Shown here piece after piece: positions 1 to 64,000 of a DNA stretch of 64,000 nt (within the stretch, counting starts at the first letter, position 1; the number at the start of each line of letters is the position of its first letter). The stretch is from positions 1 to 64,000 of the IMG/VR virus record IMGVR_UViG_3300025647_000027; one strand, given 5' to 3'. The notes beneath the pieces were generated by a model. It saw only the letters and a list, made by a program, of their open reading frames with translations. It was not told the DNA's origin and searched no databases. The translations under genes and the position numbers were made by a program. The DNA is from a virus.

Positions 1-75
1 ACGACAATCTTTTTTCAAAAAAAAAAAAAAAATTAAAAATAATAAAAACAAAGGGGGTGTATTTTAATAGGGGGG
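1..75. other. left edge of window, A-rich, no gene
   Basis: A run of about 15 A lies at 18-32, followed by AT-rich sequence up to the first promoter. I see no coding frame or structure here. The homopolymer near the edge could mark a contig end rather than a biological boundary. Confidence 0.5.
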
Positions 76-104
76 TTGACTTTTACATAAAAATGTTGTA
101 TATT
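76..104 (+). promoter_or_regulatory. host-type promoter of HNH gene
   Basis: TTGACT (76-81), a 17-base spacer and TATATT (99-104) form a near-consensus -35/-10 pair. The ATG at 111 begins only 6 bases after the -10 box, where transcription should start, so the mRNA is predicted to be leaderless. This sets the gene start at 111 rather than at an upstream in-frame codon that lies in front of the promoter. Confidence 0.75.
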
Positions 105-110
105 AGCAGT

Positions 111-668
111 ATGAAGAGAATAATTAGTCCTGTAACAGGAAAGAAAATAAGAGATATAACTGGACAAAGGTTTGGAATATTGACAGCAATAAAACCTACA
201 ATTAAGGTAGGTAGGAATCATAAATGGTTGTGTAAATGTGATTGCGGAAATAAGAAAGAAATATCAGTTAAGCAATTAACAAGAACAGATAGAGGTGATA
301 AACCGCCAACAAGGTCATGTGGATGCATTGGTACTAAGCCACTGGAGCACTATGGAGGGTATAAAGGAGTACATAAGTCTTATTTTACATCTTTAAAGCA
401 TGGAGCTAAAGCCAGGAATATTGAATTTAAAGTAACGATAGAAGAAATTGGAGATTTATTAGAAGCGCAAGAAAATAAATGCGCATTATCTGGAGAAGAG
501 ATAGAGTTTACATCATATGGCATTAAAACTGCATCACTTGATAGAATAGATTCTAATAAAGGATATACAATTGATAATATTCAATGGCTTCATAAAGACG
601 TAAATAGAATGAAACTAAATCTTTGTCAAGAAAGATTTATTGAATTATGTAAAAAGATATCCACTTGA
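111..668 (+). CDS. HNH endonuclease with N-terminal zinc-binding domain
   Basis: Predicted 185-residue HNH-type endonuclease. The N-terminal part has the phage-type pattern GQRFGILT, then CKCDCG (about 41-46) and SCGC (about 69-72), which probably bind zinc and DNA. The C-terminal part carries the HNH core: CALSG (about 124-128), SLDRID (142-147), GYTIDN (151-156) and HKDVNRMK (161-168). This architecture is common in free-standing homing-type endonucleases of phages, which spread by cutting DNA of related phages. It stands alone with its own promoter and is not inserted in a recognisable gene. The start at 111 is chosen because the promoter covers any earlier start. A role in packaging or host DNA degradation is possible but not indicated. 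Confidence 0.75.
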   Translation: MKRIISPVTGKKIRDITGQRFGILTAIKPTIKVGRNHKWLCKCDCGNKKEISVKQLTRTDRGDKPPTRSCGCIGTKPLEHYGGYKGVHKSYFTSLKHGAKARNIEFKVTIEEIGDLLEAQENKCALSGEEIEFTSYGIKTASLDRIDSNKGYTIDNIQWLHKDVNRMKLNLCQERFIELCKKIST

Positions 669-695
669 CTTATATATAAAAATATTTCGTATATT
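665..695 (+). promoter_or_regulatory. host-type promoter, leaderless start
   Basis: TTGACT (665-670), 19-base spacer, TATATT (690-695), then 6 bases to the ATG at 702. The -10 to ATG distance is the same as at 76-104. The -35 box overlaps the stop codon of the preceding gene. Confidence 0.65.
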
Positions 696-701
696 AGAGC
701 T

Positions 702-917
702 ATGAAAACTATGAGAGAAGTATTAGAAGCGCATGACTTCAAGTGGGATGACAAGGAAGAGATCTGGGTTAAGAAGGGAGGATTTGGCAGGAAGTCTACT
801 GTTGATGTAATGTTTAAGAACCTTTTTATCATTCACAAGAATGGCAAGTTAGTCTATGATCATTATATAGATTCTTTCGGAGAGTTTTCGGAAATAATTA
901 GGAATAATTTCGGATAA
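702..917 (+). CDS. small unknown protein, 71 aa
   Basis: I do not recognise this 71-residue protein. It is mixed-charge and soluble-looking, with a WDDKEEIWVKK stretch and no membrane segment or Cys motif. A dedicated promoter and leaderless-type start support it as a real gene. An 8-bp hairpin follows directly after its stop codon (917-937). Confidence 0.6.
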   Translation: MKTMREVLEAHDFKWDDKEEIWVKKGGFGRKSTVDVMFKNLFIIHKNGKLVYDHYIDSFGEFSEIIRNNFG

Positions 918-937
918 GTTACGGGTTTACCGTAACT
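917..937 (+). terminator. post-stop hairpin without T-run
   Basis: AGTTACGG (917-924) pairs perfectly with CCGTAACT (930-937) across a 5-base loop, beginning in the stop codon. No T-run follows, so it may be a weak terminator or an mRNA 3'-end stabiliser. Confidence 0.4.
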
Positions 938-1190
938 GAAAACATACTTTAGCTATAAAGTTACCGGAATTTCTGAGAAAAATGAGTTATCTTTACACAT
1001 GCAAAGAATAAATTTCTCTAAAGTTCTAGGCACAACTGCCTTTGTAGTCTTCGGAATGACAACCCCAACCAACATTATGTTTATTCCGAGGACACTTGGG
1101 TGGATTATGTGGATAATCCGTATATTTCTTCCATGGACTATCCTTTTTTTCATAAAATTTCTACCAAATTCCAAAATTTCTTATTTAATT
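938..1190 (+). other. gene-poor region with nested inverted repeats
   Basis: No convincing gene. A 74-codon plus-strand frame (999-1223) and a minus-strand frame overlap each other and run into the next promoter. Several helices can form: CTTCGGAAT (1049-1057) with ATTCCGAGG (1083-1091, one G-T pair); CCCAA (1064-1068) inside that loop with TTGGG (1096-1100) outside it, which is an H-type pseudoknot; and GGATTA (1102-1107) with TAATCC (1114-1119). An AGCTATAA box lies at 951-958. A structured non-coding transcript is possible. Confidence 0.3.
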
Positions 1191-1191
1191 C

Positions 1192-1220
1192 TTGTGATTT
1201 ACAAATTTTTTAAGTATCTT
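1192..1220 (+). promoter_or_regulatory. host-type promoter of 1239 gene
   Basis: TTGTGA, a 17-base spacer and TATCTT (1215-1220, followed by TAG) fit the Bacteroidota TTG/TAnnTTT pattern. The ATG at 1239 is 18 bases downstream of the -10 box. Confidence 0.55.
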
Positions 1221-1238
1221 TAGATAAAATCTAAAGAG

Positions 1239-1583
1239 ATGGACGAAATAACAACAGCTAATTTCCCTCAGACTACAATAACAACTACTGGAGGAAATAC
1301 TACAACTAATATTATATATGATGAAGCTGGACAGTTTCCTCAACTCCACCAAGTTGGTAGTAGTACTGGACGGAGAATAGACGCATTCTTATGTCCTTCT
1401 GAGCCGGAAGGTATTGGAGCATTAGGTGAGATACATACTGATGATAATGGATACAGATTTGTATATACTAAAGAAGGTTGGATACAAGTTGTTAATGTAG
1501 CTGACCCAGGATTATGGGAACAGTTACACGGAAAAGAAGAGGAGATTACGAAGGGAACTAAAAAGAAATTAAAATGTTTTTAA
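1239..1583 (+). CDS. unknown protein, 114 aa
   Basis: Unrecognised 114-residue protein. The N-terminus is rich in Thr and Asn, as in flexible virion adaptor segments. The middle (PSEPEGIGALGEIHTDDNGYRFVYTKEGWIQVV) is beta-rich and somewhat like a short fibre or tail-peptide module in which a trimmed peptide displays 'YxxxxGWxxV'. The C-terminus is Lys-rich. It overlaps the next gene by 10 bases, so the two are probably cotranscribed from the promoter at 1192-1220. Confidence 0.6.
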   Translation: MDEITTANFPQTTITTTGGNTTTNIIYDEAGQFPQLHQVGSSTGRRIDAFLCPSEPEGIGALGEIHTDDNGYRFVYTKEGWIQVVNVADPGLWEQLHGKEEEITKGTKKKLKCF

Positions 1584-1816
1584 AGGAGAAAGAAGAAAAT
1601 TTAAGTTTGATGAGTCCTGAAGAATTATTAAAAGCATTAAGAGATGCAGCTTATAAAAAAATGCCATGTCCTATGATTCATATTCATGACATGAAGAACT
1701 TTACTATCAGGTATAATATTAATCCAGTACAATATTATAACTCTTTAATAACTCAACCGGATAAGGTTTATGCAAGAAGAAAATTAAGTATAAAAGTAAA
1801 GCCTACTTCTCAGTAG
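1574..1816 (+). CDS. unknown protein, 80 aa
   Basis: Unrecognised 80-residue protein with a predicted helical N-terminal half (SPEELLKALRDAAYKK) and a basic C-terminus. It starts inside the end of the preceding gene. Its stop codon lies in the 3' arm of a terminator hairpin, and its last codons overlap in antisense the end of the minus-strand gene 1803-1946. Confidence 0.6.
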   Translation: MFLKEKEENLSLMSPEELLKALRDAAYKKMPCPMIHIHDMKNFTIRYNINPVQYYNSLITQPDKVYARRKLSIKVKPTSQ

Positions 1817-1824
1817 GCTTTTTT
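1799..1824 (+). terminator. shared terminator between convergent genes
   Basis: AAGCCTACT (1799-1807) and AGTAGGCTT (1812-1820) form a perfect 9-bp stem with loop TCTC, followed by a T-run to 1824. It contains the stop codons of the plus-strand gene (1814-1816) and of the convergent minus-strand gene (1803-1805). The minus-strand side is also T-rich after the stem, so it may work in both directions. Confidence 0.85.
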
Positions 1825-1946
1825 CTTGGTCCATCGTATAGAGGATCATGTTCTATTAAAACTTCCACTCCATTATATTCCATCCTAAGAAACTTCTCAG
1901 GATCATAACGCATCTCTCTTTTTTTCTTAAACTTTAGCTTTTGCAT
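1803..1946 (-). CDS. small basic protein, 47 aa
   Basis: Short minus-strand gene that reads MQKLKFKKKREMRYDPEKF and ends PRKKPTEK. It is strongly basic at both ends and unrecognised. Its ATG (1946) overlaps the last codons of the upstream minus-strand gene 1927-2166, the usual coupling in this window, and its stop lies in the shared terminator. The tight coupling and lack of internal stops support it as real. Confidence 0.6.
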   Translation of the reverse strand: MQKLKFKKKREMRYDPEKFLRMEYNGVEVLIEHDPLYDGPRKKPTEK

Positions 1947-2166
1947 GACTGCATGTGTTTATAGCTTGTTTCTTAAAGTTAGTTACACTCTGTTCGAAAT
2001 CAGGCCCGAAAGGTATCTCATGTGTTATAATTGGTAACTCTCCTGAGTCTAATAAAAAGAAAGTAACCCTCCCTGTATTCGCATCTTCCTCATAATCAGC
2101 ATGATAGTCACATTTGTAACTCTTTAGTGCGTAATTTAATTTTTTAATTTCTTGATCTAAATCCAT
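1927..2166 (-). CDS. unknown protein, 79 aa
   Basis: Unrecognised 79-residue acidic protein starting MDLDQEIKKLNYALKSYKCD. An upstream in-frame extension (to 2262) is hydrophobic, reads through the divergent promoter region and is rejected; the start at 2166 follows a TATATTTACA box on the minus strand. It heads a two-gene minus-strand unit with the 47-residue gene. Confidence 0.6.
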   Translation of the reverse strand: MDLDQEIKKLNYALKSYKCDYHADYEEDANTGRVTFFLLDSGELPIITHEIPFGPDFEQSVTNFKKQAINTCSHAKAKV

Positions 2167-2173
2167 TTTTATC

Positions 2174-2214
2174 TTGTTTTTACAAATTATTTTTTGTATC
2201 TTTATGTAAATATA
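2174..2214. promoter_or_regulatory. overlapping divergent promoters
   Basis: Plus strand: TTGTTT (2174-2179), 17-base spacer, TATCTT (2197-2202), driving the gene at 2224. Minus strand: TATATT (2214-2209) followed by TACA, driving the gene that starts at 2166; its -35 region is only a T-tract. The two -10 boxes are 6 bases apart, so the two polymerases would probably compete. Confidence 0.5.
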
Positions 2215-2223
2215 CGAAATAAA

Positions 2224-2391
2224 ATGCTTAAAAAAAAATCTGAGAGAAGTTTTTCTGAACAATTAGAAGAAGCTAAGGCGTCTGGAGACATGAGAAAGAT
2301 GTCTGATGTAGCTAGAAGAGCAAGTATAGCTTATAGAAATGAGATGGAAAGATTACGCAAATTAGAAAAGGATGTGTGTAACAAAAAATAG
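2224..2391 (+). CDS. small helical protein, 55 aa
   Basis: Unrecognised 55-residue, charged, probably all-helical protein (SEQLEEAKASGDMRKMSD, then RNEMERLRKLEKD). The ATG at 2224 is preferred over an upstream TTG because the -10 box lies between them. Confidence 0.6.
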   Translation: MLKKKSERSFSEQLEEAKASGDMRKMSDVARRASIAYRNEMERLRKLEKDVCNKK

Positions 2392-2403
2392 TGATACTAT
2401 TAT

Positions 2404-2434
2404 TTGGAAATAGAACTTTTATATCGTATGTTTG
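2404..2434 (+). promoter_or_regulatory. consensus Bacteroidota promoter
   Basis: TTGGAA (2404-2409), exactly 17 bases, then TATGTTTG (2427-2434), a perfect match to the Bacteroidota -7 element TAnnTTTG. Transcription should begin near 2440, about 300 bases before the next start codon. Confidence 0.6.
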
Positions 2435-2439
2435 CATAA

Positions 2440-2740
2440 ATAAACTATCTGGTGTTAGAATTACATCAGCCTAAAGCTAATAAGTTAAGAATATTATAGG
2501 GCGTAGGCGTGTAAGGAGGTTAAAAAGATAGTAACTCGATGGAAACCATTTACATATAATAATAGAGTTGGACTGGATACGGAACAAGTAGGATCCTTTT
2601 GAATTAACAAATGTTATCAGTCCTGGGCAAGAGTAGCACTGCTCTATTGAAATTGTAAAGAAAACTGTTCCAGGTTCTGAAATACCAACAGGGCCAAGGG
2701 ATTTTTCTATCTAATATTTAAATTTTAAAAAAAATACATT
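2440..2740 (+). ncRNA. long untranslated leader or structured RNA
   Basis: About 300 bases without a coding frame, downstream of a consensus promoter and upstream of a 70-residue membrane-protein gene. It starts with hairpin CTGGTGT/ACATCAG (2449-2455/2463-2469). It then holds a G-rich tract, a helix AACTC/GAGTT enclosing ATGG-aaa-CCAT (around 2532-2570), and a CCTGG/CCAGG pairing across 2622-2673 around an AGAGTAG/CTGCTCT hairpin. I do not recognise an RNA family, and the group I intron core sequences I know are not evident. Confidence 0.4.
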
Positions 2741-2953
2741 ATGAATAAAATTATTGATTATATTAAAAGTGTTGTTAGTGTTATAGTTAAATTTACCACT
2801 GGACTTGGATTCTATGGCTTAGGCTTAGTTTTAGGTGCATTAGGTGCGTGGATACTATTGGGGTGGAGCCATATAGCCGCAGGGTTACTTGGTGCATTCA
2901 TATTTAAAAACTTTAAGGCTATTGTTGACTACGTTAAAGGCATCAAGCTATAA
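2741..2953 (+). CDS. small membrane protein, 70 aa
   Basis: 70-residue protein with a Gly-rich hydrophobic stretch (about residues 20-45, GLGFYGLGLVLGALGAWILL) and a second hydrophobic segment (about 46-56), flanked by Lys-containing amphipathic ends. The shape fits a small membrane or holin-like protein, but a conventional holin exists at 21207. It is followed 23 bases later by a strong terminator and preceded by a 300-base leader, so it forms a single-gene transcription unit. Confidence 0.55.
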   Translation: MNKIIDYIKSVVSVIVKFTTGLGFYGLGLVLGALGAWILLGWSHIAAGLLGAFIFKNFKAIVDYVKGIKL

Positions 2954-2976
2954 ATTGTTTAAATCTATTATGTTAG

Positions 2977-3005
2977 AATCCTCACAGAAATGTGAGGATT
3001 TTTTT
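2977..3005 (+). terminator. intrinsic terminator
   Basis: AATCCTCAC (2977-2985) and GTGAGGATT (2992-3000) form a perfect 9-bp stem with a 6-base loop, followed by a run of T. Confidence 0.9.
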
Positions 3006-3048
3006 GTTTTAATTAGGATTTGTCAATTTTATTTCTTATTTTTACTAA

Positions 3049-3256
3049 ATGAAAGAAGAAAACAACGTACTAACTGAAACCATTGTGTGATATCAATGCT
3101 ATTCCTGATGGAATGGACGTACAGAAGTGGTTAGAGATAGCAATGCAAACTGGAGTTTGTCTTATAGACTCTAAGAAGGGAGTTGTTCCTTTCATGATGC
3201 ATTCAAGAAGAAAGTTGAAGTTTGAAGTAAAAGATATAAACAATGAATCAAAATAA
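3049..3256 (+). pseudogene. small gene split by a +1 frameshift at UGA
   Basis: ATG at 3049 follows a TATTTT box (3037-3042) by exactly 6 bases, like the leaderless genes at 111 and 702. The frame stops after 13 codons at TGA (3088-3090). The +1 frame continues from there as DINAIPDGMDVQKWLEIAMQ and on to a TAA at 3254-3256, ending in the start of the next gene. An internal ATG (3113) could give a 47-residue product alone. The joined product would be 68 residues. This is either a one-base indel, a sequencing error, or programmed +1 shifting at GTG TGA T. The IPDGM...W motif recalls segments I associate with crAss-like phage proteins, but I cannot name a function. Confidence 0.5.
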
Positions 3257-3581
3257 TAAAAGAAAAAGAATGACATTAAGTATCAAGCCGTCACTTAGAC
3301 GGGTACTTGATATGGATAATGATACAATACTTGCTCATTATGCTTTGATAGTTCATAAAGCAAGTAGCTTAAGTTCTACACAAAGAAGATTTTTACAGCA
3401 AGTGTTACAAAGTAAGCTTGATCACGGAAGCGTAAAGGATGATGAGGTAGCGAAAGCAGTAGCTGACTTATCTAATGCTATACAAAAGCAACTTCAAGAA
3501 GAATTATTACAAGAGATAGTTAAAAATGATGAAGAATTAGGATTATACGAAGATGAAAGTAGGGATAGTACAGACAAGTAA
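3243..3581 (+). CDS. unknown helical protein, 112 aa
   Basis: Unrecognised 112-residue protein with a basic N-terminus (NKRKRMTLSIKPSLRR) and helical, Gln/Glu-rich remainder that could form a coiled coil (KQLQEELLQEIVKNDEE). Its start overlaps the preceding gene by 14 bases and its end overlaps the next by 29. It is the first intact gene of the operon leading to GroEL. Confidence 0.6.
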   Translation: MNQNNKRKRMTLSIKPSLRRVLDMDNDTILAHYALIVHKASSLSSTQRRFLQQVLQSKLDHGSVKDDEVAKAVADLSNAIQKQLQEELLQEIVKNDEELGLYEDESRDSTDK

Positions 3582-3792
3582 TATTGAGGGTAAGATCAAT
3601 GAAGCGTTACACAATGCTCACGATCGTGGAGAATCATCTGTCACATTCATTATACAAGCACATGCTTTACCAAGAGTGGTATCATTCTTAAAGGACAGAG
3701 AAGAAATAAGTGTTCTTGATATACAAGACAAGTCAGTCTTTATGGTTAAGCACATGAGAATAACATTTGAAATAGTAGATTATTATGTCTAA
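3553..3792 (+). CDS. unknown protein, 79 aa
   Basis: Unrecognised 79-residue alpha/beta-looking protein (MKVGIVQTSNIEGKINEALH; later SVTFIIQ and KHMRITFEIVDYYV). It overlaps its neighbours on both sides (29 and 8 bases), indicating translational coupling in the GroEL operon. Confidence 0.55.
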   Translation: MKVGIVQTSNIEGKINEALHNAHDRGESSVTFIIQAHALPRVVSFLKDREEISVLDIQDKSVFMVKHMRITFEIVDYYV

Positions 3793-4117
3793 AGAAAAAA
3801 TATATTTAAATGGAGTTCCTGTTTACAGATACACTGATATCGAAGAATTAGGACCGTCAGTTAAGTATGTTTTATTCGAAGACAATGAAGAGATAGGACA
3901 TGTGTTGTTTCTTCAGTTGTTCTTAACAAGAGCAGAAGAATATAGAATAGTATTAGACTCAATAAAGAGTGTAATCAAAGTAGATGAAAATAGTAAAATA
4001 AACGTTAGAAGAATAGAGTATGAGCAAGATAGACGAAGTAGCCAATGGGTTCTCAAACCTAGCCAAGAGCAAACTAGGGTTATTATCAAAGGAGACGATG
4101 GAGAGAAATCAAGCTAG
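3785..4117 (+). CDS. unknown protein, 110 aa
   Basis: Unrecognised 110-residue protein with a YLNGVPVYRYTDIEELGP N-terminus and an alternating hydrophobic pattern suggesting beta structure. Its last 98 bases overlap the next gene in another frame, so its C-terminal 30 residues (DRRSSQWVLKPSQEQTR onwards) are read from doubly coding DNA. Confidence 0.55.
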   Translation: MSKEKIYLNGVPVYRYTDIEELGPSVKYVLFEDNEEIGHVLFLQLFLTRAEEYRIVLDSIKSVIKVDENSKINVRRIEYEQDRRSSQWVLKPSQEQTRVIIKGDDGEKSS

Positions 4118-4238
4118 AATGGATATATGTAATGAATGTGAATTCAAGACAGCCTTAGGTAGATGTGGAAAATGTGGCTGTGTATTAACAGCCAAAACAA
4201 AATGTGATGAATGTAAATGTCCAATAGATAAATGGTAA
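4020..4238 (+). CDS. small zinc-ribbon protein, 72 aa
   Basis: 72-residue protein with the pattern ICNECEFK (about 36-43), CGKCGC (about 49-54), then CDECKCPIDKW at the C-terminus, giving nine cysteines arranged as a zinc-binding knuckle pair. Similar small Cys-rich proteins ending in CPxxKW occur next to structural genes in many crAss-like phages, as far as I recall; their function is unknown. I keep the ATG at 4020 despite a 98-base overlap because the N-terminal helix (SNLAKSKLGLLSKETMERN) fits the family pattern; 4098 is the alternative start. Confidence 0.65.
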   Translation: MSKIDEVANGFSNLAKSKLGLLSKETMERNQARMDICNECEFKTALGRCGKCGCVLTAKTKCDECKCPIDKW

Positions 4239-4486
4239 CAGCAGAACAAATTATAATGTTAGGTTTTATGCCTGACAGAAGAAATCAAAAAGTAAAACAA
4301 AGTGGTTACTCGGTGACAGGAGAAGATAGAGAAGGGAACATCTGTGAATTAAGAATAGTAATGAACTACTATACCGGAAGTGTCCAGATTATATATACTG
4401 AAGCAACAGAAAGAAAATTAATATACGAAGGTGAAGTCTCATCAATTAACGAACTAGAAGAAAGAATACAAGATGGAGAGTATTAA
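4232..4486 (+). CDS. unknown protein, 84 aa
   Basis: Unrecognised 84-residue protein predicted to be a small alpha/beta fold: LRIVMNYYTGSVQIIYTEA reads as two beta strands. It overlaps both neighbours, ending inside the GroEL start, so expression is probably coupled to the chaperonin. Confidence 0.55.
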   Translation: MVTAEQIIMLGFMPDRRNQKVKQSGYSVTGEDREGNICELRIVMNYYTGSVQIIYTEATERKLIYEGEVSSINELEERIQDGEY

Positions 4487-6035
4487 ATACGGGAGAGAAG
4501 CAAGAGAGAGTATACAGAGAGGTGTGGATACTCTCTCTAATGCAGTAAAGATTACATTAGGGCCTAAGGGTCAGAATGTTATTATAGATAGGGGGCCAGA
4601 TATGCTACCTATCATAACAAAGGATGGAGTAACTGTCGCAAAAAACGTGACAGTTGAAGATAGGTATGAGGCAATGGGTGTACAGTTAATGAAAGATGTA
4701 GCTGAACAGGCTGAACAAGGATCAGGTGATGGTACTACTACCGCTACTGTGATAGCTCAGTGTATACTTAATTATGGATTAAAACTTGTTGCAGGTGGAT
4801 ATGATGCAAATGAATTAAAGCAGGGGGTAGATTTCGGTGTAAAGCAGGCAGTTGAATATATAAATTCGATTGCTATTCCTGTTGATACTGATTCAGAAAT
4901 GATTAAACAAGTTGCCACAGTATCTGCAAATAACAATATTGAGATTGGAGAGTTAGTGGCAAAAGCTTTCGGGAAAGTAGGCAGAGAAGGAGGAGTATCC
5001 GTAGAAGCTAGTCAAGGACAAACTACTTATATTGATGTAGTTGATGGGATGCAATTCGACAGAGGTATGGTCAGTCCTTATTTCTCTACTAATCCGGACA
5101 CAATGGAAGTGACTTATAAGGACCCATATATTATGTTGGTGGATGGTAAGTTAACTACTGTTGAGGATGTAATGCCTACATTAGAACAAACAACGAAGGT
5201 AGGAAGACCGTTACTAATAGTGGCGGAAGACATTGAAGGACAAGCACTTGCAACGTTAGTGATAAACAAAACACGAGGAGGAGCGCAAGTTGTAGCCGTT
5301 AAGACTCCAGGATTCGGAAGCCAAAGAGCTGAAATACTACAAGATATGGCATACCAAACCGGAGGCATAGTATGTAAATCAGAATTTATAAACCAACTGG
5401 ATGGTACCTACTTAGGTCAAGCAGATTCAGTTACAGTAACTCAAGGATCAACAGTTATAGTTGGTGCTAAAGGAGATGAGAAAGAAATCAAAGATAGAGT
5501 CTCCGAACTACAAGGTAAAATAAAATTAGAAAAATCAGAGTTTAATAAAACTCAACTAACAAACAGAATTGCAAAACTATCTGGTGGTATTGCTGTAATT
5601 TATGTTGGAGGAAACTCAGAGGTTGAGATGAAAGAAAAAATGGATAGAGTTATTGATGCTAAGGAAGCCGTAATATCAGCACTAGAAGAAGGTGTTGTAC
5701 CAGGCGGAGGAATTGCATTGCTTAATGCTATTGACTTTATTCAGGATGTTAAGCATGAGACAGAGCAAAAAGGAATTAACCTCCTTAAAGAGGCGTTAAA
5801 ATCACCAATATTAACAATATGTGAAAATGCTGGAATCAATGGAGATGTTGTTATTTCAAGTATCAATAGACACAAGACTAGTGGAAGACTTGGGTATGAT
5901 GCTAAAAATGCTAAATACGAAGACATGATAGTTGTTGGTATTATTGATCCAAAGAAGGTAACAAGAGTTGCATTAGAAAATGCTGCTTCAGTTGCTGGAA
6001 CAATCCTTACAACAGGATGTGCTATTAAATTATAA
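4473..6035 (+). CDS. groEL: GroEL-type chaperonin (Hsp60)
   Basis: Full-length group I chaperonin, 520 residues against about 548 in E. coli. The ATP site is intact: TLGPKGQNV near residue 28, DGVTVAK, GDGTTTATV with D86 (E. coli D87), and RVIDAK with D395 (E. coli D398, needed for ATP hydrolysis), then GVVPGGG. The apical substrate and GroES-binding face is preserved (PLLIVAEDIEGQALATLV, VKTPGFGSQR). The protein ends GCAIKL and lacks the flexible GGM tail of the cavity. It would assemble into a ring and fold proteins with GroES. Its place in a dense phage operon, and a GroES-like gene 1.5 kb downstream, point to a dedicated phage folding machine, perhaps for capsid or giant cargo proteins. 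Phage chaperonins are known in several large phages. Confidence 0.97.
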   Translation: MESIKYGREARESIQRGVDTLSNAVKITLGPKGQNVIIDRGPDMLPIITKDGVTVAKNVTVEDRYEAMGVQLMKDVAEQAEQGSGDGTTTATVIAQCILNYGLKLVAGGYDANELKQGVDFGVKQAVEYINSIAIPVDTDSEMIKQVATVSANNNIEIGELVAKAFGKVGREGGVSVEASQGQTTYIDVVDGMQFDRGMVSPYFSTNPDTMEVTYKDPYIMLVDGKLTTVEDVMPTLEQTTKVGRPLLIVAEDIEGQALATLVINKTRGGAQVVAVKTPGFGSQRAEILQDMAYQTGGIVCKSEFINQLDGTYLGQADSVTVTQGSTVIVGAKGDEKEIKDRVSELQGKIKLEKSEFNKTQLTNRIAKLSGGIAVIYVGGNSEVEMKEKMDRVIDAKEAVISALEEGVVPGGGIALLNAIDFIQDVKHETEQKGINLLKEALKSPILTICENAGINGDVVISSINRHKTSGRLGYDAKNAKYEDMIVVGIIDPKKVTRVALENAASVAGTILTTGCAIKL

Positions 6036-6039
6036 ACCA

Positions 6040-6384
6040 ATGAAAAACCTAACTAAAGAAATTGAACGCAGAGAGCATGCCAACATGATGGCACCATTTC
6101 CAGTGTATGACACTGACATTATTAACGATTTAAAATTATTAAACATGATAACAAAAAAGCAGGATTACAACAACGTGCCAGTGACATATTGCAAGACTTG
6201 TCTAAGATTGCACATTAAAGAAGTTTCATTTCCAAAGGATGGAGCAATTAGTACTAAGGACAAGGCAGTTGTTCCATATTGTGTAGATTGTGGAAACACA
6301 GATCTAGCAGAAGCTCATATTACTGAGTGGGAAGATATGTATGAAGATAAGTACGGAGAAAGGTTTTTAGATAAAAAAGATTAA
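6040..6384 (+). CDS. zinc-ribbon-like protein, 114 aa
   Basis: 114-residue protein with two Cys pairs, CKTC and CVDC, separated by about 30 residues, which probably chelate one zinc. The ATG at 6040, 4 bases after GroEL, is chosen; the longer frame reads into GroEL's end. The N-terminus (NLTKEIERREHANMMAPFPV) is helical. A role in DNA or RNA binding is plausible but unproven. Confidence 0.6.
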   Translation: MKNLTKEIERREHANMMAPFPVYDTDIINDLKLLNMITKKQDYNNVPVTYCKTCLRLHIKEVSFPKDGAISTKDKAVVPYCVDCGNTDLAEAHITEWEDMYEDKYGERFLDKKD

Positions 6385-6386
6385 CC

Positions 6387-6656
6387 ATGAAAAAACTTTT
6401 AGAACTAAACCAATGGGATAGTAACGGAGTATTAAGATACGCTTACACTTCAACAGATATGGAATATCTTGAAGATAAAGCTGATAGGATTTATAAAGTA
6501 ATAAATGCAATTAACAAAGTAGAAGATAGGTACAAGGTATCAATGAACTATGTTGGGAATGATGATGAACCAGAAGTTACATTGCATATACAAATAGAAA
6601 TGAATGAACAACATAAATGTAAAAAGAATAAAGACCTCAAAGAGAGAGATATTTAA
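6387..6656 (+). CDS. unknown protein, 89 aa
   Basis: Unrecognised 89-residue acidic protein beginning MKKLLELNQWDSNGVLRYAY, followed by a helical region and a beta-like segment (EVTLHIQIEMNEQ). It starts 2 bases after the preceding gene and overlaps the next by 53 bases. Confidence 0.55.
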   Translation: MKKLLELNQWDSNGVLRYAYTSTDMEYLEDKADRIYKVINAINKVEDRYKVSMNYVGNDDEPEVTLHIQIEMNEQHKCKKNKDLKERDI

Positions 6657-6987
6657 ATACTGGCTAGAGTTCCTTAAGCCTTATCATAAGCTAAGACAAA
6701 AGGAAATTGACGCACTTGCACTTCTATTGTATTACAAGTATGAACTATCAAGAGAGGTTAAGAACAAAGACCTGGTAAATAAGTTGCTATTTGCAACAGA
6801 CACCAGGAATCAGATAAGAGGAGATTTAGATGGAATGAGTCAAAAGGTGTTTAATAACTTATTGACATCACTCAGGAAGAAGGGAGTAATAATGAAAGGA
6901 AATATAATCAATCCAGTGCTTATACCAAATATGACAGAGGATGGATTTAAATTGATATTCAATTTTGAGATAGATGAGGGAAAGTAA
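6604..6987 (+). CDS. winged-helix-like protein, 127 aa
   Basis: 127-residue protein of a type I associate with crAss-like phages, upstream of the terminase: FLKPYHKLRQKEIDALALLL, then LDGMSQKVFNNLLTSLRKKG, then IINPVLIPNM and FKLIFNFEI. The helical pattern followed by a short hairpin is like a winged-helix DNA-binding domain. It could regulate transcription or recognise DNA for packaging; neither is shown. Overlaps of 53 and 14 bases tie it to its neighbours. Confidence 0.6.
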   Translation: MNNINVKRIKTSKREIFKYWLEFLKPYHKLRQKEIDALALLLYYKYELSREVKNKDLVNKLLFATDTRNQIRGDLDGMSQKVFNNLLTSLRKKGVIMKGNIINPVLIPNMTEDGFKLIFNFEIDEGK

Positions 6988-7234
6988 AGCAGATCTTTTA
7001 AAGCTTAAGGAGCTTGCAGATAAGTATGGGTTGACAGTGTCAGAAGTTAGGGATATAGTTCGTAGTCAGTTTGAGTATGTTAGAGTTGTTAACAATGCTC
7101 TTACAATAGAAGACAACTTAACTAGAGAAGAGTTCTCTAAGCTTAAGACTAACTTTACATTTCCAGCACTAGGAAAGTTATACGCAAGTTACTTTCTGTA
7201 CAACAAGATTCAAGAGAATAAAAAAAAGAAGTAA
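6974..7234 (+). CDS. small helix-turn-helix-like protein, 86 aa
   Basis: 86-residue protein: LKELADKYGLTVSEVRDIVR looks like a helix-turn-helix, followed by SQFEYVRVV and ALGKLYASYF, a pattern seen in small proteins of many Bacteroidota phages (a 'RSQFxxV...LGxF' type). Its function there is unknown to me; DNA binding is the best guess. The C-terminus is a run of lysines. Confidence 0.55.
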   Translation: MRESKADLLKLKELADKYGLTVSEVRDIVRSQFEYVRVVNNALTIEDNLTREEFSKLKTNFTFPALGKLYASYFLYNKIQENKKKK

Positions 7235-7237
7235 AAA

Positions 7238-7267
7238 TTAGGAATTAAAGTAATTAATTAGTATATT
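7238..7267 (+). promoter_or_regulatory. weak promoter-like element
   Basis: TATATT (7262-7267) followed by TACA, with TTAGGA (7238-7243) 18 bases upstream. The -10 matches the other promoters here; the -35 is poor. A similar TTAGGA-N18-TATTTT pair precedes 3049. Confidence 0.4.
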
Positions 7268-7291
7268 TACAAAATAAATTTAAAACAAATT

Positions 7292-7507
7292 ATGAAAACA
7301 CTTATTACGGCAATAGACAAAGCCCAAAGAGAAGGAGTCTACACATTAGAAGAAATTTCTGTTATATTAAGGGAATTAGATCAATTAGGTAGGATTGTTG
7401 AAATGCACGAGAAGCAGCAAAAAGAAGTTCAAGATAAGATTGCAGCTCAAGACAAGGAGGCAAATAAACCTGAGAAGAAAGTTGTAACACCAAAAGCAGG
7501 AAAATAA
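7292..7507 (+). CDS. small coiled-coil protein, 71 aa
   Basis: 71-residue helical protein, probably a coiled coil (EEISVILRELDQLGRIVEMHEKQQKEVQ by eye), with a Lys- and Pro-rich C-terminal tail. Unrecognised. It ends in TAATG, sharing the A with the start of the GroES-like gene, so the two are translationally coupled. Confidence 0.55.
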   Translation: MKTLITAIDKAQREGVYTLEEISVILRELDQLGRIVEMHEKQQKEVQDKIAAQDKEANKPEKKVVTPKAGK

Positions 7508-8079
7508 TGGATGTAAAAAAGGATGTAGAATTACAAAAGCAAAAAGCTCATAGTCAGGAGGTTCACAAAGATTTTTTCACTACGCGTGATAAATCTAAAA
7601 GAGGAACATCTGGTCTTGTAGAAGACTCTTCTGAAATACTATCAGCTGAAGCTCAAGTTAAAGAGATGTTATATGAAGCATCTCTTAAAGAATGTCCTTT
7701 ACCAAAAGGTACTGAGCCAATGTTCAATACCATGTTTTTGACAGCGCGAAGAAATAAACTAACCAACGAATCAGGTTTGTATTTACCAACAGCATCTTTT
7801 GGTGCTGATGGTAGTACAGACTTAGAACAAGACTTTTCTACAATACAGAAAGTTATGGAAGTTGGTCCACACTGTCAACAAGTGTGTAAAGGAATGGAAA
7901 TTAAAATCAATGTTGAAAACTTTAAAAGGAGAATTGAAGGAGGAATGAATAGGCAGGTTGATGCTAAGTTTGCATACGAAATGCCAGTAGTAGTTATTAA
8001 TGATGTTGAGTATATAAGGATCTCAGAAAGAGATGTAGATTATATCGTAGACACAAAAGGATTAAAAAATGAAAAATAA
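7507..8079 (+). CDS. probable divergent GroES-like co-chaperonin
   Basis: 190-residue protein. I read residues about 71-182 as a GroES-type domain by pattern. PMFNTMFLTARRNKL matches the first strand and leads into NESGLYLP, which resembles the mobile loop and its hydrophobic tripeptide (ETKSAGGIVLTG in E. coli). IQKVMEVGPHCQQVCKGMEI fits the GEVLAVG...VKVGDIV region. INDVEYIRISERDVDYIV fits the C-terminal DNEEVLIMSESDILAIV. The first 65 residues are an extra charged N-terminal segment, and residues 138-160 replace part of the roof or barrel, so it is longer than the usual 97 residues. A groEL gene lies 1.5 kb upstream in the same operon. Phage co-chaperonins such as T4 gp31 are similarly divergent. 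An unrelated virion protein cannot be excluded without a structure model. Confidence 0.6.
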   Translation: MDVKKDVELQKQKAHSQEVHKDFFTTRDKSKRGTSGLVEDSSEILSAEAQVKEMLYEASLKECPLPKGTEPMFNTMFLTARRNKLTNESGLYLPTASFGADGSTDLEQDFSTIQKVMEVGPHCQQVCKGMEIKINVENFKRRIEGGMNRQVDAKFAYEMPVVVINDVEYIRISERDVDYIVDTKGLKNEK

Positions 8080-8173
8080 TTTAGGGCCAATTCGTCCACA
8101 AGGCTTGGATGAAGAAACAGAAAAAGAGATAGAAGTTATTGATCCGGAAACTGTTAAAGGCGACGAAGATTAA
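8069..8173 (+). CDS. small acidic protein, 34 aa
   Basis: Short gene reading MKNNLGPIRPQGLDEETEKE and ending ETVKGDED. It starts inside the end of the GroES-like gene (11-base overlap) and stops 23 bases before a strong terminator. It is very acidic and unrecognised. Position and overlap make it the last gene of the GroEL/GroES operon. Confidence 0.5.
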   Translation: MKNNLGPIRPQGLDEETEKEIEVIDPETVKGDED

Positions 8174-8196
8174 TAAACATCACAAAAGATGATGAT

Positions 8197-8225
8197 AGGC
8201 CTACTTGACAGTGGGCCTTTTTTTT
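8197..8225 (+). terminator. terminator with embedded -35 box
   Basis: AGGCCTAC (8197-8204) and GTGGGCCT (8211-8218) form an 8-bp stem with one G-T pair, followed by a run of about 7 T. The six-base loop TTGACA (8205-8210) is a perfect consensus -35 element. Confidence 0.85.
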
Positions 8226-8233
8226 CATATATT
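8205..8233 (+). promoter_or_regulatory. promoter of tRNA/ncRNA/terminase operon
   Basis: TTGACA (8205-8210), exactly 17 bases, TATATT (8228-8233). The -35 is the loop of the preceding terminator and the spacer is its 3' arm plus T-run. Transcription should begin near 8240, a few bases before tRNA-Met. Confidence 0.8.
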
Positions 8234-8244
8234 TACAGTTATAT

Positions 8245-8315
8245 CGCGTGAAGGTGTAAAGGTTGCATGGGTGGTTCATATCCACTACGGGAGGGTTCGA
8301 ATCCCTGACACGCTA
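8245..8315 (+). tRNA. tRNA-Met (CAT anticodon)
   Basis: Cloverleaf by eye: D arm GTGT/GCAT with GG in the loop; anticodon stem GGTGG/CCACT around TTCATAT, anticodon CAT at 8277-8279; T arm with loop TTCGAAT and four pairs. The acceptor has five pairs, with mismatches at positions 1-72 (C and T) and 7-66. No CCA is encoded. The 1-72 mismatch recalls initiator tRNA, but the three-GC anticodon-stem signature is absent. A lysidine-type tRNA-Ile is also possible from CAT. Confidence 0.75.
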
Positions 8316-8327
8316 CTAAGAAGATCA

Positions 8328-8379
8328 ACGCAGAAGGCACACAAGCAGTTGTAAAATAACAAAATGTGGCCGCCTGCGT
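8328..8379 (+). ncRNA. three-tier hairpin RNA, copy 1
   Basis: Outer stem ACGCAG/CTGCGT (8328-8333/8374-8379). Middle stem GGC-ACA/TGT-g-GCC (8336-8341/8365-8371, one bulged G). Top stem TTGT/ACAA (8349-8352/8359-8362) with an A-rich loop. The motif GTTGTAAAA and the preceding ATCAAC are shared with the hairpin at 8387-8440. It lies between two tRNA genes and has no coding frame. Confidence 0.6.
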
Positions 8380-8386
8380 AACAATC

Positions 8387-8440
8387 AACAGTGACCCGCA
8401 GCCCCACTAAGTTGTAAAAACAACAGGGCTGCTCACTGTT
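8387..8440 (+). ncRNA. three-tier hairpin RNA, copy 2
   Basis: Perfect outer stem AACAGTGA/TCACTGTT (8387-8394/8433-8440), middle stem GCAGCCC/GGGCTGC (8398-8404/8426-8432) and top stem GTTGT/ACAAC (8411-8415/8420-8424) with loop AAAA. The 5' side has bulges of 3 and 6 bases. It has the same plan as copy 1 with different paired bases, and it ends 4 bases before tRNA-Thr. There is no T-run, so it is not a terminator. Confidence 0.7.
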
Positions 8441-8444
8441 AAAT

Positions 8445-8517
8445 GCCCTTATAGCTCAGCTGATAGAGCGTCTTGTTTGTACCAAGGATGTCGTAGGTTT
8501 GAATCCTGCTAAGGGCT
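8445..8517 (+). tRNA. tRNA-Thr (TGT anticodon)
   Basis: Complete cloverleaf: acceptor GCCCTTA/TAAGGGC perfect; D arm GCTC/GAGC; anticodon stem TCTTG/CAAGG with loop TTTGTAC, anticodon TGT at 8478-8480; T arm GTAGG/CCTGC with TTTGAAT. Discriminator T, no encoded CCA. It reads ACA and other ACN codons, which are frequent in this AT-rich phage. Confidence 0.92.
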
Positions 8518-8533
8518 CAATAAAGAGAGGAAA

Positions 8534-9088
8534 ATGAATGTATTTGAAATTGTAAACAATCAGGTTACATTTTCGCCACAAGCGTTAATGATTAAACCTT
8601 TTAGAGAAATATGGGATTGTGATAAATCCAAAGATAAGTTTCAGGCATCTCAAGAGTTGTCTTATGTGTATTATATGGCAGATGAAAGATCTGACTACAT
8701 GTATATACTTGATGAAGAAGAAAGGCATGATCAAGTCTGCTTAGATATAGATCTAGGAGACAATTGGATAAAGCCTAAGTATATAGATGAAGCAATAGTC
8801 TATTACAAGAGACTATCTGAGACAACTAGTACTAAATTATTAGAGAGTACTCGTGGTGTAATTGAAAAAATATCATCTTTCTTAGATACTATTGATATCA
8901 ATGAGAGAGATTTAAGAACAAATAAACCTATTCATGACATTAACAAGATAACAGCTTCTGTTGAAAAAATACCAAAGCTAATTAAAGCTCTTAATGAAAT
9001 TGAAAAGGAGATTATAAAGGAAAAAGAATTAAAAGCCCAATCTGGTAACAAGATTGTAGGAATATTTGATACCAATGAGGGAATTTAA
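8534..9088 (+). CDS. conserved crAss-like protein upstream of terminase, 184 aa
   Basis: 184-residue protein of a family that I recall directly upstream of terL in crAss-like phages: FSPQALMIKPFREIWDCDKSKDKFQASQ, then SYVYYMADERSDY, then a long helical C-terminal half with ITASVEKIPKLIKALNEIEKE. Predicted mostly alpha-helical. The position before the large terminase makes a small-terminase or DNA-recognition role possible, but no such motif is visible. Its end overlaps terL by 14 bases. Confidence 0.6.
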   Translation: MNVFEIVNNQVTFSPQALMIKPFREIWDCDKSKDKFQASQELSYVYYMADERSDYMYILDEEERHDQVCLDIDLGDNWIKPKYIDEAIVYYKRLSETTSTKLLESTRGVIEKISSFLDTIDINERDLRTNKPIHDINKITASVEKIPKLIKALNEIEKEIIKEKELKAQSGNKIVGIFDTNEGI

Positions 9089-11414
9089 TGAAACACAGAC
9101 AGAGTTAACTAAAGAGTTGCTTATTGGATTAAAGAGGGAAGAAAGAGAAGACCTCTTAGCTGATATAGACTCAATTCAGTTTATTCAAAACTTAGCCAGC
9201 CCTACAAGGCCTAGGCTTAAGGATCTAGAAAGATGGGAGAATCCTCTCTTACCATTAAAGTCTGATGATCCGAATATGTCTGTAAGAAAATTAGATCCTA
9301 ACGGAAGGATAGCTGTTGATCTTACTAATCCGCATGTCTTAGAAGACATGGAGTATTTTAGACATGCTGCTATTCATTTTGAGAAACACGGATGTTACAC
9401 AAAGTTGTTTCCAAATCAGAATCCAAACTCTGAGTATTATAAGTTCTGGGCTGAAGAAGCTAGACGTTGCAGAGAAGGGTATATAAGAGAAAGTGATGGT
9501 GAATGGATACCTGGTAATTATTATTTTCAGTTAAACTACGCGCCATTATTAAGAGCAGAAGTTATTGACGGAACAAAGCAATCAGATAGGGTTGAAGCGT
9601 TCCCTTTTGTATATGATGCAGATTACTGGTTCTATCATTACGTAGAAATAGCAAGAGCACATGGTATGCATGGGGCTAATCTAAAAAGAAGGGGTTGTGG
9701 ATATTCTGTAAAGGCAAGCACCATGTTAGCTAAGAATTTTATCTTAGGTGACAGAACTAAATCAAGAAGTAAAGTTAAGTCTTTTGCAATAGCAAATGAA
9801 AAAGAATACTTAACTAAGGATGGGATACTAAATAAGTTTGTCTCAACAATAGATTTCTGCGCCTCACACACTCCATTTCCTCGTATACGCTCATTAAAAG
9901 ATTCCTTAAATGACATGCACTGGAGAATGGGGCGCAAAGACACAAGAACTGGTACTGAGGTAGGGGTTCTAAATGAAGTTCTCGGTGTTACATTAAAGAA
10001 TGATGCACAAAAGGCCAGGGGTAAAAGGGGTGCGTTAGTACTCTGGGAAGAAGCAGGTAAATTTGATGACTTCCTTACTGCTTGGGGTATTGCTAGACCT
10101 TCAGTTGAAGAATCCGGATATGCGTTTGGATTCATGATGGCAGGTGGTACCGGTGGTGTTGAAGGTGGAGCCTTTGAGGGATTAGAAGAAATATTCTATA
10201 ACTCAGCAGGACATAACATCTATTCAATGCCTAACGTGTTTGATAGAAATGCTTTTGGAAAAGGTGAATGCGCATTTTTCTTTGGAACATATTTAAACTA
10301 TACGGGTAAGTATGATAAGAATGGAAATAGCGATGTAATAGGCGCCTTAATTGAAATCAATAAAGCAAGAGCAATTGTTAAGTATGGATCTAGTGATCCT
10401 AATGCAATTATACAAAAGAAAGCTGAGGAACCTATAACACCACAGGAAGCAATTATGCGTACACAGGGTACAGCATTTCCTGTTGCAGACTTAAGAGATT
10501 ACTTAGAAGATATATTACCAAGATTACAAAGCTTCGTTGATGAACATTGGGTTGGTAATTTAACATATGATGAAAAGGGATTTGTAAAATGGGAAGTTGA
10601 TTCTGATATAATCCCAATTAGAGAATATCCTTATAAAGTAAAAGGAGCTACATCTGATGGAGCAGTTGAGATATTTGAGATGCCACAAAAAGATAGAGAT
10701 GGCAGAGTATTTCAAAACAGATACATAGCAGGAATTGACCCTATTGATAATGATTACACAATTGGTGGATCCTTGGCAAGTATATTTGTATTTGATTTGT
10801 GGACAGATAAGATTGTAGCAGAATATACTGGAAGACCAGTATTAGCAGATAGTTTTTACGAGCAGTGTTTAAGACTTACACAGTTCTACAATGCTCAAGC
10901 TAATTATGAAAATAACCTTAAGGGTTTATTTACTTACTTTTCAAATAAGAATGCATTGCATTTATTGGCTGATAGTCCGGAGATACTTAGGGATATGGAA
11001 ATTGTTAAATCAACATTATATGGTAATAGATCTAAAGGCACTAGAACAACTGCTGAAGTCATCAAGCTTGGTAAAACATTACAAAGACAGTGGATGTTAT
11101 CCCAGTACGAACTTGAGGTTTTTAATGAAGAAACTGGTGATAGTGACCTTATTACTGTACCTAACCTCAGAAGAATAAGAAGTATTGGCTATATAAAAGA
11201 AGCTATTGCTTGGAATCCTGATATAAATACTGATAGAGTTTCAGCAATGGATATGGTGATGATTCTTAGAGAGGATAGAAAAAGGTACATAGATAAATTT
11301 GAAGAGAATAAGATAGAAGATCCTATTAGTCACTTCCATGATGATCCATTTTTAGATGAAAATTGGAACAAAGCAATGAGAAAAGCAGGATGGGAAAAGA
11401 GTGGTACGATATAG
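9075..11414 (+). CDS. terL: terminase large subunit
   Basis: 779-residue packaging ATPase-nuclease that drives DNA into the prohead and cuts it. The ATPase half has a divergent Walker A-like segment RRGCGYSVKAS (K213) and Walker B LVLWEEAG (E325/E326). The nuclease half has an RNase H-like first strand, YIAGIDPIDNDYT with D555, followed by FVFDLW. The length and the GYSVKAS/LWEEAG wording fit crAss-like TerL. The ATG at 9075 is chosen over a TTG at 9066; either way it overlaps the upstream gene. A small gap with an AGCTATAAT box separates it from the portal gene. Confidence 0.92.
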   Translation: MREFNETQTELTKELLIGLKREEREDLLADIDSIQFIQNLASPTRPRLKDLERWENPLLPLKSDDPNMSVRKLDPNGRIAVDLTNPHVLEDMEYFRHAAIHFEKHGCYTKLFPNQNPNSEYYKFWAEEARRCREGYIRESDGEWIPGNYYFQLNYAPLLRAEVIDGTKQSDRVEAFPFVYDADYWFYHYVEIARAHGMHGANLKRRGCGYSVKASTMLAKNFILGDRTKSRSKVKSFAIANEKEYLTKDGILNKFVSTIDFCASHTPFPRIRSLKDSLNDMHWRMGRKDTRTGTEVGVLNEVLGVTLKNDAQKARGKRGALVLWEEAGKFDDFLTAWGIARPSVEESGYAFGFMMAGGTGGVEGGAFEGLEEIFYNSAGHNIYSMPNVFDRNAFGKGECAFFFGTYLNYTGKYDKNGNSDVIGALIEINKARAIVKYGSSDPNAIIQKKAEEPITPQEAIMRTQGTAFPVADLRDYLEDILPRLQSFVDEHWVGNLTYDEKGFVKWEVDSDIIPIREYPYKVKGATSDGAVEIFEMPQKDRDGRVFQNRYIAGIDPIDNDYTIGGSLASIFVFDLWTDKIVAEYTGRPVLADSFYEQCLRLTQFYNAQANYENNLKGLFTYFSNKNALHLLADSPEILRDMEIVKSTLYGNRSKGTRTTAEVIKLGKTLQRQWMLSQYELEVFNEETGDSDLITVPNLRRIRSIGYIKEAIAWNPDINTDRVSAMDMVMILREDRKRYIDKFEENKIEDPISHFHDDPFLDENWNKAMRKAGWEKSGTI

Positions 11415-11421
11415 CTATAAT
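11411..11421 (+). promoter_or_regulatory. AGCTATAAT box before portal group
   Basis: ATAGCTATAAT, overlapping the terL stop codon; the same core occurs at 21137-21146 and 22940-22948 and, as AGCTATAA, at 951-958. No -35 box at the right distance. Possibly an extended -10 or phage-specific late promoter. Confidence 0.4.
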
Positions 11422-11472
11422 AATACAACAACAATAAGAGTAAAATGAGTTATTTTTACAAAAACATGAAAT

Positions 11473-13890
11473 ATGTCAACAGATAAAAGTTTTCCAAGAC
11501 AAAAGTTGTCCTTTAAGCAAAAAGGACCTAAATGGAGACAATCCCACTTGGACTGGGCCGATCATAACAGTTACTTAAATAATACTGTTATACGTAGAAA
11601 ATTTAAAGGAAAGAAAATAAACCTTGACCTTTACAATGGTAAGGTGGACTTACGTGATATGAAATTAGTTCTTAATCCAGGTGGATTAGAACAACACTTT
11701 ATTCCTGATGCTATTCAGCATTATCCAATTATAGCACCACGAGTTAACGTACTTGTTGGTGAGGAGAAAAGACGTAAGTTTGATTGGACTGTACAAATAA
11801 CTAATCCAGATACTGTATCTAAAATTAAGAAAGATAAGATGGCCTTGATCCAAGCAAAGATTAAGGAATTCATTGGGTCTGACTTATCAGATGAAGAACT
11901 AGACAAAGAACTTCAAGCATACGGTGACTACATAAACTTTGATTACCAGGATTTAAGAGAGAAGCGTGCTAACTTACTTATGCGCAGCTACATTGAGAAG
12001 CTAAACATGAAGATTAAGTTTCAGCAAGGCTTTAAGGATGCTCTTATTATGGGTGAAGAAATTTACATGTTCGACATTGTAAATGGTAAAGTTACATTTG
12101 AAAAATTAAACCCACTTAAAGTACATACATTAAGATCAGGCTACTCTAATAGAATAGAAGATGCAGATGTTATTGTAATTGATGACTTCTGGAGCCCTGG
12201 TAAAATACAGGATACATTCTATGAGGATCTTAAAGACGCTGATGTTAAGAAATTAGACAACGGAGAATTTAAAGGAGACGGAACAGATTTAGATGGAGAG
12301 AATTTAGCAATTGATGATAAAGAAGGATGGGAAATATACGAGAGAGAAACAATAAATTCATTTATAGAGTCATCTGGGATATTCGCAGGAAGTGGATCTC
12401 AAGGAAGAAACACGTACACAGACGGAGCAGGAAACATAAGAGTTCTTAGAATGTTCTGGAAGTCAATGAAGCAAATACAAAAGATAACTTACTTTGACAC
12501 ATTAGGTAAAAACCAAATTAAATTTAGATCTGAAGATTATATCTTAGATGAAGCTAAAGGTGAGACATCAGAAAGGTTCTGGGTAACTCAATGGTGGAAA
12601 GGTGCTAAGATTGGTAAAGATACTTATGTTCAGATCAAACCAAGAGAAATACAATACAATAAAATAAATGAGCCTTCATTCAATTCATGTGGAATAGTTG
12701 GCCAGATATATAATACAAATGAGCAAGAAGCCGTATCTATGGTTGATAGAGCTAAGCCATTCCAATACCTGTTTGACATATCATGGTATAGAGTGAATGA
12801 AGCGCTATCTAAATACTTAGGTGCTATTGTTGAATTAGATTTAGCTAAAATACCAACCGGGTGGAATGTAACAAAATGGTTATATTTTGCACGTAAGTCT
12901 GGGATATCTGTTGTTGACAGTTTTAAAGAAGGACAGAAAGGTATGGCAAAAGGAAAACTTGCCGGGTCAGTAGGAAATACAACTGGTAAGGTTTTAGAAC
13001 AAAGAGTTGGAGATTTCATTCAAGTCCATATGGAAATGATGGAATTTGCCTCAGCTAAGATGGACGAGATAACGGGCGTATCTAGGCAAAGATTAGGTCA
13101 GACTGAAAACAGAGAGACTATGGGTGGGATAGAAAGGGCCGTATCTCAGTCCAATCACATTACTGAGGAATTATTTACTCTTCATGATTACTGTAAGAAA
13201 AGATGTTTTGAAATATTAATTGAGACAGCTAAGATTGCACTGAAGGGGCAAGAATTAAAATTCTCTTACATTGCTGATGACATGACTAGACAGATCATGG
13301 AAATTGACGGTGATCAGTTTGCTGAAGAAGAATATGGTCTTGCTGTATCTAATGAAGATGGAATAAATCAAATCCAACAAAAATTAGATGGAATGATTCA
13401 ATTAGGTTTACAAAACCAAATGATTACATTCTCTGCTGCTATGAAAATGTATAACTCACCATCTCTACGTGAAGTACAACGAATGATTGAGAAGGATGAG
13501 CAAGCAATGAAAGAGCAACAAGCTAAGCAAGGAGAAATGGAACAAAAACAACTTCAAGCTCAAATGGAGCAACAAGCTGCTAAAGAACTTAGAGATGAAG
13601 AAAGATCTGCTTATGAGTTTGATAGAGAAGATGAAACTAAGAGATATATAGCTGAGCTTAAAGAAGAGACTGAAAGAATCAAGATGGCTAATGAAGAGAA
13701 TGGTGTAGAGATGCCAGATGATAACGATGACTTAGATTACGAAAAATTTAGAGCTGAGTTAGGCATCAAAGAGAAAACCCTTTCTCAAGATATGAAGAAG
13801 CATAATGATGTAATGTCTATAAAACAAAAAGAAGTAGCAATTAAGAACAAGGTAGCTAATAAACCAGTTCCTTCAAGCGCGAAGAAATAA
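11473..13890 (+). CDS. portal protein
   Basis: 805-residue portal, the dodecameric ring at the capsid vertex through which DNA passes. Identification rests on position after terL, length, and pattern: HYPIIAPRVNVLVGEEKRRKFDW, the long middle stem region, and EFASAKMDEITGVSRQRLGQ with GGIERAVSQSNHITEEL, which are typical of portals of crAss-like phages. The C-terminal about 120 residues are Gln/Glu/Lys-rich and probably coiled coil (EQMEQQAAKELRDEERS), like the barrel or cytoplasmic extensions of other podovirus portals. It ends in TAATG shared with the next gene. Confidence 0.85.
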   Translation: MSTDKSFPRQKLSFKQKGPKWRQSHLDWADHNSYLNNTVIRRKFKGKKINLDLYNGKVDLRDMKLVLNPGGLEQHFIPDAIQHYPIIAPRVNVLVGEEKRRKFDWTVQITNPDTVSKIKKDKMALIQAKIKEFIGSDLSDEELDKELQAYGDYINFDYQDLREKRANLLMRSYIEKLNMKIKFQQGFKDALIMGEEIYMFDIVNGKVTFEKLNPLKVHTLRSGYSNRIEDADVIVIDDFWSPGKIQDTFYEDLKDADVKKLDNGEFKGDGTDLDGENLAIDDKEGWEIYERETINSFIESSGIFAGSGSQGRNTYTDGAGNIRVLRMFWKSMKQIQKITYFDTLGKNQIKFRSEDYILDEAKGETSERFWVTQWWKGAKIGKDTYVQIKPREIQYNKINEPSFNSCGIVGQIYNTNEQEAVSMVDRAKPFQYLFDISWYRVNEALSKYLGAIVELDLAKIPTGWNVTKWLYFARKSGISVVDSFKEGQKGMAKGKLAGSVGNTTGKVLEQRVGDFIQVHMEMMEFASAKMDEITGVSRQRLGQTENRETMGGIERAVSQSNHITEELFTLHDYCKKRCFEILIETAKIALKGQELKFSYIADDMTRQIMEIDGDQFAEEEYGLAVSNEDGINQIQQKLDGMIQLGLQNQMITFSAAMKMYNSPSLREVQRMIEKDEQAMKEQQAKQGEMEQKQLQAQMEQQAAKELRDEERSAYEFDREDETKRYIAELKEETERIKMANEENGVEMPDDNDDLDYEKFRAELGIKEKTLSQDMKKHNDVMSIKQKEVAIKNKVANKPVPSSAKK

Positions 13891-14627
13891 TGGGTACAAT
13901 AACACTAAGTATAGCAGCTGAGTCCAATCAACCACCTAATAAACCAGGTTTTGTTGATATTACTCTTGCATATAATCAATTGTATACATTTACAGTTGAT
14001 GATTTTACAACACTTGCAAGTCCACCATATTCAGATCCTGAAGGTGATGCGTTTCAGAGTTTAAAAATATTAACGTTACCAGCGCAAGGTGTTTTAACAC
14101 TAAACGCTATTGCGGTTGCTCCAAATGATATTGTAACTTCAACTCAGCTTGGACTTGGATTACTAAAATATCAAGCTGATGTTTTAGATACTGATGGATA
14201 TCTTTCTCATTTTGGATACACAACATCAGATGTTGGGTCTAGCACATTTAGTGTTCTTTCAGGTAAAGCTGTAATTGGTGTAGCTGCTCAAATTGCTAAT
14301 CTACCTCCAACAGTTGTTGGTACTGGTTCCGCAAAAATTGCTTATGGTGAGACATTAGTATTTACAAGAGCTATGTTTACTTCAGCTACAACTCCTGCTT
14401 TTTCTGATCCGGAAGGTGATCCAGCACTATACTTAAAGATAACTAGCTTACCTACTCTTGGAGAAATTTTTATAAATGGAATTGAGGTAACAATTAATGA
14501 TGTAATTGATTTTAATGATATAGATGCAGGTTTGTTAACATATGTTCCAGACTTAGCAGATATTGATGGAGATTTACAAGGATTTACATTTCAAATAGCA
14601 GATGTTTCTGGAATATTTGTAGGATAA
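13890..14627 (+). CDS. tandem cadherin-like decoration protein, 245 aa
   Basis: 245-residue beta protein made of two similar about 110-residue repeats. Each has YSDPEGD or FSDPEGD, then LKI..LP..G.L.L/I.G..V...D.I, then GLLKYQAD or GLLTYVPD. This is the cadherin-like/CSPG repeat pattern, an immunoglobulin-type fold with acidic DPEGD loops that may bind calcium. Two other genes here, 29046-30002 and 30494-31237, carry the same repeats. Such domains decorate phage heads or fibres and may bind cell-surface glycans. It is coupled to the portal gene by a TAATG overlap. Confidence 0.65.
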   Translation: MGTITLSIAAESNQPPNKPGFVDITLAYNQLYTFTVDDFTTLASPPYSDPEGDAFQSLKILTLPAQGVLTLNAIAVAPNDIVTSTQLGLGLLKYQADVLDTDGYLSHFGYTTSDVGSSTFSVLSGKAVIGVAAQIANLPPTVVGTGSAKIAYGETLVFTRAMFTSATTPAFSDPEGDPALYLKITSLPTLGEIFINGIEVTINDVIDFNDIDAGLLTYVPDLADIDGDLQGFTFQIADVSGIFVG

Positions 14628-14638
14628 AAAAAAACAAA

Positions 14639-15331
14639 ATGGCAGATTTTAATATTACAATTGGCAGAGATAGTACGTATCAAGTCACTAAGACTAGTGA
14701 GACAAGCACTGAGTGCGCTACAATATACACTTATACAGTAGAGGCTCTAGCGGCTGAATCAATAACAATTACATTAACTGGTAATTATGATAATGCTACA
14801 TACACATCTAATGGAGTTACTAATCCTTTAGTTTCGCCACAAGTTGTTGCTTTTAGTGCTTCATTAACATTTTCTTTCTCAATAGAGAATTCTGGTAAGC
14901 CAGGTGTATTTTATAGTACTGACGTTAATGTAGTTAATACTACTACGGTAGAACCTATTGACGCATTTAATTTTACAGTAGAAAGAGCTAATGACGGAGC
15001 TAAGTGCGCGTCAGAAACATTGACTTATGATGAGTTAACAGATACTCCAGATAATAAAGTAGGGCAATCACTAAAACTAGTGAGAGTTTCTTTAGATGAA
15101 ACTAAACATGAGTATGTAGATCCTGGTACATTAGGAAATGATCTAAATTATACCCATGTCCAAGCATCTAGTACTTCTTGGGCTATACCACATAATCTAG
15201 GAAAAATTCCTTCAGTCACAGTAATAGATGGATATGGAAACAGAGTTCACGGAGATGTGGATTACGTTGACCTAAACAATCTAACAATAAAGTTTAACAC
15301 AGCATTTGCTGGAACAGCCTATTTAAATTAA
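14639..15331 (+). CDS. virion fibre/tip protein with shared C-terminal module, 230 aa
   Basis: 230-residue Thr/Asn-rich beta protein with four conserved-looking cysteines. The last about 65 residues (YTHVQASSTSWAIPHNLGKI to GTAYLN) recur at the C-terminus of the 114-residue protein at 16258 and, more weakly, of the fibre at 16646. The HNLGK and YVDLNNLTIKFNTAFAG wording is typical of receptor-binding tip modules in Bacteroidota phages. Immediately before it lies a linker (YDELTDTPDNKVGQSLKLVRV) common in fibre proteins. Coupled by TAATG to the next gene. Confidence 0.6.
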   Translation: MADFNITIGRDSTYQVTKTSETSTECATIYTYTVEALAAESITITLTGNYDNATYTSNGVTNPLVSPQVVAFSASLTFSFSIENSGKPGVFYSTDVNVVNTTTVEPIDAFNFTVERANDGAKCASETLTYDELTDTPDNKVGQSLKLVRVSLDETKHEYVDPGTLGNDLNYTHVQASSTSWAIPHNLGKIPSVTVIDGYGNRVHGDVDYVDLNNLTIKFNTAFAGTAYLN

Positions 15332-16242
15332 TGGAAATATTTGGTACAGATATAGATTTAAATGGAAATGAGCTTAAGAAGCTTAGGGCAGAAAATATGT
15401 TAGCATTACCGACAGCTACATCTAACGACGTTGGGAGAATTATAATGCATATTGGTTTAAATAAGTTTTATGGATATAATGGATTTAATTGGGTTCCAAT
15501 AGAAAGTTCTGTACAAACTTCTACTCAAATAGTAGACAACAGAACATCTTTTACTGGGATAAGCCCTCAGCATACATTTAAACCTTTATTTGACGGAAGT
15601 GGTTTAGAATCTAAAAATGTAAGTATATCTGACACATTTATATTAAGAAGCACGTCGATAGGCAATGTAACTTCTTCTGTTAAAGGGAAAAGCTTACCAG
15701 GATATTCTTTAGATCTCGCAGGCGGAAACACACATTTTGCTTCTCTTTATGAAGATAACGTCATGTATGTTTCTTCTTACAATGATTTTATGTTTACTTT
15801 CAATATAGAATTTATCAAAGAGCACGAAAGAAACTTTATAGGATTAAGCTCAAGTAATGCTGCATGGTCGCAAGGAGACCCAAGCTCTAAAACAAATATT
15901 ATTGGTTTGGGTTACGACGAAGGTGATACTAATTTTCATATAATTTTAAATAACAACTCTGGGTCTGCGACAAAAATAGACACTGGCCTTGTCGTGTTAA
16001 ATGGAGGAAATATTAGAGGTTATATTTATCAAGTAAACAACGTAGTGTATTACGATATTATTCAACAAAAAGATTTTACAAATCAAGATCTAATATTTAG
16101 TGGCAATAATACTGGTTTAAATAAACCTGGAGTAAATAACTCATTATCGGTAGGATTAGGTTTTAGAATATATACAGACAGGATTACTTCTGGAACAGAA
16201 GGAGCAACAATTTTGAAATACATGAATCTTACTAAAATATAA
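15331..16242 (+). CDS. tail-fibre-like protein, lectin-like C-terminus, 303 aa
   Basis: 303-residue protein. The N-terminal about 60 residues (GTDIDLNGNELKKLRAENM, then GRIIMHIGLNKFYGYNGFNW) form the fibre head module that also starts the protein at 16646 and usually attaches fibres to the virion. The remainder is a beta-sandwich-like domain (NDFMFTFNIEFIKEHERNF, then DTNFHIILNNNSGSATKID) resembling concanavalin-type carbohydrate-binding domains. Role: host receptor binding, by inference. Confidence 0.6.
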   Translation: MEIFGTDIDLNGNELKKLRAENMLALPTATSNDVGRIIMHIGLNKFYGYNGFNWVPIESSVQTSTQIVDNRTSFTGISPQHTFKPLFDGSGLESKNVSISDTFILRSTSIGNVTSSVKGKSLPGYSLDLAGGNTHFASLYEDNVMYVSSYNDFMFTFNIEFIKEHERNFIGLSSSNAAWSQGDPSSKTNIIGLGYDEGDTNFHIILNNNSGSATKIDTGLVVLNGGNIRGYIYQVNNVVYYDIIQQKDFTNQDLIFSGNNTGLNKPGVNNSLSVGLGFRIYTDRITSGTEGATILKYMNLTKI

Positions 16243-16257
16243 ATAGAATATAAATAA

Positions 16258-16602
16258 ATGGAAATATTTAATAAAGATGTAACGGTATTAGGTGATTTGA
16301 CAATCAACCCTGTTAATGGTGCTGGAGATATTCTAGTTAAAGACGGGACTAATGTAATAAAATACAGAACTGTTGCTGAACTTTTCAACGACATGTCTGT
16401 GGTAAATGATAAAAATTATGTACATGACCAAGCGTCTCCATCTGCTGTTTGGAATATTACGCATAATTTAGGAAAAAATGCAGCACCAATTGTAGTTGAT
16501 TCAGCAGGCACGGTAGTTGTTGGGCAAATAGATTATATTGATGAAAATAATATTACATTAACTTTTAATGGAGCATTCTCGGGATATGCTTATTTCAATT
16601 AA
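16258..16602 (+). CDS. short fibre protein with tip module, 114 aa
   Basis: 114-residue protein that starts like a fibre (MEIFNKDVTVLGDLTIN) and consists mainly of the C-terminal tip module seen at 14639-15331 (YVHDQASPSAVWNITHNLGK to GYAYFN). It therefore looks like a minimal fibre: attachment stub plus tip. Two exact copies of a 16-base sequence separate it from the next gene. Confidence 0.6.
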   Translation: MEIFNKDVTVLGDLTINPVNGAGDILVKDGTNVIKYRTVAELFNDMSVVNDKNYVHDQASPSAVWNITHNLGKNAAPIVVDSAGTVVVGQIDYIDENNITLTFNGAFSGYAYFN

Positions 16603-16607
16603 AAAAA

Positions 16608-16639
16608 ACAATAATTAAAACAAACAATAATTAAAACAA
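16608..16639. repeat. two tandem 16-bp repeats
   Basis: ACAATAATTAAAACAA occurs twice in direct succession between two fibre genes. It may be a slippage product. Confidence 0.7.
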
Positions 16640-16645
16640 AAAGAT

Positions 16646-18067
16646 ATGGCTTTTATTAAATATTTAGTGGATATTGATTTAAATAAAAATCAATTAACAC
16701 AAGCGGCTCTGCAAAATTTAGTTACTGCCCCAGGCTCTCCCGCAACAGGACAAATATACTGGGATACAGTTTTAGATACTGCAAGAGTTTGGGATGGTTC
16801 AGCGTGGTTGGACTTGGGTTCTGACGGTATAACAAACTTAGGATATACAGCTTCTCCAACAGACGGAACAGTATCATCTGATACAGGAACAGACGCGACA
16901 ATTCCTGCTGGTAGTGGAACAAATGCAAGTTTAATGCTACCTGGTGATAAAACAAAACTTGATGGCATAGAGTCTGGTGCTAATGTCACAGATGCAGCAA
17001 ATGTAGATGCAGCAGGAGCTGTAATGAATTCAGATACCACAACTGCATCAATGAGTTTTGTTATTGATGAAGATGCGATGACATCTAACTCAGCAACTAA
17101 AGTTCCAACACAACAAAGTGTTAAGGCTTATGTAGACGCTGAGGTTGGAGCAGTAGTTCCTAACTCGCCTACAGCATTAAGTACAGGTACTGTTACCAAC
17201 ACGACTTACGGTATTAATTCCGATGGGTCTAATAATGATGTTATATTAGCAGCAGCAACTACATCTGCATCTGGTGTAATGACTGGAACTGACAAAACTA
17301 AGCTTAATAGCATAGAGACAGGAGCAGACGTTACTGACGCTACTAATGTTAATGCTGCTGGAGCAGTGATGGAATCTGATATTTCCGCTACTCCTTCTGG
17401 TAGAATTATAGATGATAACACAATGGGTACTGCATCTCAAACAACTTTAGCTACATCAGCCTCTATTAAGGCTTATGTAGATAGTGTAGTTGCAGGCGGT
17501 ATGATTTATAAAGGTGGTTATGACGCAGCTACCAATTCACCATTATTAGACAGTACTCCAATAACAACAGCAATAGGTGATACATATACTGTAACAGCAG
17601 CAGGTACATTCTTTACTGAAGATGTTCAAGTTGGTGATTTACTTGTGTCTCAAGTAGCGAATGCAGCTAGTTTATCAGATTGGACTATTGTTAACAAAAA
17701 TATTCCAGATATAGTTTCTGCTTCTGAAACAGAACAAGGTATTGTTGAGATTGCAACTCAAGGTGAAGTTGATACTGGTACTGATACAACAAGAGTAGTA
17801 ACGCCAGCAACATTAAAAGGAACTCTTGGTGTAACAGGTAGTTTAAGCACTACTTTAAAATACACATCTTTGATAGGAGATGGCACACTCACAACAATAG
17901 CAGTAACTCATAATATTGGAGAAGAACATGTACAAACTCAAATTTTTGATGCTACTACTGGAGATTTAGTTATTTGCGAAGTTGAAAATACTTCTGTTAA
18001 CACAACAACATTTAAGTTTAATACTGCTCCGGCATTGAATTCATTAAGGGTGGTAATAATAGGATAA
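16646..18067 (+). CDS. tail fibre protein, 473 aa
   Basis: 473-residue fibre. The N-terminal module (LVDIDLNKNQLTQAALQNLV, GQIYWDTVLDTARVWDGSAW) is the classic phage fibre head. It is followed by repeats KTKLDGIESGANVTDAANV (about residue 100) and KTKLNSIETGADVTDATNV (about 218), a segment family common in trimeric fibres. There are also two SVKAYVD/SIKAYVD stretches. The C-terminus (IAVTHNIGEEHVQTQIFDAT to LRVVIIG) is a divergent copy of the tip module of the neighbouring proteins. Confidence 0.75.
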   Translation: MAFIKYLVDIDLNKNQLTQAALQNLVTAPGSPATGQIYWDTVLDTARVWDGSAWLDLGSDGITNLGYTASPTDGTVSSDTGTDATIPAGSGTNASLMLPGDKTKLDGIESGANVTDAANVDAAGAVMNSDTTTASMSFVIDEDAMTSNSATKVPTQQSVKAYVDAEVGAVVPNSPTALSTGTVTNTTYGINSDGSNNDVILAAATTSASGVMTGTDKTKLNSIETGADVTDATNVNAAGAVMESDISATPSGRIIDDNTMGTASQTTLATSASIKAYVDSVVAGGMIYKGGYDAATNSPLLDSTPITTAIGDTYTVTAAGTFFTEDVQVGDLLVSQVANAASLSDWTIVNKNIPDIVSASETEQGIVEIATQGEVDTGTDTTRVVTPATLKGTLGVTGSLSTTLKYTSLIGDGTLTTIAVTHNIGEEHVQTQIFDATTGDLVICEVENTSVNTTTFKFNTAPALNSLRVVIIG

Positions 18068-18073
18068 TAAGAT

Positions 18074-21000
18074 ATGTCTGAAATAATTTCTAAGTCAAAT
18101 ATAACAATAGACGGTGTCATAACCGCAAATAGTCTAATAACATCTGGAGGAACAAGCTCTCAATTTGTAAAAGGAGATGGAACATTAGACCCGTCAACTT
18201 ACCTCTTAAATATTACAGGAGAGTCATTATCAAGTTTATCAGATGTTACTATAACTACGATAGCAGCAGGAGAGCTTTTAAAGTGGGATGGTTTGGGTTG
18301 GATCAACAACACTTTAGCTGAAGCTGGGATAATGTCTTCTGCTCAGCAACTAGCAGTAACTAAAGCAGCAGTAACAAACCAATTTTTAACTTCTTATAAT
18401 GCCACTACGGGCTTATTTACCTCGAAACAAGTTGCTTATTCGGGGTTAAGTGGAATACCAAGTACTTTTACACCGTCTCCTCATACCTTAGACTCACATT
18501 CAAATGTGACTATAACATCTAATACAAGTGGGGAACTGTTGAAATGGAATGGCTCAGCTTGGATTAATAATACACTTGCAGAAGCAGGAATATCTGCTGT
18601 TGGTCATACACACGTAATCTCGGACATAACTGACTTTACAGATAATTCTTCAAATTGGGATACAGCGTACGGCTGGGGTAACCATGCTGCAGAACCATAT
18701 AGACAATATAGATCAAGAACAATAACAGGGGTTTCTTTTGACCCTGTTGATACCTATCAATATTATGAAATAGGAAGGTTTGTATTTGGAAGTCTGCAAG
18801 GCGTTATTACTTTTGATTTATTATTCAGTGGTAGCGGTTTAGGAGCAGCATATCGTTATAGCGTTCCAGTTACATACGCAATGGATTATGTAATTAGGTA
18901 TGGAATAACTGCAATTCCGTCAAATACCTGGGTTGTTTGGACGCCAGACTTCGACACTCCAAGGCATTATGTTAGTAATTCGGATGACGTTCAACTACAA
19001 CTAAGAGTCATAGGCAATACAGTAGAGTTTAGAGTTGTTGTTACAACACCATCTGGCACCTCTGGCAGCACAGGAACTATATTTGCAAATATTACTCACT
19101 CAAATGAGTTTGTAGGAGGTACTTATACAGAGCTGACAGGAACGGGAACAGACGCTACGGCATATACTGTGATCCCTAGCCTGGCTTCTCCCTCTTATGG
19201 TGTATCTCGTTTTTCTGGAGAAATTTACAGCAGAGGAAATATAATTTCTGCTGGAACAGTTACAGCAACAGGTGGAAACTCAACACAATGGAATACAGCA
19301 TACGGATGGGGAAATCACGCTTCAGCAGGATACTTAACATCTGAAACAAATACTTTTCTAGGAGACGGCGGTAGTGCTACTACACACCCGGGTACAAGTA
19401 GGGTAATATTTACAGGACAAGTAAGTGCAGGATCAGCAGCACAGGGGATGCCAACCATAGACAATTCAAACGCTATCCTAAACATTAATAGACATCCCGG
19501 AGAGTATAACAGCCAGTTAGGGTTTAGTTCTAACGGAAGTATGTATTATAGAAGCTTCAGTGCAACCGCTATAAATAGTACACAAGCTTGGAGACAAGTT
19601 TGGGATTCTGGGAACCTTACTAACAACTCTACCAACTGGAACACTGCTTTTGGATGGGGAGATCACGCAGGACTATATGCTCCAATATCTCATAGCTTAG
19701 ATTCTCATAATAACGTGACTATTACATCTAATACTAGTGGTGAACTTCTGAAATGGAACGGTTCAGCTTGGATAAACAATACGCTTGCAGAGGCAGGGAT
19801 AATGTCCTCTACTAAACAGTTAGCAGTAACTAAGGCTCTAATAACTAATCAAGTTCTAAACTCTTATAATGCTACTACGGGAGTTTTTACCTCTATACAA
19901 CCTACATTTGCTAGTTTAGCTTCTAAGCCAACAACTATTGCAGGTTATGGGATTACAGATTTTAACTCTTTAGGTGATGCTAGATGGTTAGGAATAAGTG
20001 CTACAGCTGCTAATTCAACATTATTTAATTCGTTAAATAGTGGTCAATTTCTAAGAAGTGATGTAGCTGATACAAAAACTAGTGGAGATTTAACATTTAA
20101 TGATAGTATTAAATTACAACTTGGTACTGATAATGATTTTAAAATGTTCCATGATGGAGCAGATGCTAGGGCTCAATGGATTACTGGGGATTTAGTATTC
20201 CAAGATAATCTTACAACTAGATTTACGTTTGAAAGAACTACTGGTAACTTTACAAACAAAGGAACAATAACATCACAAGGAGTAGGAGATAGTACATTTA
20301 GAGGTAGTTTGTTGGTAGGGACAGGAGAACCTTCTCCTGCTTGTGCATTTCATGTTGTTGATGAAGTTAATTTACTAGGAGGTGTTACAGGTGATTCACA
20401 AGAGTTTAGAAGACTTCAGTATAGAGGTGGGTCAGGTGGTAATGATATAAAAATAAGTGAATACGCTTTAAGAGATGCTACTGGAACTTCATGGACCACA
20501 TCTAGGTATCACAACTCAATTGGTATTGATAATGTTTTTAAAACCCCAGGAGTTGATACTAAAGTATTTTGGGAACGTGATCCCCATAGTGGTTTTCACT
20601 ATTTTGGTAATGCAGCTAACTATGTCTTGACAGTAGATGGTGTAGGAAATAATGTAGGTATTGGTACAACTTCTCCCTCATATAGACTAGATGTAACAGG
20701 TGATGGTAGATTTACTAGTAGTTTAGCGGCAAATTCTTTCATAAAGAGAGGAGGAACAGCATCACAATTTTTAAAAGCTGATGGAAGTGTAGATACAAAT
20801 ACTTACGTAATATCATTACCTTCTACTAGTTTTGCTACGTTATCACTAAATATGACTGATATAAGTTCAGGATTAATAGAGTATAAGAAAATAAATGGAA
20901 GATTAATACTTAGTGGAGGATTCACGGTAACATCAACAGGTTTAATAAATGTAGGTACATTACCAGTAGGTTTTAGACCAAGTAGATTTAGGACATTGGT

Positions 21001-21124
21001 TGTAATCAATGGAGGTTCTGCTGGTCAGTTATCAATTCAAACAGACGGTTCTATAACGGCTGATATTGACTCAATAACAGAATATAATATTGATATTGAA
21101 ATAACACTAGATATTGAAGATTAA
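18074..21124 (+). CDS. large tail fibre protein, 1016 aa
   Basis: 1016-residue trimeric-fibre-type protein with visible internal repeats. GELLKWNGSAWINNTLAEAG occurs at about residues 152 and 555, with a variant GELLKWDGLGWINNTLAEAG at about 67. NWDTAYGWGNHA-type segments occur three times (about 194, 405, 521). An unrelated globular insertion of about 180 residues (about 210-390) interrupts the repeats and may be a receptor-binding domain. The GTASQFLKADGSVDTNTYV segment near residue 893 precedes a C-terminal beta domain. No S74 chaperone peptidase is seen at the end. It is probably the main host-range determinant. Confidence 0.75.
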   Translation: MSEIISKSNITIDGVITANSLITSGGTSSQFVKGDGTLDPSTYLLNITGESLSSLSDVTITTIAAGELLKWDGLGWINNTLAEAGIMSSAQQLAVTKAAVTNQFLTSYNATTGLFTSKQVAYSGLSGIPSTFTPSPHTLDSHSNVTITSNTSGELLKWNGSAWINNTLAEAGISAVGHTHVISDITDFTDNSSNWDTAYGWGNHAAEPYRQYRSRTITGVSFDPVDTYQYYEIGRFVFGSLQGVITFDLLFSGSGLGAAYRYSVPVTYAMDYVIRYGITAIPSNTWVVWTPDFDTPRHYVSNSDDVQLQLRVIGNTVEFRVVVTTPSGTSGSTGTIFANITHSNEFVGGTYTELTGTGTDATAYTVIPSLASPSYGVSRFSGEIYSRGNIISAGTVTATGGNSTQWNTAYGWGNHASAGYLTSETNTFLGDGGSATTHPGTSRVIFTGQVSAGSAAQGMPTIDNSNAILNINRHPGEYNSQLGFSSNGSMYYRSFSATAINSTQAWRQVWDSGNLTNNSTNWNTAFGWGDHAGLYAPISHSLDSHNNVTITSNTSGELLKWNGSAWINNTLAEAGIMSSTKQLAVTKALITNQVLNSYNATTGVFTSIQPTFASLASKPTTIAGYGITDFNSLGDARWLGISATAANSTLFNSLNSGQFLRSDVADTKTSGDLTFNDSIKLQLGTDNDFKMFHDGADARAQWITGDLVFQDNLTTRFTFERTTGNFTNKGTITSQGVGDSTFRGSLLVGTGEPSPACAFHVVDEVNLLGGVTGDSQEFRRLQYRGGSGGNDIKISEYALRDATGTSWTTSRYHNSIGIDNVFKTPGVDTKVFWERDPHSGFHYFGNAANYVLTVDGVGNNVGIGTTSPSYRLDVTGDGRFTSSLAANSFIKRGGTASQFLKADGSVDTNTYVISLPSTSFATLSLNMTDISSGLIEYKKINGRLILSGGFTVTSTGLINVGTLPVGFRPSRFRTLVVINGGSAGQLSIQTDGSITADIDSITEYNIDIEITLDIED
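18262..19803 (+). repeat. coding repeats in large fibre gene
   Basis: Three copies of a roughly 70-base coding repeat begin near 18268, 18529 and 19736 (GAGCTTTTAAAGTGGGATGG and related). They are similar at DNA level but differ at many third positions, so they are old rather than recent duplications. They could mediate recombinational shuffling of fibre domains. Confidence 0.6.
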
Positions 21125-21136
21125 TCTTATACAGTA

Positions 21137-21146
21137 TAGCTATAAT
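21137..21146 (+). promoter_or_regulatory. AGCTATAAT box before lysis genes
   Basis: TAGCTATAAT just after the fibre stop codon, matching the boxes at 11411-11421 and 22940-22948. A TATATT-TACA element also lies at 21176-21185 but lacks a -35. Confidence 0.4.
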
Positions 21147-21206
21147 ATGAATAATTAAATAATCACTATTTAATATATATTTACAGAGTCAAACACGATA
21201 TTTTTT

Positions 21207-21797
21207 ATGAAATCACAAATTTTTCTAATGCAAACAATGACTAAGAAGAAGTTTATTACTCTGTCTTCTGTGTCGCTTATTATAACCACTTTATTAAATA
21301 TGAGAGAGATTCTATTAGCTCTTGCTATTATCATTATCGTTGACATGCTTACTGGCATTAGAAAAAGTTTATTTTTAAAAAAAGTAAAATCAAGTATATT
21401 AAAGAAAGAATTTTGGCATGCAATTAATTCATCAGGCCTAAGAGCCACATGGAGAAAAACTTACGAATACGCAATTGGAATAATAGTATTTATTGTTTTA
21501 GATAGTTTAGTTTTAAAATCATCGAGCATTATGATGATGGGAGCTGAATATACATTATCAGAGATTGCAGTAGCCGCAGCTTGTATAGTTGAAATTTATA
21601 GTATATATGAAAATATGGAAGCTGTAAGTGGAAGAAATATGTTAAAAAAAGTACAATTTCTTTTTCCAGAATGGTTAAAGAAACTGTTAGAAAACAAACC
21701 AAAAATAAATGTGGAGACTGCTATTAATATTCATCAAGTCATTAAAGAGGAAGAATCCAAAGAAGACAACAACAAGTCAACCCCTGAAGAAAGATAA
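21207..21797 (+). CDS. holin
   Basis: 196-residue membrane protein of the phage holin type that controls the time of lysis by opening the inner membrane. It has hydrophobic segments at about residues 33-48 (ILLALAIIIIVDMLTGI), 88-104 (YAIGIIVFIVLDSLVL) and 115-130 (LSEIAVAAACIVEIYSI). These are followed by the conserved SIYENMEAVSGRNML segment and a charged tail. IIVDMLTG and the NMExxSG wording are typical of the family. Three ATGs lie within the first 11 codons and the start is uncertain. It is followed by the endolysin and an anchored protein, forming a lysis cassette inside the structural genes. Confidence 0.8.
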   Translation: MKSQIFLMQTMTKKKFITLSSVSLIITTLLNMREILLALAIIIIVDMLTGIRKSLFLKKVKSSILKKEFWHAINSSGLRATWRKTYEYAIGIIVFIVLDSLVLKSSSIMMMGAEYTLSEIAVAAACIVEIYSIYENMEAVSGRNMLKKVQFLFPEWLKKLLENKPKINVETAINIHQVIKEEESKEDNNKSTPEER

Positions 21798-21810
21798 AAT
21801 AGAAAAGAAT

Positions 21811-22284
21811 ATGGGATTCAAATTTAGCAACAATAGCGCTTCTAAATTAGCTACATGTCATGTAGATATACAAAAGGTTTTAAACCTTGCAATATCTAGA
21901 AGTAATGTAGACTTCGGAATAGCAGAAGGATATAGGACTGTTGAGACTCAGCAATCATATTACGCGATAGGTAGAACAATACAGCTACATAGAGGAACAA
22001 TAACTAATGTAGATGGTATTGTAAAGAAAGGTAAACATAATTACAATCCATCACAAGCAGTTGATATTTATGTGTGGCACGATGATGCTGATACTAGAAA
22101 GAAAATATCATACGATGGAATGCACTTAGCATATGTTGCGGGAATTATAGATTCTTGCGCAAGAGAATTAAAAGATAAGGGAGAAATTACACATAACATA
22201 AGATGGGGAGGAAATTGGGATTCAGATGGTATAATTATATTTGATCAGAGTTTGGATGATATGCCACATTTTGAAATAAAATAA
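21811..22284 (+). CDS. endolysin, M15-type peptidoglycan peptidase
   Basis: 157-residue zinc peptidase of the M15 (VanY / L-alanyl-D-glutamate endopeptidase) type, which cuts peptidoglycan cross-peptides during lysis. Seen: substrate-site motif GYRTVETQQSYYAIGRT (about 38-54), zinc ligands H76 (KKGKHNY), D85 (SQAVDIY) and H153 in MPHFEIK at the C-terminus. H to D spacing is slightly longer than the usual SxHxxGxAxD. No signal peptide, so it should need the upstream holin. The ATG at 21811 is used; a longer frame runs inside the holin gene. Confidence 0.85.
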   Translation: MGFKFSNNSASKLATCHVDIQKVLNLAISRSNVDFGIAEGYRTVETQQSYYAIGRTIQLHRGTITNVDGIVKKGKHNYNPSQAVDIYVWHDDADTRKKISYDGMHLAYVAGIIDSCARELKDKGEITHNIRWGGNWDSDGIIIFDQSLDDMPHFEIK

Positions 22285-22285
22285 A

Positions 22286-22930
22286 ATGGAGAAGATAAAA
22301 AATTATGTAATAGTAGGGTTGGTCATTGCTTTAGCAGTAATGATTTATATTAATACTAGGCCGGAGCCAATTCCAGATCCTATTACAATTACTATTCCTG
22401 GATCATCAGGATCTTCAGGAGTTGTTAACATTGATAATGATAATGATTCTATTCCTGATCCGGAAGTTATTGAGGTGCCTGTATACATAAAAGGAGACAC
22501 TGAGATTATAGTTGATCAAGAATACAAGAATAAGTACGAAAAAGCTATAAAGGAGAAGGATAGTATTGAGGCTCGTAATCTATACTTAGAATCTATTCAG
22601 ATTAAAGAGTACAATGAGGTTGCTATTGATAACGACACTATAAAGGTTGACTTGTACGCTAAGACGCGCGGGTCATTATTAGCCTACCGTGTTAATTATG
22701 ATATTAAAGAGAAAAAATTTACATACACTCCAGAAGTAATGCATGTTAGACCAAAGATGACAGTGCTAACTGGATTAGAATTAGTTTTACCACCAACAGG
22801 AACAAGTCAGCCTGATATTAAGTTTGATTTATACTTTCAAACACAGAATGGAAACGCTTGGGGAGGCGGTATAGACACTCAAGGAAACAAGTATATTGGC
22901 TTTAAAAAGTCATGGACAATACTAAAATAG
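22286..22930 (+). CDS. membrane-anchored spanin-like protein, 214 aa
   Basis: 214-residue protein with an N-terminal membrane anchor (about residues 7-24, VIVGLVIALAVMIYINT), a Pro/Gly/Ser/Asp-rich linker, a helical stretch (EYKNKYEKAIKEKDSIEARN) and a beta-rich C-terminal domain with GGGIDTQGNKYIGF. Following holin and endolysin by 1 base, it fits an inner-membrane lysis protein acting on the outer membrane (spanin-like). I do not recognise a known spanin family, so this is from context. Similar anchored proteins occur in crAss-like genomes. Confidence 0.5.
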   Translation: MEKIKNYVIVGLVIALAVMIYINTRPEPIPDPITITIPGSSGSSGVVNIDNDNDSIPDPEVIEVPVYIKGDTEIIVDQEYKNKYEKAIKEKDSIEARNLYLESIQIKEYNEVAIDNDTIKVDLYAKTRGSLLAYRVNYDIKEKKFTYTPEVMHVRPKMTVLTGLELVLPPTGTSQPDIKFDLYFQTQNGNAWGGGIDTQGNKYIGFKKSWTILK

Positions 22931-22939
22931 TAACGTTTT

Positions 22940-22948
22940 AGCTATAAT
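22940..22948 (+). promoter_or_regulatory. AGCTATAAT box before capsid group
   Basis: TTTTAGCTATAAT after the stop of the spanin-like gene, 70 bases ahead of the scaffold and capsid genes, matching the boxes at 11411 and 21137. Confidence 0.4.
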
Positions 22949-23017
22949 GCGTGCTATAAAAACAGTGATTGATTGCGTATTTTCGCATGTAAGGAGAATT
23001 ATTATATATAATAAACA

Positions 23018-24115
23018 ATGGAAGGATTAACATTAAATGATCTTGCTTTTGATGACAACAGTACAGACGGACTGTTTGAAGAGTTTACAACTGCAAGTGA
23101 CAAAGAATTAGAAGACTTAGGCAAGGCCCAAGACTCAAAAGAAAAAAATAAACCCACTGGTGAGGATCAAGATGATTCAGAGAGCGTAGCTAAGGGAAAA
23201 GAAACACAAGTTCAGGGAGGTAAAACTTCAGGTGATGATGCGGGAAGCAATTCTTCCTCTCCTAAACCGAATGATACTGAACAGCTTTATTCAAACCTAG
23301 CTAACCAATTCAAAACTAGCGGAGTTTTACCTGGACTTGAAGATACAGCAAGTATTAAATCGTTAGAAGATTTAAATGCTGCAATTCAAAAAGAAGTGGA
23401 TTCGAGATTGACTGTTACACAAAAAACAATCAAAGAAGCTTCAGAAGCTGGCTTAGATGCCACAGCAGTTTCGAAACAACTTAACGTTGTAGAGAAATTA
23501 AAAGGAGTTTCAGATGAATATATTGAATCTGATGCAAACTTAGAATTCCGTAAAGGAGTTATTGCTCAAGATTTCTTGAGTAGAGGATACAATAAAGAAA
23601 GAGCTGATATTTTAGCTCAAAGAAGTATTGATTCCGGATCTGATATAGAAGATGCTAAATTAGCATTATCATCTATTATCGGAATAGAAGAAAAGAAAAT
23701 AGCTGATGCAATCCAAGCAGCTAAAGATGACGAGAAAAATTCTATCAATGACATTAAGTCTCATCTTGAAAAAACTGAAGAAATAGTTCCTGGTATTAAA
23801 CTCAACAAAGAACAAAGAGATGAGTTATATAAACAGATGACTACTGATTTAGGGAATAAGGAAAATGCTTTCATTAAAGCTCAAAAACAAGATCCTATTG
23901 GATCTCGTATTAAGTTAGAAGCAATTTTCTTTGTAACAAAGGGATTAACTGATTTCTCAGTATTTGGTAATGCTAAAGAAACAGATATCTCTAAAAATAT
24001 TGAAACTCTCTTAAGAGGAGCTGATTTCACTGAAAATGGACGCATCAACACAGATGTACCGGATGATGATGGAACTTTTACATTAGCTGATCTTAAAGAT
24101 TTACAAATAGAATAG
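23018..24115 (+). CDS. capsid scaffolding protein
   Basis: 365-residue protein immediately upstream of the major capsid gene. The first about 95 residues are acidic, Ser/Gly/Gln-rich and disordered-looking. The rest is helical with coiled-coil potential (EVDSRLTVTQKTIKEASEAG; IADAIQAAKDDEKNSINDIK). The C-terminus ends DDGTFTLADLKDLQIE, a short helix of the kind that docks scaffold to capsid. Low-complexity acidic plus helical make-up and position are the standard signs of an internal scaffold. No protease domain is seen. Confidence 0.7.
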   Translation: MEGLTLNDLAFDDNSTDGLFEEFTTASDKELEDLGKAQDSKEKNKPTGEDQDDSESVAKGKETQVQGGKTSGDDAGSNSSSPKPNDTEQLYSNLANQFKTSGVLPGLEDTASIKSLEDLNAAIQKEVDSRLTVTQKTIKEASEAGLDATAVSKQLNVVEKLKGVSDEYIESDANLEFRKGVIAQDFLSRGYNKERADILAQRSIDSGSDIEDAKLALSSIIGIEEKKIADAIQAAKDDEKNSINDIKSHLEKTEEIVPGIKLNKEQRDELYKQMTTDLGNKENAFIKAQKQDPIGSRIKLEAIFFVTKGLTDFSVFGNAKETDISKNIETLLRGADFTENGRINTDVPDDDGTFTLADLKDLQIE

Positions 24116-24141
24116 TAACAACTTTTTTAAACAATTAATAA

Positions 24142-25641
24142 ATGCAATTAGGTAGATTTCAGGTAACTGACGCAAAAGCTTTTGCAGGAATGATAAATCC
24201 AGAGAACACTTTAGGTGCAATTTGGAAAGCAGCTCCTCAAAAGATCAATGACGCTATGATCAAACTTTTAGCTATCCATAGAGGTAAATCTCTTGAGAAT
24301 ATGCTAAACATGTTTGAGACTAAGTATGTAGAAAATGACAATGAATTCTATTGGGAACTTATAGGTAGCTCTCGTAGAAATATTCCATTGTTCGAAGCAC
24401 GCTATAAAGGTGCAGCAGTAACATCAGGAACCAACAACGTTGGTGAAGGTGGAACAACTTTCGAATTAGCTTTCCCAGAACAATGGTTCTTCAAAGGTGA
24501 GATAATCGTAGGTGAGAAAAATGAGGTATATCCTATCCGAGTAATTGATGATGGCCAAGCAGAAGGTAACCTTTGGGTTTACACTTGTGAAACAGCTGGA
24601 TCAAGCAGAGATGGTATCCCAGGTGAAGAATTAGTATCAGGTAAAAGATTCAACGAAGAGTTCGCTCCAGTTGGAAAAGGTCTTTCCAGAGAAGTAGGTG
24701 GAGTTCGTAGAGTTACTCCTGTTTCTATGAGAGGTGAGTTAACCACTATTAGAATTGACCACAAATTACCAGGTGATGCAACAGGCAAGAAAGTAGTTAT
24801 GGGTATTCCTGTACTTACTAAGTCTGGTGAGAAAAAAGTTTTCCCAACATTAGCTCTTTACGAAGACTGGTTGGTTGAGCAAGAATTCTCAATGTACAAA
24901 AACAAATATTTGCTTTATGGTAAATCTAACAGAACTGCTGATGGTGAATACCACAACAAAGATGTATCTGGAAGATCTATCAAAATCGGATCTGGTATCC
25001 GTGAGCAAATGGAGCAATCAAATACTTACTACTACAATGACTTCTCTATCGAGATGTTAGAAGAAATCCTTTTCGGATTATCTGAAGGTAAATTAGGATT
25101 TGACCAACGTGTATTCATCTTGAGAACAGGTGAAAGAGGTGCCGCTGAATTCCACAAAGCTGTCTTACAGACAACTTCAGGATGGGCAACTAACGTATCT
25201 ACTCCAGGAACCAACGCTCAAACTGTAAGTTCAACTACTTCTCCATTACATAGTAATGCCATGAAGGCTGGATTCCAGTTCACTGAGTACATGGCGCCAA
25301 ACGGTGTAACAGTTAAATTAGAGGTTGATGACTTCTATGATGACAAAGTACGTAACACAATACGTATCCCAGGAAGTAATGGTGTAGCTGAATCTTATAG
25401 ATTCGATATATTCTACATCGGAACTCCAGAAGAGCCAAATATCCAAACTGTGAAAGTTAAAGGTAAAGAAGAAATCAGAGGTTACCAATGGGGCTTCAGA
25501 AATCCTTTCACCGGAGCTATCAACAATGGTAACATGGGTACTTTAGAGGATGCTGGTACAATCACTAAGTTCTGTCAGTTAGGTGTCGTAGTTTACGATC
25601 CAACTAGAACAGCGCAATTGATACCTTACGTATTAGCGTAA
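24142..25641 (+). CDS. major capsid protein, HK97 fold
   Basis: 499-residue major capsid protein of crAss-like type, forming the icosahedral shell. Recognised from length, position after the scaffold and wording such as NDNEFYWELIGSSRRNIPLF, PEQWFFKGEIIVGEKNEVYP, and the P-domain-like LRTGERGAAEFHKAVLQ with a C-terminal GFRNPFTGAINNG. The gene uses more C-ending codons than its neighbours (for example in Asn, Phe and Ile), as expected for a very highly expressed protein. A UUCG-looped hairpin follows its stop. Confidence 0.88.
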   Translation: MQLGRFQVTDAKAFAGMINPENTLGAIWKAAPQKINDAMIKLLAIHRGKSLENMLNMFETKYVENDNEFYWELIGSSRRNIPLFEARYKGAAVTSGTNNVGEGGTTFELAFPEQWFFKGEIIVGEKNEVYPIRVIDDGQAEGNLWVYTCETAGSSRDGIPGEELVSGKRFNEEFAPVGKGLSREVGGVRRVTPVSMRGELTTIRIDHKLPGDATGKKVVMGIPVLTKSGEKKVFPTLALYEDWLVEQEFSMYKNKYLLYGKSNRTADGEYHNKDVSGRSIKIGSGIREQMEQSNTYYYNDFSIEMLEEILFGLSEGKLGFDQRVFILRTGERGAAEFHKAVLQTTSGWATNVSTPGTNAQTVSSTTSPLHSNAMKAGFQFTEYMAPNGVTVKLEVDDFYDDKVRNTIRIPGSNGVAESYRFDIFYIGTPEEPNIQTVKVKGKEEIRGYQWGFRNPFTGAINNGNMGTLEDAGTITKFCQLGVVVYDPTRTAQLIPYVLA

Positions 25642-25650
25642 TAGTTTTAT

Positions 25651-25690
25651 AATAATCCCTCTCTTCGGAGAGGGCATTATTTAAGTTTTA
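25651..25690 (+). terminator. UUCG hairpin after capsid gene
   Basis: CCCTCTC (25657-25663), TTCG loop, GAGAGGG (25668-25674), extended by AATAAT/ATTATT (25651-25656/25676-25681) around one bulged C. The T-run after it is weak and interrupted, so it may act as a partial terminator or 3'-end protector that raises capsid mRNA over downstream mRNA. Confidence 0.7.
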
Positions 25691-25768
25691 GTGGAATATT
25701 GAACTTTATCAAATCCACATTATTATAAGGAGAATTAGGAAGAATTATTTATATTAAATTTAGGAAGA

Positions 25769-26665
25769 ATGAGCGCGAAAGCAAAAGTATCAGAAGATGC
25801 TGTTAAGGATACAACTCCTGTAACAGATTTTTTAAGGAATGAAACAGTGACTGTTAAGTATTTAGTAAAGACTAGTACTAACATCAAGGATCCAAAGCAT
25901 GTTGGCTATGGAGGATTATTTAACGGAACAGAGATAGCAATACCTGCTCCGACGTTGGACAATAAGAAGATGAAAAATGTTCTTACCAACAAAGAGAAAG
26001 AAGGATTAGAATTCGTATTAGGTGGAGTTAATCTATCTATTTATTCAGACTTCTGGAAAGAAAGTAATAAGGAGAATGGTATTTTCCCAATTTACTTAGG
26101 AAAAGATGATATGGTATTGGATCTTTCTGATCCGTATGATTATATCAGATATAAAGTCTTAAAAGTTAGTCCTTTAGTGGCTGGTAGCCTTGACGAAATT
26201 AGAGACAAAGCTACTTATAGGTTTGTATTAGTTGCAGAAGGAGAGCAAACTTTAAAAGACAAAGCTGCTGTTGGAAACAAAGTATTAGCATTTGAAAAAT
26301 ATGTTGAATACAAGAACAACAAAGCTGTATTGAGATACATCTTGAGAAACTTAGGTAGATACACTGCTAAGAATCAGAAATTAGATTTCTTACAGATTGA
26401 AACTGCTAAGATGATTGAAGCAGATCCTAACTTGTTCGTAGCAATTACGAATGACAAATTCATCACAACTAAGGTTCTTATTGAAGAGTGCCATGAGCAC
26501 AATGTGATTGATAAGAAAGACAAGAAGTTCTATACTAAAGAAGGAGAGCCACTTTCTGAGGGAGATACTCCAACGTTAGAAGTAGCGGCGGCATATCTTG
26601 CAAGTCCACTAGGACAAGAGATGAGGTTGACTTTAGAAGCAAAATTAAAGAATACTAGAGAGTAA
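25769..26665 (+). CDS. conserved head protein after capsid, 298 aa
   Basis: 298-residue protein directly after the capsid gene; a protein of this size and place is found in crAss-like genomes and assigned to the virion. Beta-rich N-terminal half (VTVKYLVKTSTNIKDPKHVG, GTEIAIPAP) and helical C-terminal half (VLRYILRNLGRYTAKNQK; EVAAAYLASPLGQEMRLTLE). I know no catalytic function. The gene has its own leader of about 90 bases behind the capsid hairpin and is followed by a gene at 4 bases distance. Confidence 0.55.
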   Translation: MSAKAKVSEDAVKDTTPVTDFLRNETVTVKYLVKTSTNIKDPKHVGYGGLFNGTEIAIPAPTLDNKKMKNVLTNKEKEGLEFVLGGVNLSIYSDFWKESNKENGIFPIYLGKDDMVLDLSDPYDYIRYKVLKVSPLVAGSLDEIRDKATYRFVLVAEGEQTLKDKAAVGNKVLAFEKYVEYKNNKAVLRYILRNLGRYTAKNQKLDFLQIETAKMIEADPNLFVAITNDKFITTKVLIEECHEHNVIDKKDKKFYTKEGEPLSEGDTPTLEVAAAYLASPLGQEMRLTLEAKLKNTRE

Positions 26666-26669
26666 TTAA

Positions 26670-27410
26670 ATGACAGTAGCAGAATTCAGATCAGAATTTG
26701 ACTTACTATATAATAACACATTAGGAGAAGGTGCACCGGGTCTTGATAATTATGAAAGATCCGTGTATCTAACCACAGCGCAAGAAGAGTTGGTAAAGTC
26801 ATTATATACAGGAGGCAATCCTTCAAGACAAAGTTTTGAGGATTCTGAACACCAGAGAAGAGCTCTTAATGAGTTAGTGAAAGATTACAAAGCAACTGAT
26901 GTTGTTGCCTCAAATAGAGGTTTAGTGGAAGACTCTAAGATGTTTTCTCTACCAAATGACATTATGTTCATTGTTGCTGAAACAGCTACAATATCTAGCT
27001 CAGTATCATGCTTGAACGGAAAAGTAGTGATAGTAAAGCCAATAACTCACGATGAGTTTATGGTAAGTTATAAAAATCCTTTCAGAAAACCTAACACAAA
27101 TAAAGTGTTTAGAGTTGATATTTCTAAAGAAAATAGCTCAAATACTGTTGAATTAGTGTCTTCTGAAAATTTAAGTCAATATAATATAAGGTACGTAAAG
27201 TACCCTAACCCAATCATCCTCAGTAATTTAACTACTGATACACAAGTTGGAGGATTAGGTTTAACAATAAATGGTGCAACAAGTGTTGCAGGATCCGAAT
27301 TAAATTCGTATCTTCACCGTGAGATTGTAAATAGAGCAGTGGAATTAGCTGTAAGAGATTACAGAGAAAACACACTACAAACTAGAATACAAACAAATAA
27401 TAGAGTATAA
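26670..27410 (+). CDS. conserved virion protein, 246 aa
   Basis: 246-residue protein of a crAss-like conserved type: MTVAEFRSEFDLLYNNTLGE, LDNYERSVYLTTAQEELVKSL, DSKMFSLPNDIMFIVAETA, then ITHDEFMVSYKNPFRKPNTN and a C-terminal HREIVNRAVELAVRDY helix. The 'T.AQE.LVK..Y' and 'LP.D.M.IV.E' pattern is widespread in this phage group next to the capsid genes. Probably a head-completion or collar component; exact role unknown to me. Confidence 0.6.
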   Translation: MTVAEFRSEFDLLYNNTLGEGAPGLDNYERSVYLTTAQEELVKSLYTGGNPSRQSFEDSEHQRRALNELVKDYKATDVVASNRGLVEDSKMFSLPNDIMFIVAETATISSSVSCLNGKVVIVKPITHDEFMVSYKNPFRKPNTNKVFRVDISKENSSNTVELVSSENLSQYNIRYVKYPNPIILSNLTTDTQVGGLGLTINGATSVAGSELNSYLHREIVNRAVELAVRDYRENTLQTRIQTNNRV

Positions 27411-27430
27411 ATTAAAAACAATTAAACATT

Positions 27431-28396
27431 ATGGGATTAGCTGGGCAAAACCAAGTTAGACATTTTTATTCAGGATTAGCCACTCCTGGACACACAAGTA
27501 TTACAGCTTTAAAAGCTGGAACTGCTGGAGACATCGTAGTATTATCTGCTGATGGAACTGACGTTGCAGCAAACACAGCTTGTAAGCTTTACAAGAAAAA
27601 CGCAGCAGGTAACATTGTTGCATCAGACACAATCAAACCAGGAAACTTAATCTATGCAAAAGCAATAGAGTATGTGGCTCCTACGTTAGGTGTCGTAACA
27701 TTTAGCGCATTAGCAGCTCCGGTTGTTGGTGAACTAGTAACAGTAGAAATAGTAGTCAAAGGGTTTGGCTCTTATTCTCCTGAAGACGAATATGTAAAGA
27801 AAGCTTTTTACAAAGTAGTTACTGGTGATAATCGGGAAGCTGTTGTAGATGGGCTTATTACATCATTAAATCGTAATTTCTCACGTGAGGTTGGAGCAAC
27901 TGCTTCTACAAATCCTTACTTTACTTTTACTAAAACAGGAGCTACAACTACTGCCGCTTTAGTAATTACTGAGAAAGATCAAGTTGACAACTATGTTGTT
28001 GGTAAGAAAGAGAAAACAAACATTGATTTCTATGCTGATTTAAAGATGACAACTTTACCTACTAAAACTGTTGTTGCATCTGACCCTGGAATTGGATCAG
28101 GTAAAACAGTAGCTTCTATGGAATGGTATTTAAAAGGTGAAAGAAATGATTTCTACCGTGAGGCTGGATATCCACACAACTTTGAGAATACTTATGAAAC
28201 TAGTAAGACTGGAACTTACAATATTATCGAACTTGCGTACTTTGATGAAGGACGTGATGAAGCTAAGAAAAGTAAGAAACAAATTACTATCGCTATTCCT
28301 TACACTAACCTAGCTGGCCAAGCCGCTACAAACGTGTTGATTAATGACTTAAACACAGCTTTAAGCGCAGGAATGACTACATTTGCAGTAGCGTAA
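27431..28396 (+). CDS. auxiliary capsid protein-like, 321 aa
   Basis: 321-residue protein starting MGLAGQNQVRHFYSGLATPG, a wording I associate with the auxiliary capsid protein of crAss-like phages (gp36 in the phiCrAss001 virion structure, if memory serves). Beta-rich, Ala/Thr/Val-rich. It would cover or cement the major capsid lattice. Codon use is richer in C-ending codons in parts, as in the capsid gene, suggesting high copy number. A strong terminator follows. Confidence 0.6.
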   Translation: MGLAGQNQVRHFYSGLATPGHTSITALKAGTAGDIVVLSADGTDVAANTACKLYKKNAAGNIVASDTIKPGNLIYAKAIEYVAPTLGVVTFSALAAPVVGELVTVEIVVKGFGSYSPEDEYVKKAFYKVVTGDNREAVVDGLITSLNRNFSREVGATASTNPYFTFTKTGATTTAALVITEKDQVDNYVVGKKEKTNIDFYADLKMTTLPTKTVVASDPGIGSGKTVASMEWYLKGERNDFYREAGYPHNFENTYETSKTGTYNIIELAYFDEGRDEAKKSKKQITIAIPYTNLAGQAATNVLINDLNTALSAGMTTFAVA

Positions 28397-28420
28397 TTAC
28401 TGATTAAAAATCAAATAACC

Positions 28421-28457
28421 AAAAGGGGTAAGGAGTTAATCTCTTTATCCCTTTTTT
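28421..28457 (+). terminator. strong terminator after auxiliary capsid gene
   Basis: AAAAGGGGTAAGGAG (28421-28435) pairs with CTCTTTATCCCTTTT (28441-28455) over 15 positions with two G-T pairs and a 5-base loop, followed by T. Confidence 0.9.
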
Positions 28458-28468
28458 AATACAAAGAA

Positions 28469-29041
28469 ATGGCTATAACAGTTAATACATTTTTAGTTTC
28501 TAATGACAAGACAACAATAACAGTTGTACTTGATGCAGGTGTCGGTAATTTAATTACAGGAGCTACTCTGTGGACAGAAGCTACATATAAAGATCCTAAT
28601 AATGGAGTTGATTTATCTTCATTGTTGTCAGGGATTAATAATAATGAATCATTTACTATTACCACTGCAATTGCAGGTGTTGATAGTTTCGAGGGTATTT
28701 ACTTCGGAGAATTCACATCAAATGAACCAGACGCAGCTATTGTTGCTACGGCTCCTATGGCCAAATACTATGCTGTAATGGCTAAGCTATTAGCTGAGGT
28801 TGACCTATCATGCTTGAATTGTAATGAGAATTTTCAAAACGCGCTCTTACTAGACTTATATGTTGAATCAATGAAGAATGCCTTACAACTAGGTAGATTT
28901 CAAGATGCAATTACATTCCTAGATAGAGTTAACCTATACACATCAACATCATGTGATTCTTGCGATAGTATAAATCCAGTAGTTTCATCTGCCGGAAGTA
29001 TAGTTTCAATAGGTGTTATTGATTGTGTCTTAACAGTTTAA
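28469..29041 (+). CDS. virion protein with CxxC motifs, 190 aa
   Basis: 190-residue protein. The N-terminal beta part (MAITVNTFLVSNDKTTITVV) is followed by a helical region (KYYAVMAKLLAEVD; YVESMKNALQLGRFQDAITF). It carries LSCLNCNE and CDSCDS Cys motifs, and a beta C-terminus with one more Cys. The CxNC pairs might bind a metal or form disulfides. It directly precedes, with 4 bases spacing, the gene whose N-terminal segment also has a short Cys-containing helix, suggesting partners. Unrecognised function. Confidence 0.55.
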   Translation: MAITVNTFLVSNDKTTITVVLDAGVGNLITGATLWTEATYKDPNNGVDLSSLLSGINNNESFTITTAIAGVDSFEGIYFGEFTSNEPDAAIVATAPMAKYYAVMAKLLAEVDLSCLNCNENFQNALLLDLYVESMKNALQLGRFQDAITFLDRVNLYTSTSCDSCDSINPVVSSAGSIVSIGVIDCVLTV

Positions 29042-29045
29042 TAAT

Positions 29046-30002
29046 ATGACAGATAATAATGCAAATGTATTCGTATCATCAATGCTACGAATAGACAAAA
29101 GATTTAAGTTTTATGGAGCTGGCTCAATAGCCAACATTTCATTACTTAAAATGATATATAAATACGCTTGCTATTCTGATACGTATGTTACTCTTCAAAA
29201 GCTAGACGTAATGGTTAGTCTTCTTCAACAAAAAGATCCAGATATCTGTATGAACACAATTAATGTGACAGGATCAGGTTTCTTCCCAGAAGATTCACCA
29301 GTAGTTGATATACCTGATAACGCAAGTAATACAGCTCCAACAATAAGTGCCAACACTATTACAGTGCCTGAGGCCATATATACATTTGCTGCTTCAGAAT
29401 TCTTAGTTGGATTCGCTGATGCTGATGGTGATGGTAGTGGAAATATAGTTATAAAAACTTTACCCGGGGCCGGTACATTAAAATTAAGTGGAGTTGCAGT
29501 GACTGCTGGCCAGGTGATAACACAGGCTAATATTTTAAACTTAACGTATACAAGAAACGTAGATACAGCTTATGGAACTTCATTCACTTGGAGTGTATAT
29601 GACAACAATCAGAATCCTATGCAATCTTCTCCAGCTACAATGACAGTTACAGTTCTATCTAATACAGAGAATGCTACTGCTGTGATAGGTGATAATACCA
29701 TCTATCCTGCAAACAGAGCAATAACAACTCTTACATTAGCTATGTTCACAACTGAGACAACTGATCCTTATTCTGACGCAGAAGGTGATTTACTTGCTGC
29801 AATTAGAATAGATGAGATTTCATTAGAGAATTCTGGAGTATTTAAGATAGCAGGAACACCAATAGTAGTTGGTGATATAATAACAAGAGCACAACTTTCA
29901 GCAGGAGATTTTACTCATGAGGGTCCTGATCAAGATTCAGTTAACTCAGATGTATTTGCTTACTCTGCAAGGGATGAAGGTTCTTTAACTTGGGTTCAAT
30001 AA
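29046..30002 (+). CDS. cadherin-like decoration protein with helical base, 318 aa
   Basis: 318-residue protein. The N-terminal about 85 residues are helical (RIDKRFKFYGAGSIANISLL; YVTLQKLDVMVSLLQQKDPD) and probably anchor it. Two cadherin-like repeats follow (about 95-195 and 205-318): AVYTFAASEF-type openings, FADADGDG and YSDAEGD loops, LPGAGTLKLSGVAV. They are related to those of 13890-14627 and 30494-31237. An anchored surface decoration role is inferred. Its stop overlaps the next start as TAATG. Confidence 0.6.
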   Translation: MTDNNANVFVSSMLRIDKRFKFYGAGSIANISLLKMIYKYACYSDTYVTLQKLDVMVSLLQQKDPDICMNTINVTGSGFFPEDSPVVDIPDNASNTAPTISANTITVPEAIYTFAASEFLVGFADADGDGSGNIVIKTLPGAGTLKLSGVAVTAGQVITQANILNLTYTRNVDTAYGTSFTWSVYDNNQNPMQSSPATMTVTVLSNTENATAVIGDNTIYPANRAITTLTLAMFTTETTDPYSDAEGDLLAAIRIDEISLENSGVFKIAGTPIVVGDIITRAQLSAGDFTHEGPDQDSVNSDVFAYSARDEGSLTWVQ

Positions 30003-30187
30003 TGTTTAGTAGATTAATAACAAGTAGAAAATTATGGGGCGCTCTAATAGGGAGCGCCTGCATAATGATATTAGTAGTAATAACTCCTGAAAGCTCTATT
30101 GGAAATGTAGTAGCAATTGTAGGAGGATTATGGATGGCAGCAATAGGTGGCCAAGCAGTATCTGACGCTTTAAAGAAAAAAGAATAA
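30002..30187 (+). CDS. small two-helix membrane protein, 61 aa
   Basis: 61-residue protein with two hydrophobic segments (about 12-27, LWGALIGSACIMILVV, and 34-52, VVAIVGGLWMAAIGGQAVS), a short hydrophilic turn and a DALKKKE tail. The size and topology are those of a small holin, but a bigger holin is encoded at 21207. It could be an antiholin, a second holin or a virion membrane protein. TAATG overlaps on both sides show tight coupling with the head decoration genes. Confidence 0.6.
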   Translation: MFSRLITSRKLWGALIGSACIMILVVITPESSIGNVVAIVGGLWMAAIGGQAVSDALKKKE

Positions 30188-30483
30188 TGGCATTATTTAC
30201 AATAACAAATAACGGAGGTAATCTTACAGAATTTAGTGTAAGCGCTATAACTGGTAATGGCTGTGCTTTAGCTGATCTTTCTCCATACAGTGCGTCGTTA
30301 TGGCACAATGGGTTTGGTTCATATCCTGTAATAGGTGATATTATTTATACAACTAGTACTGGCGCAACAAAGGCAGTTAGTATTGGAGGCGTATTCAATG
30401 ATAGTCATCTTCAAATGGGAAATCTCGAGTATTTAAAAACAGATGCTTCTGGAATAATGGTAGCTTTACGCTGTGAAGCATAA
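30187..30483 (+). CDS. small beta virion protein, 98 aa
   Basis: 98-residue protein rich in Gly, Thr and Ser (MALFTITNNGGNLTEFSVSA, GDIIYTTSTGATKAVSIGG). The wording GDIIYT..TG.TK resembles short decoration or fibre-tip domains in Bacteroidota phages. Unknown function; inferred to be a virion component from its place between two decoration genes. Confidence 0.5.
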   Translation: MALFTITNNGGNLTEFSVSAITGNGCALADLSPYSASLWHNGFGSYPVIGDIIYTTSTGATKAVSIGGVFNDSHLQMGNLEYLKTDASGIMVALRCEA

Positions 30484-30493
30484 AATAAAAAAA

Positions 30494-31237
30494 ATGGCAA
30501 TATTTAATGTAACAACAGGAGGAAGTGTAAACCTACCTCCAACACAAGTAGGTGATATAACTATTGACTTAACGTTCAATGAGACTTACGTATTTACAAT
30601 AGCTGATTTCACAACTCTAACCACTCCAGTTTATTCTGACCCGGAAGGAGACAGCGTACAATCAGTTAAGATATTAACTCTTCCAGCTGTTGGAGGATTA
30701 TTATTATCTGCTGTTGCGGTTACTGTTGGTCAAGAAATAGCTTTAGCTGACATAACAGGTGGAAACTTAACGTATGTTGCCGATGTAGCACAAACGGCTG
30801 GATATACTGATTCAGCAATGACATTTAATATAGCTGATGATGGATCTGGTTCATATGGAGCAATAACTCCAGGAGTAGTTACATTTACAGCTGAAGCAGA
30901 GGTTAATCTTCCTCCAAGTTCAATAGGAAATCTTACAATAAACCTTGTTTACGGTGAGTTCCATGTATTTACAAGAGCTAATTTTACAACAGAAACAACA
31001 CCAGCTTATGTTGATCCAGAGGGAGATCCCGCATTGAATTTAAAGATATTATCTTTACCTGCAACTGGAAATTTGAAATTAAGTGCAGTAAATTGTACTG
31101 TAAATCAAGTTGTGCCATTTAGCTCTATTGATAGCGGACTTTTTACTTATGCTCCTAATGTGGCTATAACAACTGTACAAAATTTAACATTTGATTTTGC
31201 AATTGCTGACTCTGGTTCATTGCAATATTCATCATAA
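30494..31237 (+). CDS. tandem cadherin-like decoration protein, 247 aa
   Basis: 247-residue paralogue of 13890-14627: two repeats each with YSDPEGD or YVDPEGD, LKILSLPATGNLKLSAV and a closing NLTYVADVAQ or LFTYAPNVA strand. The start at 30494 (MAIFNVTTGGS) is preferred over an upstream ATG at 30473 inside the preceding gene. Same predicted role: calcium-binding-type beta domains on the virion surface. Confidence 0.65.
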   Translation: MAIFNVTTGGSVNLPPTQVGDITIDLTFNETYVFTIADFTTLTTPVYSDPEGDSVQSVKILTLPAVGGLLLSAVAVTVGQEIALADITGGNLTYVADVAQTAGYTDSAMTFNIADDGSGSYGAITPGVVTFTAEAEVNLPPSSIGNLTINLVYGEFHVFTRANFTTETTPAYVDPEGDPALNLKILSLPATGNLKLSAVNCTVNQVVPFSSIDSGLFTYAPNVAITTVQNLTFDFAIADSGSLQYSS

Positions 31238-31283
31238 TTGTTTATAACTAATTCTATGTATCAATAGTTTATGATACTATTTC

Positions 31284-31312
31284 TTGACTTATATACATAA
31301 AATGCGTATATT
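31284..31312 (+). promoter_or_regulatory. promoter of phosphoesterase/ring/muzzle operon
   Basis: TTGACT (31284-31289), 17-base spacer, TATATT (31307-31312) followed by TACA. ATG at 31337, 24 bases downstream of the -10. Confidence 0.75.
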
Positions 31313-31336
31313 TACAAAAATCAATATATATATTTT

Positions 31337-32440
31337 ATGAGTTCAGATATCAATAAAATTAAGGATTTTTTAGGGAGAAGAAACGGGTATTTAAAATGTG
31401 GCAATCAGAGGATTTCTGATGCATTAGACGTTGAATACGGAGGTTCCGGAACCTTTACCTTAGAAGATATTAAAAAAGCAAAAAAAGAGGTTAAAAAGCA
31501 TCAGGCAGCTCCTGAGATTAAACCTCTAAAAACATTAAGTCAATCTCAAGAGAGTGAATTGAAAAAGCAACTTGAAGAGATGGCGCAAAAAATGGGTTTA
31601 ACTTTAAGCCCAGTGGTAAGTGCAAATAATGCGCCAACCACTTTATTAAAAAAGAAAGTTAATTTACATGCAGTGCAAACACCACCGTTGGCAAATCAGG
31701 TTGGAATGCACATTGTATTAGGATGTAATCACGTACCTTTCCATAATGTCAGAATGCATGAAGGCATTAAGGAATTATTAGCTGATTACAGAAGTGAAAT
31801 AAAAGGGTTCCATTTAATTGGTGATTTTTTGGATATGAATACTCTGTCTTCTCATGATAAAGGAAGATTCACCGCAGTACCGGGTTTAACACTTGACGAT
31901 GAATACGAAGTTGGCAATGACATATTAGATGAATATGAGGCCATACTTCCAAAGAAAGTGTGGAAAACTTACCTTTATGGTAACCATGAGGATAGGTATA
32001 ACAGATGGATGAAAAATATGGACAACGCTAAGACACCATTAGATTCACCTACTGAAGCCTTAAGATTATGGGAAAGAGGGTTTAATGTGAAAGAGTCTTG
32101 GCAACAAGATTACTTTACGCTTGGAAAACATCTAGACATATTCCACGGAATATATTTCAATGTTCATTGCGCTAAAGCTCACATGGATAAACTAAGAGGA
32201 AGTTGCATGTTTGCACACACTCATAGAATTCAGACCTACATAGAAGGTAACACTGGTAGTTTTAATATTGGTGCTTGCGCTGATTTTAATAGCAAAGCTT
32301 TTAATTATGCCAGTAGAGCAATGAAGTCACAATGGCAAAATGGTTTCTCGATAGTAATGATAGATTCAGACGGAACTTATCACACAACTCAAATCATATG
32401 TCAAGACGGAGGATTTTTCTTTGGTGGAAAGAAATATTAA
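31337..32440 (+). CDS. calcineurin-like metallophosphoesterase, 367 aa
   Basis: 367-residue protein. The N-terminal about 60 residues carry a helix-turn-helix-like segment (KCGNQRISDALDVEYGGSGT). The C-terminal two-thirds is a metallophosphoesterase with motifs GCNH (129-132; N131 replaces the usual Asp), GDFLDM (D163), GNHED (215-219), FHGIY and AHTH (293-296). The enzyme would hydrolyse a phosphodiester, perhaps in nucleic acid. An HTH plus phosphoesterase at the head of a virion operon is unusual. Its substrate is unknown; DNA end processing, RNA decay and defence-signal cleavage are all guesses. Confidence 0.8.
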   Translation: MSSDINKIKDFLGRRNGYLKCGNQRISDALDVEYGGSGTFTLEDIKKAKKEVKKHQAAPEIKPLKTLSQSQESELKKQLEEMAQKMGLTLSPVVSANNAPTTLLKKKVNLHAVQTPPLANQVGMHIVLGCNHVPFHNVRMHEGIKELLADYRSEIKGFHLIGDFLDMNTLSSHDKGRFTAVPGLTLDDEYEVGNDILDEYEAILPKKVWKTYLYGNHEDRYNRWMKNMDNAKTPLDSPTEALRLWERGFNVKESWQQDYFTLGKHLDIFHGIYFNVHCAKAHMDKLRGSCMFAHTHRIQTYIEGNTGSFNIGACADFNSKAFNYASRAMKSQWQNGFSIVMIDSDGTYHTTQIICQDGGFFFGGKKY

Positions 32441-32737
32441 ATGGATAATGACGTAATAATAGGGTCAATAACAATACCATATAGCCTCTCAAATAATGAG
32501 AGGCTTTTGTGGTTAGAGGATTGGATATATGCTTCATCTGAAGGTTTGTTATGTAGACGTATAGTTGAACTTATATTTATACAAGAACATCATATATCAG
32601 ATTCTATAAAATATTTAATGGAATGCAAGAGGTGGATCTATATTGGCGGTAATGAATTTTACGCTCCTAATGGAACTATTGCTAGGTTCTTATATGATGA
32701 AGAAGCTGACAAATTACTAAATGAAATAAGAAGATAA
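32441..32737 (+). CDS. unknown protein, 98 aa, with attenuator-like hairpin in gene
   Basis: 98-residue helical protein (NNERLLWLEDWIYASSEGLL; DEEADKLLNEIRR) of winged-helix-like appearance. Unrecognised. It starts 1 base after the phosphoesterase stop and ends in TAATG shared with the next gene. Codons 15-23 contain a terminator-like hairpin. Confidence 0.55.
   Translation: MDNDVIIGSITIPYSLSNNERLLWLEDWIYASSEGLLCRRIVELIFIQEHHISDSIKYLMECKRWIYIGGNEFYAPNGTIARFLYDEEADKLLNEIRR
32483..32508 (+). terminator. intragenic terminator-like hairpin
   Basis: AGCCTCTC (32483-32490) and GAGAGGCT (32498-32505) form a perfect 8-bp stem with a 7-base loop, followed by TTT then G. It sits 40 bases inside the 32441 gene. 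It could set the ratio of phosphoesterase to ring and muzzle mRNA, if not covered by ribosomes. Confidence 0.55.
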
Positions 32738-33420
32738 TGACAAAAAGAGAATTAGTCTATACAGTTTTTGAGAAACTTAAAATTAACAGTGATGACATGG
32801 ACATCTCTGAAGAATTAGTTTCCTTCCTTATAGATAGCAAAAGAGCAATGTTGCTTAAACAAAGATTTGACGCCAAGCCTTGGGCTATGCCAGTTGAAAC
32901 TAAACAAGAATTATGCTTAAGTCTTGAAGTAGCTTCTGTTATTAATGGATATCCTTGCTTTGGAAGAATTTTAAGAACTACTGAAGCTTTACCTTCTAGT
33001 ATTAAGATTAAAGGAAAAGAGGGTCCAATGACTGTTAGGAAATATGACAGCTCGGCCATACATGTAAATATAATCCCATTAGAAAGAATACCTTTCATTG
33101 GACACAATCACTTTACAGCTCAGATGATATACGGAACTGTTGATTATGATAATAAATTCTATTTAGTCTCAGGATCAAATAAGTTAAAGCTTATGACTGA
33201 AATTAAGATTGCTGACATATTTGAGAATCCTGATGATGCTCATGCATTAAAATGCACAGCTGCTAATGAAACAGCATGTGAAGCATGGGATAGAGCATAT
33301 CCGGTAGAATTATCAATGGTTGATGACATTGTAAAACTAGTTGTACAAGATTTATCAAGAACTTTAAGTATTCCTGATGATAGTACTAATGACGCAGATG
33401 GAGAAAGAAAAGGACAATAG
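32737..33420 (+). CDS. tail ring/collar-type protein, 227 aa
   Basis: 227-residue protein at the place where crAss-like phages encode tail ring proteins. The N-terminal helix pair (MTKRELVYTVFEKLKINSDD; ELVSFLIDSKRAMLLKQRFD) and the PCFGRILRTTEALPSSIK strand region are characteristic of that conserved family as I remember it. It would be part of the stacked rings between portal and muzzle. Its C-terminal 23 bases overlap the next gene. Confidence 0.6.
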   Translation: MTKRELVYTVFEKLKINSDDMDISEELVSFLIDSKRAMLLKQRFDAKPWAMPVETKQELCLSLEVASVINGYPCFGRILRTTEALPSSIKIKGKEGPMTVRKYDSSAIHVNIIPLERIPFIGHNHFTAQMIYGTVDYDNKFYLVSGSNKLKLMTEIKIADIFENPDDAHALKCTAANETACEAWDRAYPVELSMVDDIVKLVVQDLSRTLSIPDDSTNDADGERKGQ

Positions 33421-33907
33421 AAGTCACATAGTAAAGGCTGACTACGGAACAAATGATTATTATAGATTCTATAAAAAGAAATATAGAACAGATGTGTCTA
33501 GACTTATTTATGGTAAAATCATAAGAGAGTTTAATGAGCATACAAGAGACAGGTTATCTAGAAAAGGAGCAGGATATATTATTCCTAACGGATTAGGAAA
33601 GATAGAACTACGTAAGATGAAAACTGAAGTTAAGATTGATGACGACGGTTCTATTATAAACCACCTTCCAACCAACTGGAAAGAAACAAGAAAACTTTGG
33701 AGTGAAAATCCAAAGGCAAGAGAAAAAAGAGTGAAAATTAAGTTTACCAATGAGCATACTGACGGTCATATGTTTAGAATTGTTTACTTAAGATCCAAAG
33801 CAACATATAAAAATAAAAGCGTATATAAGATGAGATTTAATAGAACAATGAAGAGAGATCTTTCTAAATCTATATTTCAGGGTCGTATTGACGCATTCTT
33901 AAAATAA
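33398..33907 (+). CDS. conserved crAss-like structural protein, 169 aa
   Basis: 169-residue basic protein, beginning MEKEKDNRSHIVKADYGTND, with YYRFYKKKYRTDVSRLIYGK, IIREFNEHTRDRL, GAGYIIPNGLGKIELRKMK and KMRFNRTMKRDLSKSIFQGR. The 'Y.K.I..FN......I......I.P..LG.I.IRK' pattern is conserved in many Bacteroidota phages between ring genes. Function unknown. The start at 33398 is chosen to limit the overlap with the preceding gene (23 bases). Confidence 0.6.
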   Translation: MEKEKDNRSHIVKADYGTNDYYRFYKKKYRTDVSRLIYGKIIREFNEHTRDRLSRKGAGYIIPNGLGKIELRKMKTEVKIDDDGSIINHLPTNWKETRKLWSENPKAREKRVKIKFTNEHTDGHMFRIVYLRSKATYKNKSVYKMRFNRTMKRDLSKSIFQGRIDAFLK

Positions 33908-33913
33908 CAAGAC

Positions 33914-34720
33914 ATGGCACAAACAGGTAGAGTAGTAAGTTTAAAAATAGTAGCTGATAGGCTAATGCAAAATCCAGTTCTTAAGGATCTTACTTGGGAG
34001 TTTATTGTAGACAAAGCTGTTGAGGTTATGAGTTTACTTGACGCTCCTGCATTGTATATCTCTAAAGAAGATAATATAAAGATAGTAAATCACAAGGGTA
34101 AGCTTCCGACTGATGTTATGCATGTTAACCAGGTATTTAAAGTTGGTTCAGTTCTAACAGGAACAGCATCATCAACAGGCCTAGATAACAATTATTCAAC
34201 AAGCGCCGCTACATCATCAACATCAACGTCTTCTAATTCAGGATACACACTAATACCATTAAGAACAGGAACTGATACTCTTCATGATCACTATGGAAAG
34301 TTTAAGTCTGCTTCTACTGGATCAACTGGAGGACAAACATATTCATTGAATAGCAATAACATCTTTACTAATTTCGAATCAGGAACAGTGGTTATAGTTT
34401 ACAAAGCTATTGCAACTGATGAAGAGTGTTATCCATTAGTAACAAACAATGCATCATTACTTAGATGTATTGAAAGCTATATAAAATACAGATGGTTTGA
34501 TATCTTAAATGATATGGATCAAATCTCTGATAGAAAATTCAACAAGGCTGAAGTGGACTATTGCGCAAACGTTGCTCAAGCAGACGCTAATTTAAAATTA
34601 CCTTCTGATGATGAAATGGAGACGCTAGTCAATCAAATAACTCAACTAATACCTTCTAGAACTCAATTCCAAGATAGATTTGCATTTCTAGGAGCACAAG
34701 AACACTTACGTATACACTAA
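33914..34720 (+). CDS. tail ring protein (R1-like), 268 aa
   Basis: 268-residue protein resembling the ring protein encoded just before the muzzle gene in crAss-like phages (gp43 in phiCrAss001, if memory serves). N-terminus LKIVADRLMQNPVLKDLTWE and FIVDKAVEVMSLLDAPALY, middle Ser/Thr-rich low-complexity segment (about residues 82-105), C-terminus SYIKYRWFDILNDMDQISDR and AQADANLKLPSDDEMETL. It would sit between portal and tail barrel. Four bases separate it from the muzzle gene. Confidence 0.7.
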   Translation: MAQTGRVVSLKIVADRLMQNPVLKDLTWEFIVDKAVEVMSLLDAPALYISKEDNIKIVNHKGKLPTDVMHVNQVFKVGSVLTGTASSTGLDNNYSTSAATSSTSTSSNSGYTLIPLRTGTDTLHDHYGKFKSASTGSTGGQTYSLNSNNIFTNFESGTVVIVYKAIATDEECYPLVTNNASLLRCIESYIKYRWFDILNDMDQISDRKFNKAEVDYCANVAQADANLKLPSDDEMETLVNQITQLIPSRTQFQDRFAFLGAQEHLRIH

Positions 34721-34723
34721 GAT

Positions 34724-37700
34724 ATGATTAAGCAACAATTACTTGGTTATAAAGGTATGTCAAAAGACCTTGCTAAAAACAAGCAGTCTGATAAATACTT
34801 TGATGCCAAAAACATAAGGATATTAGCTACTGATCAGCAATCATCATTCTCTGTAACAAATGAGCATGGTAATCAGCAGGTATTTACTATTCCTATTCCG
34901 GTATTTAATATTACTGATACACAGATTGATTATACTGTTGGAAGCACAACTAAGAGCTTAGAATATGCAACAGTGACATCTGTTATACCTAGATGTGATT
35001 TAGAATCTAATTATTATGGTTCTGCTGGACCTGTTAAAGTATCAGGAACACAAACTATAATTGGAGTTAAAGCCCTTAGGGATTCAGCTATTATAGTATC
35101 AACTGACAATGCTGGGTTTGATTGCTTTTGGGAGTTAGTAAATGTTAACTCAGGTCAATTCGACTTGAACTTAATTTACATGAATGATCTTGGCTTAAGC
35201 ACAAGTAATCTTGTTCAGATAGAATATAACTACGAAAATTCTGTTATACAAAAAATATATTTTGTAGATGGCAAGAATCAAATAAGAACAATGAATATAC
35301 GTCAGAGTATTGCTAATGGTGACTCTAAGAATTTAATTGATGTTCCTTCTACTTCTATTGATACCGTATCTACATTTGATTTATCACAACCTACTGTTAA
35401 TAGCGTAGTGTCTGGTGGTAATCATACAGCAGGAATGATTCAATACGCTTATGGGTTATATATATTGAATGGATCTCAAACCACCATCTCTCCACTATCT
35501 GAACTTGTGTCTCTTGACAAAGGAGTGGGTCTTGGTGGAGGAGATGTTAATGAAAATGTTGGACGCGCTGTTATTGTCAACGTTCCTGATATTGACACCT
35601 CATTTACTCACATTAGAATATATGCAATTAAATATACTTCATTCAATGAGGAGCCTGAGGTTTCACTTATTGCGGATAAGGAAATAGATAATTTCTCAGA
35701 ACTTACTTATTATGATGATGGATCACAAATAGAATCTGTTGGATTAGCTGCTTTTGTGTTTTTAGGATCAGATCCAATTATACCTAAACATATAGCTACA
35801 AAAGACAATAGATTGTTTCCTATTAATATTAAGGAAGATTCATTTGAATTTGATCTTGATACAAGATGTTATGGACATAATAGTGGTGGTACAGCTGTTG
35901 TGTGGGAGAATGTTTATCTAAACACTTCTAATATTCTTGCTGGTAATTCATTAACTGTTGACGGAACTTACTCAAATGTTCCAGAGAGACATGATGCAAT
36001 AAATAAAGACTACTCTGTATACAAGTATCAAAAGAATGGTACTACATTAGGAGCTGAAGGGCCATACTTTAAGGTTGAGATTGATCAAAGTACACTTACT
36101 GATGCACAAGCTGCTAATAAACAATTCCTTAAAGATAGAGAATTATACAGAATAGGTATTGAACTATATAATAGAAGAGGTCAAAAAAGTGAACCAAGTT
36201 GGATGTGTGATCTCTTAATTCCAGAGGGAAATTTAGAAGGAAACTACAACAAGCTTAAAGTAACTCTTAAGCCTGAATTTTATGTTTGGTTAAATGACAG
36301 TTCTAACTTTCCTACACCGGATTTTAAGCCTATTGGATATAAAGTGCTAAGAGCTGATAGAACAGCTACTGATAAAACTATACTTACACAGGGCATTGTT
36401 AATCCTATGATTGCTAATTATCAGCATACAAATAAGATTGTTTCATTGGCTCAAAGAAAAGACGCTGTTAATACAAACAAGTCTGACAAGATGCCTGGGC
36501 CAATAAGAAAATTTCAAACATTACATCCTTTTACTAAATGCAGAGATTATGCTGAGACAGCTTGGGATGGTGATAATGATAGTACATTTAATCAATTAGG
36601 AAGAGGAAGCAAGAGAGAAGGATTTAAGGCTCCGTCTTCTAAAGATTGGCGTGCTCAAAACTTCCAACACAGTAGACTTATGCAAATGTTCTCACCTGAG
36701 ATATTGTTTGATCCTATTAGTATTGATTCATCTTACGAATTGTACACTGTTGGCGTTATGAAAGAAAGCTATTCGGCTAACTGGTCAACAGAAACTAACC
36801 CTACTTCAGGTAATCATAATGTTAACGCAAAATTCTTAAATGGAATTTCACCAGGAACAGCAGGTGTAACAATAAGCCCAATTGAAAGCAATGCTAACTA
36901 TTTAATGGATAATAGCTTCTTTGGCCCAACAAATAGTGATCATGATATAGCAACTCATCAAGTTTATAGAGAATTTACAGGAACATTCCACAAAGCAACA
37001 GCTAGTGATACTGTTAGAAGAAATGAATTATATGGAACTCCAGAAATAACTGAAAGAGGAGCTGACTTTACTACTTACAATAATGATTTTAATGTAAGAT
37101 ATTGTAATCATTATAGATCAATGCTTATTGATGATTGGAGGAGAAGTGATGCTGTAAATAACGATTGTGAAGTTCAAATACTTGGTCTTTCATCTGAAGG
37201 AGCCAAGTGTGTTACACTTATGGAAGGGCCTGACGACAAATCTTACTCTTTAGCTAACAGAAAGCCAATTGAAACTATATACTCTGAGGCTGGAATAGGT
37301 CAAACAGATGGAGTTCTTGTATGTGAATTTGTTAAAGATAAGAACGCAAAATACATAGGATCTATTTATGGAGGTATGACATTTGAAGCTAAATCAATCA
37401 GTTCGTATATTGGAATTGGAACTTATAACCCAATATTAACAAATGGAGTGCTTATATCTTCACCTGGTGATACTTTTGTAAATACATTTACATTCACTAA
37501 GGTAGCTAAAACAGATCTTGAAGAAACATCTCAACAATACAATAGATGGTGTGAGATAGTTTCTGTTAAAGTTGAAACTACTGTTGATCTTAAAAACAGA
37601 AGTGATTTGTCATTATCTGAATGGGATAATAAGTATCAACCAAAATATGAGGATTACCAAAAGTACAATAGAGTTTATTCTCAACAACCTACATTAGTTC

Positions 37701-38794
37701 AGAATTCTGAAACAGGGTTTAAGTCTAAGAAAATTCAAGAGTTTGATACTAGGATAATGGCCTCTAAAGAGAAAATACCTGGTGAATCTGTTGATAGTTG
37801 GACAGATTTCTTACAGAATGAGACTATGGACCTAGATGGTCAATATGGTCCAATTAACGCTGTAACAAATGCTGGTGATGAAATATACTGCTTACAAGAT
37901 TCAGGTGTTGCTCACATATCTATTAACCCAAGAGTTCAAACAACTGGTGAAGATGGTGTAGCAATTGAATTAGGTACAGGTGGTATTCTTCATGATTACC
38001 AATATGTAACAACTAAATCAGGATGTTTAAATAAATGGGGAGTAGTATCCACTCAAAATGGTTTCTACTATGTTGATATCTTAAACAAAGGTATCATACA
38101 ATTTAATGGACAGATTAAAGGATTATCTGATCAAGAAGGATTCCATGCTGAATTTAACAATTCAATGATATACAATGATCTTGTTCAAGACAATGTTGTA
38201 TCAGCTTTTGGAGTGTCATCAGGATACAATAGTGTAAACAATGATGTTTACTTTTCTTTGAAAATGTCACAGGGAAGTTTTACAATTGCTTTCAATGAAG
38301 CTACCGGCAGTTTTGTTTCTTATTATGATTATATTCCCGCCTGGTATATAAATAAAGGGGCCCGAATGATCACTACAAATCCAAATACTACTCAAGTGTG
38401 GGAACACTTCAAAGGTAAGAAGAATCACTTCTATGGTGTACATTATCCTTCTACAATAGAATTTAATGTAGCTCCTCAAGGAGGAAGAGATGTTGTATTT
38501 AACAATGCATCATATAAGATGGAGATGACTAATACTTCAGGAACAGACTTACCTTCAGTAGGATTGACAAAAGTAAGAGTATACAATGACTATCAAGATT
38601 CTGGTGAAGTTACACTAACTCTTCGTGATAACATGTTCAAGAAATTCAGACACTGGAAGGTTAATTTGCCTAGACACGCTGGGTCTCGAGACAGAATGCG
38701 TAACCCATGGAGTTTCATAGAATTTACATTTGATAACACATCAGGAAACAATATGGTCTTACATGACATGACCATTCATTATACAGAGTATTAA
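34724..38794 (+). CDS. muzzle-type tail protein, 1356 aa
   Basis: 1356-residue tail protein. The start, LLGYKGMSKDLAKNKQSDKY followed by FDAKNIRILATDQQSSFSVT and NEHGN, is the hallmark of the long tail 'stabilisation' or muzzle protein of crAss-like phages (gp44 in phiCrAss001). Beta-rich throughout, with propeller-like repeats in the middle and a distal Gly/Asn-rich beta domain. Multiple copies form the distal tail barrel, which contacts the host and gates ejection. Length is in the usual range (about 1300-1450). Confidence 0.8.
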   Translation: MIKQQLLGYKGMSKDLAKNKQSDKYFDAKNIRILATDQQSSFSVTNEHGNQQVFTIPIPVFNITDTQIDYTVGSTTKSLEYATVTSVIPRCDLESNYYGSAGPVKVSGTQTIIGVKALRDSAIIVSTDNAGFDCFWELVNVNSGQFDLNLIYMNDLGLSTSNLVQIEYNYENSVIQKIYFVDGKNQIRTMNIRQSIANGDSKNLIDVPSTSIDTVSTFDLSQPTVNSVVSGGNHTAGMIQYAYGLYILNGSQTTISPLSELVSLDKGVGLGGGDVNENVGRAVIVNVPDIDTSFTHIRIYAIKYTSFNEEPEVSLIADKEIDNFSELTYYDDGSQIESVGLAAFVFLGSDPIIPKHIATKDNRLFPINIKEDSFEFDLDTRCYGHNSGGTAVVWENVYLNTSNILAGNSLTVDGTYSNVPERHDAINKDYSVYKYQKNGTTLGAEGPYFKVEIDQSTLTDAQAANKQFLKDRELYRIGIELYNRRGQKSEPSWMCDLLIPEGNLEGNYNKLKVTLKPEFYVWLNDSSNFPTPDFKPIGYKVLRADRTATDKTILTQGIVNPMIANYQHTNKIVSLAQRKDAVNTNKSDKMPGPIRKFQTLHPFTKCRDYAETAWDGDNDSTFNQLGRGSKREGFKAPSSKDWRAQNFQHSRLMQMFSPEILFDPISIDSSYELYTVGVMKESYSANWSTETNPTSGNHNVNAKFLNGISPGTAGVTISPIESNANYLMDNSFFGPTNSDHDIATHQVYREFTGTFHKATASDTVRRNELYGTPEITERGADFTTYNNDFNVRYCNHYRSMLIDDWRRSDAVNNDCEVQILGLSSEGAKCVTLMEGPDDKSYSLANRKPIETIYSEAGIGQTDGVLVCEFVKDKNAKYIGSIYGGMTFEAKSISSYIGIGTYNPILTNGVLISSPGDTFVNTFTFTKVAKTDLEETSQQYNRWCEIVSVKVETTVDLKNRSDLSLSEWDNKYQPKYEDYQKYNRVYSQQPTLVQNSETGFKSKKIQEFDTRIMASKEKIPGESVDSWTDFLQNETMDLDGQYGPINAVTNAGDEIYCLQDSGVAHISINPRVQTTGEDGVAIELGTGGILHDYQYVTTKSGCLNKWGVVSTQNGFYYVDILNKGIIQFNGQIKGLSDQEGFHAEFNNSMIYNDLVQDNVVSAFGVSSGYNSVNNDVYFSLKMSQGSFTIAFNEATGSFVSYYDYIPAWYINKGARMITTNPNTTQVWEHFKGKKNHFYGVHYPSTIEFNVAPQGGRDVVFNNASYKMEMTNTSGTDLPSVGLTKVRVYNDYQDSGEVTLTLRDNMFKKFRHWKVNLPRHAGSRDRMRNPWSFIEFTFDNTSGNNMVLHDMTIHYTEY

Positions 38795-38813
38795 CTTTGT
38801 ATGATAGTCAATA

Positions 38814-38842
38814 TTGACAATTAACGTCTTATTTCATATATT
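38814..38842 (+). promoter_or_regulatory. promoter of ejection-protein operon
   Basis: TTGACA (38814-38819), exactly 17 bases, TATATT (38837-38842) followed by TACA. The ATG at 38852 is 9 bases downstream, so the mRNA is leaderless or nearly so. It drives the last 24 kb of plus-strand genes. Confidence 0.8.
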
Positions 38843-38851
38843 TACAGTATA

Positions 38852-39568
38852 ATGGTAACAAGAGAAGAAAAAAAGGAAGCAAAAAAGAGATGGTTTAAAG
38901 GTTTCTTTTGGTTAGGAGCATTAGGATTTTTAACATCTTGGTTTATGTTCTTCCCAGCTTGGTGGAGCAGGAAAAGAGGTGATAGGAGCATGTTCTGGGG
39001 ATGGATGGATGATTCAAGACTTGATGATAACACATCACACGGATATTCAATGGACTATTATTCTTTCTTATTGAGATACAATAAGACTAAAGAGGATATC
39101 TGGGTTGCTTACAAATGGCACAAAAGAAATGCTTGTTGGAATTTTAAAGAAAGACTTGGTGGAGGATTAGACACTTCTTTTCCTAATCATGTTGGAAATA
39201 ATAACATCATTCCATTAGAAATTGAAATAGACAACCTTCATACGTATGATGGTACAAAGTTAAGACAAGATGGAGCTTGGGTAATAAAGGCTGGATTAAA
39301 GTATATTCCTCAGGATCCTTCAGAAGACATCTGGCAAGTAATGCAAGGTGACGAAATGTCAAAAAAGACTTCTATAATTGGAGAAGGATTAATATGGTAT
39401 AAAGTGCATGGTTCTGACTTGTTGTATTTCAGATACTCTGAGTGTAAGATTGTTGAATACAAAATATTCGGCATTACAATATGGAAAGGATGGAGAACAA
39501 TAGCTCAATCAACAGGAAAAACTATTGGTATGAACTTTAAACACCAGAAAATTAAACCCTGGAAATAA
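38852..39568 (+). CDS. membrane-associated protein, 238 aa
   Basis: 238-residue protein with a very basic start (EEKKEAKKRWFKG), a hydrophobic anchor (about residues 17-35, FFWLGALGFLTSWFMFFPAWW) and a soluble domain with many Trp residues (YKWHKRNACWNFKERLGGGL; GEGLIWYKVHGSDLLYFRYS; ITIWKGWRTIAQ). Proteins of this plan occur in several phage groups with unknown function. It could be a virion membrane factor or an infected-cell envelope protein. It shares TAATG with the following cargo gene. Confidence 0.55.
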   Translation: MVTREEKKEAKKRWFKGFFWLGALGFLTSWFMFFPAWWSRKRGDRSMFWGWMDDSRLDDNTSHGYSMDYYSFLLRYNKTKEDIWVAYKWHKRNACWNFKERLGGGLDTSFPNHVGNNNIIPLEIEIDNLHTYDGTKLRQDGAWVIKAGLKYIPQDPSEDIWQVMQGDEMSKKTSIIGEGLIWYKVHGSDLLYFRYSECKIVEYKIFGITIWKGWRTIAQSTGKTIGMNFKHQKIKPWK

Positions 39569-42240
39569 TGTCGGATAAGAAGAATATAAAGAAAGATTTT
39601 GATAGAGAAGCCTTTAAGAAGGCTATTGCTCATGTTGAGTCTAGTGGAGGTAAGTTTCTAGAAAATACAACTAGTTCTGCCGCCGGTAGGTATCATTTTT
39701 TGTATAGATATATTCAGGATATTCCTTTATTACGCGGCGTAACTAAACGTGAGTTTATTAACAGGCCTGAGCTTCAAGAGCAAGTAATGGATATGGCCAT
39801 AGATGGTACTCTTCCTGGATTTCCTTCGTATAAAGAATACGCAAAGGAACTTCAAGGTAAGTATAGAACAAATTTAGGATTACATGATATTGCTGCACTA
39901 ACACATTTCTTAGGTAAGGGTGGTGTTAAAAAGTACCTATCTAATCCTGATGGATTTGTTGTTCCAGGTAAGAATGCAAGCGTATTACAATATATAAATA
40001 AATTTAGAAAAGCTTTTGGTCCAGACTCTACTATTTCAGATCAAGATATTGCTAAAAACAGTCCTGCTGAAGCAGGATTAAATGTAAAAGTTCAAGACAA
40101 GACAGCTGTTGCTCCTAAGGTTATTAAAGAAGAAAAGTTTAACTTTAAAGACTCAGGAAGAGATTATATAGACTATCTTAATAATGGAGAGTTATATGAT
40201 AAAGCTCCTGTTGAAGCTGAAGGTACTATTAAAGCAGTTGAAAATACAGATGAAGCTCCGACAGAAGCTCAGTCACAAACTCCGACACAAACTGGGTCAC
40301 AAGTAGGTGAAGGCACTGTATTAGCAGAGGATCCTAAAAAAATATTACCAGTAACAGGTGAGCTTGCGGGCAAACCAATGGATGAGCATTTAGGTTTCTT
40401 AAACACTCTTGCAATGGGAGGTTTCTTAAATCAACATGGTGCTCAGGATATTATACCTATTGAGAATGGTGGTACACATGAAGAGAATCCTTATGGTGGC
40501 GTACCTATGGGTATAGGCGCTAATGGCAAAATGAACACTGTTGAAGAAGGTGAAGTTAAATTTGGAGATTACGTTTTTTCAAATAGACTATCACTTGGTG
40601 GACCAATTACTCAATTAGGTACAAAAGCAAATACATTTGCTGATGGAGGTGATCTAAATAAAGAAAAAGATAAAGAAAAAGATAAAGAAGAACTATCTGA
40701 ATCTGATTTATCAACCAAAATTCTTAGAAACATTTTACCTATTCCTAATAACGCGGCTCAATTAGTCTCAAGTCTTGCAAATAGTGACAGTAAGTTTAGT
40801 ACTAAAGATTCAAGCTCGGCAGCTAATAAACACCTGTATAGAAGCGTACTTAATGCTATAAAAAGAACTGGAAAGACCCAAGGTGGCACAGAATACGAAG
40901 ATTACAGCAAGGATATAAGCAAAGATCTCAATGGATTGTCAATGAAATCTCCTAATATGATTGCAGGTAGTTTTGTATCTCCAGAACTTGAGGCTGCTAC
41001 TACATTTGGAAGAGTCTCATATAAGCAAAATCCTGAAACAGGAGAGATAGAAATATACGATTCTTATGACTTTAGTAAAACTGGTGATAAGAATAATGTT
41101 TATGCAAAAATAAGAAAAAAAGCTGGAGATGTTTCTGATGGAAAATTAGATTCAAAACCAAAACTTATAGGTAAATTTAATCCTAACGAAGAAAAAGATT
41201 TTATTGGTAAAATAGGTGATTTTATGGACAATGTACTAAATCCAATAGATAATTTTAATATACCTTATTCTTCTGTAAAAAAAACTAGTGATGCGGTATA
41301 TAATTCTGGAAAAAACGCGTATGATTATGGAAAAAAAATAATAAATGAAGGTTTAGATTCTTTGTCTAATATGTTCGATAAAGGCGGAGACTTGACAGGT
41401 CCAACAGACCCAAAGAAAAAAGAATCTAAAAAGAACTCTGATAATCCTGTTACTGATCCGGTGTTTGGACCTGTACTTGAGGATAAACCCTTAGAATTTA
41501 TAAAAAATGAATGGCAAACAACTGGATATGGAGGGCTGAAAAAAGTTTCAGAGACATTTGAAGTTCCTGATGTTAGAGAAGACTACATGATAGATAATTA
41601 TGTCACTACACAGAAAAGTGATAAGGTTAACTTTGACTTAGCTATTAATGATAAGAATGCGCTAGAGTTTCTAAACAGATACAATAATCCATGGTCAAGA
41701 CAAAAATTAGCTGAGCAAGCTGGGCTAAGTCCTGAGGATATAGATAATATGATATTAAAAGGACTTAATGTAGACAAAGAAATTGGCGGAGAAGTTCTTG
41801 GATCTAAAGCATCTTATGATGCGTCAAAAAATAAAATTAATATGGGCCCTGAATTTGAAGGTAAAACAGGTGTTGAGACCCATGAAAGAGTTCATGCTAG
41901 TTTATTTGATGCAGCTCAGGGAGAAAACTTAATGAAGATATTAGGCAATCCTTTTCAACAGGAAACTAGAAGCTTCATGAAAAAGCATTCTCCTGACACT
42001 GTTCGTTATCTTAAAAAGCCACATGAGGCTTATGGTAATTTTGTAGAGTTTAGAGAAAAACTAGGATTAAAGCCTGGTGAGCAGATTGATGAAAAAGAAC
42101 TAAATAAAAGAATAAAAGCAAAAGGCCTTACAAATGAAAACTTTATTAGAGTTTTCGATGATAGTAAAGTAGTAGAAGCATTAAACACAATTGCCAAAGT
42201 AGATACAAAACCTACAATGGACGAATATAGAATAGCATAA
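39568..42240 (+). CDS. ejection protein with lysozyme-like and zinc-protease domains, 890 aa
   Basis: 890-residue protein. Residues about 14-150 form a lysozyme/transglycosylase-like domain (AIAHVESSGGKF with E24 as candidate acid, SSAAGRYHFLYRY, IAALTHFLGKGGV). Residues about 280-365 carry the crAss-like signature GGTHEENPYGGVPMGIGANG and VEEGEVKFGDYVFSNRL. A Lys/Asp/Glu-rich helical part follows. The C-terminal part holds an HExxH zincin motif, ETHERVHASLFDA (H772, E773, H776). As a virion cargo protein it would open peptidoglycan during ejection. The zincin could process itself or the other cargo proteins. Confidence 0.7.
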   Translation: MSDKKNIKKDFDREAFKKAIAHVESSGGKFLENTTSSAAGRYHFLYRYIQDIPLLRGVTKREFINRPELQEQVMDMAIDGTLPGFPSYKEYAKELQGKYRTNLGLHDIAALTHFLGKGGVKKYLSNPDGFVVPGKNASVLQYINKFRKAFGPDSTISDQDIAKNSPAEAGLNVKVQDKTAVAPKVIKEEKFNFKDSGRDYIDYLNNGELYDKAPVEAEGTIKAVENTDEAPTEAQSQTPTQTGSQVGEGTVLAEDPKKILPVTGELAGKPMDEHLGFLNTLAMGGFLNQHGAQDIIPIENGGTHEENPYGGVPMGIGANGKMNTVEEGEVKFGDYVFSNRLSLGGPITQLGTKANTFADGGDLNKEKDKEKDKEELSESDLSTKILRNILPIPNNAAQLVSSLANSDSKFSTKDSSSAANKHLYRSVLNAIKRTGKTQGGTEYEDYSKDISKDLNGLSMKSPNMIAGSFVSPELEAATTFGRVSYKQNPETGEIEIYDSYDFSKTGDKNNVYAKIRKKAGDVSDGKLDSKPKLIGKFNPNEEKDFIGKIGDFMDNVLNPIDNFNIPYSSVKKTSDAVYNSGKNAYDYGKKIINEGLDSLSNMFDKGGDLTGPTDPKKKESKKNSDNPVTDPVFGPVLEDKPLEFIKNEWQTTGYGGLKKVSETFEVPDVREDYMIDNYVTTQKSDKVNFDLAINDKNALEFLNRYNNPWSRQKLAEQAGLSPEDIDNMILKGLNVDKEIGGEVLGSKASYDASKNKINMGPEFEGKTGVETHERVHASLFDAAQGENLMKILGNPFQQETRSFMKKHSPDTVRYLKKPHEAYGNFVEFREKLGLKPGEQIDEKELNKRIKAKGLTNENFIRVFDDSKVVEALNTIAKVDTKPTMDEYRIA

Positions 42241-43769
42241 TGAAAAAGAAAGAAAGCAATAGCATAATGGAGATGTTCAATTTACCTTCGTATACAAAAG
42301 GTAAAACTTTTGCTGAAGCTAGTAAACTAATTGCCAAGAAGTTTGAGGGTAGAACAGATAAGGAGTCTGTTGATACTCTTCAAGATCTACAAGGAAGGTT
42401 ACAGCAAGCACAAGAGTACATTAAAAAGCAGTCTCAGCCAACTGAGCAACCACAACCACAAGCTCCTGCAATGGGGCCTACTAATGATCATTTCCTAGGA
42501 GGTATAATGAGTATGTTAGGTGGTGCTGGTGGAGCTGCCGGTGGGGCAGCAAGCGCCGCTGGTGCGGCGGGCGCAGCAGGAGGAGCAGCAGGTTTATTAG
42601 GTGGAGCGTCGTCTGCAATACCTGGACTAGGAGCTCTGTCTAAAGCTCCAGAAGCTATTAATCATTTTAAAGAAGGTAATGCCGCTAAAGGTATTATGAG
42701 TGCAGCAAGTGGAGCTGCTAGTATGATACCTGGTGTAGGCGCAATAGCTTCTCCAATTCTTGATATAGCAGGAAGTTTTATAGGTAATGGGGCCGCTGAA
42801 AAAAAGGCACAAGATATAGCTGTAAATAATACTGCTACTCAGGCTAAAGCATTTAATAATAAATATGCAGGTGGAGGATTTATGGATAATATAGATCCTA
42901 ATGAATTGGTAAGTATGTTGAAAGCACAAGGAAATACATCTCTTACAACACAAGGCCCTATTGGAGGTCCTGTAATGAATTCAGCTGGTAGAGAAATACA
43001 ACAAACAGTAAATGAAGGAATCAGTCCTTCTGGAGTAACAGGAATGAGAGGTTTACCAGAAACATCTGTTAATGCTGGTATTGAAGCTCAAGGATTGGCT
43101 CAAGTAGGACAATCTGCTGAAGAGCAATTAAGATCTAGTGCTTTAAAAGGACTAGAACCACTTACTAATTCAGCACAAGGTACAGAACAAGATACGGCAC
43201 AAGAAGGCGGATATGATCCATCTACATTATTAAGATATGCGCCTGCTGTTACTGATGCTTATCAATTAGCTACTCTTGAGAAACCTGATGAAGTATCAAG
43301 AGGTAGACTTGGAAACAAGTATCAATCACAACAAGTAGACGAAAGAAGTTTAGTTCAAGGAGTTCAAGAAGGTATAAATAACAACAGAGATGCTATATTA
43401 GGTTCATCTGGTGGTTCTGGAGCAGCTGCTCGAGCTAATTTACTAGGATTAAGTCTTCAGGGAACAAAAGCTTTATCTAGCGCTATGCAATCAGCTGGTG
43501 AAGCTAATAGACAAGATAATAGAACTGGACAACAGTTTAATTTAGGTGTTGATCAAACTAACTTACAGCAATCAAATGCTGAGCAATTAGCTAATGAGCA
43601 AAATCAAGGTGCTTATGATACTCAGAAGAGTCAATTGATTTCTCAATTAGGATCCAACCTTGGCGAAGTAGGAAAAGAACAATTATTCAAAAAATACCCA
43701 GAGCTAATGGGAATGGACTTTGATGCTCTTGGCAAGTATATGAACGGCAAGAAAAAAAAGAAAAAATAA
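42240..43769 (+). CDS. ejection protein with Gly/Ala-rich hydrophobic core, 509 aa
   Basis: 509-residue protein with a Gln/Pro-rich linker (about 65-80), a long Gly/Ala-rich hydrophobic region (about 85-190, with IPGLGALSKAPEAINHFKEG and SMIPGVGAIASPILDIAGSF) and a Gln/Asn-rich helical C-terminus ending in lysines. Glycine-zipper-like hydrophobic cores of this type are typical of podovirus ejection proteins that line a trans-envelope channel. The DNA here is more GC-rich than its surroundings because of Gly/Ala codons. It begins at TAATG with the preceding gene. Confidence 0.6.
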   Translation: MKKKESNSIMEMFNLPSYTKGKTFAEASKLIAKKFEGRTDKESVDTLQDLQGRLQQAQEYIKKQSQPTEQPQPQAPAMGPTNDHFLGGIMSMLGGAGGAAGGAASAAGAAGAAGGAAGLLGGASSAIPGLGALSKAPEAINHFKEGNAAKGIMSAASGAASMIPGVGAIASPILDIAGSFIGNGAAEKKAQDIAVNNTATQAKAFNNKYAGGGFMDNIDPNELVSMLKAQGNTSLTTQGPIGGPVMNSAGREIQQTVNEGISPSGVTGMRGLPETSVNAGIEAQGLAQVGQSAEEQLRSSALKGLEPLTNSAQGTEQDTAQEGGYDPSTLLRYAPAVTDAYQLATLEKPDEVSRGRLGNKYQSQQVDERSLVQGVQEGINNNRDAILGSSGGSGAAARANLLGLSLQGTKALSSAMQSAGEANRQDNRTGQQFNLGVDQTNLQQSNAEQLANEQNQGAYDTQKSQLISQLGSNLGEVGKEQLFKKYPELMGMDFDALGKYMNGKKKKKK

Positions 43770-43770
43770 G

Positions 43771-43962
43771 ATGACTAGAGCGTATTTATTGTTACTAAAT
43801 GTAGTTGACAATGATGATATTTATATTGATCATAGGTTAAACAGATTCGTAATCACTTACAATAATGAAAGAATTATCATTAAATGTGAGGATGTTAAGG
43901 ATTTTATCACTATATTTATGAATGATAAGAATGCGATGTTAACAAAGCTTAACGACAAATAA
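43771..43962 (+). CDS. small unknown protein, 63 aa
   Basis: 63-residue protein (TRAYLLLLNVVDNDDIYIDH; RFVITYNNERIIIKCEDVKD) that looks like a small beta/alpha domain. It lies between two cargo genes with 1-base gaps on both sides. Unrecognised; maybe a chaperone or minor component of the ejectosome. Confidence 0.55.
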   Translation: MTRAYLLLLNVVDNDDIYIDHRLNRFVITYNNERIIIKCEDVKDFITIFMNDKNAMLTKLNDK

Positions 43963-43963
43963 T

Positions 43964-46231
43964 ATGAGTAACAGATTTTCACAAACTACAACAGCAGGAT
44001 TTAAGGGTCTTTCCTTAGATGAGATAATGGCTATTCCATTAGCTAAACAAACTCGTCAGGATGCTTCATTGGCGGCAACTGATGAATTACAAGCGCTAGA
44101 AGCTAAAAGACTTGAGAGTGATGCTCCTGTCGTTGATGCAGAATTAGAAAGAATTAGAAAGGAATCAGAACAGATTTCAAAAGACTTAATGGAAAGAGGT
44201 GTAGATAGAAACTTATCTAATAAACTTCGTAGTCTTAGATCATCTCAAAAGAAATCCTTTGGTGCTTCTGGAGTTGTTGGTCAATCTGAAGCTAACTATA
44301 AAGCGGCTCAGTCTTATATTAATAATCTTGCAACTAAGAAAGAACAACAAGCTGGATGGTCACCTCAACAAGCTAAAATATGGGCTACCTCACAGGTTAG
44401 TAATTTTGGCAGTTCATTTGATGAATTAGGTAATTTTAGACAGTTTCAAGGAGCAGGTATGTCTCAAAAGGTAGAGAGTAATGATTGGATTAATAAAAAT
44501 CTAAAACTTATTGCTTCAGATACTAATCAAGAGATGATGAAATATGCTGGTAATTTAGATCAATTCAATGAAGCATATGCCTCTGGTCTAGTTACAGAGA
44601 AAGACTTCAATAAGATTATGTCTTCCTTAACCATTATGGCAGCTAATGATCCGGATTTACAAGCATCTCTAAAACAACAACAATTCTTTGACCCCAATGC
44701 AGGTGATCCAAAAAATATTGGATCATGGTCTGTAAAATACAGAGAAGATGGTACAAAGACTGACGTATTTACACCTGGTAATGAATTTGGTAGACAATTG
44801 TATGGCGCCGCATTAGGAGTTAAATCAATGGATAAGACATATAAGTTTCATTTTCAAACTGATATTGCTGCTAAAGCTTTATTTGAAGCTGGCCTTGAAG
44901 AAAAAGAAGCTAATGCATTAGTTAGAGCTGCTGATGGTGTATTGAATACTATTACTCCTGATAATATTGATCAGATTAGAGAAAATACAGATTTAGCTTT
45001 AAAAGAACTTGATAGACAAACTGGTGCTTTAGCTGCTAACTGGACTCCAGAGAGAATAAAGGCTAATCCTGATGCGTATGCTTTAGCTCAAAAGAGTCTT
45101 AATGATTCTAAAGTTAAGTATTTTAATCTCCAGAATAGAATTAAGAGTATAGAAAAAGAAACATTTAAAGAGCTTACTCCTGTTGAACAGGAAGGAAAAG
45201 TTTTATATGATAAATTAAGAGAGGGTATTCCAGGTTATGAACAAGCTAAAAATCAAGATGAGGTTATAACATCTTTAACTGATGCTATTAGAAAATTACC
45301 TGGCGGAAAAGAAGTTGTTGGAGAAAGTGGTACTTTAAGTGAGAGCGGAACAGGAAGTGATGAAATGGAGAATTTCTTAACTTCTAAATATCTAGAACTT
45401 AAAGGTGAGAAAGTTAACAAAAATTCAAGAGCAAATAGAAGTATATTTAACTGGGTTGGTAGTGAAGACTTAGCTTATGATGATGGTATTGTAGATAAAA
45501 TGAAAGATGGAGCAAGGGCCCTTAAAGATAAATCTAAAAAATATCTTGAGCAAAACCCTTATTCTGAATCGTATACTGAATTCGGAGCATTAAACTCTGG
45601 TAAGTATTCTAGTAGAATTGGTGCTATTAACCAAAATCTAACAGATAATTTCCAAGGAGCTGGATACTCAGAAGCTTATACTGGTATGTCAATAAACCAA
45701 TATGTTCAAGAGAATTATCCAACTGACCCTTCTTCAACTGAAGCTAAATATAACTTTGAAATAAGAGTTACGGATGGACTAGATGCCATGGGTTACCCAA
45801 TTGAACACTTAGTTATTAAGGACAGAAATGGTTCTGTAATGGAAGTTAAAAGTGTAACAAGAGGTGAGGCTGGTAGAAAAGAACAAAGAGAAACTGGTAT
45901 TGAGTTGATGAAATCTACTGATCCTACTCTACAAAAGAAAGGTAAACAAATGCTTGCTAATGATACTATGATGCCTATGATTAAACAAAATGGTGGACTT
46001 AGAACAGGAGCTGTTGAAGGTCAGTTTACAGGAGAATACAGTAAAGTTGATGTAGATGGAAAGGAACTTCCAATAGTTTGGACTAAAGAAGAAATAGGTG
46101 GTCAAGAAATATGGAGAGTAAACGTTGGAGGATTTAAATCAAGAGAAATACACGGCGAAACAGATATGGCTTCATATCTTGCCGATGAATTATTAGCAGA
46201 AATAGATAAATATGGTACAGGAGACAATTAA
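43964..46231 (+). CDS. ejection (cargo) protein, 755 aa
   Basis: 755-residue, largely helical, Gln/Lys/Asp-rich protein without membrane segment. MSNRFSQTTTAGFKGLSLDE and the SYINNLATKKEQQAGWSPQQ segment fit the family of virion cargo proteins I associate with this position of crAss-like genomes. The C-terminal about 150 residues appear alpha/beta (YNFEIRVTDGLDAMGYPIEH; LVIKDRNGSVMEVKSV). Probably injected with the DNA. It overlaps the next gene by 20 bases. Confidence 0.6.
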   Translation: MSNRFSQTTTAGFKGLSLDEIMAIPLAKQTRQDASLAATDELQALEAKRLESDAPVVDAELERIRKESEQISKDLMERGVDRNLSNKLRSLRSSQKKSFGASGVVGQSEANYKAAQSYINNLATKKEQQAGWSPQQAKIWATSQVSNFGSSFDELGNFRQFQGAGMSQKVESNDWINKNLKLIASDTNQEMMKYAGNLDQFNEAYASGLVTEKDFNKIMSSLTIMAANDPDLQASLKQQQFFDPNAGDPKNIGSWSVKYREDGTKTDVFTPGNEFGRQLYGAALGVKSMDKTYKFHFQTDIAAKALFEAGLEEKEANALVRAADGVLNTITPDNIDQIRENTDLALKELDRQTGALAANWTPERIKANPDAYALAQKSLNDSKVKYFNLQNRIKSIEKETFKELTPVEQEGKVLYDKLREGIPGYEQAKNQDEVITSLTDAIRKLPGGKEVVGESGTLSESGTGSDEMENFLTSKYLELKGEKVNKNSRANRSIFNWVGSEDLAYDDGIVDKMKDGARALKDKSKKYLEQNPYSESYTEFGALNSGKYSSRIGAINQNLTDNFQGAGYSEAYTGMSINQYVQENYPTDPSSTEAKYNFEIRVTDGLDAMGYPIEHLVIKDRNGSVMEVKSVTRGEAGRKEQRETGIELMKSTDPTLQKKGKQMLANDTMMPMIKQNGGLRTGAVEGQFTGEYSKVDVDGKELPIVWTKEEIGGQEIWRVNVGGFKSREIHGETDMASYLADELLAEIDKYGTGDN

Positions 46232-49200
46232 TGATCCTTTAGACTTAAGCATTGTAGAGAACGCATCAACAGATGAGACGTTAATGCAAAAAGATCCTCA
46301 AGAGGATACTAAGCCTAAGGCTAAAGCTAAGTTTGCTAGTGTTGACCCTACTGAAGAAGTTGTAGCTGATGACCCTAATAACGGTAAAGCTAAATTTTCA
46401 GGTGGAGGCCCACAGGTTGTTCAAGATAAAATGTATAAAGGATTAGATATCGAAGATTATACAGACTATCTTGGATCTAACATCTTTATGCCTACTGGTG
46501 GCGTTGACGCTTTAAATAAGCAACGCGCTATGAATCAATCCGGTTGGGAGCAAGCAGGTAATATGCTTGGTCAAGCTGTTGTTGGTGAAATTGTAGGTGG
46601 TACTATTGAAGGTTTAGGTTACATCTTAGATGTTGGTAGCGCACTGGATTATATGACTGGTAATGAAAAGGACTGGGGTAACTTTATGACTGAAGCTGGT
46701 AAAGGATTAAGAACATGGAGTCAAGATGCAATGGCTATACATACTGTTAATCCAGGTAAATTTGATCCGGGAGATTCAGGATGGTGGTTTAGTAACGGTG
46801 TTAGTGTAGCTTCTACATTAAGCATGCTTATCCCTTCTATGGCTGCAACCAAAGCATTAGGCTTCTTGGGTAAGGGAGCAAGTAAGCTTGGTGGTAAATT
46901 CTCTAAGATACTTGATGTTGCAGGAAACATGGGTAAACAAGCTACATGGATGACAGAAGGTATTTCTCAAGCAATAGTATCTAGACATATAGAAAATTCT
47001 ATGGAAGCTAGTGGCACATTCGAAAGTGCAAAAGCTGATTACTTAACAAGAACAAATAAAGAAACAGGATTACCATTTACTGAAGAAGAAGCAACTAAAT
47101 TAGCTTCTGAGGCCGCTGCTTCTAACTACAATAAAGGCTGGGCCATGTTACTTCAAGATATACCCCAGTATTTAGCATTAGGTAAAATCTTCAATCCTCA
47201 CACAGGTAGAATGGAGAATGCTTTATCTAAGGCTTCTCAAAAAGGTAAACAATTAAAATTAAAACCATGGCAACAAAAAGTTGGTAGTGGAATTGGAACA
47301 TTCTTGTCTGAAGGTTTTGAAGAATCTTACCAATATTATATTGCAGAACAAGGTAAAGCACTTGCTGATCTAAATGCTGGATTAATCACAAGAGATAAGT
47401 ATAATGAGATCATGTCTGACGCCATTGGCTCTGACGAGATGATGACTTCTGCATTCTTTGGTGGATTAGGTGGTAATTTATTTCAAATGGCAGGTAAGGG
47501 CTTAAATGAGCTCGGAAAAGGAAAGAAAAGAAGAGAATTCGAAAGCAATTACGAGGAAACTTATAGGTCTACACTTAATGATCGTGCTAAGAATTTCATG
47601 TCTATGCAACAAAGGCTAGCTGATGCTGACAACAACGATAATGTTGAGGCCAGAGAGATGGTATTAGATGAAATGATGTTGATGATGACTACTGATGCAC
47701 TGCACCGTGGTAAATTTGATCAACATATTGAATCTCTTCAAGGTATAGCTAACATGACTAAAGAAGAAGCTAAAGCTTTAGAACAACAAGGTGGTGGTGA
47801 ATTCAATTTAGAATTAGCTAAGAAGAGTATTCCTGAAATAATCAAAAAGTCTGAAGAGATGAGATTAGATTATTTGAAGTTCTCTAACAAATACGAAGGT
47901 AATATTGCGGCTAAAATGGCCCAAAACAATTACAGAACTAAAAGATTTGTTGAAAACTCAAAGAAGATGGATGAAAAAATCCAATCTACTACTTATTCTG
48001 TTCCGAATATTAATGCTATGTCTACAACTCAACTTAATAAAGTTGAAGGAGTAATTAAGTTAAGAGCTTTAGCTGAAATGAATCAAGCATTTAAAGATCA
48101 ACTTAAATCAGGTAAAGTAAGTGAGTTAAGAAAACCACATATTGAAAAAATCATAAAAGAAAATGAGGCTAGAATATCTAAGCTAACTAAACAATATGAT
48201 GCTGAAAATAAAGATGATCCAAGAGATGCTGACAAAAAGAGAGAAGATTCTAGGATAGCGCAAGGTTTCACAAAAGATATCACTGATGAGCTTGTTCAAG
48301 CTAATATGGTTAAGGAGCGTAATAACGCAGAGATAATGCTTAATCAATTAGAGAATGATGCTATTCGTAGTGAAAGTTATAGAAATGGCCTTAAAAAAGA
48401 AGCTTTAAAAGAAAAGGTTAACTCTAAAATAGAGAATGAAGAGCAAGGTGAGGCTATTAAGAAGGAAATTGAAGATGCTCCATTCTTAACTAAGGATGAA
48501 AAAGCTGCTGAACTTGCTACTGTTAATGAGAATATAGAGGAATTAGCTAATGAGGCTGCTGTTGCTCAAGAATATAAGAATGATGAGGCTAGAGAAGCTG
48601 AGAAGTTAGCTGCTGTTAATGAAGCTAAGAAAGATACTAAGACTATAACCAATGCTAACAATGCTAAGGTTAATGATAACGTAGAAGATGAGTTCGCTGA
48701 GGAGCAAACTACTGTCTCTAAGATTACTAAAAGCAAAGAGAAGTCACAAGATAGAGCTATTAATACTAAAGCGTATAAGAACATAAAGGTTCCTATGTAT
48801 GCTAATCTTAATGGTCCTGGTTGGAAAGACTGGGTGTTTAATGGTAAGGACAAAACTGGAATCAAGGATGGCAAACCAGTCATTTTAGATTTTGTAATAG
48901 GTGATCCTGGTGGAAAATATTCGCAATTAGCCCAACAGGCAATTAATATTTACAACAGAGCTAAGGCTAATCCTAAAAACAAGCTTACATCTGAGGAAAA
49001 AGATATTTTATTTAATCATCTTCCTATAAAGATTCAACTTACTGAAGAGATTTGGTCATATATACCTGCATTCTCTCCATCAAATACATTCTTTAAAACT
49101 AATGAATTGCCAAAAAGAGAGGCTATCATTAGACAGATGTTTAAAGGAAACACTAAAACTCAAGTTACTTATCAATTTGGAGGAAACTTACATGTTGAAG

Positions 49201-51905
49201 AAACTGAAGATAACACTGTACCTGAAAACAATATAATGGATTTCCCATTTATTGATGGTAATATGGGTAAAGTAGACTTAATGGTCACTAATGAAAATGG
49301 TACTTTAGTTAAGGCTAGTGATAAAACAGATCATCCTGACTTTGAAGGATTACAAATAGATGTATTAAGAACACAAGATGACAAAGGAAATCCAGTGCCT
49401 TACAAAGGTGGTGTATTTTTAAATGTTCCTAAGGCTAATGGAGATCCATTTCCTTTAAAACTTAACCTAAGACGTCCAACAACAGTAGAAGCTACATTTG
49501 TTGCAGACTTACTTATAGCTGTTATTACCAAGAAGCTTGGTAAAGAGGCTAGATTAAGTGAACATCCTGAGTTATTTAAAAGATTTAAAGAAGATCATCC
49601 TTCTGAATTTGCTGTATTAGGTAAAGATGCTAAAACAATGGATGTTGCTAAATTATTTGTACATATGACAGCTGAAACAGCAGGTAAAGAAACTCATTTA
49701 CACTTAACAGGTGAATGGATTCATTATGGTACAGATATGAAAGCTGCTGTTACTCCTAAAAATGTAGTTGACAATAGAGATGCTCTTATTGGATTTATAC
49801 AAGACTTCAAGAGACGTCAACTTAATCTTAAACAATGGAATGATGCTGTAATAGGTCCTAAGTATAGAGAAATGATGACTAATGGTGTAATGTCTACTGA
49901 CGCTGTTGTTGGTACTGAGAAGCCATTATTTAATGAGAATAAAACTCTTGGCCGTGACAATGGATTACCTCCATTTAAGTTTGATATAGGATTTGCTGTG
50001 CCTGAAGATACTCCCGAAGTTACTGAAGTGAGCCCTAAGGAAGCAACTAAGACTAACAAAGATATTGATTCTAGACAAGCAGCTTCTGATAATGCTGGTG
50101 TTGTTGATGAAAGGGAAAAAGGCTTTGCCGGCGTATTCTTTGATAAAAATAGAAAAAGAATTCCAGTATACGGTAAAAATGCTGACATGGTTCGTAAGCT
50201 AATAAAGGAAAGATATGATGCTGAAAGATTATCTCAACCTGCTCAAAAAGCAGCTACTGTTATTAAGGAAGTTCCTACTCAAGAAATAACAATAGATCCA
50301 TTAAGTAAATCAATAGATGCACAAAAAGCTGAAATAGAAAGAAGAAGACAAGAAGAGTTAAAAGATACAGGGGCTACAGACAACAATCTAACAAATGGAA
50401 GTAAATGGAGAAAAGTCGAAGTCAAAGAAAATGGCAAAATCATCCCATTTAATAACTTTACTGTTAAACTAGATGAAGCTATTAAGCTAGCATCTGTAAT
50501 GGATATAAATAAAGATTTTGGTAAAGATGATAAATTTAAAGGGTATGGGTGGAAAGCATACATTGCATTAGGGAAAGAGTTAGATAAGTTAGGTTATAGT
50601 TTTATAGCTTCTAAAAATTTATCAGATGGTGCTATTAAAACTTGGGATAAGTTAGTTGAAAAAGGATATGCTTATAAAAGAGGAGATAGAAGTTATAAAT
50701 TTCAAAATAAAGAAAATTCTTCTAATAAATACAATAAATATTTTGATACATTAAAAGAAGCTGCTTTTAACCAATTAAATAGTATGTTTGGTAATATACC
50801 GTACAGTTCTATTGAAGATTATAAATCTGTTATTGATGTTGAAAAAGACAATAATAAAATGGCAGAAGGTTTAAAAAGAACCCTTTCTGCTTATGATGCT
50901 AAAGATTATAATATTATAGAGGAATATGGATATAAAAATATAATAGACGATATATCAAATAATGACCTTTCATTTGAAAAAAGTAACAAAAATGATAATC
51001 TAAATTTAGAAGTAGAGTTGATTGAAGATAAAAGATTTGATAAAATCAACGCTAAATATGATGCTGAATTAGCTGCTTTAGAAAATAATGAAAAAGCTAA
51101 TATAGAAAAAAGAAGACAAGAAGAGAGGATAGTACACACAGATATAGATAAAAAGGGGAGAAAACATACTTATTTTACAAAAACTACAGAAAAAGACGGG
51201 TTAACTAAAACAAAGTTTACTTTCAATAGAAGTGATAAAGATTCTACACAAAGAAACACTGCATCTGTACCTACAGATATTGCTTTAGGGGATAAATATG
51301 TAATACCAAAAGAAACAAAAAATGCTGATGGAAGTATGTCTGACCAAATTCCTGAAGACACTATTGTACATTCTGTTTTAGAAATAAGAGAAGGAGATGG
51401 TAAAATAGGAGCTACTGTAATGTTTCAAGGTAAAAATGACCCCACTATAAGGTGGAAAGGAGATATTGTTTTAGAAATCAATGCTGAATATGATGCAGAA
51501 ATAGCTGCTTTAGGTGATACTACTGTTGAAGATTCTTCAACTGATCCTGTTTCTAATGGTATTTGGAAAAAGTTTATTGACAAAGGCGATGTATCTAAAA
51601 TTCAATTAAATAAGATTGCTAAAAAAATTGCTTCAAATGATTTGCTTTCTTCAAGAGAAAACGCTATCTTTACAGGCAAGACTGCTGAGATAAATGAAAT
51701 TCTTGTAGATTTACGCGCTTCAGAAGAAGTTAAAGCTAGAAATAAAATGGCACAAAGAGAATTAAAAGCTAATAAGAACGTAGAAGTAGAGTCTTCTGAA
51801 GAAGCAAAAGATGCTGAGAAGATTGATAAAAAACAAAACACAAAAGAAATAGATCCTAACGTAATTAAAACTGAAGAACAGGGAGACTGGGATTGTATAA
51901 TATAA
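46212..51905 (+). CDS. very large ejection protein with modular C-terminus, 1897 aa
   Basis: 1897-residue cargo protein. The N-terminal part (about 110-230) has the conserved crAss-like pattern of hydrophobic segments (GNMLGQAVVGEIVGGTIEGL; PGDSGWWFSNGVSVASTLSM; LIPSMAATKALGFLG), likely membrane-inserting. Residues about 420-860 are charged, long helices. The C-terminal 560 residues are built from modules separated by recurring linkers (KERYDAERL about 1333, AEIERRRQEEL about 1374, INAKYDAELAALENN about 1613, INAEYDAEIAALGD about 1757). DNA between about 50390 and 51500 looks more A-rich than the rest, so modules may be recent acquisitions. I do not see polymerase motifs here. Confidence 0.6.
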   Translation: MVQETINDPLDLSIVENASTDETLMQKDPQEDTKPKAKAKFASVDPTEEVVADDPNNGKAKFSGGGPQVVQDKMYKGLDIEDYTDYLGSNIFMPTGGVDALNKQRAMNQSGWEQAGNMLGQAVVGEIVGGTIEGLGYILDVGSALDYMTGNEKDWGNFMTEAGKGLRTWSQDAMAIHTVNPGKFDPGDSGWWFSNGVSVASTLSMLIPSMAATKALGFLGKGASKLGGKFSKILDVAGNMGKQATWMTEGISQAIVSRHIENSMEASGTFESAKADYLTRTNKETGLPFTEEEATKLASEAAASNYNKGWAMLLQDIPQYLALGKIFNPHTGRMENALSKASQKGKQLKLKPWQQKVGSGIGTFLSEGFEESYQYYIAEQGKALADLNAGLITRDKYNEIMSDAIGSDEMMTSAFFGGLGGNLFQMAGKGLNELGKGKKRREFESNYEETYRSTLNDRAKNFMSMQQRLADADNNDNVEAREMVLDEMMLMMTTDALHRGKFDQHIESLQGIANMTKEEAKALEQQGGGEFNLELAKKSIPEIIKKSEEMRLDYLKFSNKYEGNIAAKMAQNNYRTKRFVENSKKMDEKIQSTTYSVPNINAMSTTQLNKVEGVIKLRALAEMNQAFKDQLKSGKVSELRKPHIEKIIKENEARISKLTKQYDAENKDDPRDADKKREDSRIAQGFTKDITDELVQANMVKERNNAEIMLNQLENDAIRSESYRNGLKKEALKEKVNSKIENEEQGEAIKKEIEDAPFLTKDEKAAELATVNENIEELANEAAVAQEYKNDEAREAEKLAAVNEAKKDTKTITNANNAKVNDNVEDEFAEEQTTVSKITKSKEKSQDRAINTKAYKNIKVPMYANLNGPGWKDWVFNGKDKTGIKDGKPVILDFVIGDPGGKYSQLAQQAINIYNRAKANPKNKLTSEEKDILFNHLPIKIQLTEEIWSYIPAFSPSNTFFKTNELPKREAIIRQMFKGNTKTQVTYQFGGNLHVEETEDNTVPENNIMDFPFIDGNMGKVDLMVTNENGTLVKASDKTDHPDFEGLQIDVLRTQDDKGNPVPYKGGVFLNVPKANGDPFPLKLNLRRPTTVEATFVADLLIAVITKKLGKEARLSEHPELFKRFKEDHPSEFAVLGKDAKTMDVAKLFVHMTAETAGKETHLHLTGEWIHYGTDMKAAVTPKNVVDNRDALIGFIQDFKRRQLNLKQWNDAVIGPKYREMMTNGVMSTDAVVGTEKPLFNENKTLGRDNGLPPFKFDIGFAVPEDTPEVTEVSPKEATKTNKDIDSRQAASDNAGVVDEREKGFAGVFFDKNRKRIPVYGKNADMVRKLIKERYDAERLSQPAQKAATVIKEVPTQEITIDPLSKSIDAQKAEIERRRQEELKDTGATDNNLTNGSKWRKVEVKENGKIIPFNNFTVKLDEAIKLASVMDINKDFGKDDKFKGYGWKAYIALGKELDKLGYSFIASKNLSDGAIKTWDKLVEKGYAYKRGDRSYKFQNKENSSNKYNKYFDTLKEAAFNQLNSMFGNIPYSSIEDYKSVIDVEKDNNKMAEGLKRTLSAYDAKDYNIIEEYGYKNIIDDISNNDLSFEKSNKNDNLNLEVELIEDKRFDKINAKYDAELAALENNEKANIEKRRQEERIVHTDIDKKGRKHTYFTKTTEKDGLTKTKFTFNRSDKDSTQRNTASVPTDIALGDKYVIPKETKNADGSMSDQIPEDTIVHSVLEIREGDGKIGATVMFQGKNDPTIRWKGDIVLEINAEYDAEIAALGDTTVEDSSTDPVSNGIWKKFIDKGDVSKIQLNKIAKKIASNDLLSSRENAIFTGKTAEINEILVDLRASEEVKARNKMAQRELKANKNVEVESSEEAKDAEKIDKKQNTKEIDPNVIKTEEQGDWDCII

Positions 51906-51930
51906 TAAATTTTAAAACGCTATAAAGCAA

Positions 51931-54900
51931 ATGGGAAAGAATTCGAATTGTATAGGCGCCATGAAGTTTGAGGAAAAGCTAGTTACCATTTTGGGAACTC
52001 AAGAACTAGCTAATGCAGAAGCACGAAGAATTGCTTCTGATTCATTCAAACAAGTATTCGGCGATTGGGAAAACAATAAAGACGCTAAATGGACTGACAA
52101 ACAAGGTGCATTAAGGCAAGATGATAATGGTTATCCTAGATTATTTAAATCTGGTAACCAATTCTACTATAAACTTAAGAATGGCAAGAAAGACTTCTTA
52201 AACAAGATTAAGTTTCCAGAAATAGATCCAGACGACGTATTTGAAATCACTAATCAACTTAGATATGAGCTATTCTCAACTAAGGAGGGATTTGATTTTA
52301 ATAACATTGAGAACATAAAAGGTCTCAAGATAGCTGAGTCTATTCAATCTAGCATTGATGCTTATAGAGCTGAAAATGTAGGAGATCCTGATGCACAAAT
52401 GCGTGCAGATCTTATTGAAAAATATAAGGAAGACTTTGTTATTGAGGTAAGAACTCAAATTGAAGACATGGGTCTTACATCAAGTAAGCGTATTAAAGCA
52501 GGTGCTAGAAAGGATCAAATTGTTGACTTAACTGATGAGAATGGAAATCCAGAAGGGGAAATGGCTGAAGAAGACAAATCCACTGGAATGAATTTCGCCG
52601 AAAGCTTTACAAAGAATTCTAAAGACACTGCGTCTGTAAATGTAAAGTTATTATTATCCACTGTATTAGATACTAAAAGAGAGCTTAGGAAAAATCCTGA
52701 CGGAACTCCGTATGTAAATGAGAACGGTAAAAATGAAATGGTTATTTCTACTGTTCCTGGTAGGTTTTTAGGTAAGCCACAATTTGTTGAATTTGATGAC
52801 GTATGGACTACCTTGGAGCCAATGCTAGCTGACTTAGTTAACTTTAACCTAGGAGGAGATGTTCAGGATGTATTTGACTTAATGGTTGAGAAGCTTGAGG
52901 GCTTAAAACTAGTTAAGCCATGGACAGAAGGATTAGTAGACAGACTAAAAGAATTAAATACTTCAGAGAAGATTGGTGAAAGAAATAAAATTACAGAATT
53001 TTTCCAAGCTTTCTCCAAAGCTCAACTTGATTATTATGTAACTGAAGTTAACGGTCGTAATATAAAAGTAATCAATGCTTCTTCTACAAACTCGAGATCT
53101 AGTAAGCTTAAAGCTGAATGGGGCCGTAATTTTAGAAAGAAATTCTTAACCAGCAAGGGTAAGATGAATAAAGCTGTCGATGTTGAACAAATATCTGACA
53201 TGATTACTGAGTCAAAGAAAAAGTTTATAAGCCAAGTAGGCACAAGAGGAACAACAGCCTCTAAAATTAAAAGTATCAGTGAGAATCTTCCTATTCTAAT
53301 GGGAGCAATGAATGCGCTTGGTATCAACGTTAACAACCTTGATATGCGTAACTTTATTCTTCAGGTTAGTGATCCGGAAAAAAGATATGGTGAAGTAAAA
53401 GCTTTATATGAAGGTATGGAAAGAACCATGGCTATCATAAAAGATGATAAAGCTCCATTTGTTGTAGCTGGTGAATTTAAAAATCCATTTGATGATCAAT
53501 TGGTATTAGGTAGATTAGCTACTGCAAGAGGATTGAGCGCTATTCAATTATCTGAGAATACAATTGTTGGTAATGAAGGTAAGACATATTGGACCTATTC
53601 TTCATTAAGTTATTTACATAACAAGCTTAATGCCTGGAAACAGCAAGCTGGTGTAGATGATACTATGGATATACAAGCTTTAGCTAGCTTAACTTATAAC
53701 AAGAATTCTAGATGGTTGAAATACTTATTAGCTGCTGATATTGTTAATGACAGTGAGCGCGAAGCTAAATCATTAGAAAGAATTCAGGATGTTCAAATAG
53801 GCTTGTCGAGCTCTATGAAATCCAAAAATAAGAATGACGGTGTTGATAATACTAAGATAACAATTGCTGATGCTATTAATGATAGTATGGTAAAAATTCT
53901 TGGTAAGAAAGCTTCTGCTCAAAAGTCATTATTTCCTACTATTGTTCCGGCTGATAAATCCCGTAAAATGGATCTTGCAGGTTTCGAAATGTTTGAAACA
54001 GGTATCGTATATACTAATGGTAAAGGAACAGAGGTTGATGATGCTACATCTGATATCTTTATAGATTACTTTGAAGATGAATTCAACAGGATGGCTGAGG
54101 CAGCTGATGAAATAGATAATCTTCCTGATTCAGAAAAGATAGAGCACTATCATACTAAGAGTATGAATGCGCTTCAGTCTCAATTGTTTCCAGAATTCTC
54201 ACCTGCTGAAGCTTCTAAGGAAGTTAAAGCTATCTTATATGATAAGAACCGTCCTAAAAAATCTACAATTTCTGGATTATCTAAAACTCAGAAAGAGGCT
54301 TTAAGACCATTTGTTGTACAAGCTATCAAGGATAGAATGAAAGAAACTCTTCAGGAGTTAAGAAAAAATAAAATTATAGAAGTTGATCCAAAAGAAAAGG
54401 GTGGATTAAAGGCCCTTACTATTGATAAATCTTTAATGGCTTCATATGAGTCTCAAAGTTCACCAGTGCATACAATGGTTGGTGATTATGTTGTTAATGG
54501 ACTTATTTCTACTATTGAATATACCAAGTTATTTTCTGGTGATCCTGCTTATTATAAAAATCAAAGTGATTTGATTAAAAGGATTCCTGCTACCTATACT
54601 GATGGATTGCAATTAAGACTTAGTGAGAATGATCACAAGTATTTTAATCAAGCAACAGTTAATGGTGTTGAGGTTGCTTCTAAGTATATGAAAGAGATAA
54701 GAGATTCTCTTACTGACAAGAAATTAATAGAAGCTTATAAAAATGTAAATACAACTGATGCTCAAGCATGGATAACTCCTCATAGATGGAAGTTTCTTAA
54801 AGAGAGATTAGGCCAATGGGGTGCTCAGCATGAGAAAGTATTCAAGAAAATGATGGATGGTAAAGAGTTAGAGCCTAAGGAACTTAAACTTGCTGCTCAA

Positions 54901-57900
54901 CCATTGAAAGGTGTGTATTTCGAAGTTAATGACGGACGTCCTGTATATTTAAAATATTCACAGGCCGTACTAGTTCCTAGTTTAGTTAAGAACACTCCGA
55001 TGCAAGCTCTATATAATAAGATGACAATAGATCCTGCAACAGGTGAGCCATTTGAAAATAAAAAAGATGAACTTCATGAAGTTATTACTCGTGACGGTGT
55101 AAAAGTTGGAGCAAAAGGAATAACAGATATTCACTCTAAAGACGGTGAGTTATTGGCAGAGTTTGAATTAAATTCAACTCCTTTAATTAATTCAGGTTGG
55201 AAATTACAACAAGATCTGCCTACAAAGCTTATTCATGATACTCTTACTGGATCTCAAATCCAAAAGAACATATTAGCTGGTATTGACTTATCTTCTAAAT
55301 TAGCTAACTATGAACTTAATGGTGAACCTAAAACTGGTAGAGAAATCATGCAAATGATTCATGATACTATTGGATCATTAGTTGGAGAAGGAAGAGAATC
55401 ACTTGTAAATAAGTTCGGAATAGGAGAAGATAATAAGATTACTAATATGACGGCAGTCTATGAAGCTCTTATTGACGAATTTAAATCAAGAGGTGGAGAT
55501 GAAAATATTATCTCAGCCTTAGAAAAAGAGATGTCATTTGATGCTATTCCTCAATTAGCAGGAAGAGTACAAAGTATCTTTATGTCTATCTTTAATAAAG
55601 AACTTATTAAAGTTAAGACTAATGGAGGTTCTTTTATTCAAGTATCACCATTTGGACTTGAGTCTGTTCAGGAAATTGTAAAAGATGACTCCGGTGAAGG
55701 TCCAACTAAAGTTCTTAGATCCGGTATCAAAATAGTATCTGATAACTATGATCCAAAAGGATTAAAGCCACCACGTATTGATAAAAAGACTGGAAAAGTT
55801 TTACCTGGTCAAGCAATGTTACCATATAGTGCAATAAGAAGCGCTATTGATAAGTATAACAAACAATTTAAAAATGAGAATGATCCACAGAGAATAAATC
55901 CATGGAACATGTCAGCTGCTAAGCTTAAGGAAATTTTAGATCCTAGTGCACTACAAATGGTTGCTTATAGAATACCTAACCAAGGAATGTCTTCTAATGA
56001 TCCTTTAGAGATTGTTGGTATACTTCCTCCTGAGTTAGGAGATAGTATTGTTGCTTACGATGCTGTACCTGGTAAGACTGGTAGTGACTTTGATATAGAT
56101 AAGATGTATGTCATGACGCATCACCTTGAAGTGAGAGATGGAAAAATCCAAAAGGTACCAAGTAACATGGACTCCAAAAAAGGTAAGCAAAATATGCTAG
56201 TAGATTTATATACTAGTGTTCTTACTAGTCCTCATACTTACGATCAAATGATGACATCTATTGATGCTGGTTTCTTAAAGAATGATATCGTTGACTTATT
56301 TCCTCCAAAGGAATTAGGAAGCTTACAGTTTATGAGCCCTATGCAACAAATCAAGACTAAGTTTGAATACTTGTCTGGTAAGTTCGGTGTGGCCCAGACT
56401 GCAAACCAGTTAGTGGACCATGCAAGCAACCAAAGTTTAAACATTAGACTTAACGGATACTTAGGTATTGGACATAAAGACTCTAAAGGCAATACAAAGT
56501 TTGATAACATTACAGACACAGATGGTAAGAATAGCATTAGTGATGTACTATCTGCATTCTTAAACGCGTATGTTGATATTGCAAAGGATCCTTATATTTC
56601 TCGTGGTAACCACAATGTTAATACAGCAAGTATTACATTTATGTTGTTACGAGCAGGAGCCCCTGTATCATGGGTTAACAGGTTTGTAGGTCAACCTATT
56701 CTTAAAGATTTAGTTGATGTTATAAACATGTCTGATGGCAAAACTGCAAGAAGATTAACTTTTGGAGACTCAGGTAAGACTGTAACTCCAATTGAGTATA
56801 TTAGATTGCAATACGGTGTTAAGAAAGGTGATGCTACTGAAACTGATGTTGCTGCTTTAAGCCCATCTAAGATGGAGACTGCAATTAAAAAAGAAGGCGC
56901 CCTTACTACTGAAGAGAAAATTGAACAAGGTAAGATCCTGGATGTATTTGAATTCCTTCAAGATCATGCACGAGCTTTCAATGCCAGTGTATCTGCTGCT
57001 AAGGCTGATACCAAAGGTAATGGAGGTGGAGTTCTACCTTTACATATTGCTAAAAATAAAGTGAATGCCGTTCTTAATGCTAAGAAAATATTAGGATATG
57101 CTTCTAAAGGGTTTACTGATGCACATGCTACCTCTACTATGATGGGTCATTACTATCATAACGGAGTGTTATGGGTTAGTAAAGTTTTAGAATCTAGTGA
57201 TTTATTCTTAGCTGGTAAGCAAGAAGTATTACATGCTTTTGACGGCGTATCTGAAGCTTTAGGAAAAGGATTATTAACTGATCCTGAATTAGGAAGAGTG
57301 TTAGAAAATTCTTTTAGATCTTACTCTATGTCTGGATTATCTGTCTTTAAAGATAACAACTCAGATCATGACTTTTTATTTAAAGTTTTACCAGAACAAA
57401 TTTCTGCACTTAAAGAAACTAATGATAATTTCTTAATCCAAGAACTTAGAATAGAGACTTCAGGTGGATACGAATTCTTAGGGATAGATTCTAGAACAGC
57501 TACAAAAAGTTTTAACAATAGAATATATAGAGCGTGGTCTCAACTACTTAATTCTTCTGATCCGGCCGAAAGAAAGCTTGGAGTGGATTTAATAAGATAC
57601 GCGTACTCACAATCTGGATTTAATAATAATTTAAATCAATTCTTTTCACACATCCCACATAATTTCTTTGCAGAACAAGGTATTGCATTTGAGATTGATG
57701 AGATGTTTAGAACTATTGACAATATGGTTGCAGGTGAAGACTTTAAAGATCAAATGCTAAGACATCAATGGGATAATAAAACATTGGGTTCTAAATTAGT
57801 TCCTGAGCTTAGAGCTGATAAAATAAAAGGTTTCGGAGGTTTATTTAGTCTTGGAACCGGATTTATCAGTGACGAAGAAAAATATTCTGTTGCAGTTGAT

Positions 57901-60900
57901 GTAGATTTTATGGGTAATAAAACATTCCCTAAATTTACAAAAGTAATGCTTAATCAAAAAGAAGTATATGATAAAGGTGCTATTCCAAATTATGGTTTAT
58001 TCATATTAAGAGGAGAAGTTAATGGAAATCCTGTATATACTCGTACACATAAGCTTGGACACAAATCTAGTAAAGGTAGTATATTCGAATACAATGAAAA
58101 AGAAGCTCCTACTAAGTCTGTTGTTGAAGGAAATAATGTTCCTACTAAGATTAAGGGTGAGATTAGAGATATAATGAAACAACTTAGATCTGATCCTGGA
58201 TTTATTGAGGAAAAAGATGCAATTACTATTCAAGAAAGTACTCCAAGTGAGAATGTTCGAGAAGTATCTAAGAAAATCATTAGTGATATTGATATAGCTT
58301 CATTTAAGAAAAGAATTAAAGATGGACAATTGCCTAGTGAACATTTTACTAATGACAGTGTATTTGCTGAAATCAAAAATTCTAAGACTGAAGGAAAAGG
58401 TAAAATGCCTCAGGATCACATGTGGATTAAAAATTCAAATGATAGATACGATATGATTGGTCAACAATCTGGTGAAATTATTGTTGCCAATGTTGACCTT
58501 GAAACTGGATTACAATATACAGAGGTAAATATAGATAAAGCAGATAAAGCTCAAGAAGAAAGAATATTACCTAGTGATGACTATCAATTTGAAGAACTTC
58601 AAGTGTTTAATGCTAAGATAGCTCACTTACAAAGTAAAATGAACGTAGATGTTATTATGGATAGCACAGTTCCTACATCAAGAGTATTAGGAGCTTCAGA
58701 TCCTAGAACAATTGCTGCTGGTAAACCTGTTATCTTAATTAATCCTAAGGCTATCTTTAAAACTACTGCTATTCACGAATTTGCGCATATCTTTATAGAT
58801 GCATTTCCTGGTGGCTTAAAGAACAAAAGATTGCAGAAGGCATTACAAGAGCTTAAGAGAACAGGATTGTACGATGAAGTAAAAGAAGGTTATCCTGAGC
58901 TGAGTGATGAGATGTTTGAGAAAGAACTTTTGGCCACTGCAATTGGTAGAGAAGGTGTTGACATTTGGGATAGCAATGAAAAAGCTGGAATGTGGACAGC
59001 ATTTAAAAATTGGTTCTTTGACTTCTTAAGAAGAGCTTTTGGATTAAATCAAAGCGAAGTAACAAGCTTAACAAAAGAGTTATTAAACAATACTGTTAAG
59101 ACTGATTTGCTAGCAAACTTATCGGAACAGGATCAACAAGAGAAGAATTTCGGACAACAAGAAGAAAAAGATGAAGAAGTTGTTGAACTTGAAAACACTT
59201 ATAATCAAATTGTTTCTTCTATTGCTAACTTGAGACAAGCTATTGAGCCTCGTACTAAAAAAGAACTTAAGGTTGAAGAATCTAAAAAGGCTGGATTAGA
59301 GAAAGGTGAGAAAACTAAATATCAAGAAGTTAAAGCTTTAGATGAGAAATTAACTGATGAGATGAGTAGGCTTAATGAAACAGCTAACTCAAGAGCAATG
59401 CTTAGATATGTTGCATTTTCACAGAAGAGTGTTAATGAATACAAATCACTTGTTAGTAGGTTAACTGAAAGAGGTAAATTAACTCCTGAGGACATCAAGA
59501 ATATTAAATTCTTTACATCTGTATTCACTATGATTCCTGATGTTAAGCAATTGATGTTAGAGCAATATGAAAAAGGATATCTTAAAGATAACAATGGTCA
59601 AAAGAAAAAGAGAATGGCCGTACTTGATAAGATTATAGCTGATTATGATACTTTAAATCAAGAGATGTTAGGTGTTTCAAGAAGAATATACGCGCAAACA
59701 ATGGTAGAGCATTCTAATGAGCACGTAACTGCTTGGAGAAAGAAATTTGAGAAGCAATATGCTGATCTTGAGTCTAGAAATGCTACTCCTGATGAGAACA
59801 TGTATGTCTGGGTTAACGCTAAGATGACAGCAAATAAAGATAAGATTGAAAGTGAAGCGCTTAAGTTCTATGAGAACCAGGCTAAGAAATCTTTATCAGA
59901 TATTCATGCATCCACCGGGTGGTTGGTTTCTGAAAAGAACATAGCTAATGCTGAAATTCAAACAGTTTCTAGAATGATAGATGCTGCTGATTTTGAAGTT
60001 GACAGATGGGTCCAAGCTCAAGCAAAAGAAGTAGAAGATTCTTATAAAGAGTTCTCTAAAGACTATGCTAGCTCACTCGGAACAGAAGGAAGATATAAGA
60101 AATTTGTTGATCAAACTGATGAAGGATCTTATTTGATATCAGAATACAAAGCAGATTTCTTAGCTAAATACTATGAGGCTAATTCGTGGATGAATAAAAA
60201 TGTATACGAGGAAAAGTTTGCAGGAATAGAAGTTACGAAAGATGGTAAATATACATATAATGGAGAAACTAAAGAACTTCTTTTACCTCGTAATGGATTA
60301 AAAGTCGAAGGTACTCATGTGTTTTATACCGAAGCTGGAATAACCCACTCAATGACACTTCAAGAGGCTATTGGAAAGAGTGAGCGTGCTTACTGGGTTG
60401 AAGAGAATACTGATACTCAAAAGACATCATATGGATTGGATCTTAAGCCTAAGAAATCAATATGGGCTAATCCTGCTTATGAAGAATTATCTGTTAAAGA
60501 CAGGGAGCACTTGAAATCTATGAGAAAAATGATATTAGACGCGCATGTCTTAACTGAAGGTAAGCAAACTCTAATTGAAAAAGCAGGTGTTGCTGATTTT
60601 TATAGATTACCAGGCGTAACAAGATCTAGTAAGGCTAGAGCTCTTGCAGGTGATTTAAAATCTCTTGTTAGTGACAGTGTAACTGACATGTTCAAGAAGA
60701 AAGAAGATGAATTTGAATTAGAAGCTGAAGGAACTAAAGCTGCTGACAAAGGAAAGAATTCTATTCGCAGAATGGCTGACCTTACTAATAAGCAGAAGTA
60801 TGATGTTCCTATTCCGTTCAGAGCTAAGCTTAGCAAAGCAGATCAAAGTCTAGATATTCACACTATCTTACTTATGAATTTGAAAGAAGCTAAGAACTAT

Positions 60901-62481
60901 GAGCAAAAGAAAAAGCTTGAAGCTCAAGTGCATGTTATGATTGATGTTATGAGTAATAGACTTATTCCTAACCATTCAGGATTACAGAAGCTTGCAGTTA
61001 TGCACGGGTTCAGTAGAGATAAAGAGATTCAAATGCATTTACCTAAGGAGCAATTGCCTGAGGATGTTAAGACTCTTATTTCTATAATGGAAAGTAGAAT
61101 CTATGGAATAAAAGAGAAAGATGCAGGGTCCGCTGCTGGCGTAAATATGCAAAAGGCCACAACAACTCTCTTAAAATACGCAGGTAGTGTAGCTCTTATT
61201 GGTAACTTCGTTAACTCTTTTGTTAATGCAACTACTGGTACAGTTAACAACTTAATAGAAGCATGGGGTGGTGAAACATATAATCTTACTAACTGGAAGA
61301 ATGCTGGTGTTAAATACTGGAAAGATTCTAAAGGATTAGTAGATGATATTGGATCTAATGTAAACTCTTCAAGAACTAACATGATGTTGGATGTATTCAA
61401 CGTATTAGGTTCAAGAGAAAGTTTAAATAACAATTTCGAAGATAATAGTAGATTAAAATCTATGATGAACACTAGTAAGCTACGTCCAATAGCACAAGGC
61501 GGTGAGCATATGATGCAATCTAAAGTGATGTACGCAGTCTTGGATAATATTAAAGTTCTAAACAAGAAGGGGGAATATCTAGATAAAAATGGTAACGTGA
61601 CAAAAGATGTCGCCAAGGCTGCCACTTTAGATGAAGTTATGTATTTTGAAAGAGATAAGAAAGGAGAATCAGTAGCTAAGCTTCCTGCTTGGGTTGCCGC
61701 AACTACTTTTTCACCTCAACCGGGTAAGCAGGATGAAATACTTGTTGACGCGAGAGGCCTAATTAAGAAAAAAATCATAGACTTACATGGTAACTATGAT
61801 AATGATCTTAAGAATAAAGCTCAACGTGAATGGTGGGGTAAACTATTATTCTTCTTGAAAAAATGGATGGAGTCAACTACTCTTCGTAGATTTAGAGGCT
61901 ATGCAACAGCGCTTAAGAAATCTGAAGAATTGAGAGATGTAGATAAATATTACTCTGAAGATATGAAACAATATCAAGAGGGATATTATATTACAGCTGC
62001 AAGGTTTATAAAGAATTCTTTATTACCTGCTGCAAAAGAACTTAAGTTCGAAGCTATAACAGCTGATTACAAGAATATGTCTAAACATGAGAAAGCTAAT
62101 ATGAGAAGATTAGTTGCTGAATTTGGTATGATGACATTGACGCTATTGGCTTATGCAGCCATGGGAGGATTTGACGATGAGCCAGATGATGAGACTTTAA
62201 TGGCCAGATACTTCTTAAGAAGAGAGTTATCAGAACTAACGTTCTATTTAAATCCTGCTGAAACTATTAAGTTGATGAAGAATCCAACAGCCAGTGTATC
62301 TGTTATAGAGAGATACACTAAAGTTCTTGGACAGTTCATGTCACCAACTGAGCGTTATGAGCAAGGTAGAAATGAAGGAAGGCTTAAGTTATGGGTGAAG
62401 ACTAAGAAAGCTTTACCTTATTGGGCCCAAACTGAAAAAGATTATAAAGCATCACTGCGTTTCTTGCAGATTATGGATTAA
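51931..62481 (+). CDS. giant virion RNA polymerase with zinc-protease domain, 3516 aa
   Basis: 3516-residue protein. The RNA polymerase assignment rests on YDAVPGKTGSDFDIDKMYVM: aspartates D1386, D1388 and D1390 form a DxDxD metal site like DFDGD of cellular beta' and phage two-barrel polymerases. RIPNQGMSSNDPLEIVGILP precedes it as in the beta' double-psi barrel. An upstream stretch with LKYSQAVLVPSLVKNTPMQA and GVKVGAKG (K1058) may be the beta-type barrel. Around 2275-2300 lies an HExxH zincin, TTAIHEFAHIFIDAFPGG (H2282, E2283, H2286). Charged helices follow, then hydrophobic segments near 3080-3110 and 3390-3410 and a crAss-like C-terminal tail. Like the N4 virion polymerase it would be ejected into the host to start transcription. 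It stands as one chain rather than separate polymerase proteins. Confidence 0.75.
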   Translation: MGKNSNCIGAMKFEEKLVTILGTQELANAEARRIASDSFKQVFGDWENNKDAKWTDKQGALRQDDNGYPRLFKSGNQFYYKLKNGKKDFLNKIKFPEIDPDDVFEITNQLRYELFSTKEGFDFNNIENIKGLKIAESIQSSIDAYRAENVGDPDAQMRADLIEKYKEDFVIEVRTQIEDMGLTSSKRIKAGARKDQIVDLTDENGNPEGEMAEEDKSTGMNFAESFTKNSKDTASVNVKLLLSTVLDTKRELRKNPDGTPYVNENGKNEMVISTVPGRFLGKPQFVEFDDVWTTLEPMLADLVNFNLGGDVQDVFDLMVEKLEGLKLVKPWTEGLVDRLKELNTSEKIGERNKITEFFQAFSKAQLDYYVTEVNGRNIKVINASSTNSRSSKLKAEWGRNFRKKFLTSKGKMNKAVDVEQISDMITESKKKFISQVGTRGTTASKIKSISENLPILMGAMNALGINVNNLDMRNFILQVSDPEKRYGEVKALYEGMERTMAIIKDDKAPFVVAGEFKNPFDDQLVLGRLATARGLSAIQLSENTIVGNEGKTYWTYSSLSYLHNKLNAWKQQAGVDDTMDIQALASLTYNKNSRWLKYLLAADIVNDSEREAKSLERIQDVQIGLSSSMKSKNKNDGVDNTKITIADAINDSMVKILGKKASAQKSLFPTIVPADKSRKMDLAGFEMFETGIVYTNGKGTEVDDATSDIFIDYFEDEFNRMAEAADEIDNLPDSEKIEHYHTKSMNALQSQLFPEFSPAEASKEVKAILYDKNRPKKSTISGLSKTQKEALRPFVVQAIKDRMKETLQELRKNKIIEVDPKEKGGLKALTIDKSLMASYESQSSPVHTMVGDYVVNGLISTIEYTKLFSGDPAYYKNQSDLIKRIPATYTDGLQLRLSENDHKYFNQATVNGVEVASKYMKEIRDSLTDKKLIEAYKNVNTTDAQAWITPHRWKFLKERLGQWGAQHEKVFKKMMDGKELEPKELKLAAQPLKGVYFEVNDGRPVYLKYSQAVLVPSLVKNTPMQALYNKMTIDPATGEPFENKKDELHEVITRDGVKVGAKGITDIHSKDGELLAEFELNSTPLINSGWKLQQDLPTKLIHDTLTGSQIQKNILAGIDLSSKLANYELNGEPKTGREIMQMIHDTIGSLVGEGRESLVNKFGIGEDNKITNMTAVYEALIDEFKSRGGDENIISALEKEMSFDAIPQLAGRVQSIFMSIFNKELIKVKTNGGSFIQVSPFGLESVQEIVKDDSGEGPTKVLRSGIKIVSDNYDPKGLKPPRIDKKTGKVLPGQAMLPYSAIRSAIDKYNKQFKNENDPQRINPWNMSAAKLKEILDPSALQMVAYRIPNQGMSSNDPLEIVGILPPELGDSIVAYDAVPGKTGSDFDIDKMYVMTHHLEVRDGKIQKVPSNMDSKKGKQNMLVDLYTSVLTSPHTYDQMMTSIDAGFLKNDIVDLFPPKELGSLQFMSPMQQIKTKFEYLSGKFGVAQTANQLVDHASNQSLNIRLNGYLGIGHKDSKGNTKFDNITDTDGKNSISDVLSAFLNAYVDIAKDPYISRGNHNVNTASITFMLLRAGAPVSWVNRFVGQPILKDLVDVINMSDGKTARRLTFGDSGKTVTPIEYIRLQYGVKKGDATETDVAALSPSKMETAIKKEGALTTEEKIEQGKILDVFEFLQDHARAFNASVSAAKADTKGNGGGVLPLHIAKNKVNAVLNAKKILGYASKGFTDAHATSTMMGHYYHNGVLWVSKVLESSDLFLAGKQEVLHAFDGVSEALGKGLLTDPELGRVLENSFRSYSMSGLSVFKDNNSDHDFLFKVLPEQISALKETNDNFLIQELRIETSGGYEFLGIDSRTATKSFNNRIYRAWSQLLNSSDPAERKLGVDLIRYAYSQSGFNNNLNQFFSHIPHNFFAEQGIAFEIDEMFRTIDNMVAGEDFKDQMLRHQWDNKTLGSKLVPELRADKIKGFGGLFSLGTGFISDEEKYSVAVDVDFMGNKTFPKFTKVMLNQKEVYDKGAIPNYGLFILRGEVNGNPVYTRTHKLGHKSSKGSIFEYNEKEAPTKSVVEGNNVPTKIKGEIRDIMKQLRSDPGFIEEKDAITIQESTPSENVREVSKKIISDIDIASFKKRIKDGQLPSEHFTNDSVFAEIKNSKTEGKGKMPQDHMWIKNSNDRYDMIGQQSGEIIVANVDLETGLQYTEVNIDKADKAQEERILPSDDYQFEELQVFNAKIAHLQSKMNVDVIMDSTVPTSRVLGASDPRTIAAGKPVILINPKAIFKTTAIHEFAHIFIDAFPGGLKNKRLQKALQELKRTGLYDEVKEGYPELSDEMFEKELLATAIGREGVDIWDSNEKAGMWTAFKNWFFDFLRRAFGLNQSEVTSLTKELLNNTVKTDLLANLSEQDQQEKNFGQQEEKDEEVVELENTYNQIVSSIANLRQAIEPRTKKELKVEESKKAGLEKGEKTKYQEVKALDEKLTDEMSRLNETANSRAMLRYVAFSQKSVNEYKSLVSRLTERGKLTPEDIKNIKFFTSVFTMIPDVKQLMLEQYEKGYLKDNNGQKKKRMAVLDKIIADYDTLNQEMLGVSRRIYAQTMVEHSNEHVTAWRKKFEKQYADLESRNATPDENMYVWVNAKMTANKDKIESEALKFYENQAKKSLSDIHASTGWLVSEKNIANAEIQTVSRMIDAADFEVDRWVQAQAKEVEDSYKEFSKDYASSLGTEGRYKKFVDQTDEGSYLISEYKADFLAKYYEANSWMNKNVYEEKFAGIEVTKDGKYTYNGETKELLLPRNGLKVEGTHVFYTEAGITHSMTLQEAIGKSERAYWVEENTDTQKTSYGLDLKPKKSIWANPAYEELSVKDREHLKSMRKMILDAHVLTEGKQTLIEKAGVADFYRLPGVTRSSKARALAGDLKSLVSDSVTDMFKKKEDEFELEAEGTKAADKGKNSIRRMADLTNKQKYDVPIPFRAKLSKADQSLDIHTILLMNLKEAKNYEQKKKLEAQVHVMIDVMSNRLIPNHSGLQKLAVMHGFSRDKEIQMHLPKEQLPEDVKTLISIMESRIYGIKEKDAGSAAGVNMQKATTTLLKYAGSVALIGNFVNSFVNATTGTVNNLIEAWGGETYNLTNWKNAGVKYWKDSKGLVDDIGSNVNSSRTNMMLDVFNVLGSRESLNNNFEDNSRLKSMMNTSKLRPIAQGGEHMMQSKVMYAVLDNIKVLNKKGEYLDKNGNVTKDVAKAATLDEVMYFERDKKGESVAKLPAWVAATTFSPQPGKQDEILVDARGLIKKKIIDLHGNYDNDLKNKAQREWWGKLLFFLKKWMESTTLRRFRGYATALKKSEELRDVDKYYSEDMKQYQEGYYITAARFIKNSLLPAAKELKFEAITADYKNMSKHEKANMRRLVAEFGMMTLTLLAYAAMGGFDDEPDDETLMARYFLRRELSELTFYLNPAETIKLMKNPTASVSVIERYTKVLGQFMSPTERYEQGRNEGRLKLWVKTKKALPYWAQTEKDYKASLRFLQIMD

Positions 62482-62510
62482 TCATTTTTAAGTTTCATGT
62501 AATAAAAAAA

Positions 62511-62545
62511 AACTCCTGTTGGTCATTAGCCTTCAGGAGTTTTTT
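62511..62545. terminator. bidirectional terminator
   Basis: AACTCCTG (62511-62518) and CAGGAGTT (62534-62541) form a perfect 8-bp stem with a 15-base loop. It has a T-run on the plus side and an A-run in front that is a T-run for the minus strand. It closes the long plus-strand operon and the converging minus-strand operon. Confidence 0.9.
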
Positions 62546-62577
62546 ACGCGGTCTTTCAAAACACAGCCAAGGAGATG

Positions 62578-62821
62578 TTACTCTCCGAGTATACTATTAA
62601 TGTTAGTTATAACATTTTCATTAGCAATCACTTCAGCCTTAAGGCTGTCTTGTGCTAATTTTAATTCTTCTGCTTGTTTACGTAAGTTGCTATCTTCTTC
62701 TAACATAGCCTCATTACTTTTACTTAAATTATTTTTCAAAGCTGCAAAATATTGATTTGTGGCTTTGAGATTTAGAGATTAATTTCTCTGCTGTACTTGT
62801 ATTTGTTGTTGTATTAAACAT
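62578..62821 (-). pseudogene. coiled-coil gene interrupted by a one-base frameshift
   Basis: The minus-strand ATG at 62821 opens MFNTTTNTSTAEKLISKS, which in frame runs to a stop after 30 codons (62731-62729). Shifting one base near 62761-62770 continues as KATNQYFAALKNNLSKSNEA and a coiled-coil-like ENLRKQAEELKLAQDSLKAE-type region to a TAA at 62580-62578. The whole span is 244 bases, exactly one more than 81 codons. So an 80-residue helical protein has gained a base, or there is a sequencing error, or the shift is programmed. It is the last gene of the minus operon. Confidence 0.6.
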
Positions 62822-62828
62822 TTTAATT

Positions 62829-63311
62829 TTAATTTTGTTTATTGAATAATTTCTTTATTAATAATCCTTCTCCTGTTGAGGGAGGTGTGTGCGGTGGTTG
62901 AGGTATTGATGTTACAGGTGTGGTAGCATGAACTATTCCTTGTGTGTTCTTTGTAATACCCATACTCTGCATCATCTTTTGAGCAGTTTGTTCAACATCC
63001 CTGTCTTCTGCTTCTTTCACCAAACCACCTTCTTTCATATCAGTCCACGTTTGCTTGTGTTTTAAAAACACTATCTTACCAGTTTTTGATCCAATAACAG
63101 CATTGTGAAGAGACATTACACCGAAGTGTTCGTCATCTAAGGCTAGTATTCCAGTCTTAGGCTCATACCCGTAGATTCCTTCAGGTATTCCCATAAAGGT
63201 TTCTGTAACGTGCATGTGTGTAACATCAAATGGTTTTGTAACTACTTGACAGTCTTCTAAGAAGTAGTCAATATACGCTCCATATGATTTCTTTGCTTTT
63301 TTATTTAACAT
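62829..63311 (-). CDS. unknown protein, 160 aa
   Basis: 160-residue protein: basic N-terminus (LNKKAKKSYGAYIDYFLED), a beta-rich middle (VTHMHVTETFMGIPEGIYGY; AVIGSKTGKIVFLKHKQTW), a helical stretch (EQTAQKMMQSMG) and a Pro/Thr-rich tail. Unrecognised. It overlaps the upstream gene by 7 bases. Confidence 0.6.
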   Translation of the reverse strand: MLNKKAKKSYGAYIDYFLEDCQVVTKPFDVTHMHVTETFMGIPEGIYGYEPKTGILALDDEHFGVMSLHNAVIGSKTGKIVFLKHKQTWTDMKEGGLVKEAEDRDVEQTAQKMMQSMGITKNTQGIVHATTPVTSIPQPPHTPPSTGEGLLIKKLFNKQN

Positions 63312-63625
63312 TTATCTTTTTTTATTATTGGTAAAAATCCTAATTCTCTTAATGATTCATGATCAGATGGAAATGTATGAGTGTCATATCCATCCTTTAT
63401 GCAACATTCGCTTACAACAATAATTTGCCCATCCTCTCTTCCTGGGCTTCTAAAACCATCTATCTTATAGGTTCTTCCTGCAATTGCGTAAGGAACAGGA
63501 TTACCATCATCATCTACATCGTCATCCATATAACCTGTCTTGGTACAAAGAAGATGTGTAGCATTCCTTGTGTTAAGAGCTATCTTATGAATTATGCTTT
63601 CTTTCTTTTTACCAATTATCCCCAT
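63305..63625 (-). CDS. unknown protein, 106 aa
   Basis: 106-residue protein with a THLLCTKTGYMDDDVDDDGN acidic stretch, then AIAGRTYKIDGFRSPGRED and a Cys pair (SECCIKDG). It looks like a small beta domain. Unrecognised. Its ATG overlaps the stop of the AP2-like gene (TAATG), so the two are cotranslated. Confidence 0.6.
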   Translation of the reverse strand: MGIIGKKKESIIHKIALNTRNATHLLCTKTGYMDDDVDDDGNPVPYAIAGRTYKIDGFRSPGREDGQIIVVSECCIKDGYDTHTFPSDHESLRELGFLPIIKKDKC

Positions 63626-63804
63626 TAGAACAAGTTTATAATGAAATCTTGTCTTGCTTTTTGAGCTTGTACTAATGTATCATATTCTCCTACGTACATT
63701 GAGTGTTTTGTTGCATTAGAGCTTTTACCTCTGTAATCTACTCTTGCTTCAAATTTTCCTTTGGATAAAACTCTTATCCCTTTACTTATAGCTGTCTTTG
63801 CCAT
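63625..63804 (-). CDS. small AP2-like protein, 59 aa
   Basis: Short minus-strand gene MAKTAISKGIRVLSKGKFEA followed by RVDYRGKSSNATKHSMYVGE and YDTLVQAQKARQDFIINLF. GIR...GKFEARV, then KHSMYVGEYDT and QAQKARQDF match the AP2/ERF-type fold seen in phage and homing-endonuclease proteins (three strands packing on one helix, 'GxY/FDTxxEAxxAR'). It likely binds DNA or nucleic acid in a regulatory or packaging role. It is a stand-alone domain without a nuclease. Confidence 0.65.
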   Translation of the reverse strand: MAKTAISKGIRVLSKGKFEARVDYRGKSSNATKHSMYVGEYDTLVQAQKARQDFIINLF

Positions 63805-63860
63805 TTTTATTTAATTTTAATTTAACAATCATTATATCTGTCCTCAAAGTCTTGAAGTTG

Positions 63861-64000
63861 TCATTCAATATCTAAGTCAGGTTCTATCTTATCTTTTATT
63901 TTTCCAGGACTGCACATTGCGCAACTACATGGTTTGCCTGTTGTCTTATATATGTGTAATTTATGTTTTTCATTATCAGATAAAGAGTCAATATTTACAT
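63861..64000 (-). CDS. partial small Cys protein, runs off window
   Basis: Minus-strand frame open to the window edge, reading VNIDSLSDNEKHKLHIYKTT then GKPCSCAMCSPGKIKDKIEP and ending DLDIE before TGA. The GKPCSCxMC motif followed by a basic stretch is found in small conserved proteins of Bacteroidota and their phages (KPCSCWMCGN type); function unknown. The start lies beyond 64000, so it is incomplete here. It probably heads the minus-strand operon of 62578-63804. Confidence 0.6.
   Translation of the reverse strand, partial: VNIDSLSDNEKHKLHIYKTTGKPCSCAMCSPGKIKDKIEPDLDIE

Follow-up and report, generated by a model that had tools for sequence, protein, structure and literature searches.

The 3516-aa open reading frame at 51931..62481 (+) of the window (the whole 64,000-base stretch of DNA analysed in this work, part of a 69,935-base virus record) was shown by homology to be an in-frame fusion of a virion RNA polymerase (gp66-like) to a gp65-like protein, the latter carrying a putative zincin protease. 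There is a somewhat better than even chance that this fused chain belongs to a nearly cysteine-free ejected string, in which disulfide-type joints between consecutive chains can be replaced by gene fusion.

In-frame fusion of gp66- and gp65-like proteins

The frame had no internal stop, and the positions that an earlier note had given for it and for its two motifs (DFDID at aa 1386-1390 and HEFAH at aa 2282-2286) were all correct. Its RNA polymerase part (aa 12-1970; 51964..57840, +) matched PDB 6VR4, which is phi14:2 gp66, with an E-value of 2e-224 in phmmer, and was also aligned to phi14:2 by tblastn. From aa ~2270 onward the chain matched phi14:2 gp65 (tblastn E 7e-106; fold E 2e-55, TM 0.82), annotated as an RNA polymerase associated protein and encoded directly next to phi14:2 gp66. 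The joint between both parts (aa about 2126-2215; 58306..58575, +) lies at the place where, in split relatives, the polymerase terminates in ...CK and gp65 begins with MSCK. The helical C-terminal part (aa 2440-3516; 59248..62478, +) was assigned to the gp65/gp49 family (AF2 pTM 0.78; BFVD match to phi14:2 gp65, TM 0.82), and the gene immediately upstream (46212..51905, +) encodes a gp67-like partner of 1897 aa, identified by BLAST to the gp67 of relatives and to p-crAss gp45. Scans of the full 3516-aa chain with Pfam and PHROGs gave no significant match.

The earlier note had described a zinc protease within the polymerase chain: a single chain with a zincin domain does exist, but the zincin is part of the next protein, gp65, which is fused here. 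The note had also reported hydrophobic segments near the end of the chain, and these were reduced to one weak stretch (aa 3394-3412; 62110..62166, +; Kyte-Doolittle 1.48). Most relatives had a similar stretch at the same place (1.4-1.9), L005 did not rise above 1.3, and a membrane helix is not established. A single tRNA gene, tRNA-Thr(TGT), was located at 8445-8518 (+) of the window.

The polymerase was classified as a crAss-like two-barrel virion RNA polymerase on the homology to phi14:2 gp66 together with the DxDxD motif, the catalytic DFDID at 56086..56100 (+). By composition, 0.05 HExxH and about 1.1 DxDxD motifs would be expected by chance in such a chain, so that DxDxD alone is weak evidence and the homology to 6VR4 decides. 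The motif and the residues around it were invariant in the alignment with phi14:2, and the aspartates, whose loss in homologues the earlier note had named as evidence against a polymerase, were conserved. The same note had treated Ile in place of Gly as a deviation, a peculiarity rejected by the family-wide presence of Ile: the distinct GSDFDxDK contexts across the fetched loci had Ile in 32 of 34 cases, Val in 2 and Gly in none. The motif was TGSDFDID in phi14:2, GSDFDVD in crAss001 gp50, DYDID in L023 and Fpv3, and DFDID in DAC15 and crAss002. Two double-psi beta-barrels in one chain have been described for 6VR4 (PMC7886860, PMC10770324), and by this homology the window chain would also contain both. 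Transcription activity or presence in the virion is known for the relatives from phi14:2 and crAss001 (PMC10136315, PMC10172136), phi14:2 gp66 being the enzyme that transcribes early genes (PMC10136315). N4 vRNAP was not among the PDB sequence matches of the polymerase part, which did not classify as a T7-like single-subunit RNAP.

The gp66- and gp65-like parts were separate adjacent genes in 23 other contigs, and the presence of two genes here in most relatives is what would be expected if the fusion were an assembly or sequencing artefact with a lost stop codon. This explanation has a negligible probability and was rejected: in the sister contigs L005 and L006 (78% identity) the frame is fused in the same way, the joint is under purifying selection, and it contains its own, distinct linker. 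For the window/L005 pair, pN/pS was 0.30 in the 61-codon joint (vs. 0.16-0.28 in the surrounding folded domains) and 0.77 in the 75 residues just before it. Being open in the sisters, and with a pN/pS of 0.30, the fusion joint is translated but loosely constrained. Another phage, represented by L055/L004, had a polymerase 93% identical and a C-terminal part 98.6% identical to those of the window, in an open frame that runs off both ends of a contig ending in a 117-base repeat.

L055 also harboured a SLOG/cpYpsA-like insert at the joint between RNAP and zincin (L055:17153-17677) and a NADAR-like insert inside the polymerase (L055:13901-14305), both with Pfam scores below the curated cut-off. 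The polymerase gene was split by an inserted gene in bajarodcaudo virus 1 (L095:13995-22178) and in cr116_1 (L092:10095-20960); the gene inserted in the bajarodcaudo polymerase is annotated as an endonuclease, and the first polymerase part stops within the DFD of the catalytic motif.

The zincin domain and its possible roles

The zincin domain (aa about 2223-2345; 58597..58965, +) was recognized by homology to phi14:2 gp65 and to the C1 domain of N4 vRNAP, and modelled by AF2 with a pLDDT of about 90-95. Its HEFAH (58774..58788, +) corresponded to HExxH in all 26 aligned relatives, and Glu2332 (58924..58926, +), the likely third zinc ligand, was invariant in 20 relatives and conserved in more than 90% of the 26. 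H2282, E2283, H2286 and E2332 were all invariant in 20 diverse relatives, in which only 27 of about 1,350 columns were invariant; HExxH followed by a downstream Glu is the gluzincin-type arrangement. The order of elements in the AF2 model (helix, strands, HExxH helix, Glu helix) fits the minimal zincin fold. A Foldseek search of this model against PDB gave no significant match, and Pfam gave none above cut-off for the zincin pieces, with only a weak SprT-like match in phi14:2 gp65. A profile built from it matched C1 of N4-like vRNAPs (best E 5e-7); in hhalign this comparison reached 90% (E 1.4e-6), against 0.4% or less in 20 column-shuffled controls, and 13% when the HExxH region was masked; much of the N4 C1 signal thus comes from the motif.

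In all the arrangements found, the zincin adjoined the 67-66 or the 66-65 joint; outside the gp65 clade, some of its placements were based on the position of HExxH and on weak profile scores (for example, 1e-4 in p-crAssphage and 0.4 in crAss001). It is probably an active metallopeptidase module beside a joint. In four contigs (L074, L075, L079 and L078) the zincin lay on the N-terminal side of the polymerase, within one chain, and HExxH was missing from the gp65-like protein encoded downstream. The motif was absent from the three block proteins of DAC15 and L067.

Two roles were considered for this domain. Acting on its own chain, the zincin could cleave in or close to the joint, whether prior to packaging, inside the head or following ejection, and free the polymerase from the delivery parts, as suggested by the earlier note and as proposed for polyvalent phage proteins, N4 vRNAP included, in the passages of Iyer et al. 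2017 on these proteins (PMC5512222). The invariant Zn ligands and catalytic Glu, and the proximity to a joint in every arrangement, agree with this published proposal, and a cut in the fused window chain would recreate the split state of the relatives. Yet most relatives keep a zincin although their chains are already separate, with nothing to cut at this joint, and the block of DAC15 and L067 manages without HExxH. N4 vRNAP is packaged unprocessed according to the same passages of PMC5512222, and the purified protein showed no degradation (PMC12633501). No conserved cut site was found in the joint, which is poorly conserved, and joints tolerate any inserted module; self-processing is for these reasons considered rather improbable. 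Slightly less doubtful, though still unlikely, is a role as a cargo enzyme that, once injected, cleaves host defence or transcription factors, which is also among the proposals in those passages of PMC5512222. Such a delivered effector would be consistent with a zincin that moves between chains and is sometimes missing, and with the two sub-threshold inserts (SLOG-like and NADAR-like) that the sister phage L055 has in the same string. Against it, the gp65 clade shows a sequence conservation atypical of arms-race effectors, and no target is known.

Cysteines at the facing ends of consecutive chains

The fused chain had a sole cysteine, Cys7 (codon at 51949..51951, +), at its N-terminus on the side of the 67-66 joint, and the gp67-like protein also had only one, Cys1895 of 1897 residues (codon at 51894..51896, +), third from its C-terminus. 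Both thus sit at facing ends of neighbouring chains. Cysteines were counted in the 23 contigs with separate genes, scoring those within 12 residues of a chain end. The ends that meet at a joint had a cysteine in 86 of 87 cases (gp67 C-terminus, 18 of 19; gp66 N-terminus, 22 of 22; gp66 C-terminus, 23 of 23; gp65 N-terminus, 23 of 23), and the outer ends in 0 of 39 (gp67 N-terminus, 0 of 16; gp65 C-terminus, 0 of 23), with only 4 interior cysteines in total over the 65 giant proteins. The one exception was the gp67 of L072, without a C-terminal cysteine. Eleven GenBank genomes added after the rule was formulated, and scored with their annotated starts, had a cysteine at 25 of the 27 meeting ends and at none of the 21 outer ends (p 1e-11), although these statistics, like those of the first set, count related phages and not independent events. 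The two exceptions in the second set were the annotated starts of crAss002 gp33 and bajarodcaudo gp65, with no cysteine within 12 residues. For crAss002 gp33 (L086:13088-25825) the true start probably lies downstream of the annotated one; an MSC start in the same frame is present at residue 33.

In this second set the rule also held where the fusion was at the other joint (Fpv3, cr4_1, cr55_1, cr109_1, cr60_1 and cr10_1) and where the gp67-like gene is on the opposite strand (DAC15, cr116_1 and bajarodcaudo), as it had done before in crAss001. Since it holds at either joint and across opposite strands, it is a feature of the proteins and not of the gene junctions. A DNA-level junction repeat (TGTAAA on both sides in phi14:2) was considered as the source of the terminal cysteines and rejected: the codons after the cysteine vary, and the rule persists with separated genes on opposite strands. 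Fused joints lacked their cysteines in the well-resolved cases. Several interior cysteines were present in some families (8 in p-crAssphage gp44, 7 in cr10_1, and also in cr60_1), so that only part of the order strictly lacks cysteines in the chain interiors. No cysteine was present in three more proteins encoded beside the block in the window (39568-46231; 890, 509 and 755 aa), unlike the 1356-aa structural protein, which had 12.

The thioredoxin family PF00085 gave no match in 12 records, and thioredoxin-like genes are annotated in p-crAssphage and bajarodcaudo; these data lend no support either way to disulfide joints. The terminal-cysteine pattern was not mentioned in the crAss literature searched, nor in the passages on polyvalent proteins of Iyer et al. 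2017 (PMC5512222), and as far as this literature goes the rule is unreported, though an earlier mention is possible, as it also is for the gp65 zincin.

Proposed delivery string and comparison with known systems

The cysteine pattern suggests that consecutive chains are probably joined by disulfides, an interpretation drawn from sequence. We consider it about as probable as its contrary that Crassvirales in general deliver one modular, nearly cysteine-free transcription and ejection string, whose chains would be stapled from C- to N-terminus by disulfides, released by reduction and replaceable by fusion, the joints serving also as insertion sites for modules. In the window, gp67, gp66 and gp65 would make up a single collinear string of about 5,400 residues with almost no cysteine, carried in the virion, passing the tail partly unfolded and refolding inside the cell, where gp66 would transcribe the early genes; virion carriage, ejection and early transcription are established or proposed for phi14:2 and crAss001, and extended here to the window. 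Among crAss-like phages the string was divided into two or three chains, with two joints at which a break could occur. As the simplest mechanism, a putative disulfide between the C-terminus of one chain and the N-terminus of the next would hold them head to tail, and the joined string, of 4,700-6,600 residues, would be threaded out in order and separate in the reducing cytoplasm. Only the 67-66 joint of the window would be of the cysteine type, the 66-65 joint being a peptide bond, with gene fusion presumably replacing the cysteine joint; at this fused joint, either the polymerase would work while fused or the zincin would cut. The existence of two alternative ways of maintaining chain continuity (cysteine joints and fusion) suggests that the string travels as one piece.

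Published data on the virions are compatible with these proposals. Those of crAss001 contain gp47, gp49 and gp50, proteins that can pass the tail only if partly unfolded, and the tail itself has disulfide bonds (PMC10172136); the absence of cysteine in N4 vRNAP has been tied to its transit across tail and periplasm (PMC3715699, PMC3915230). Terminal cysteines might instead bind zinc, act as a packaging signal or mediate contacts between copies of the same protein, and two cysteines paired between copies can indeed also bind metal. A packaging or self-contact signal would not, however, be limited to the ends facing a neighbour, nor would it disappear at fused joints, and such other roles are judged fairly unlikely. 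Disulfide joining of neighbouring chains would bear on how a phage passes very large enzymes, in the right order, through a tail channel less than 50 angstrom wide. From the terminal-cysteine rule one can predict the neighbours and the order of the chains, and the way they separate. It may also aid annotation, as for the likely in-frame start of crAss002 gp33 and the order of the partners in crAss001, whose genes are on opposite strands.

The closest known system, gp66 (6VR4) and gp65 of the Cellulophaga phage phi14:2 (Steigviridae), is collinear with the window, with a DFDID RNAP followed by HExxH and a helical part, but consists of two genes with cysteine ends (...CK and MSCK), whereas the window has one chain without those cysteines. 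The earlier note had contrasted the window with the crAss-like polymerases described so far; this contrast did not hold, for in p-crAssphage (Carjivirus communis, BK010471) gp44 is already annotated as "putative RNAP catalytic subunit fused to unknown RNAP subunit" and gp45 as "putative RNAP associated protein fused to zincin protease". The single-chain polymerase and protease of the window is a variant of this documented arrangement, differing in that the zincin of p-crAssphage is at the C-terminal end of gp45 (gp67-like) and not between the RNAP and the gp49/gp65-like part.

Outside the crAss-like phages, N4 vRNAP (Schitoviridae; PDB 9pnr, 11gp) is an injected, cysteine-free chain of about 3,500 aa with the same layout as the window's fused chain (RNAP, HExxH-containing C1 and helical C2) and a C1 zincin related in sequence, but its RNAP is of the T7 type and not two-barrel, and it has an extra N-terminal domain. 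It works while fused, its CTD lowering the activity (PMC12633501). Homology of the gp65 helical part to N4 C2 found no support (hhalign 0.1%; N4 structures not among the PDB fold matches listed by Foldseek). In Thermus phage P23-45, gp96 is likewise a giant injected chain that combines a two-barrel RNAP and a metallopeptidase (PMC10770324), but there the fusion is to a tail tape measure containing membrane segments, and the motif is DFDGD. The polyvalent proteins of phages and conjugative elements, as presented in the relevant passages of Iyer et al. 2017 (PMC5512222), a text in which crAss is not mentioned, are likewise multidomain delivered chains with a zincin; the window combines unrelated enzymatic domains (RNAP and zincin) in one chain that would also be delivered. 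That related zincins adjoin two unrelated polymerases, those of N4 and crAss, suggests one ejection-linked module recruited twice. A zincin was also present in the C-terminal region of an N4-like vRNAP of Enterobacter phage SonariX (L053, a jumbo-size record of 248,734 bases), which is annotated as a hypothetical protein.
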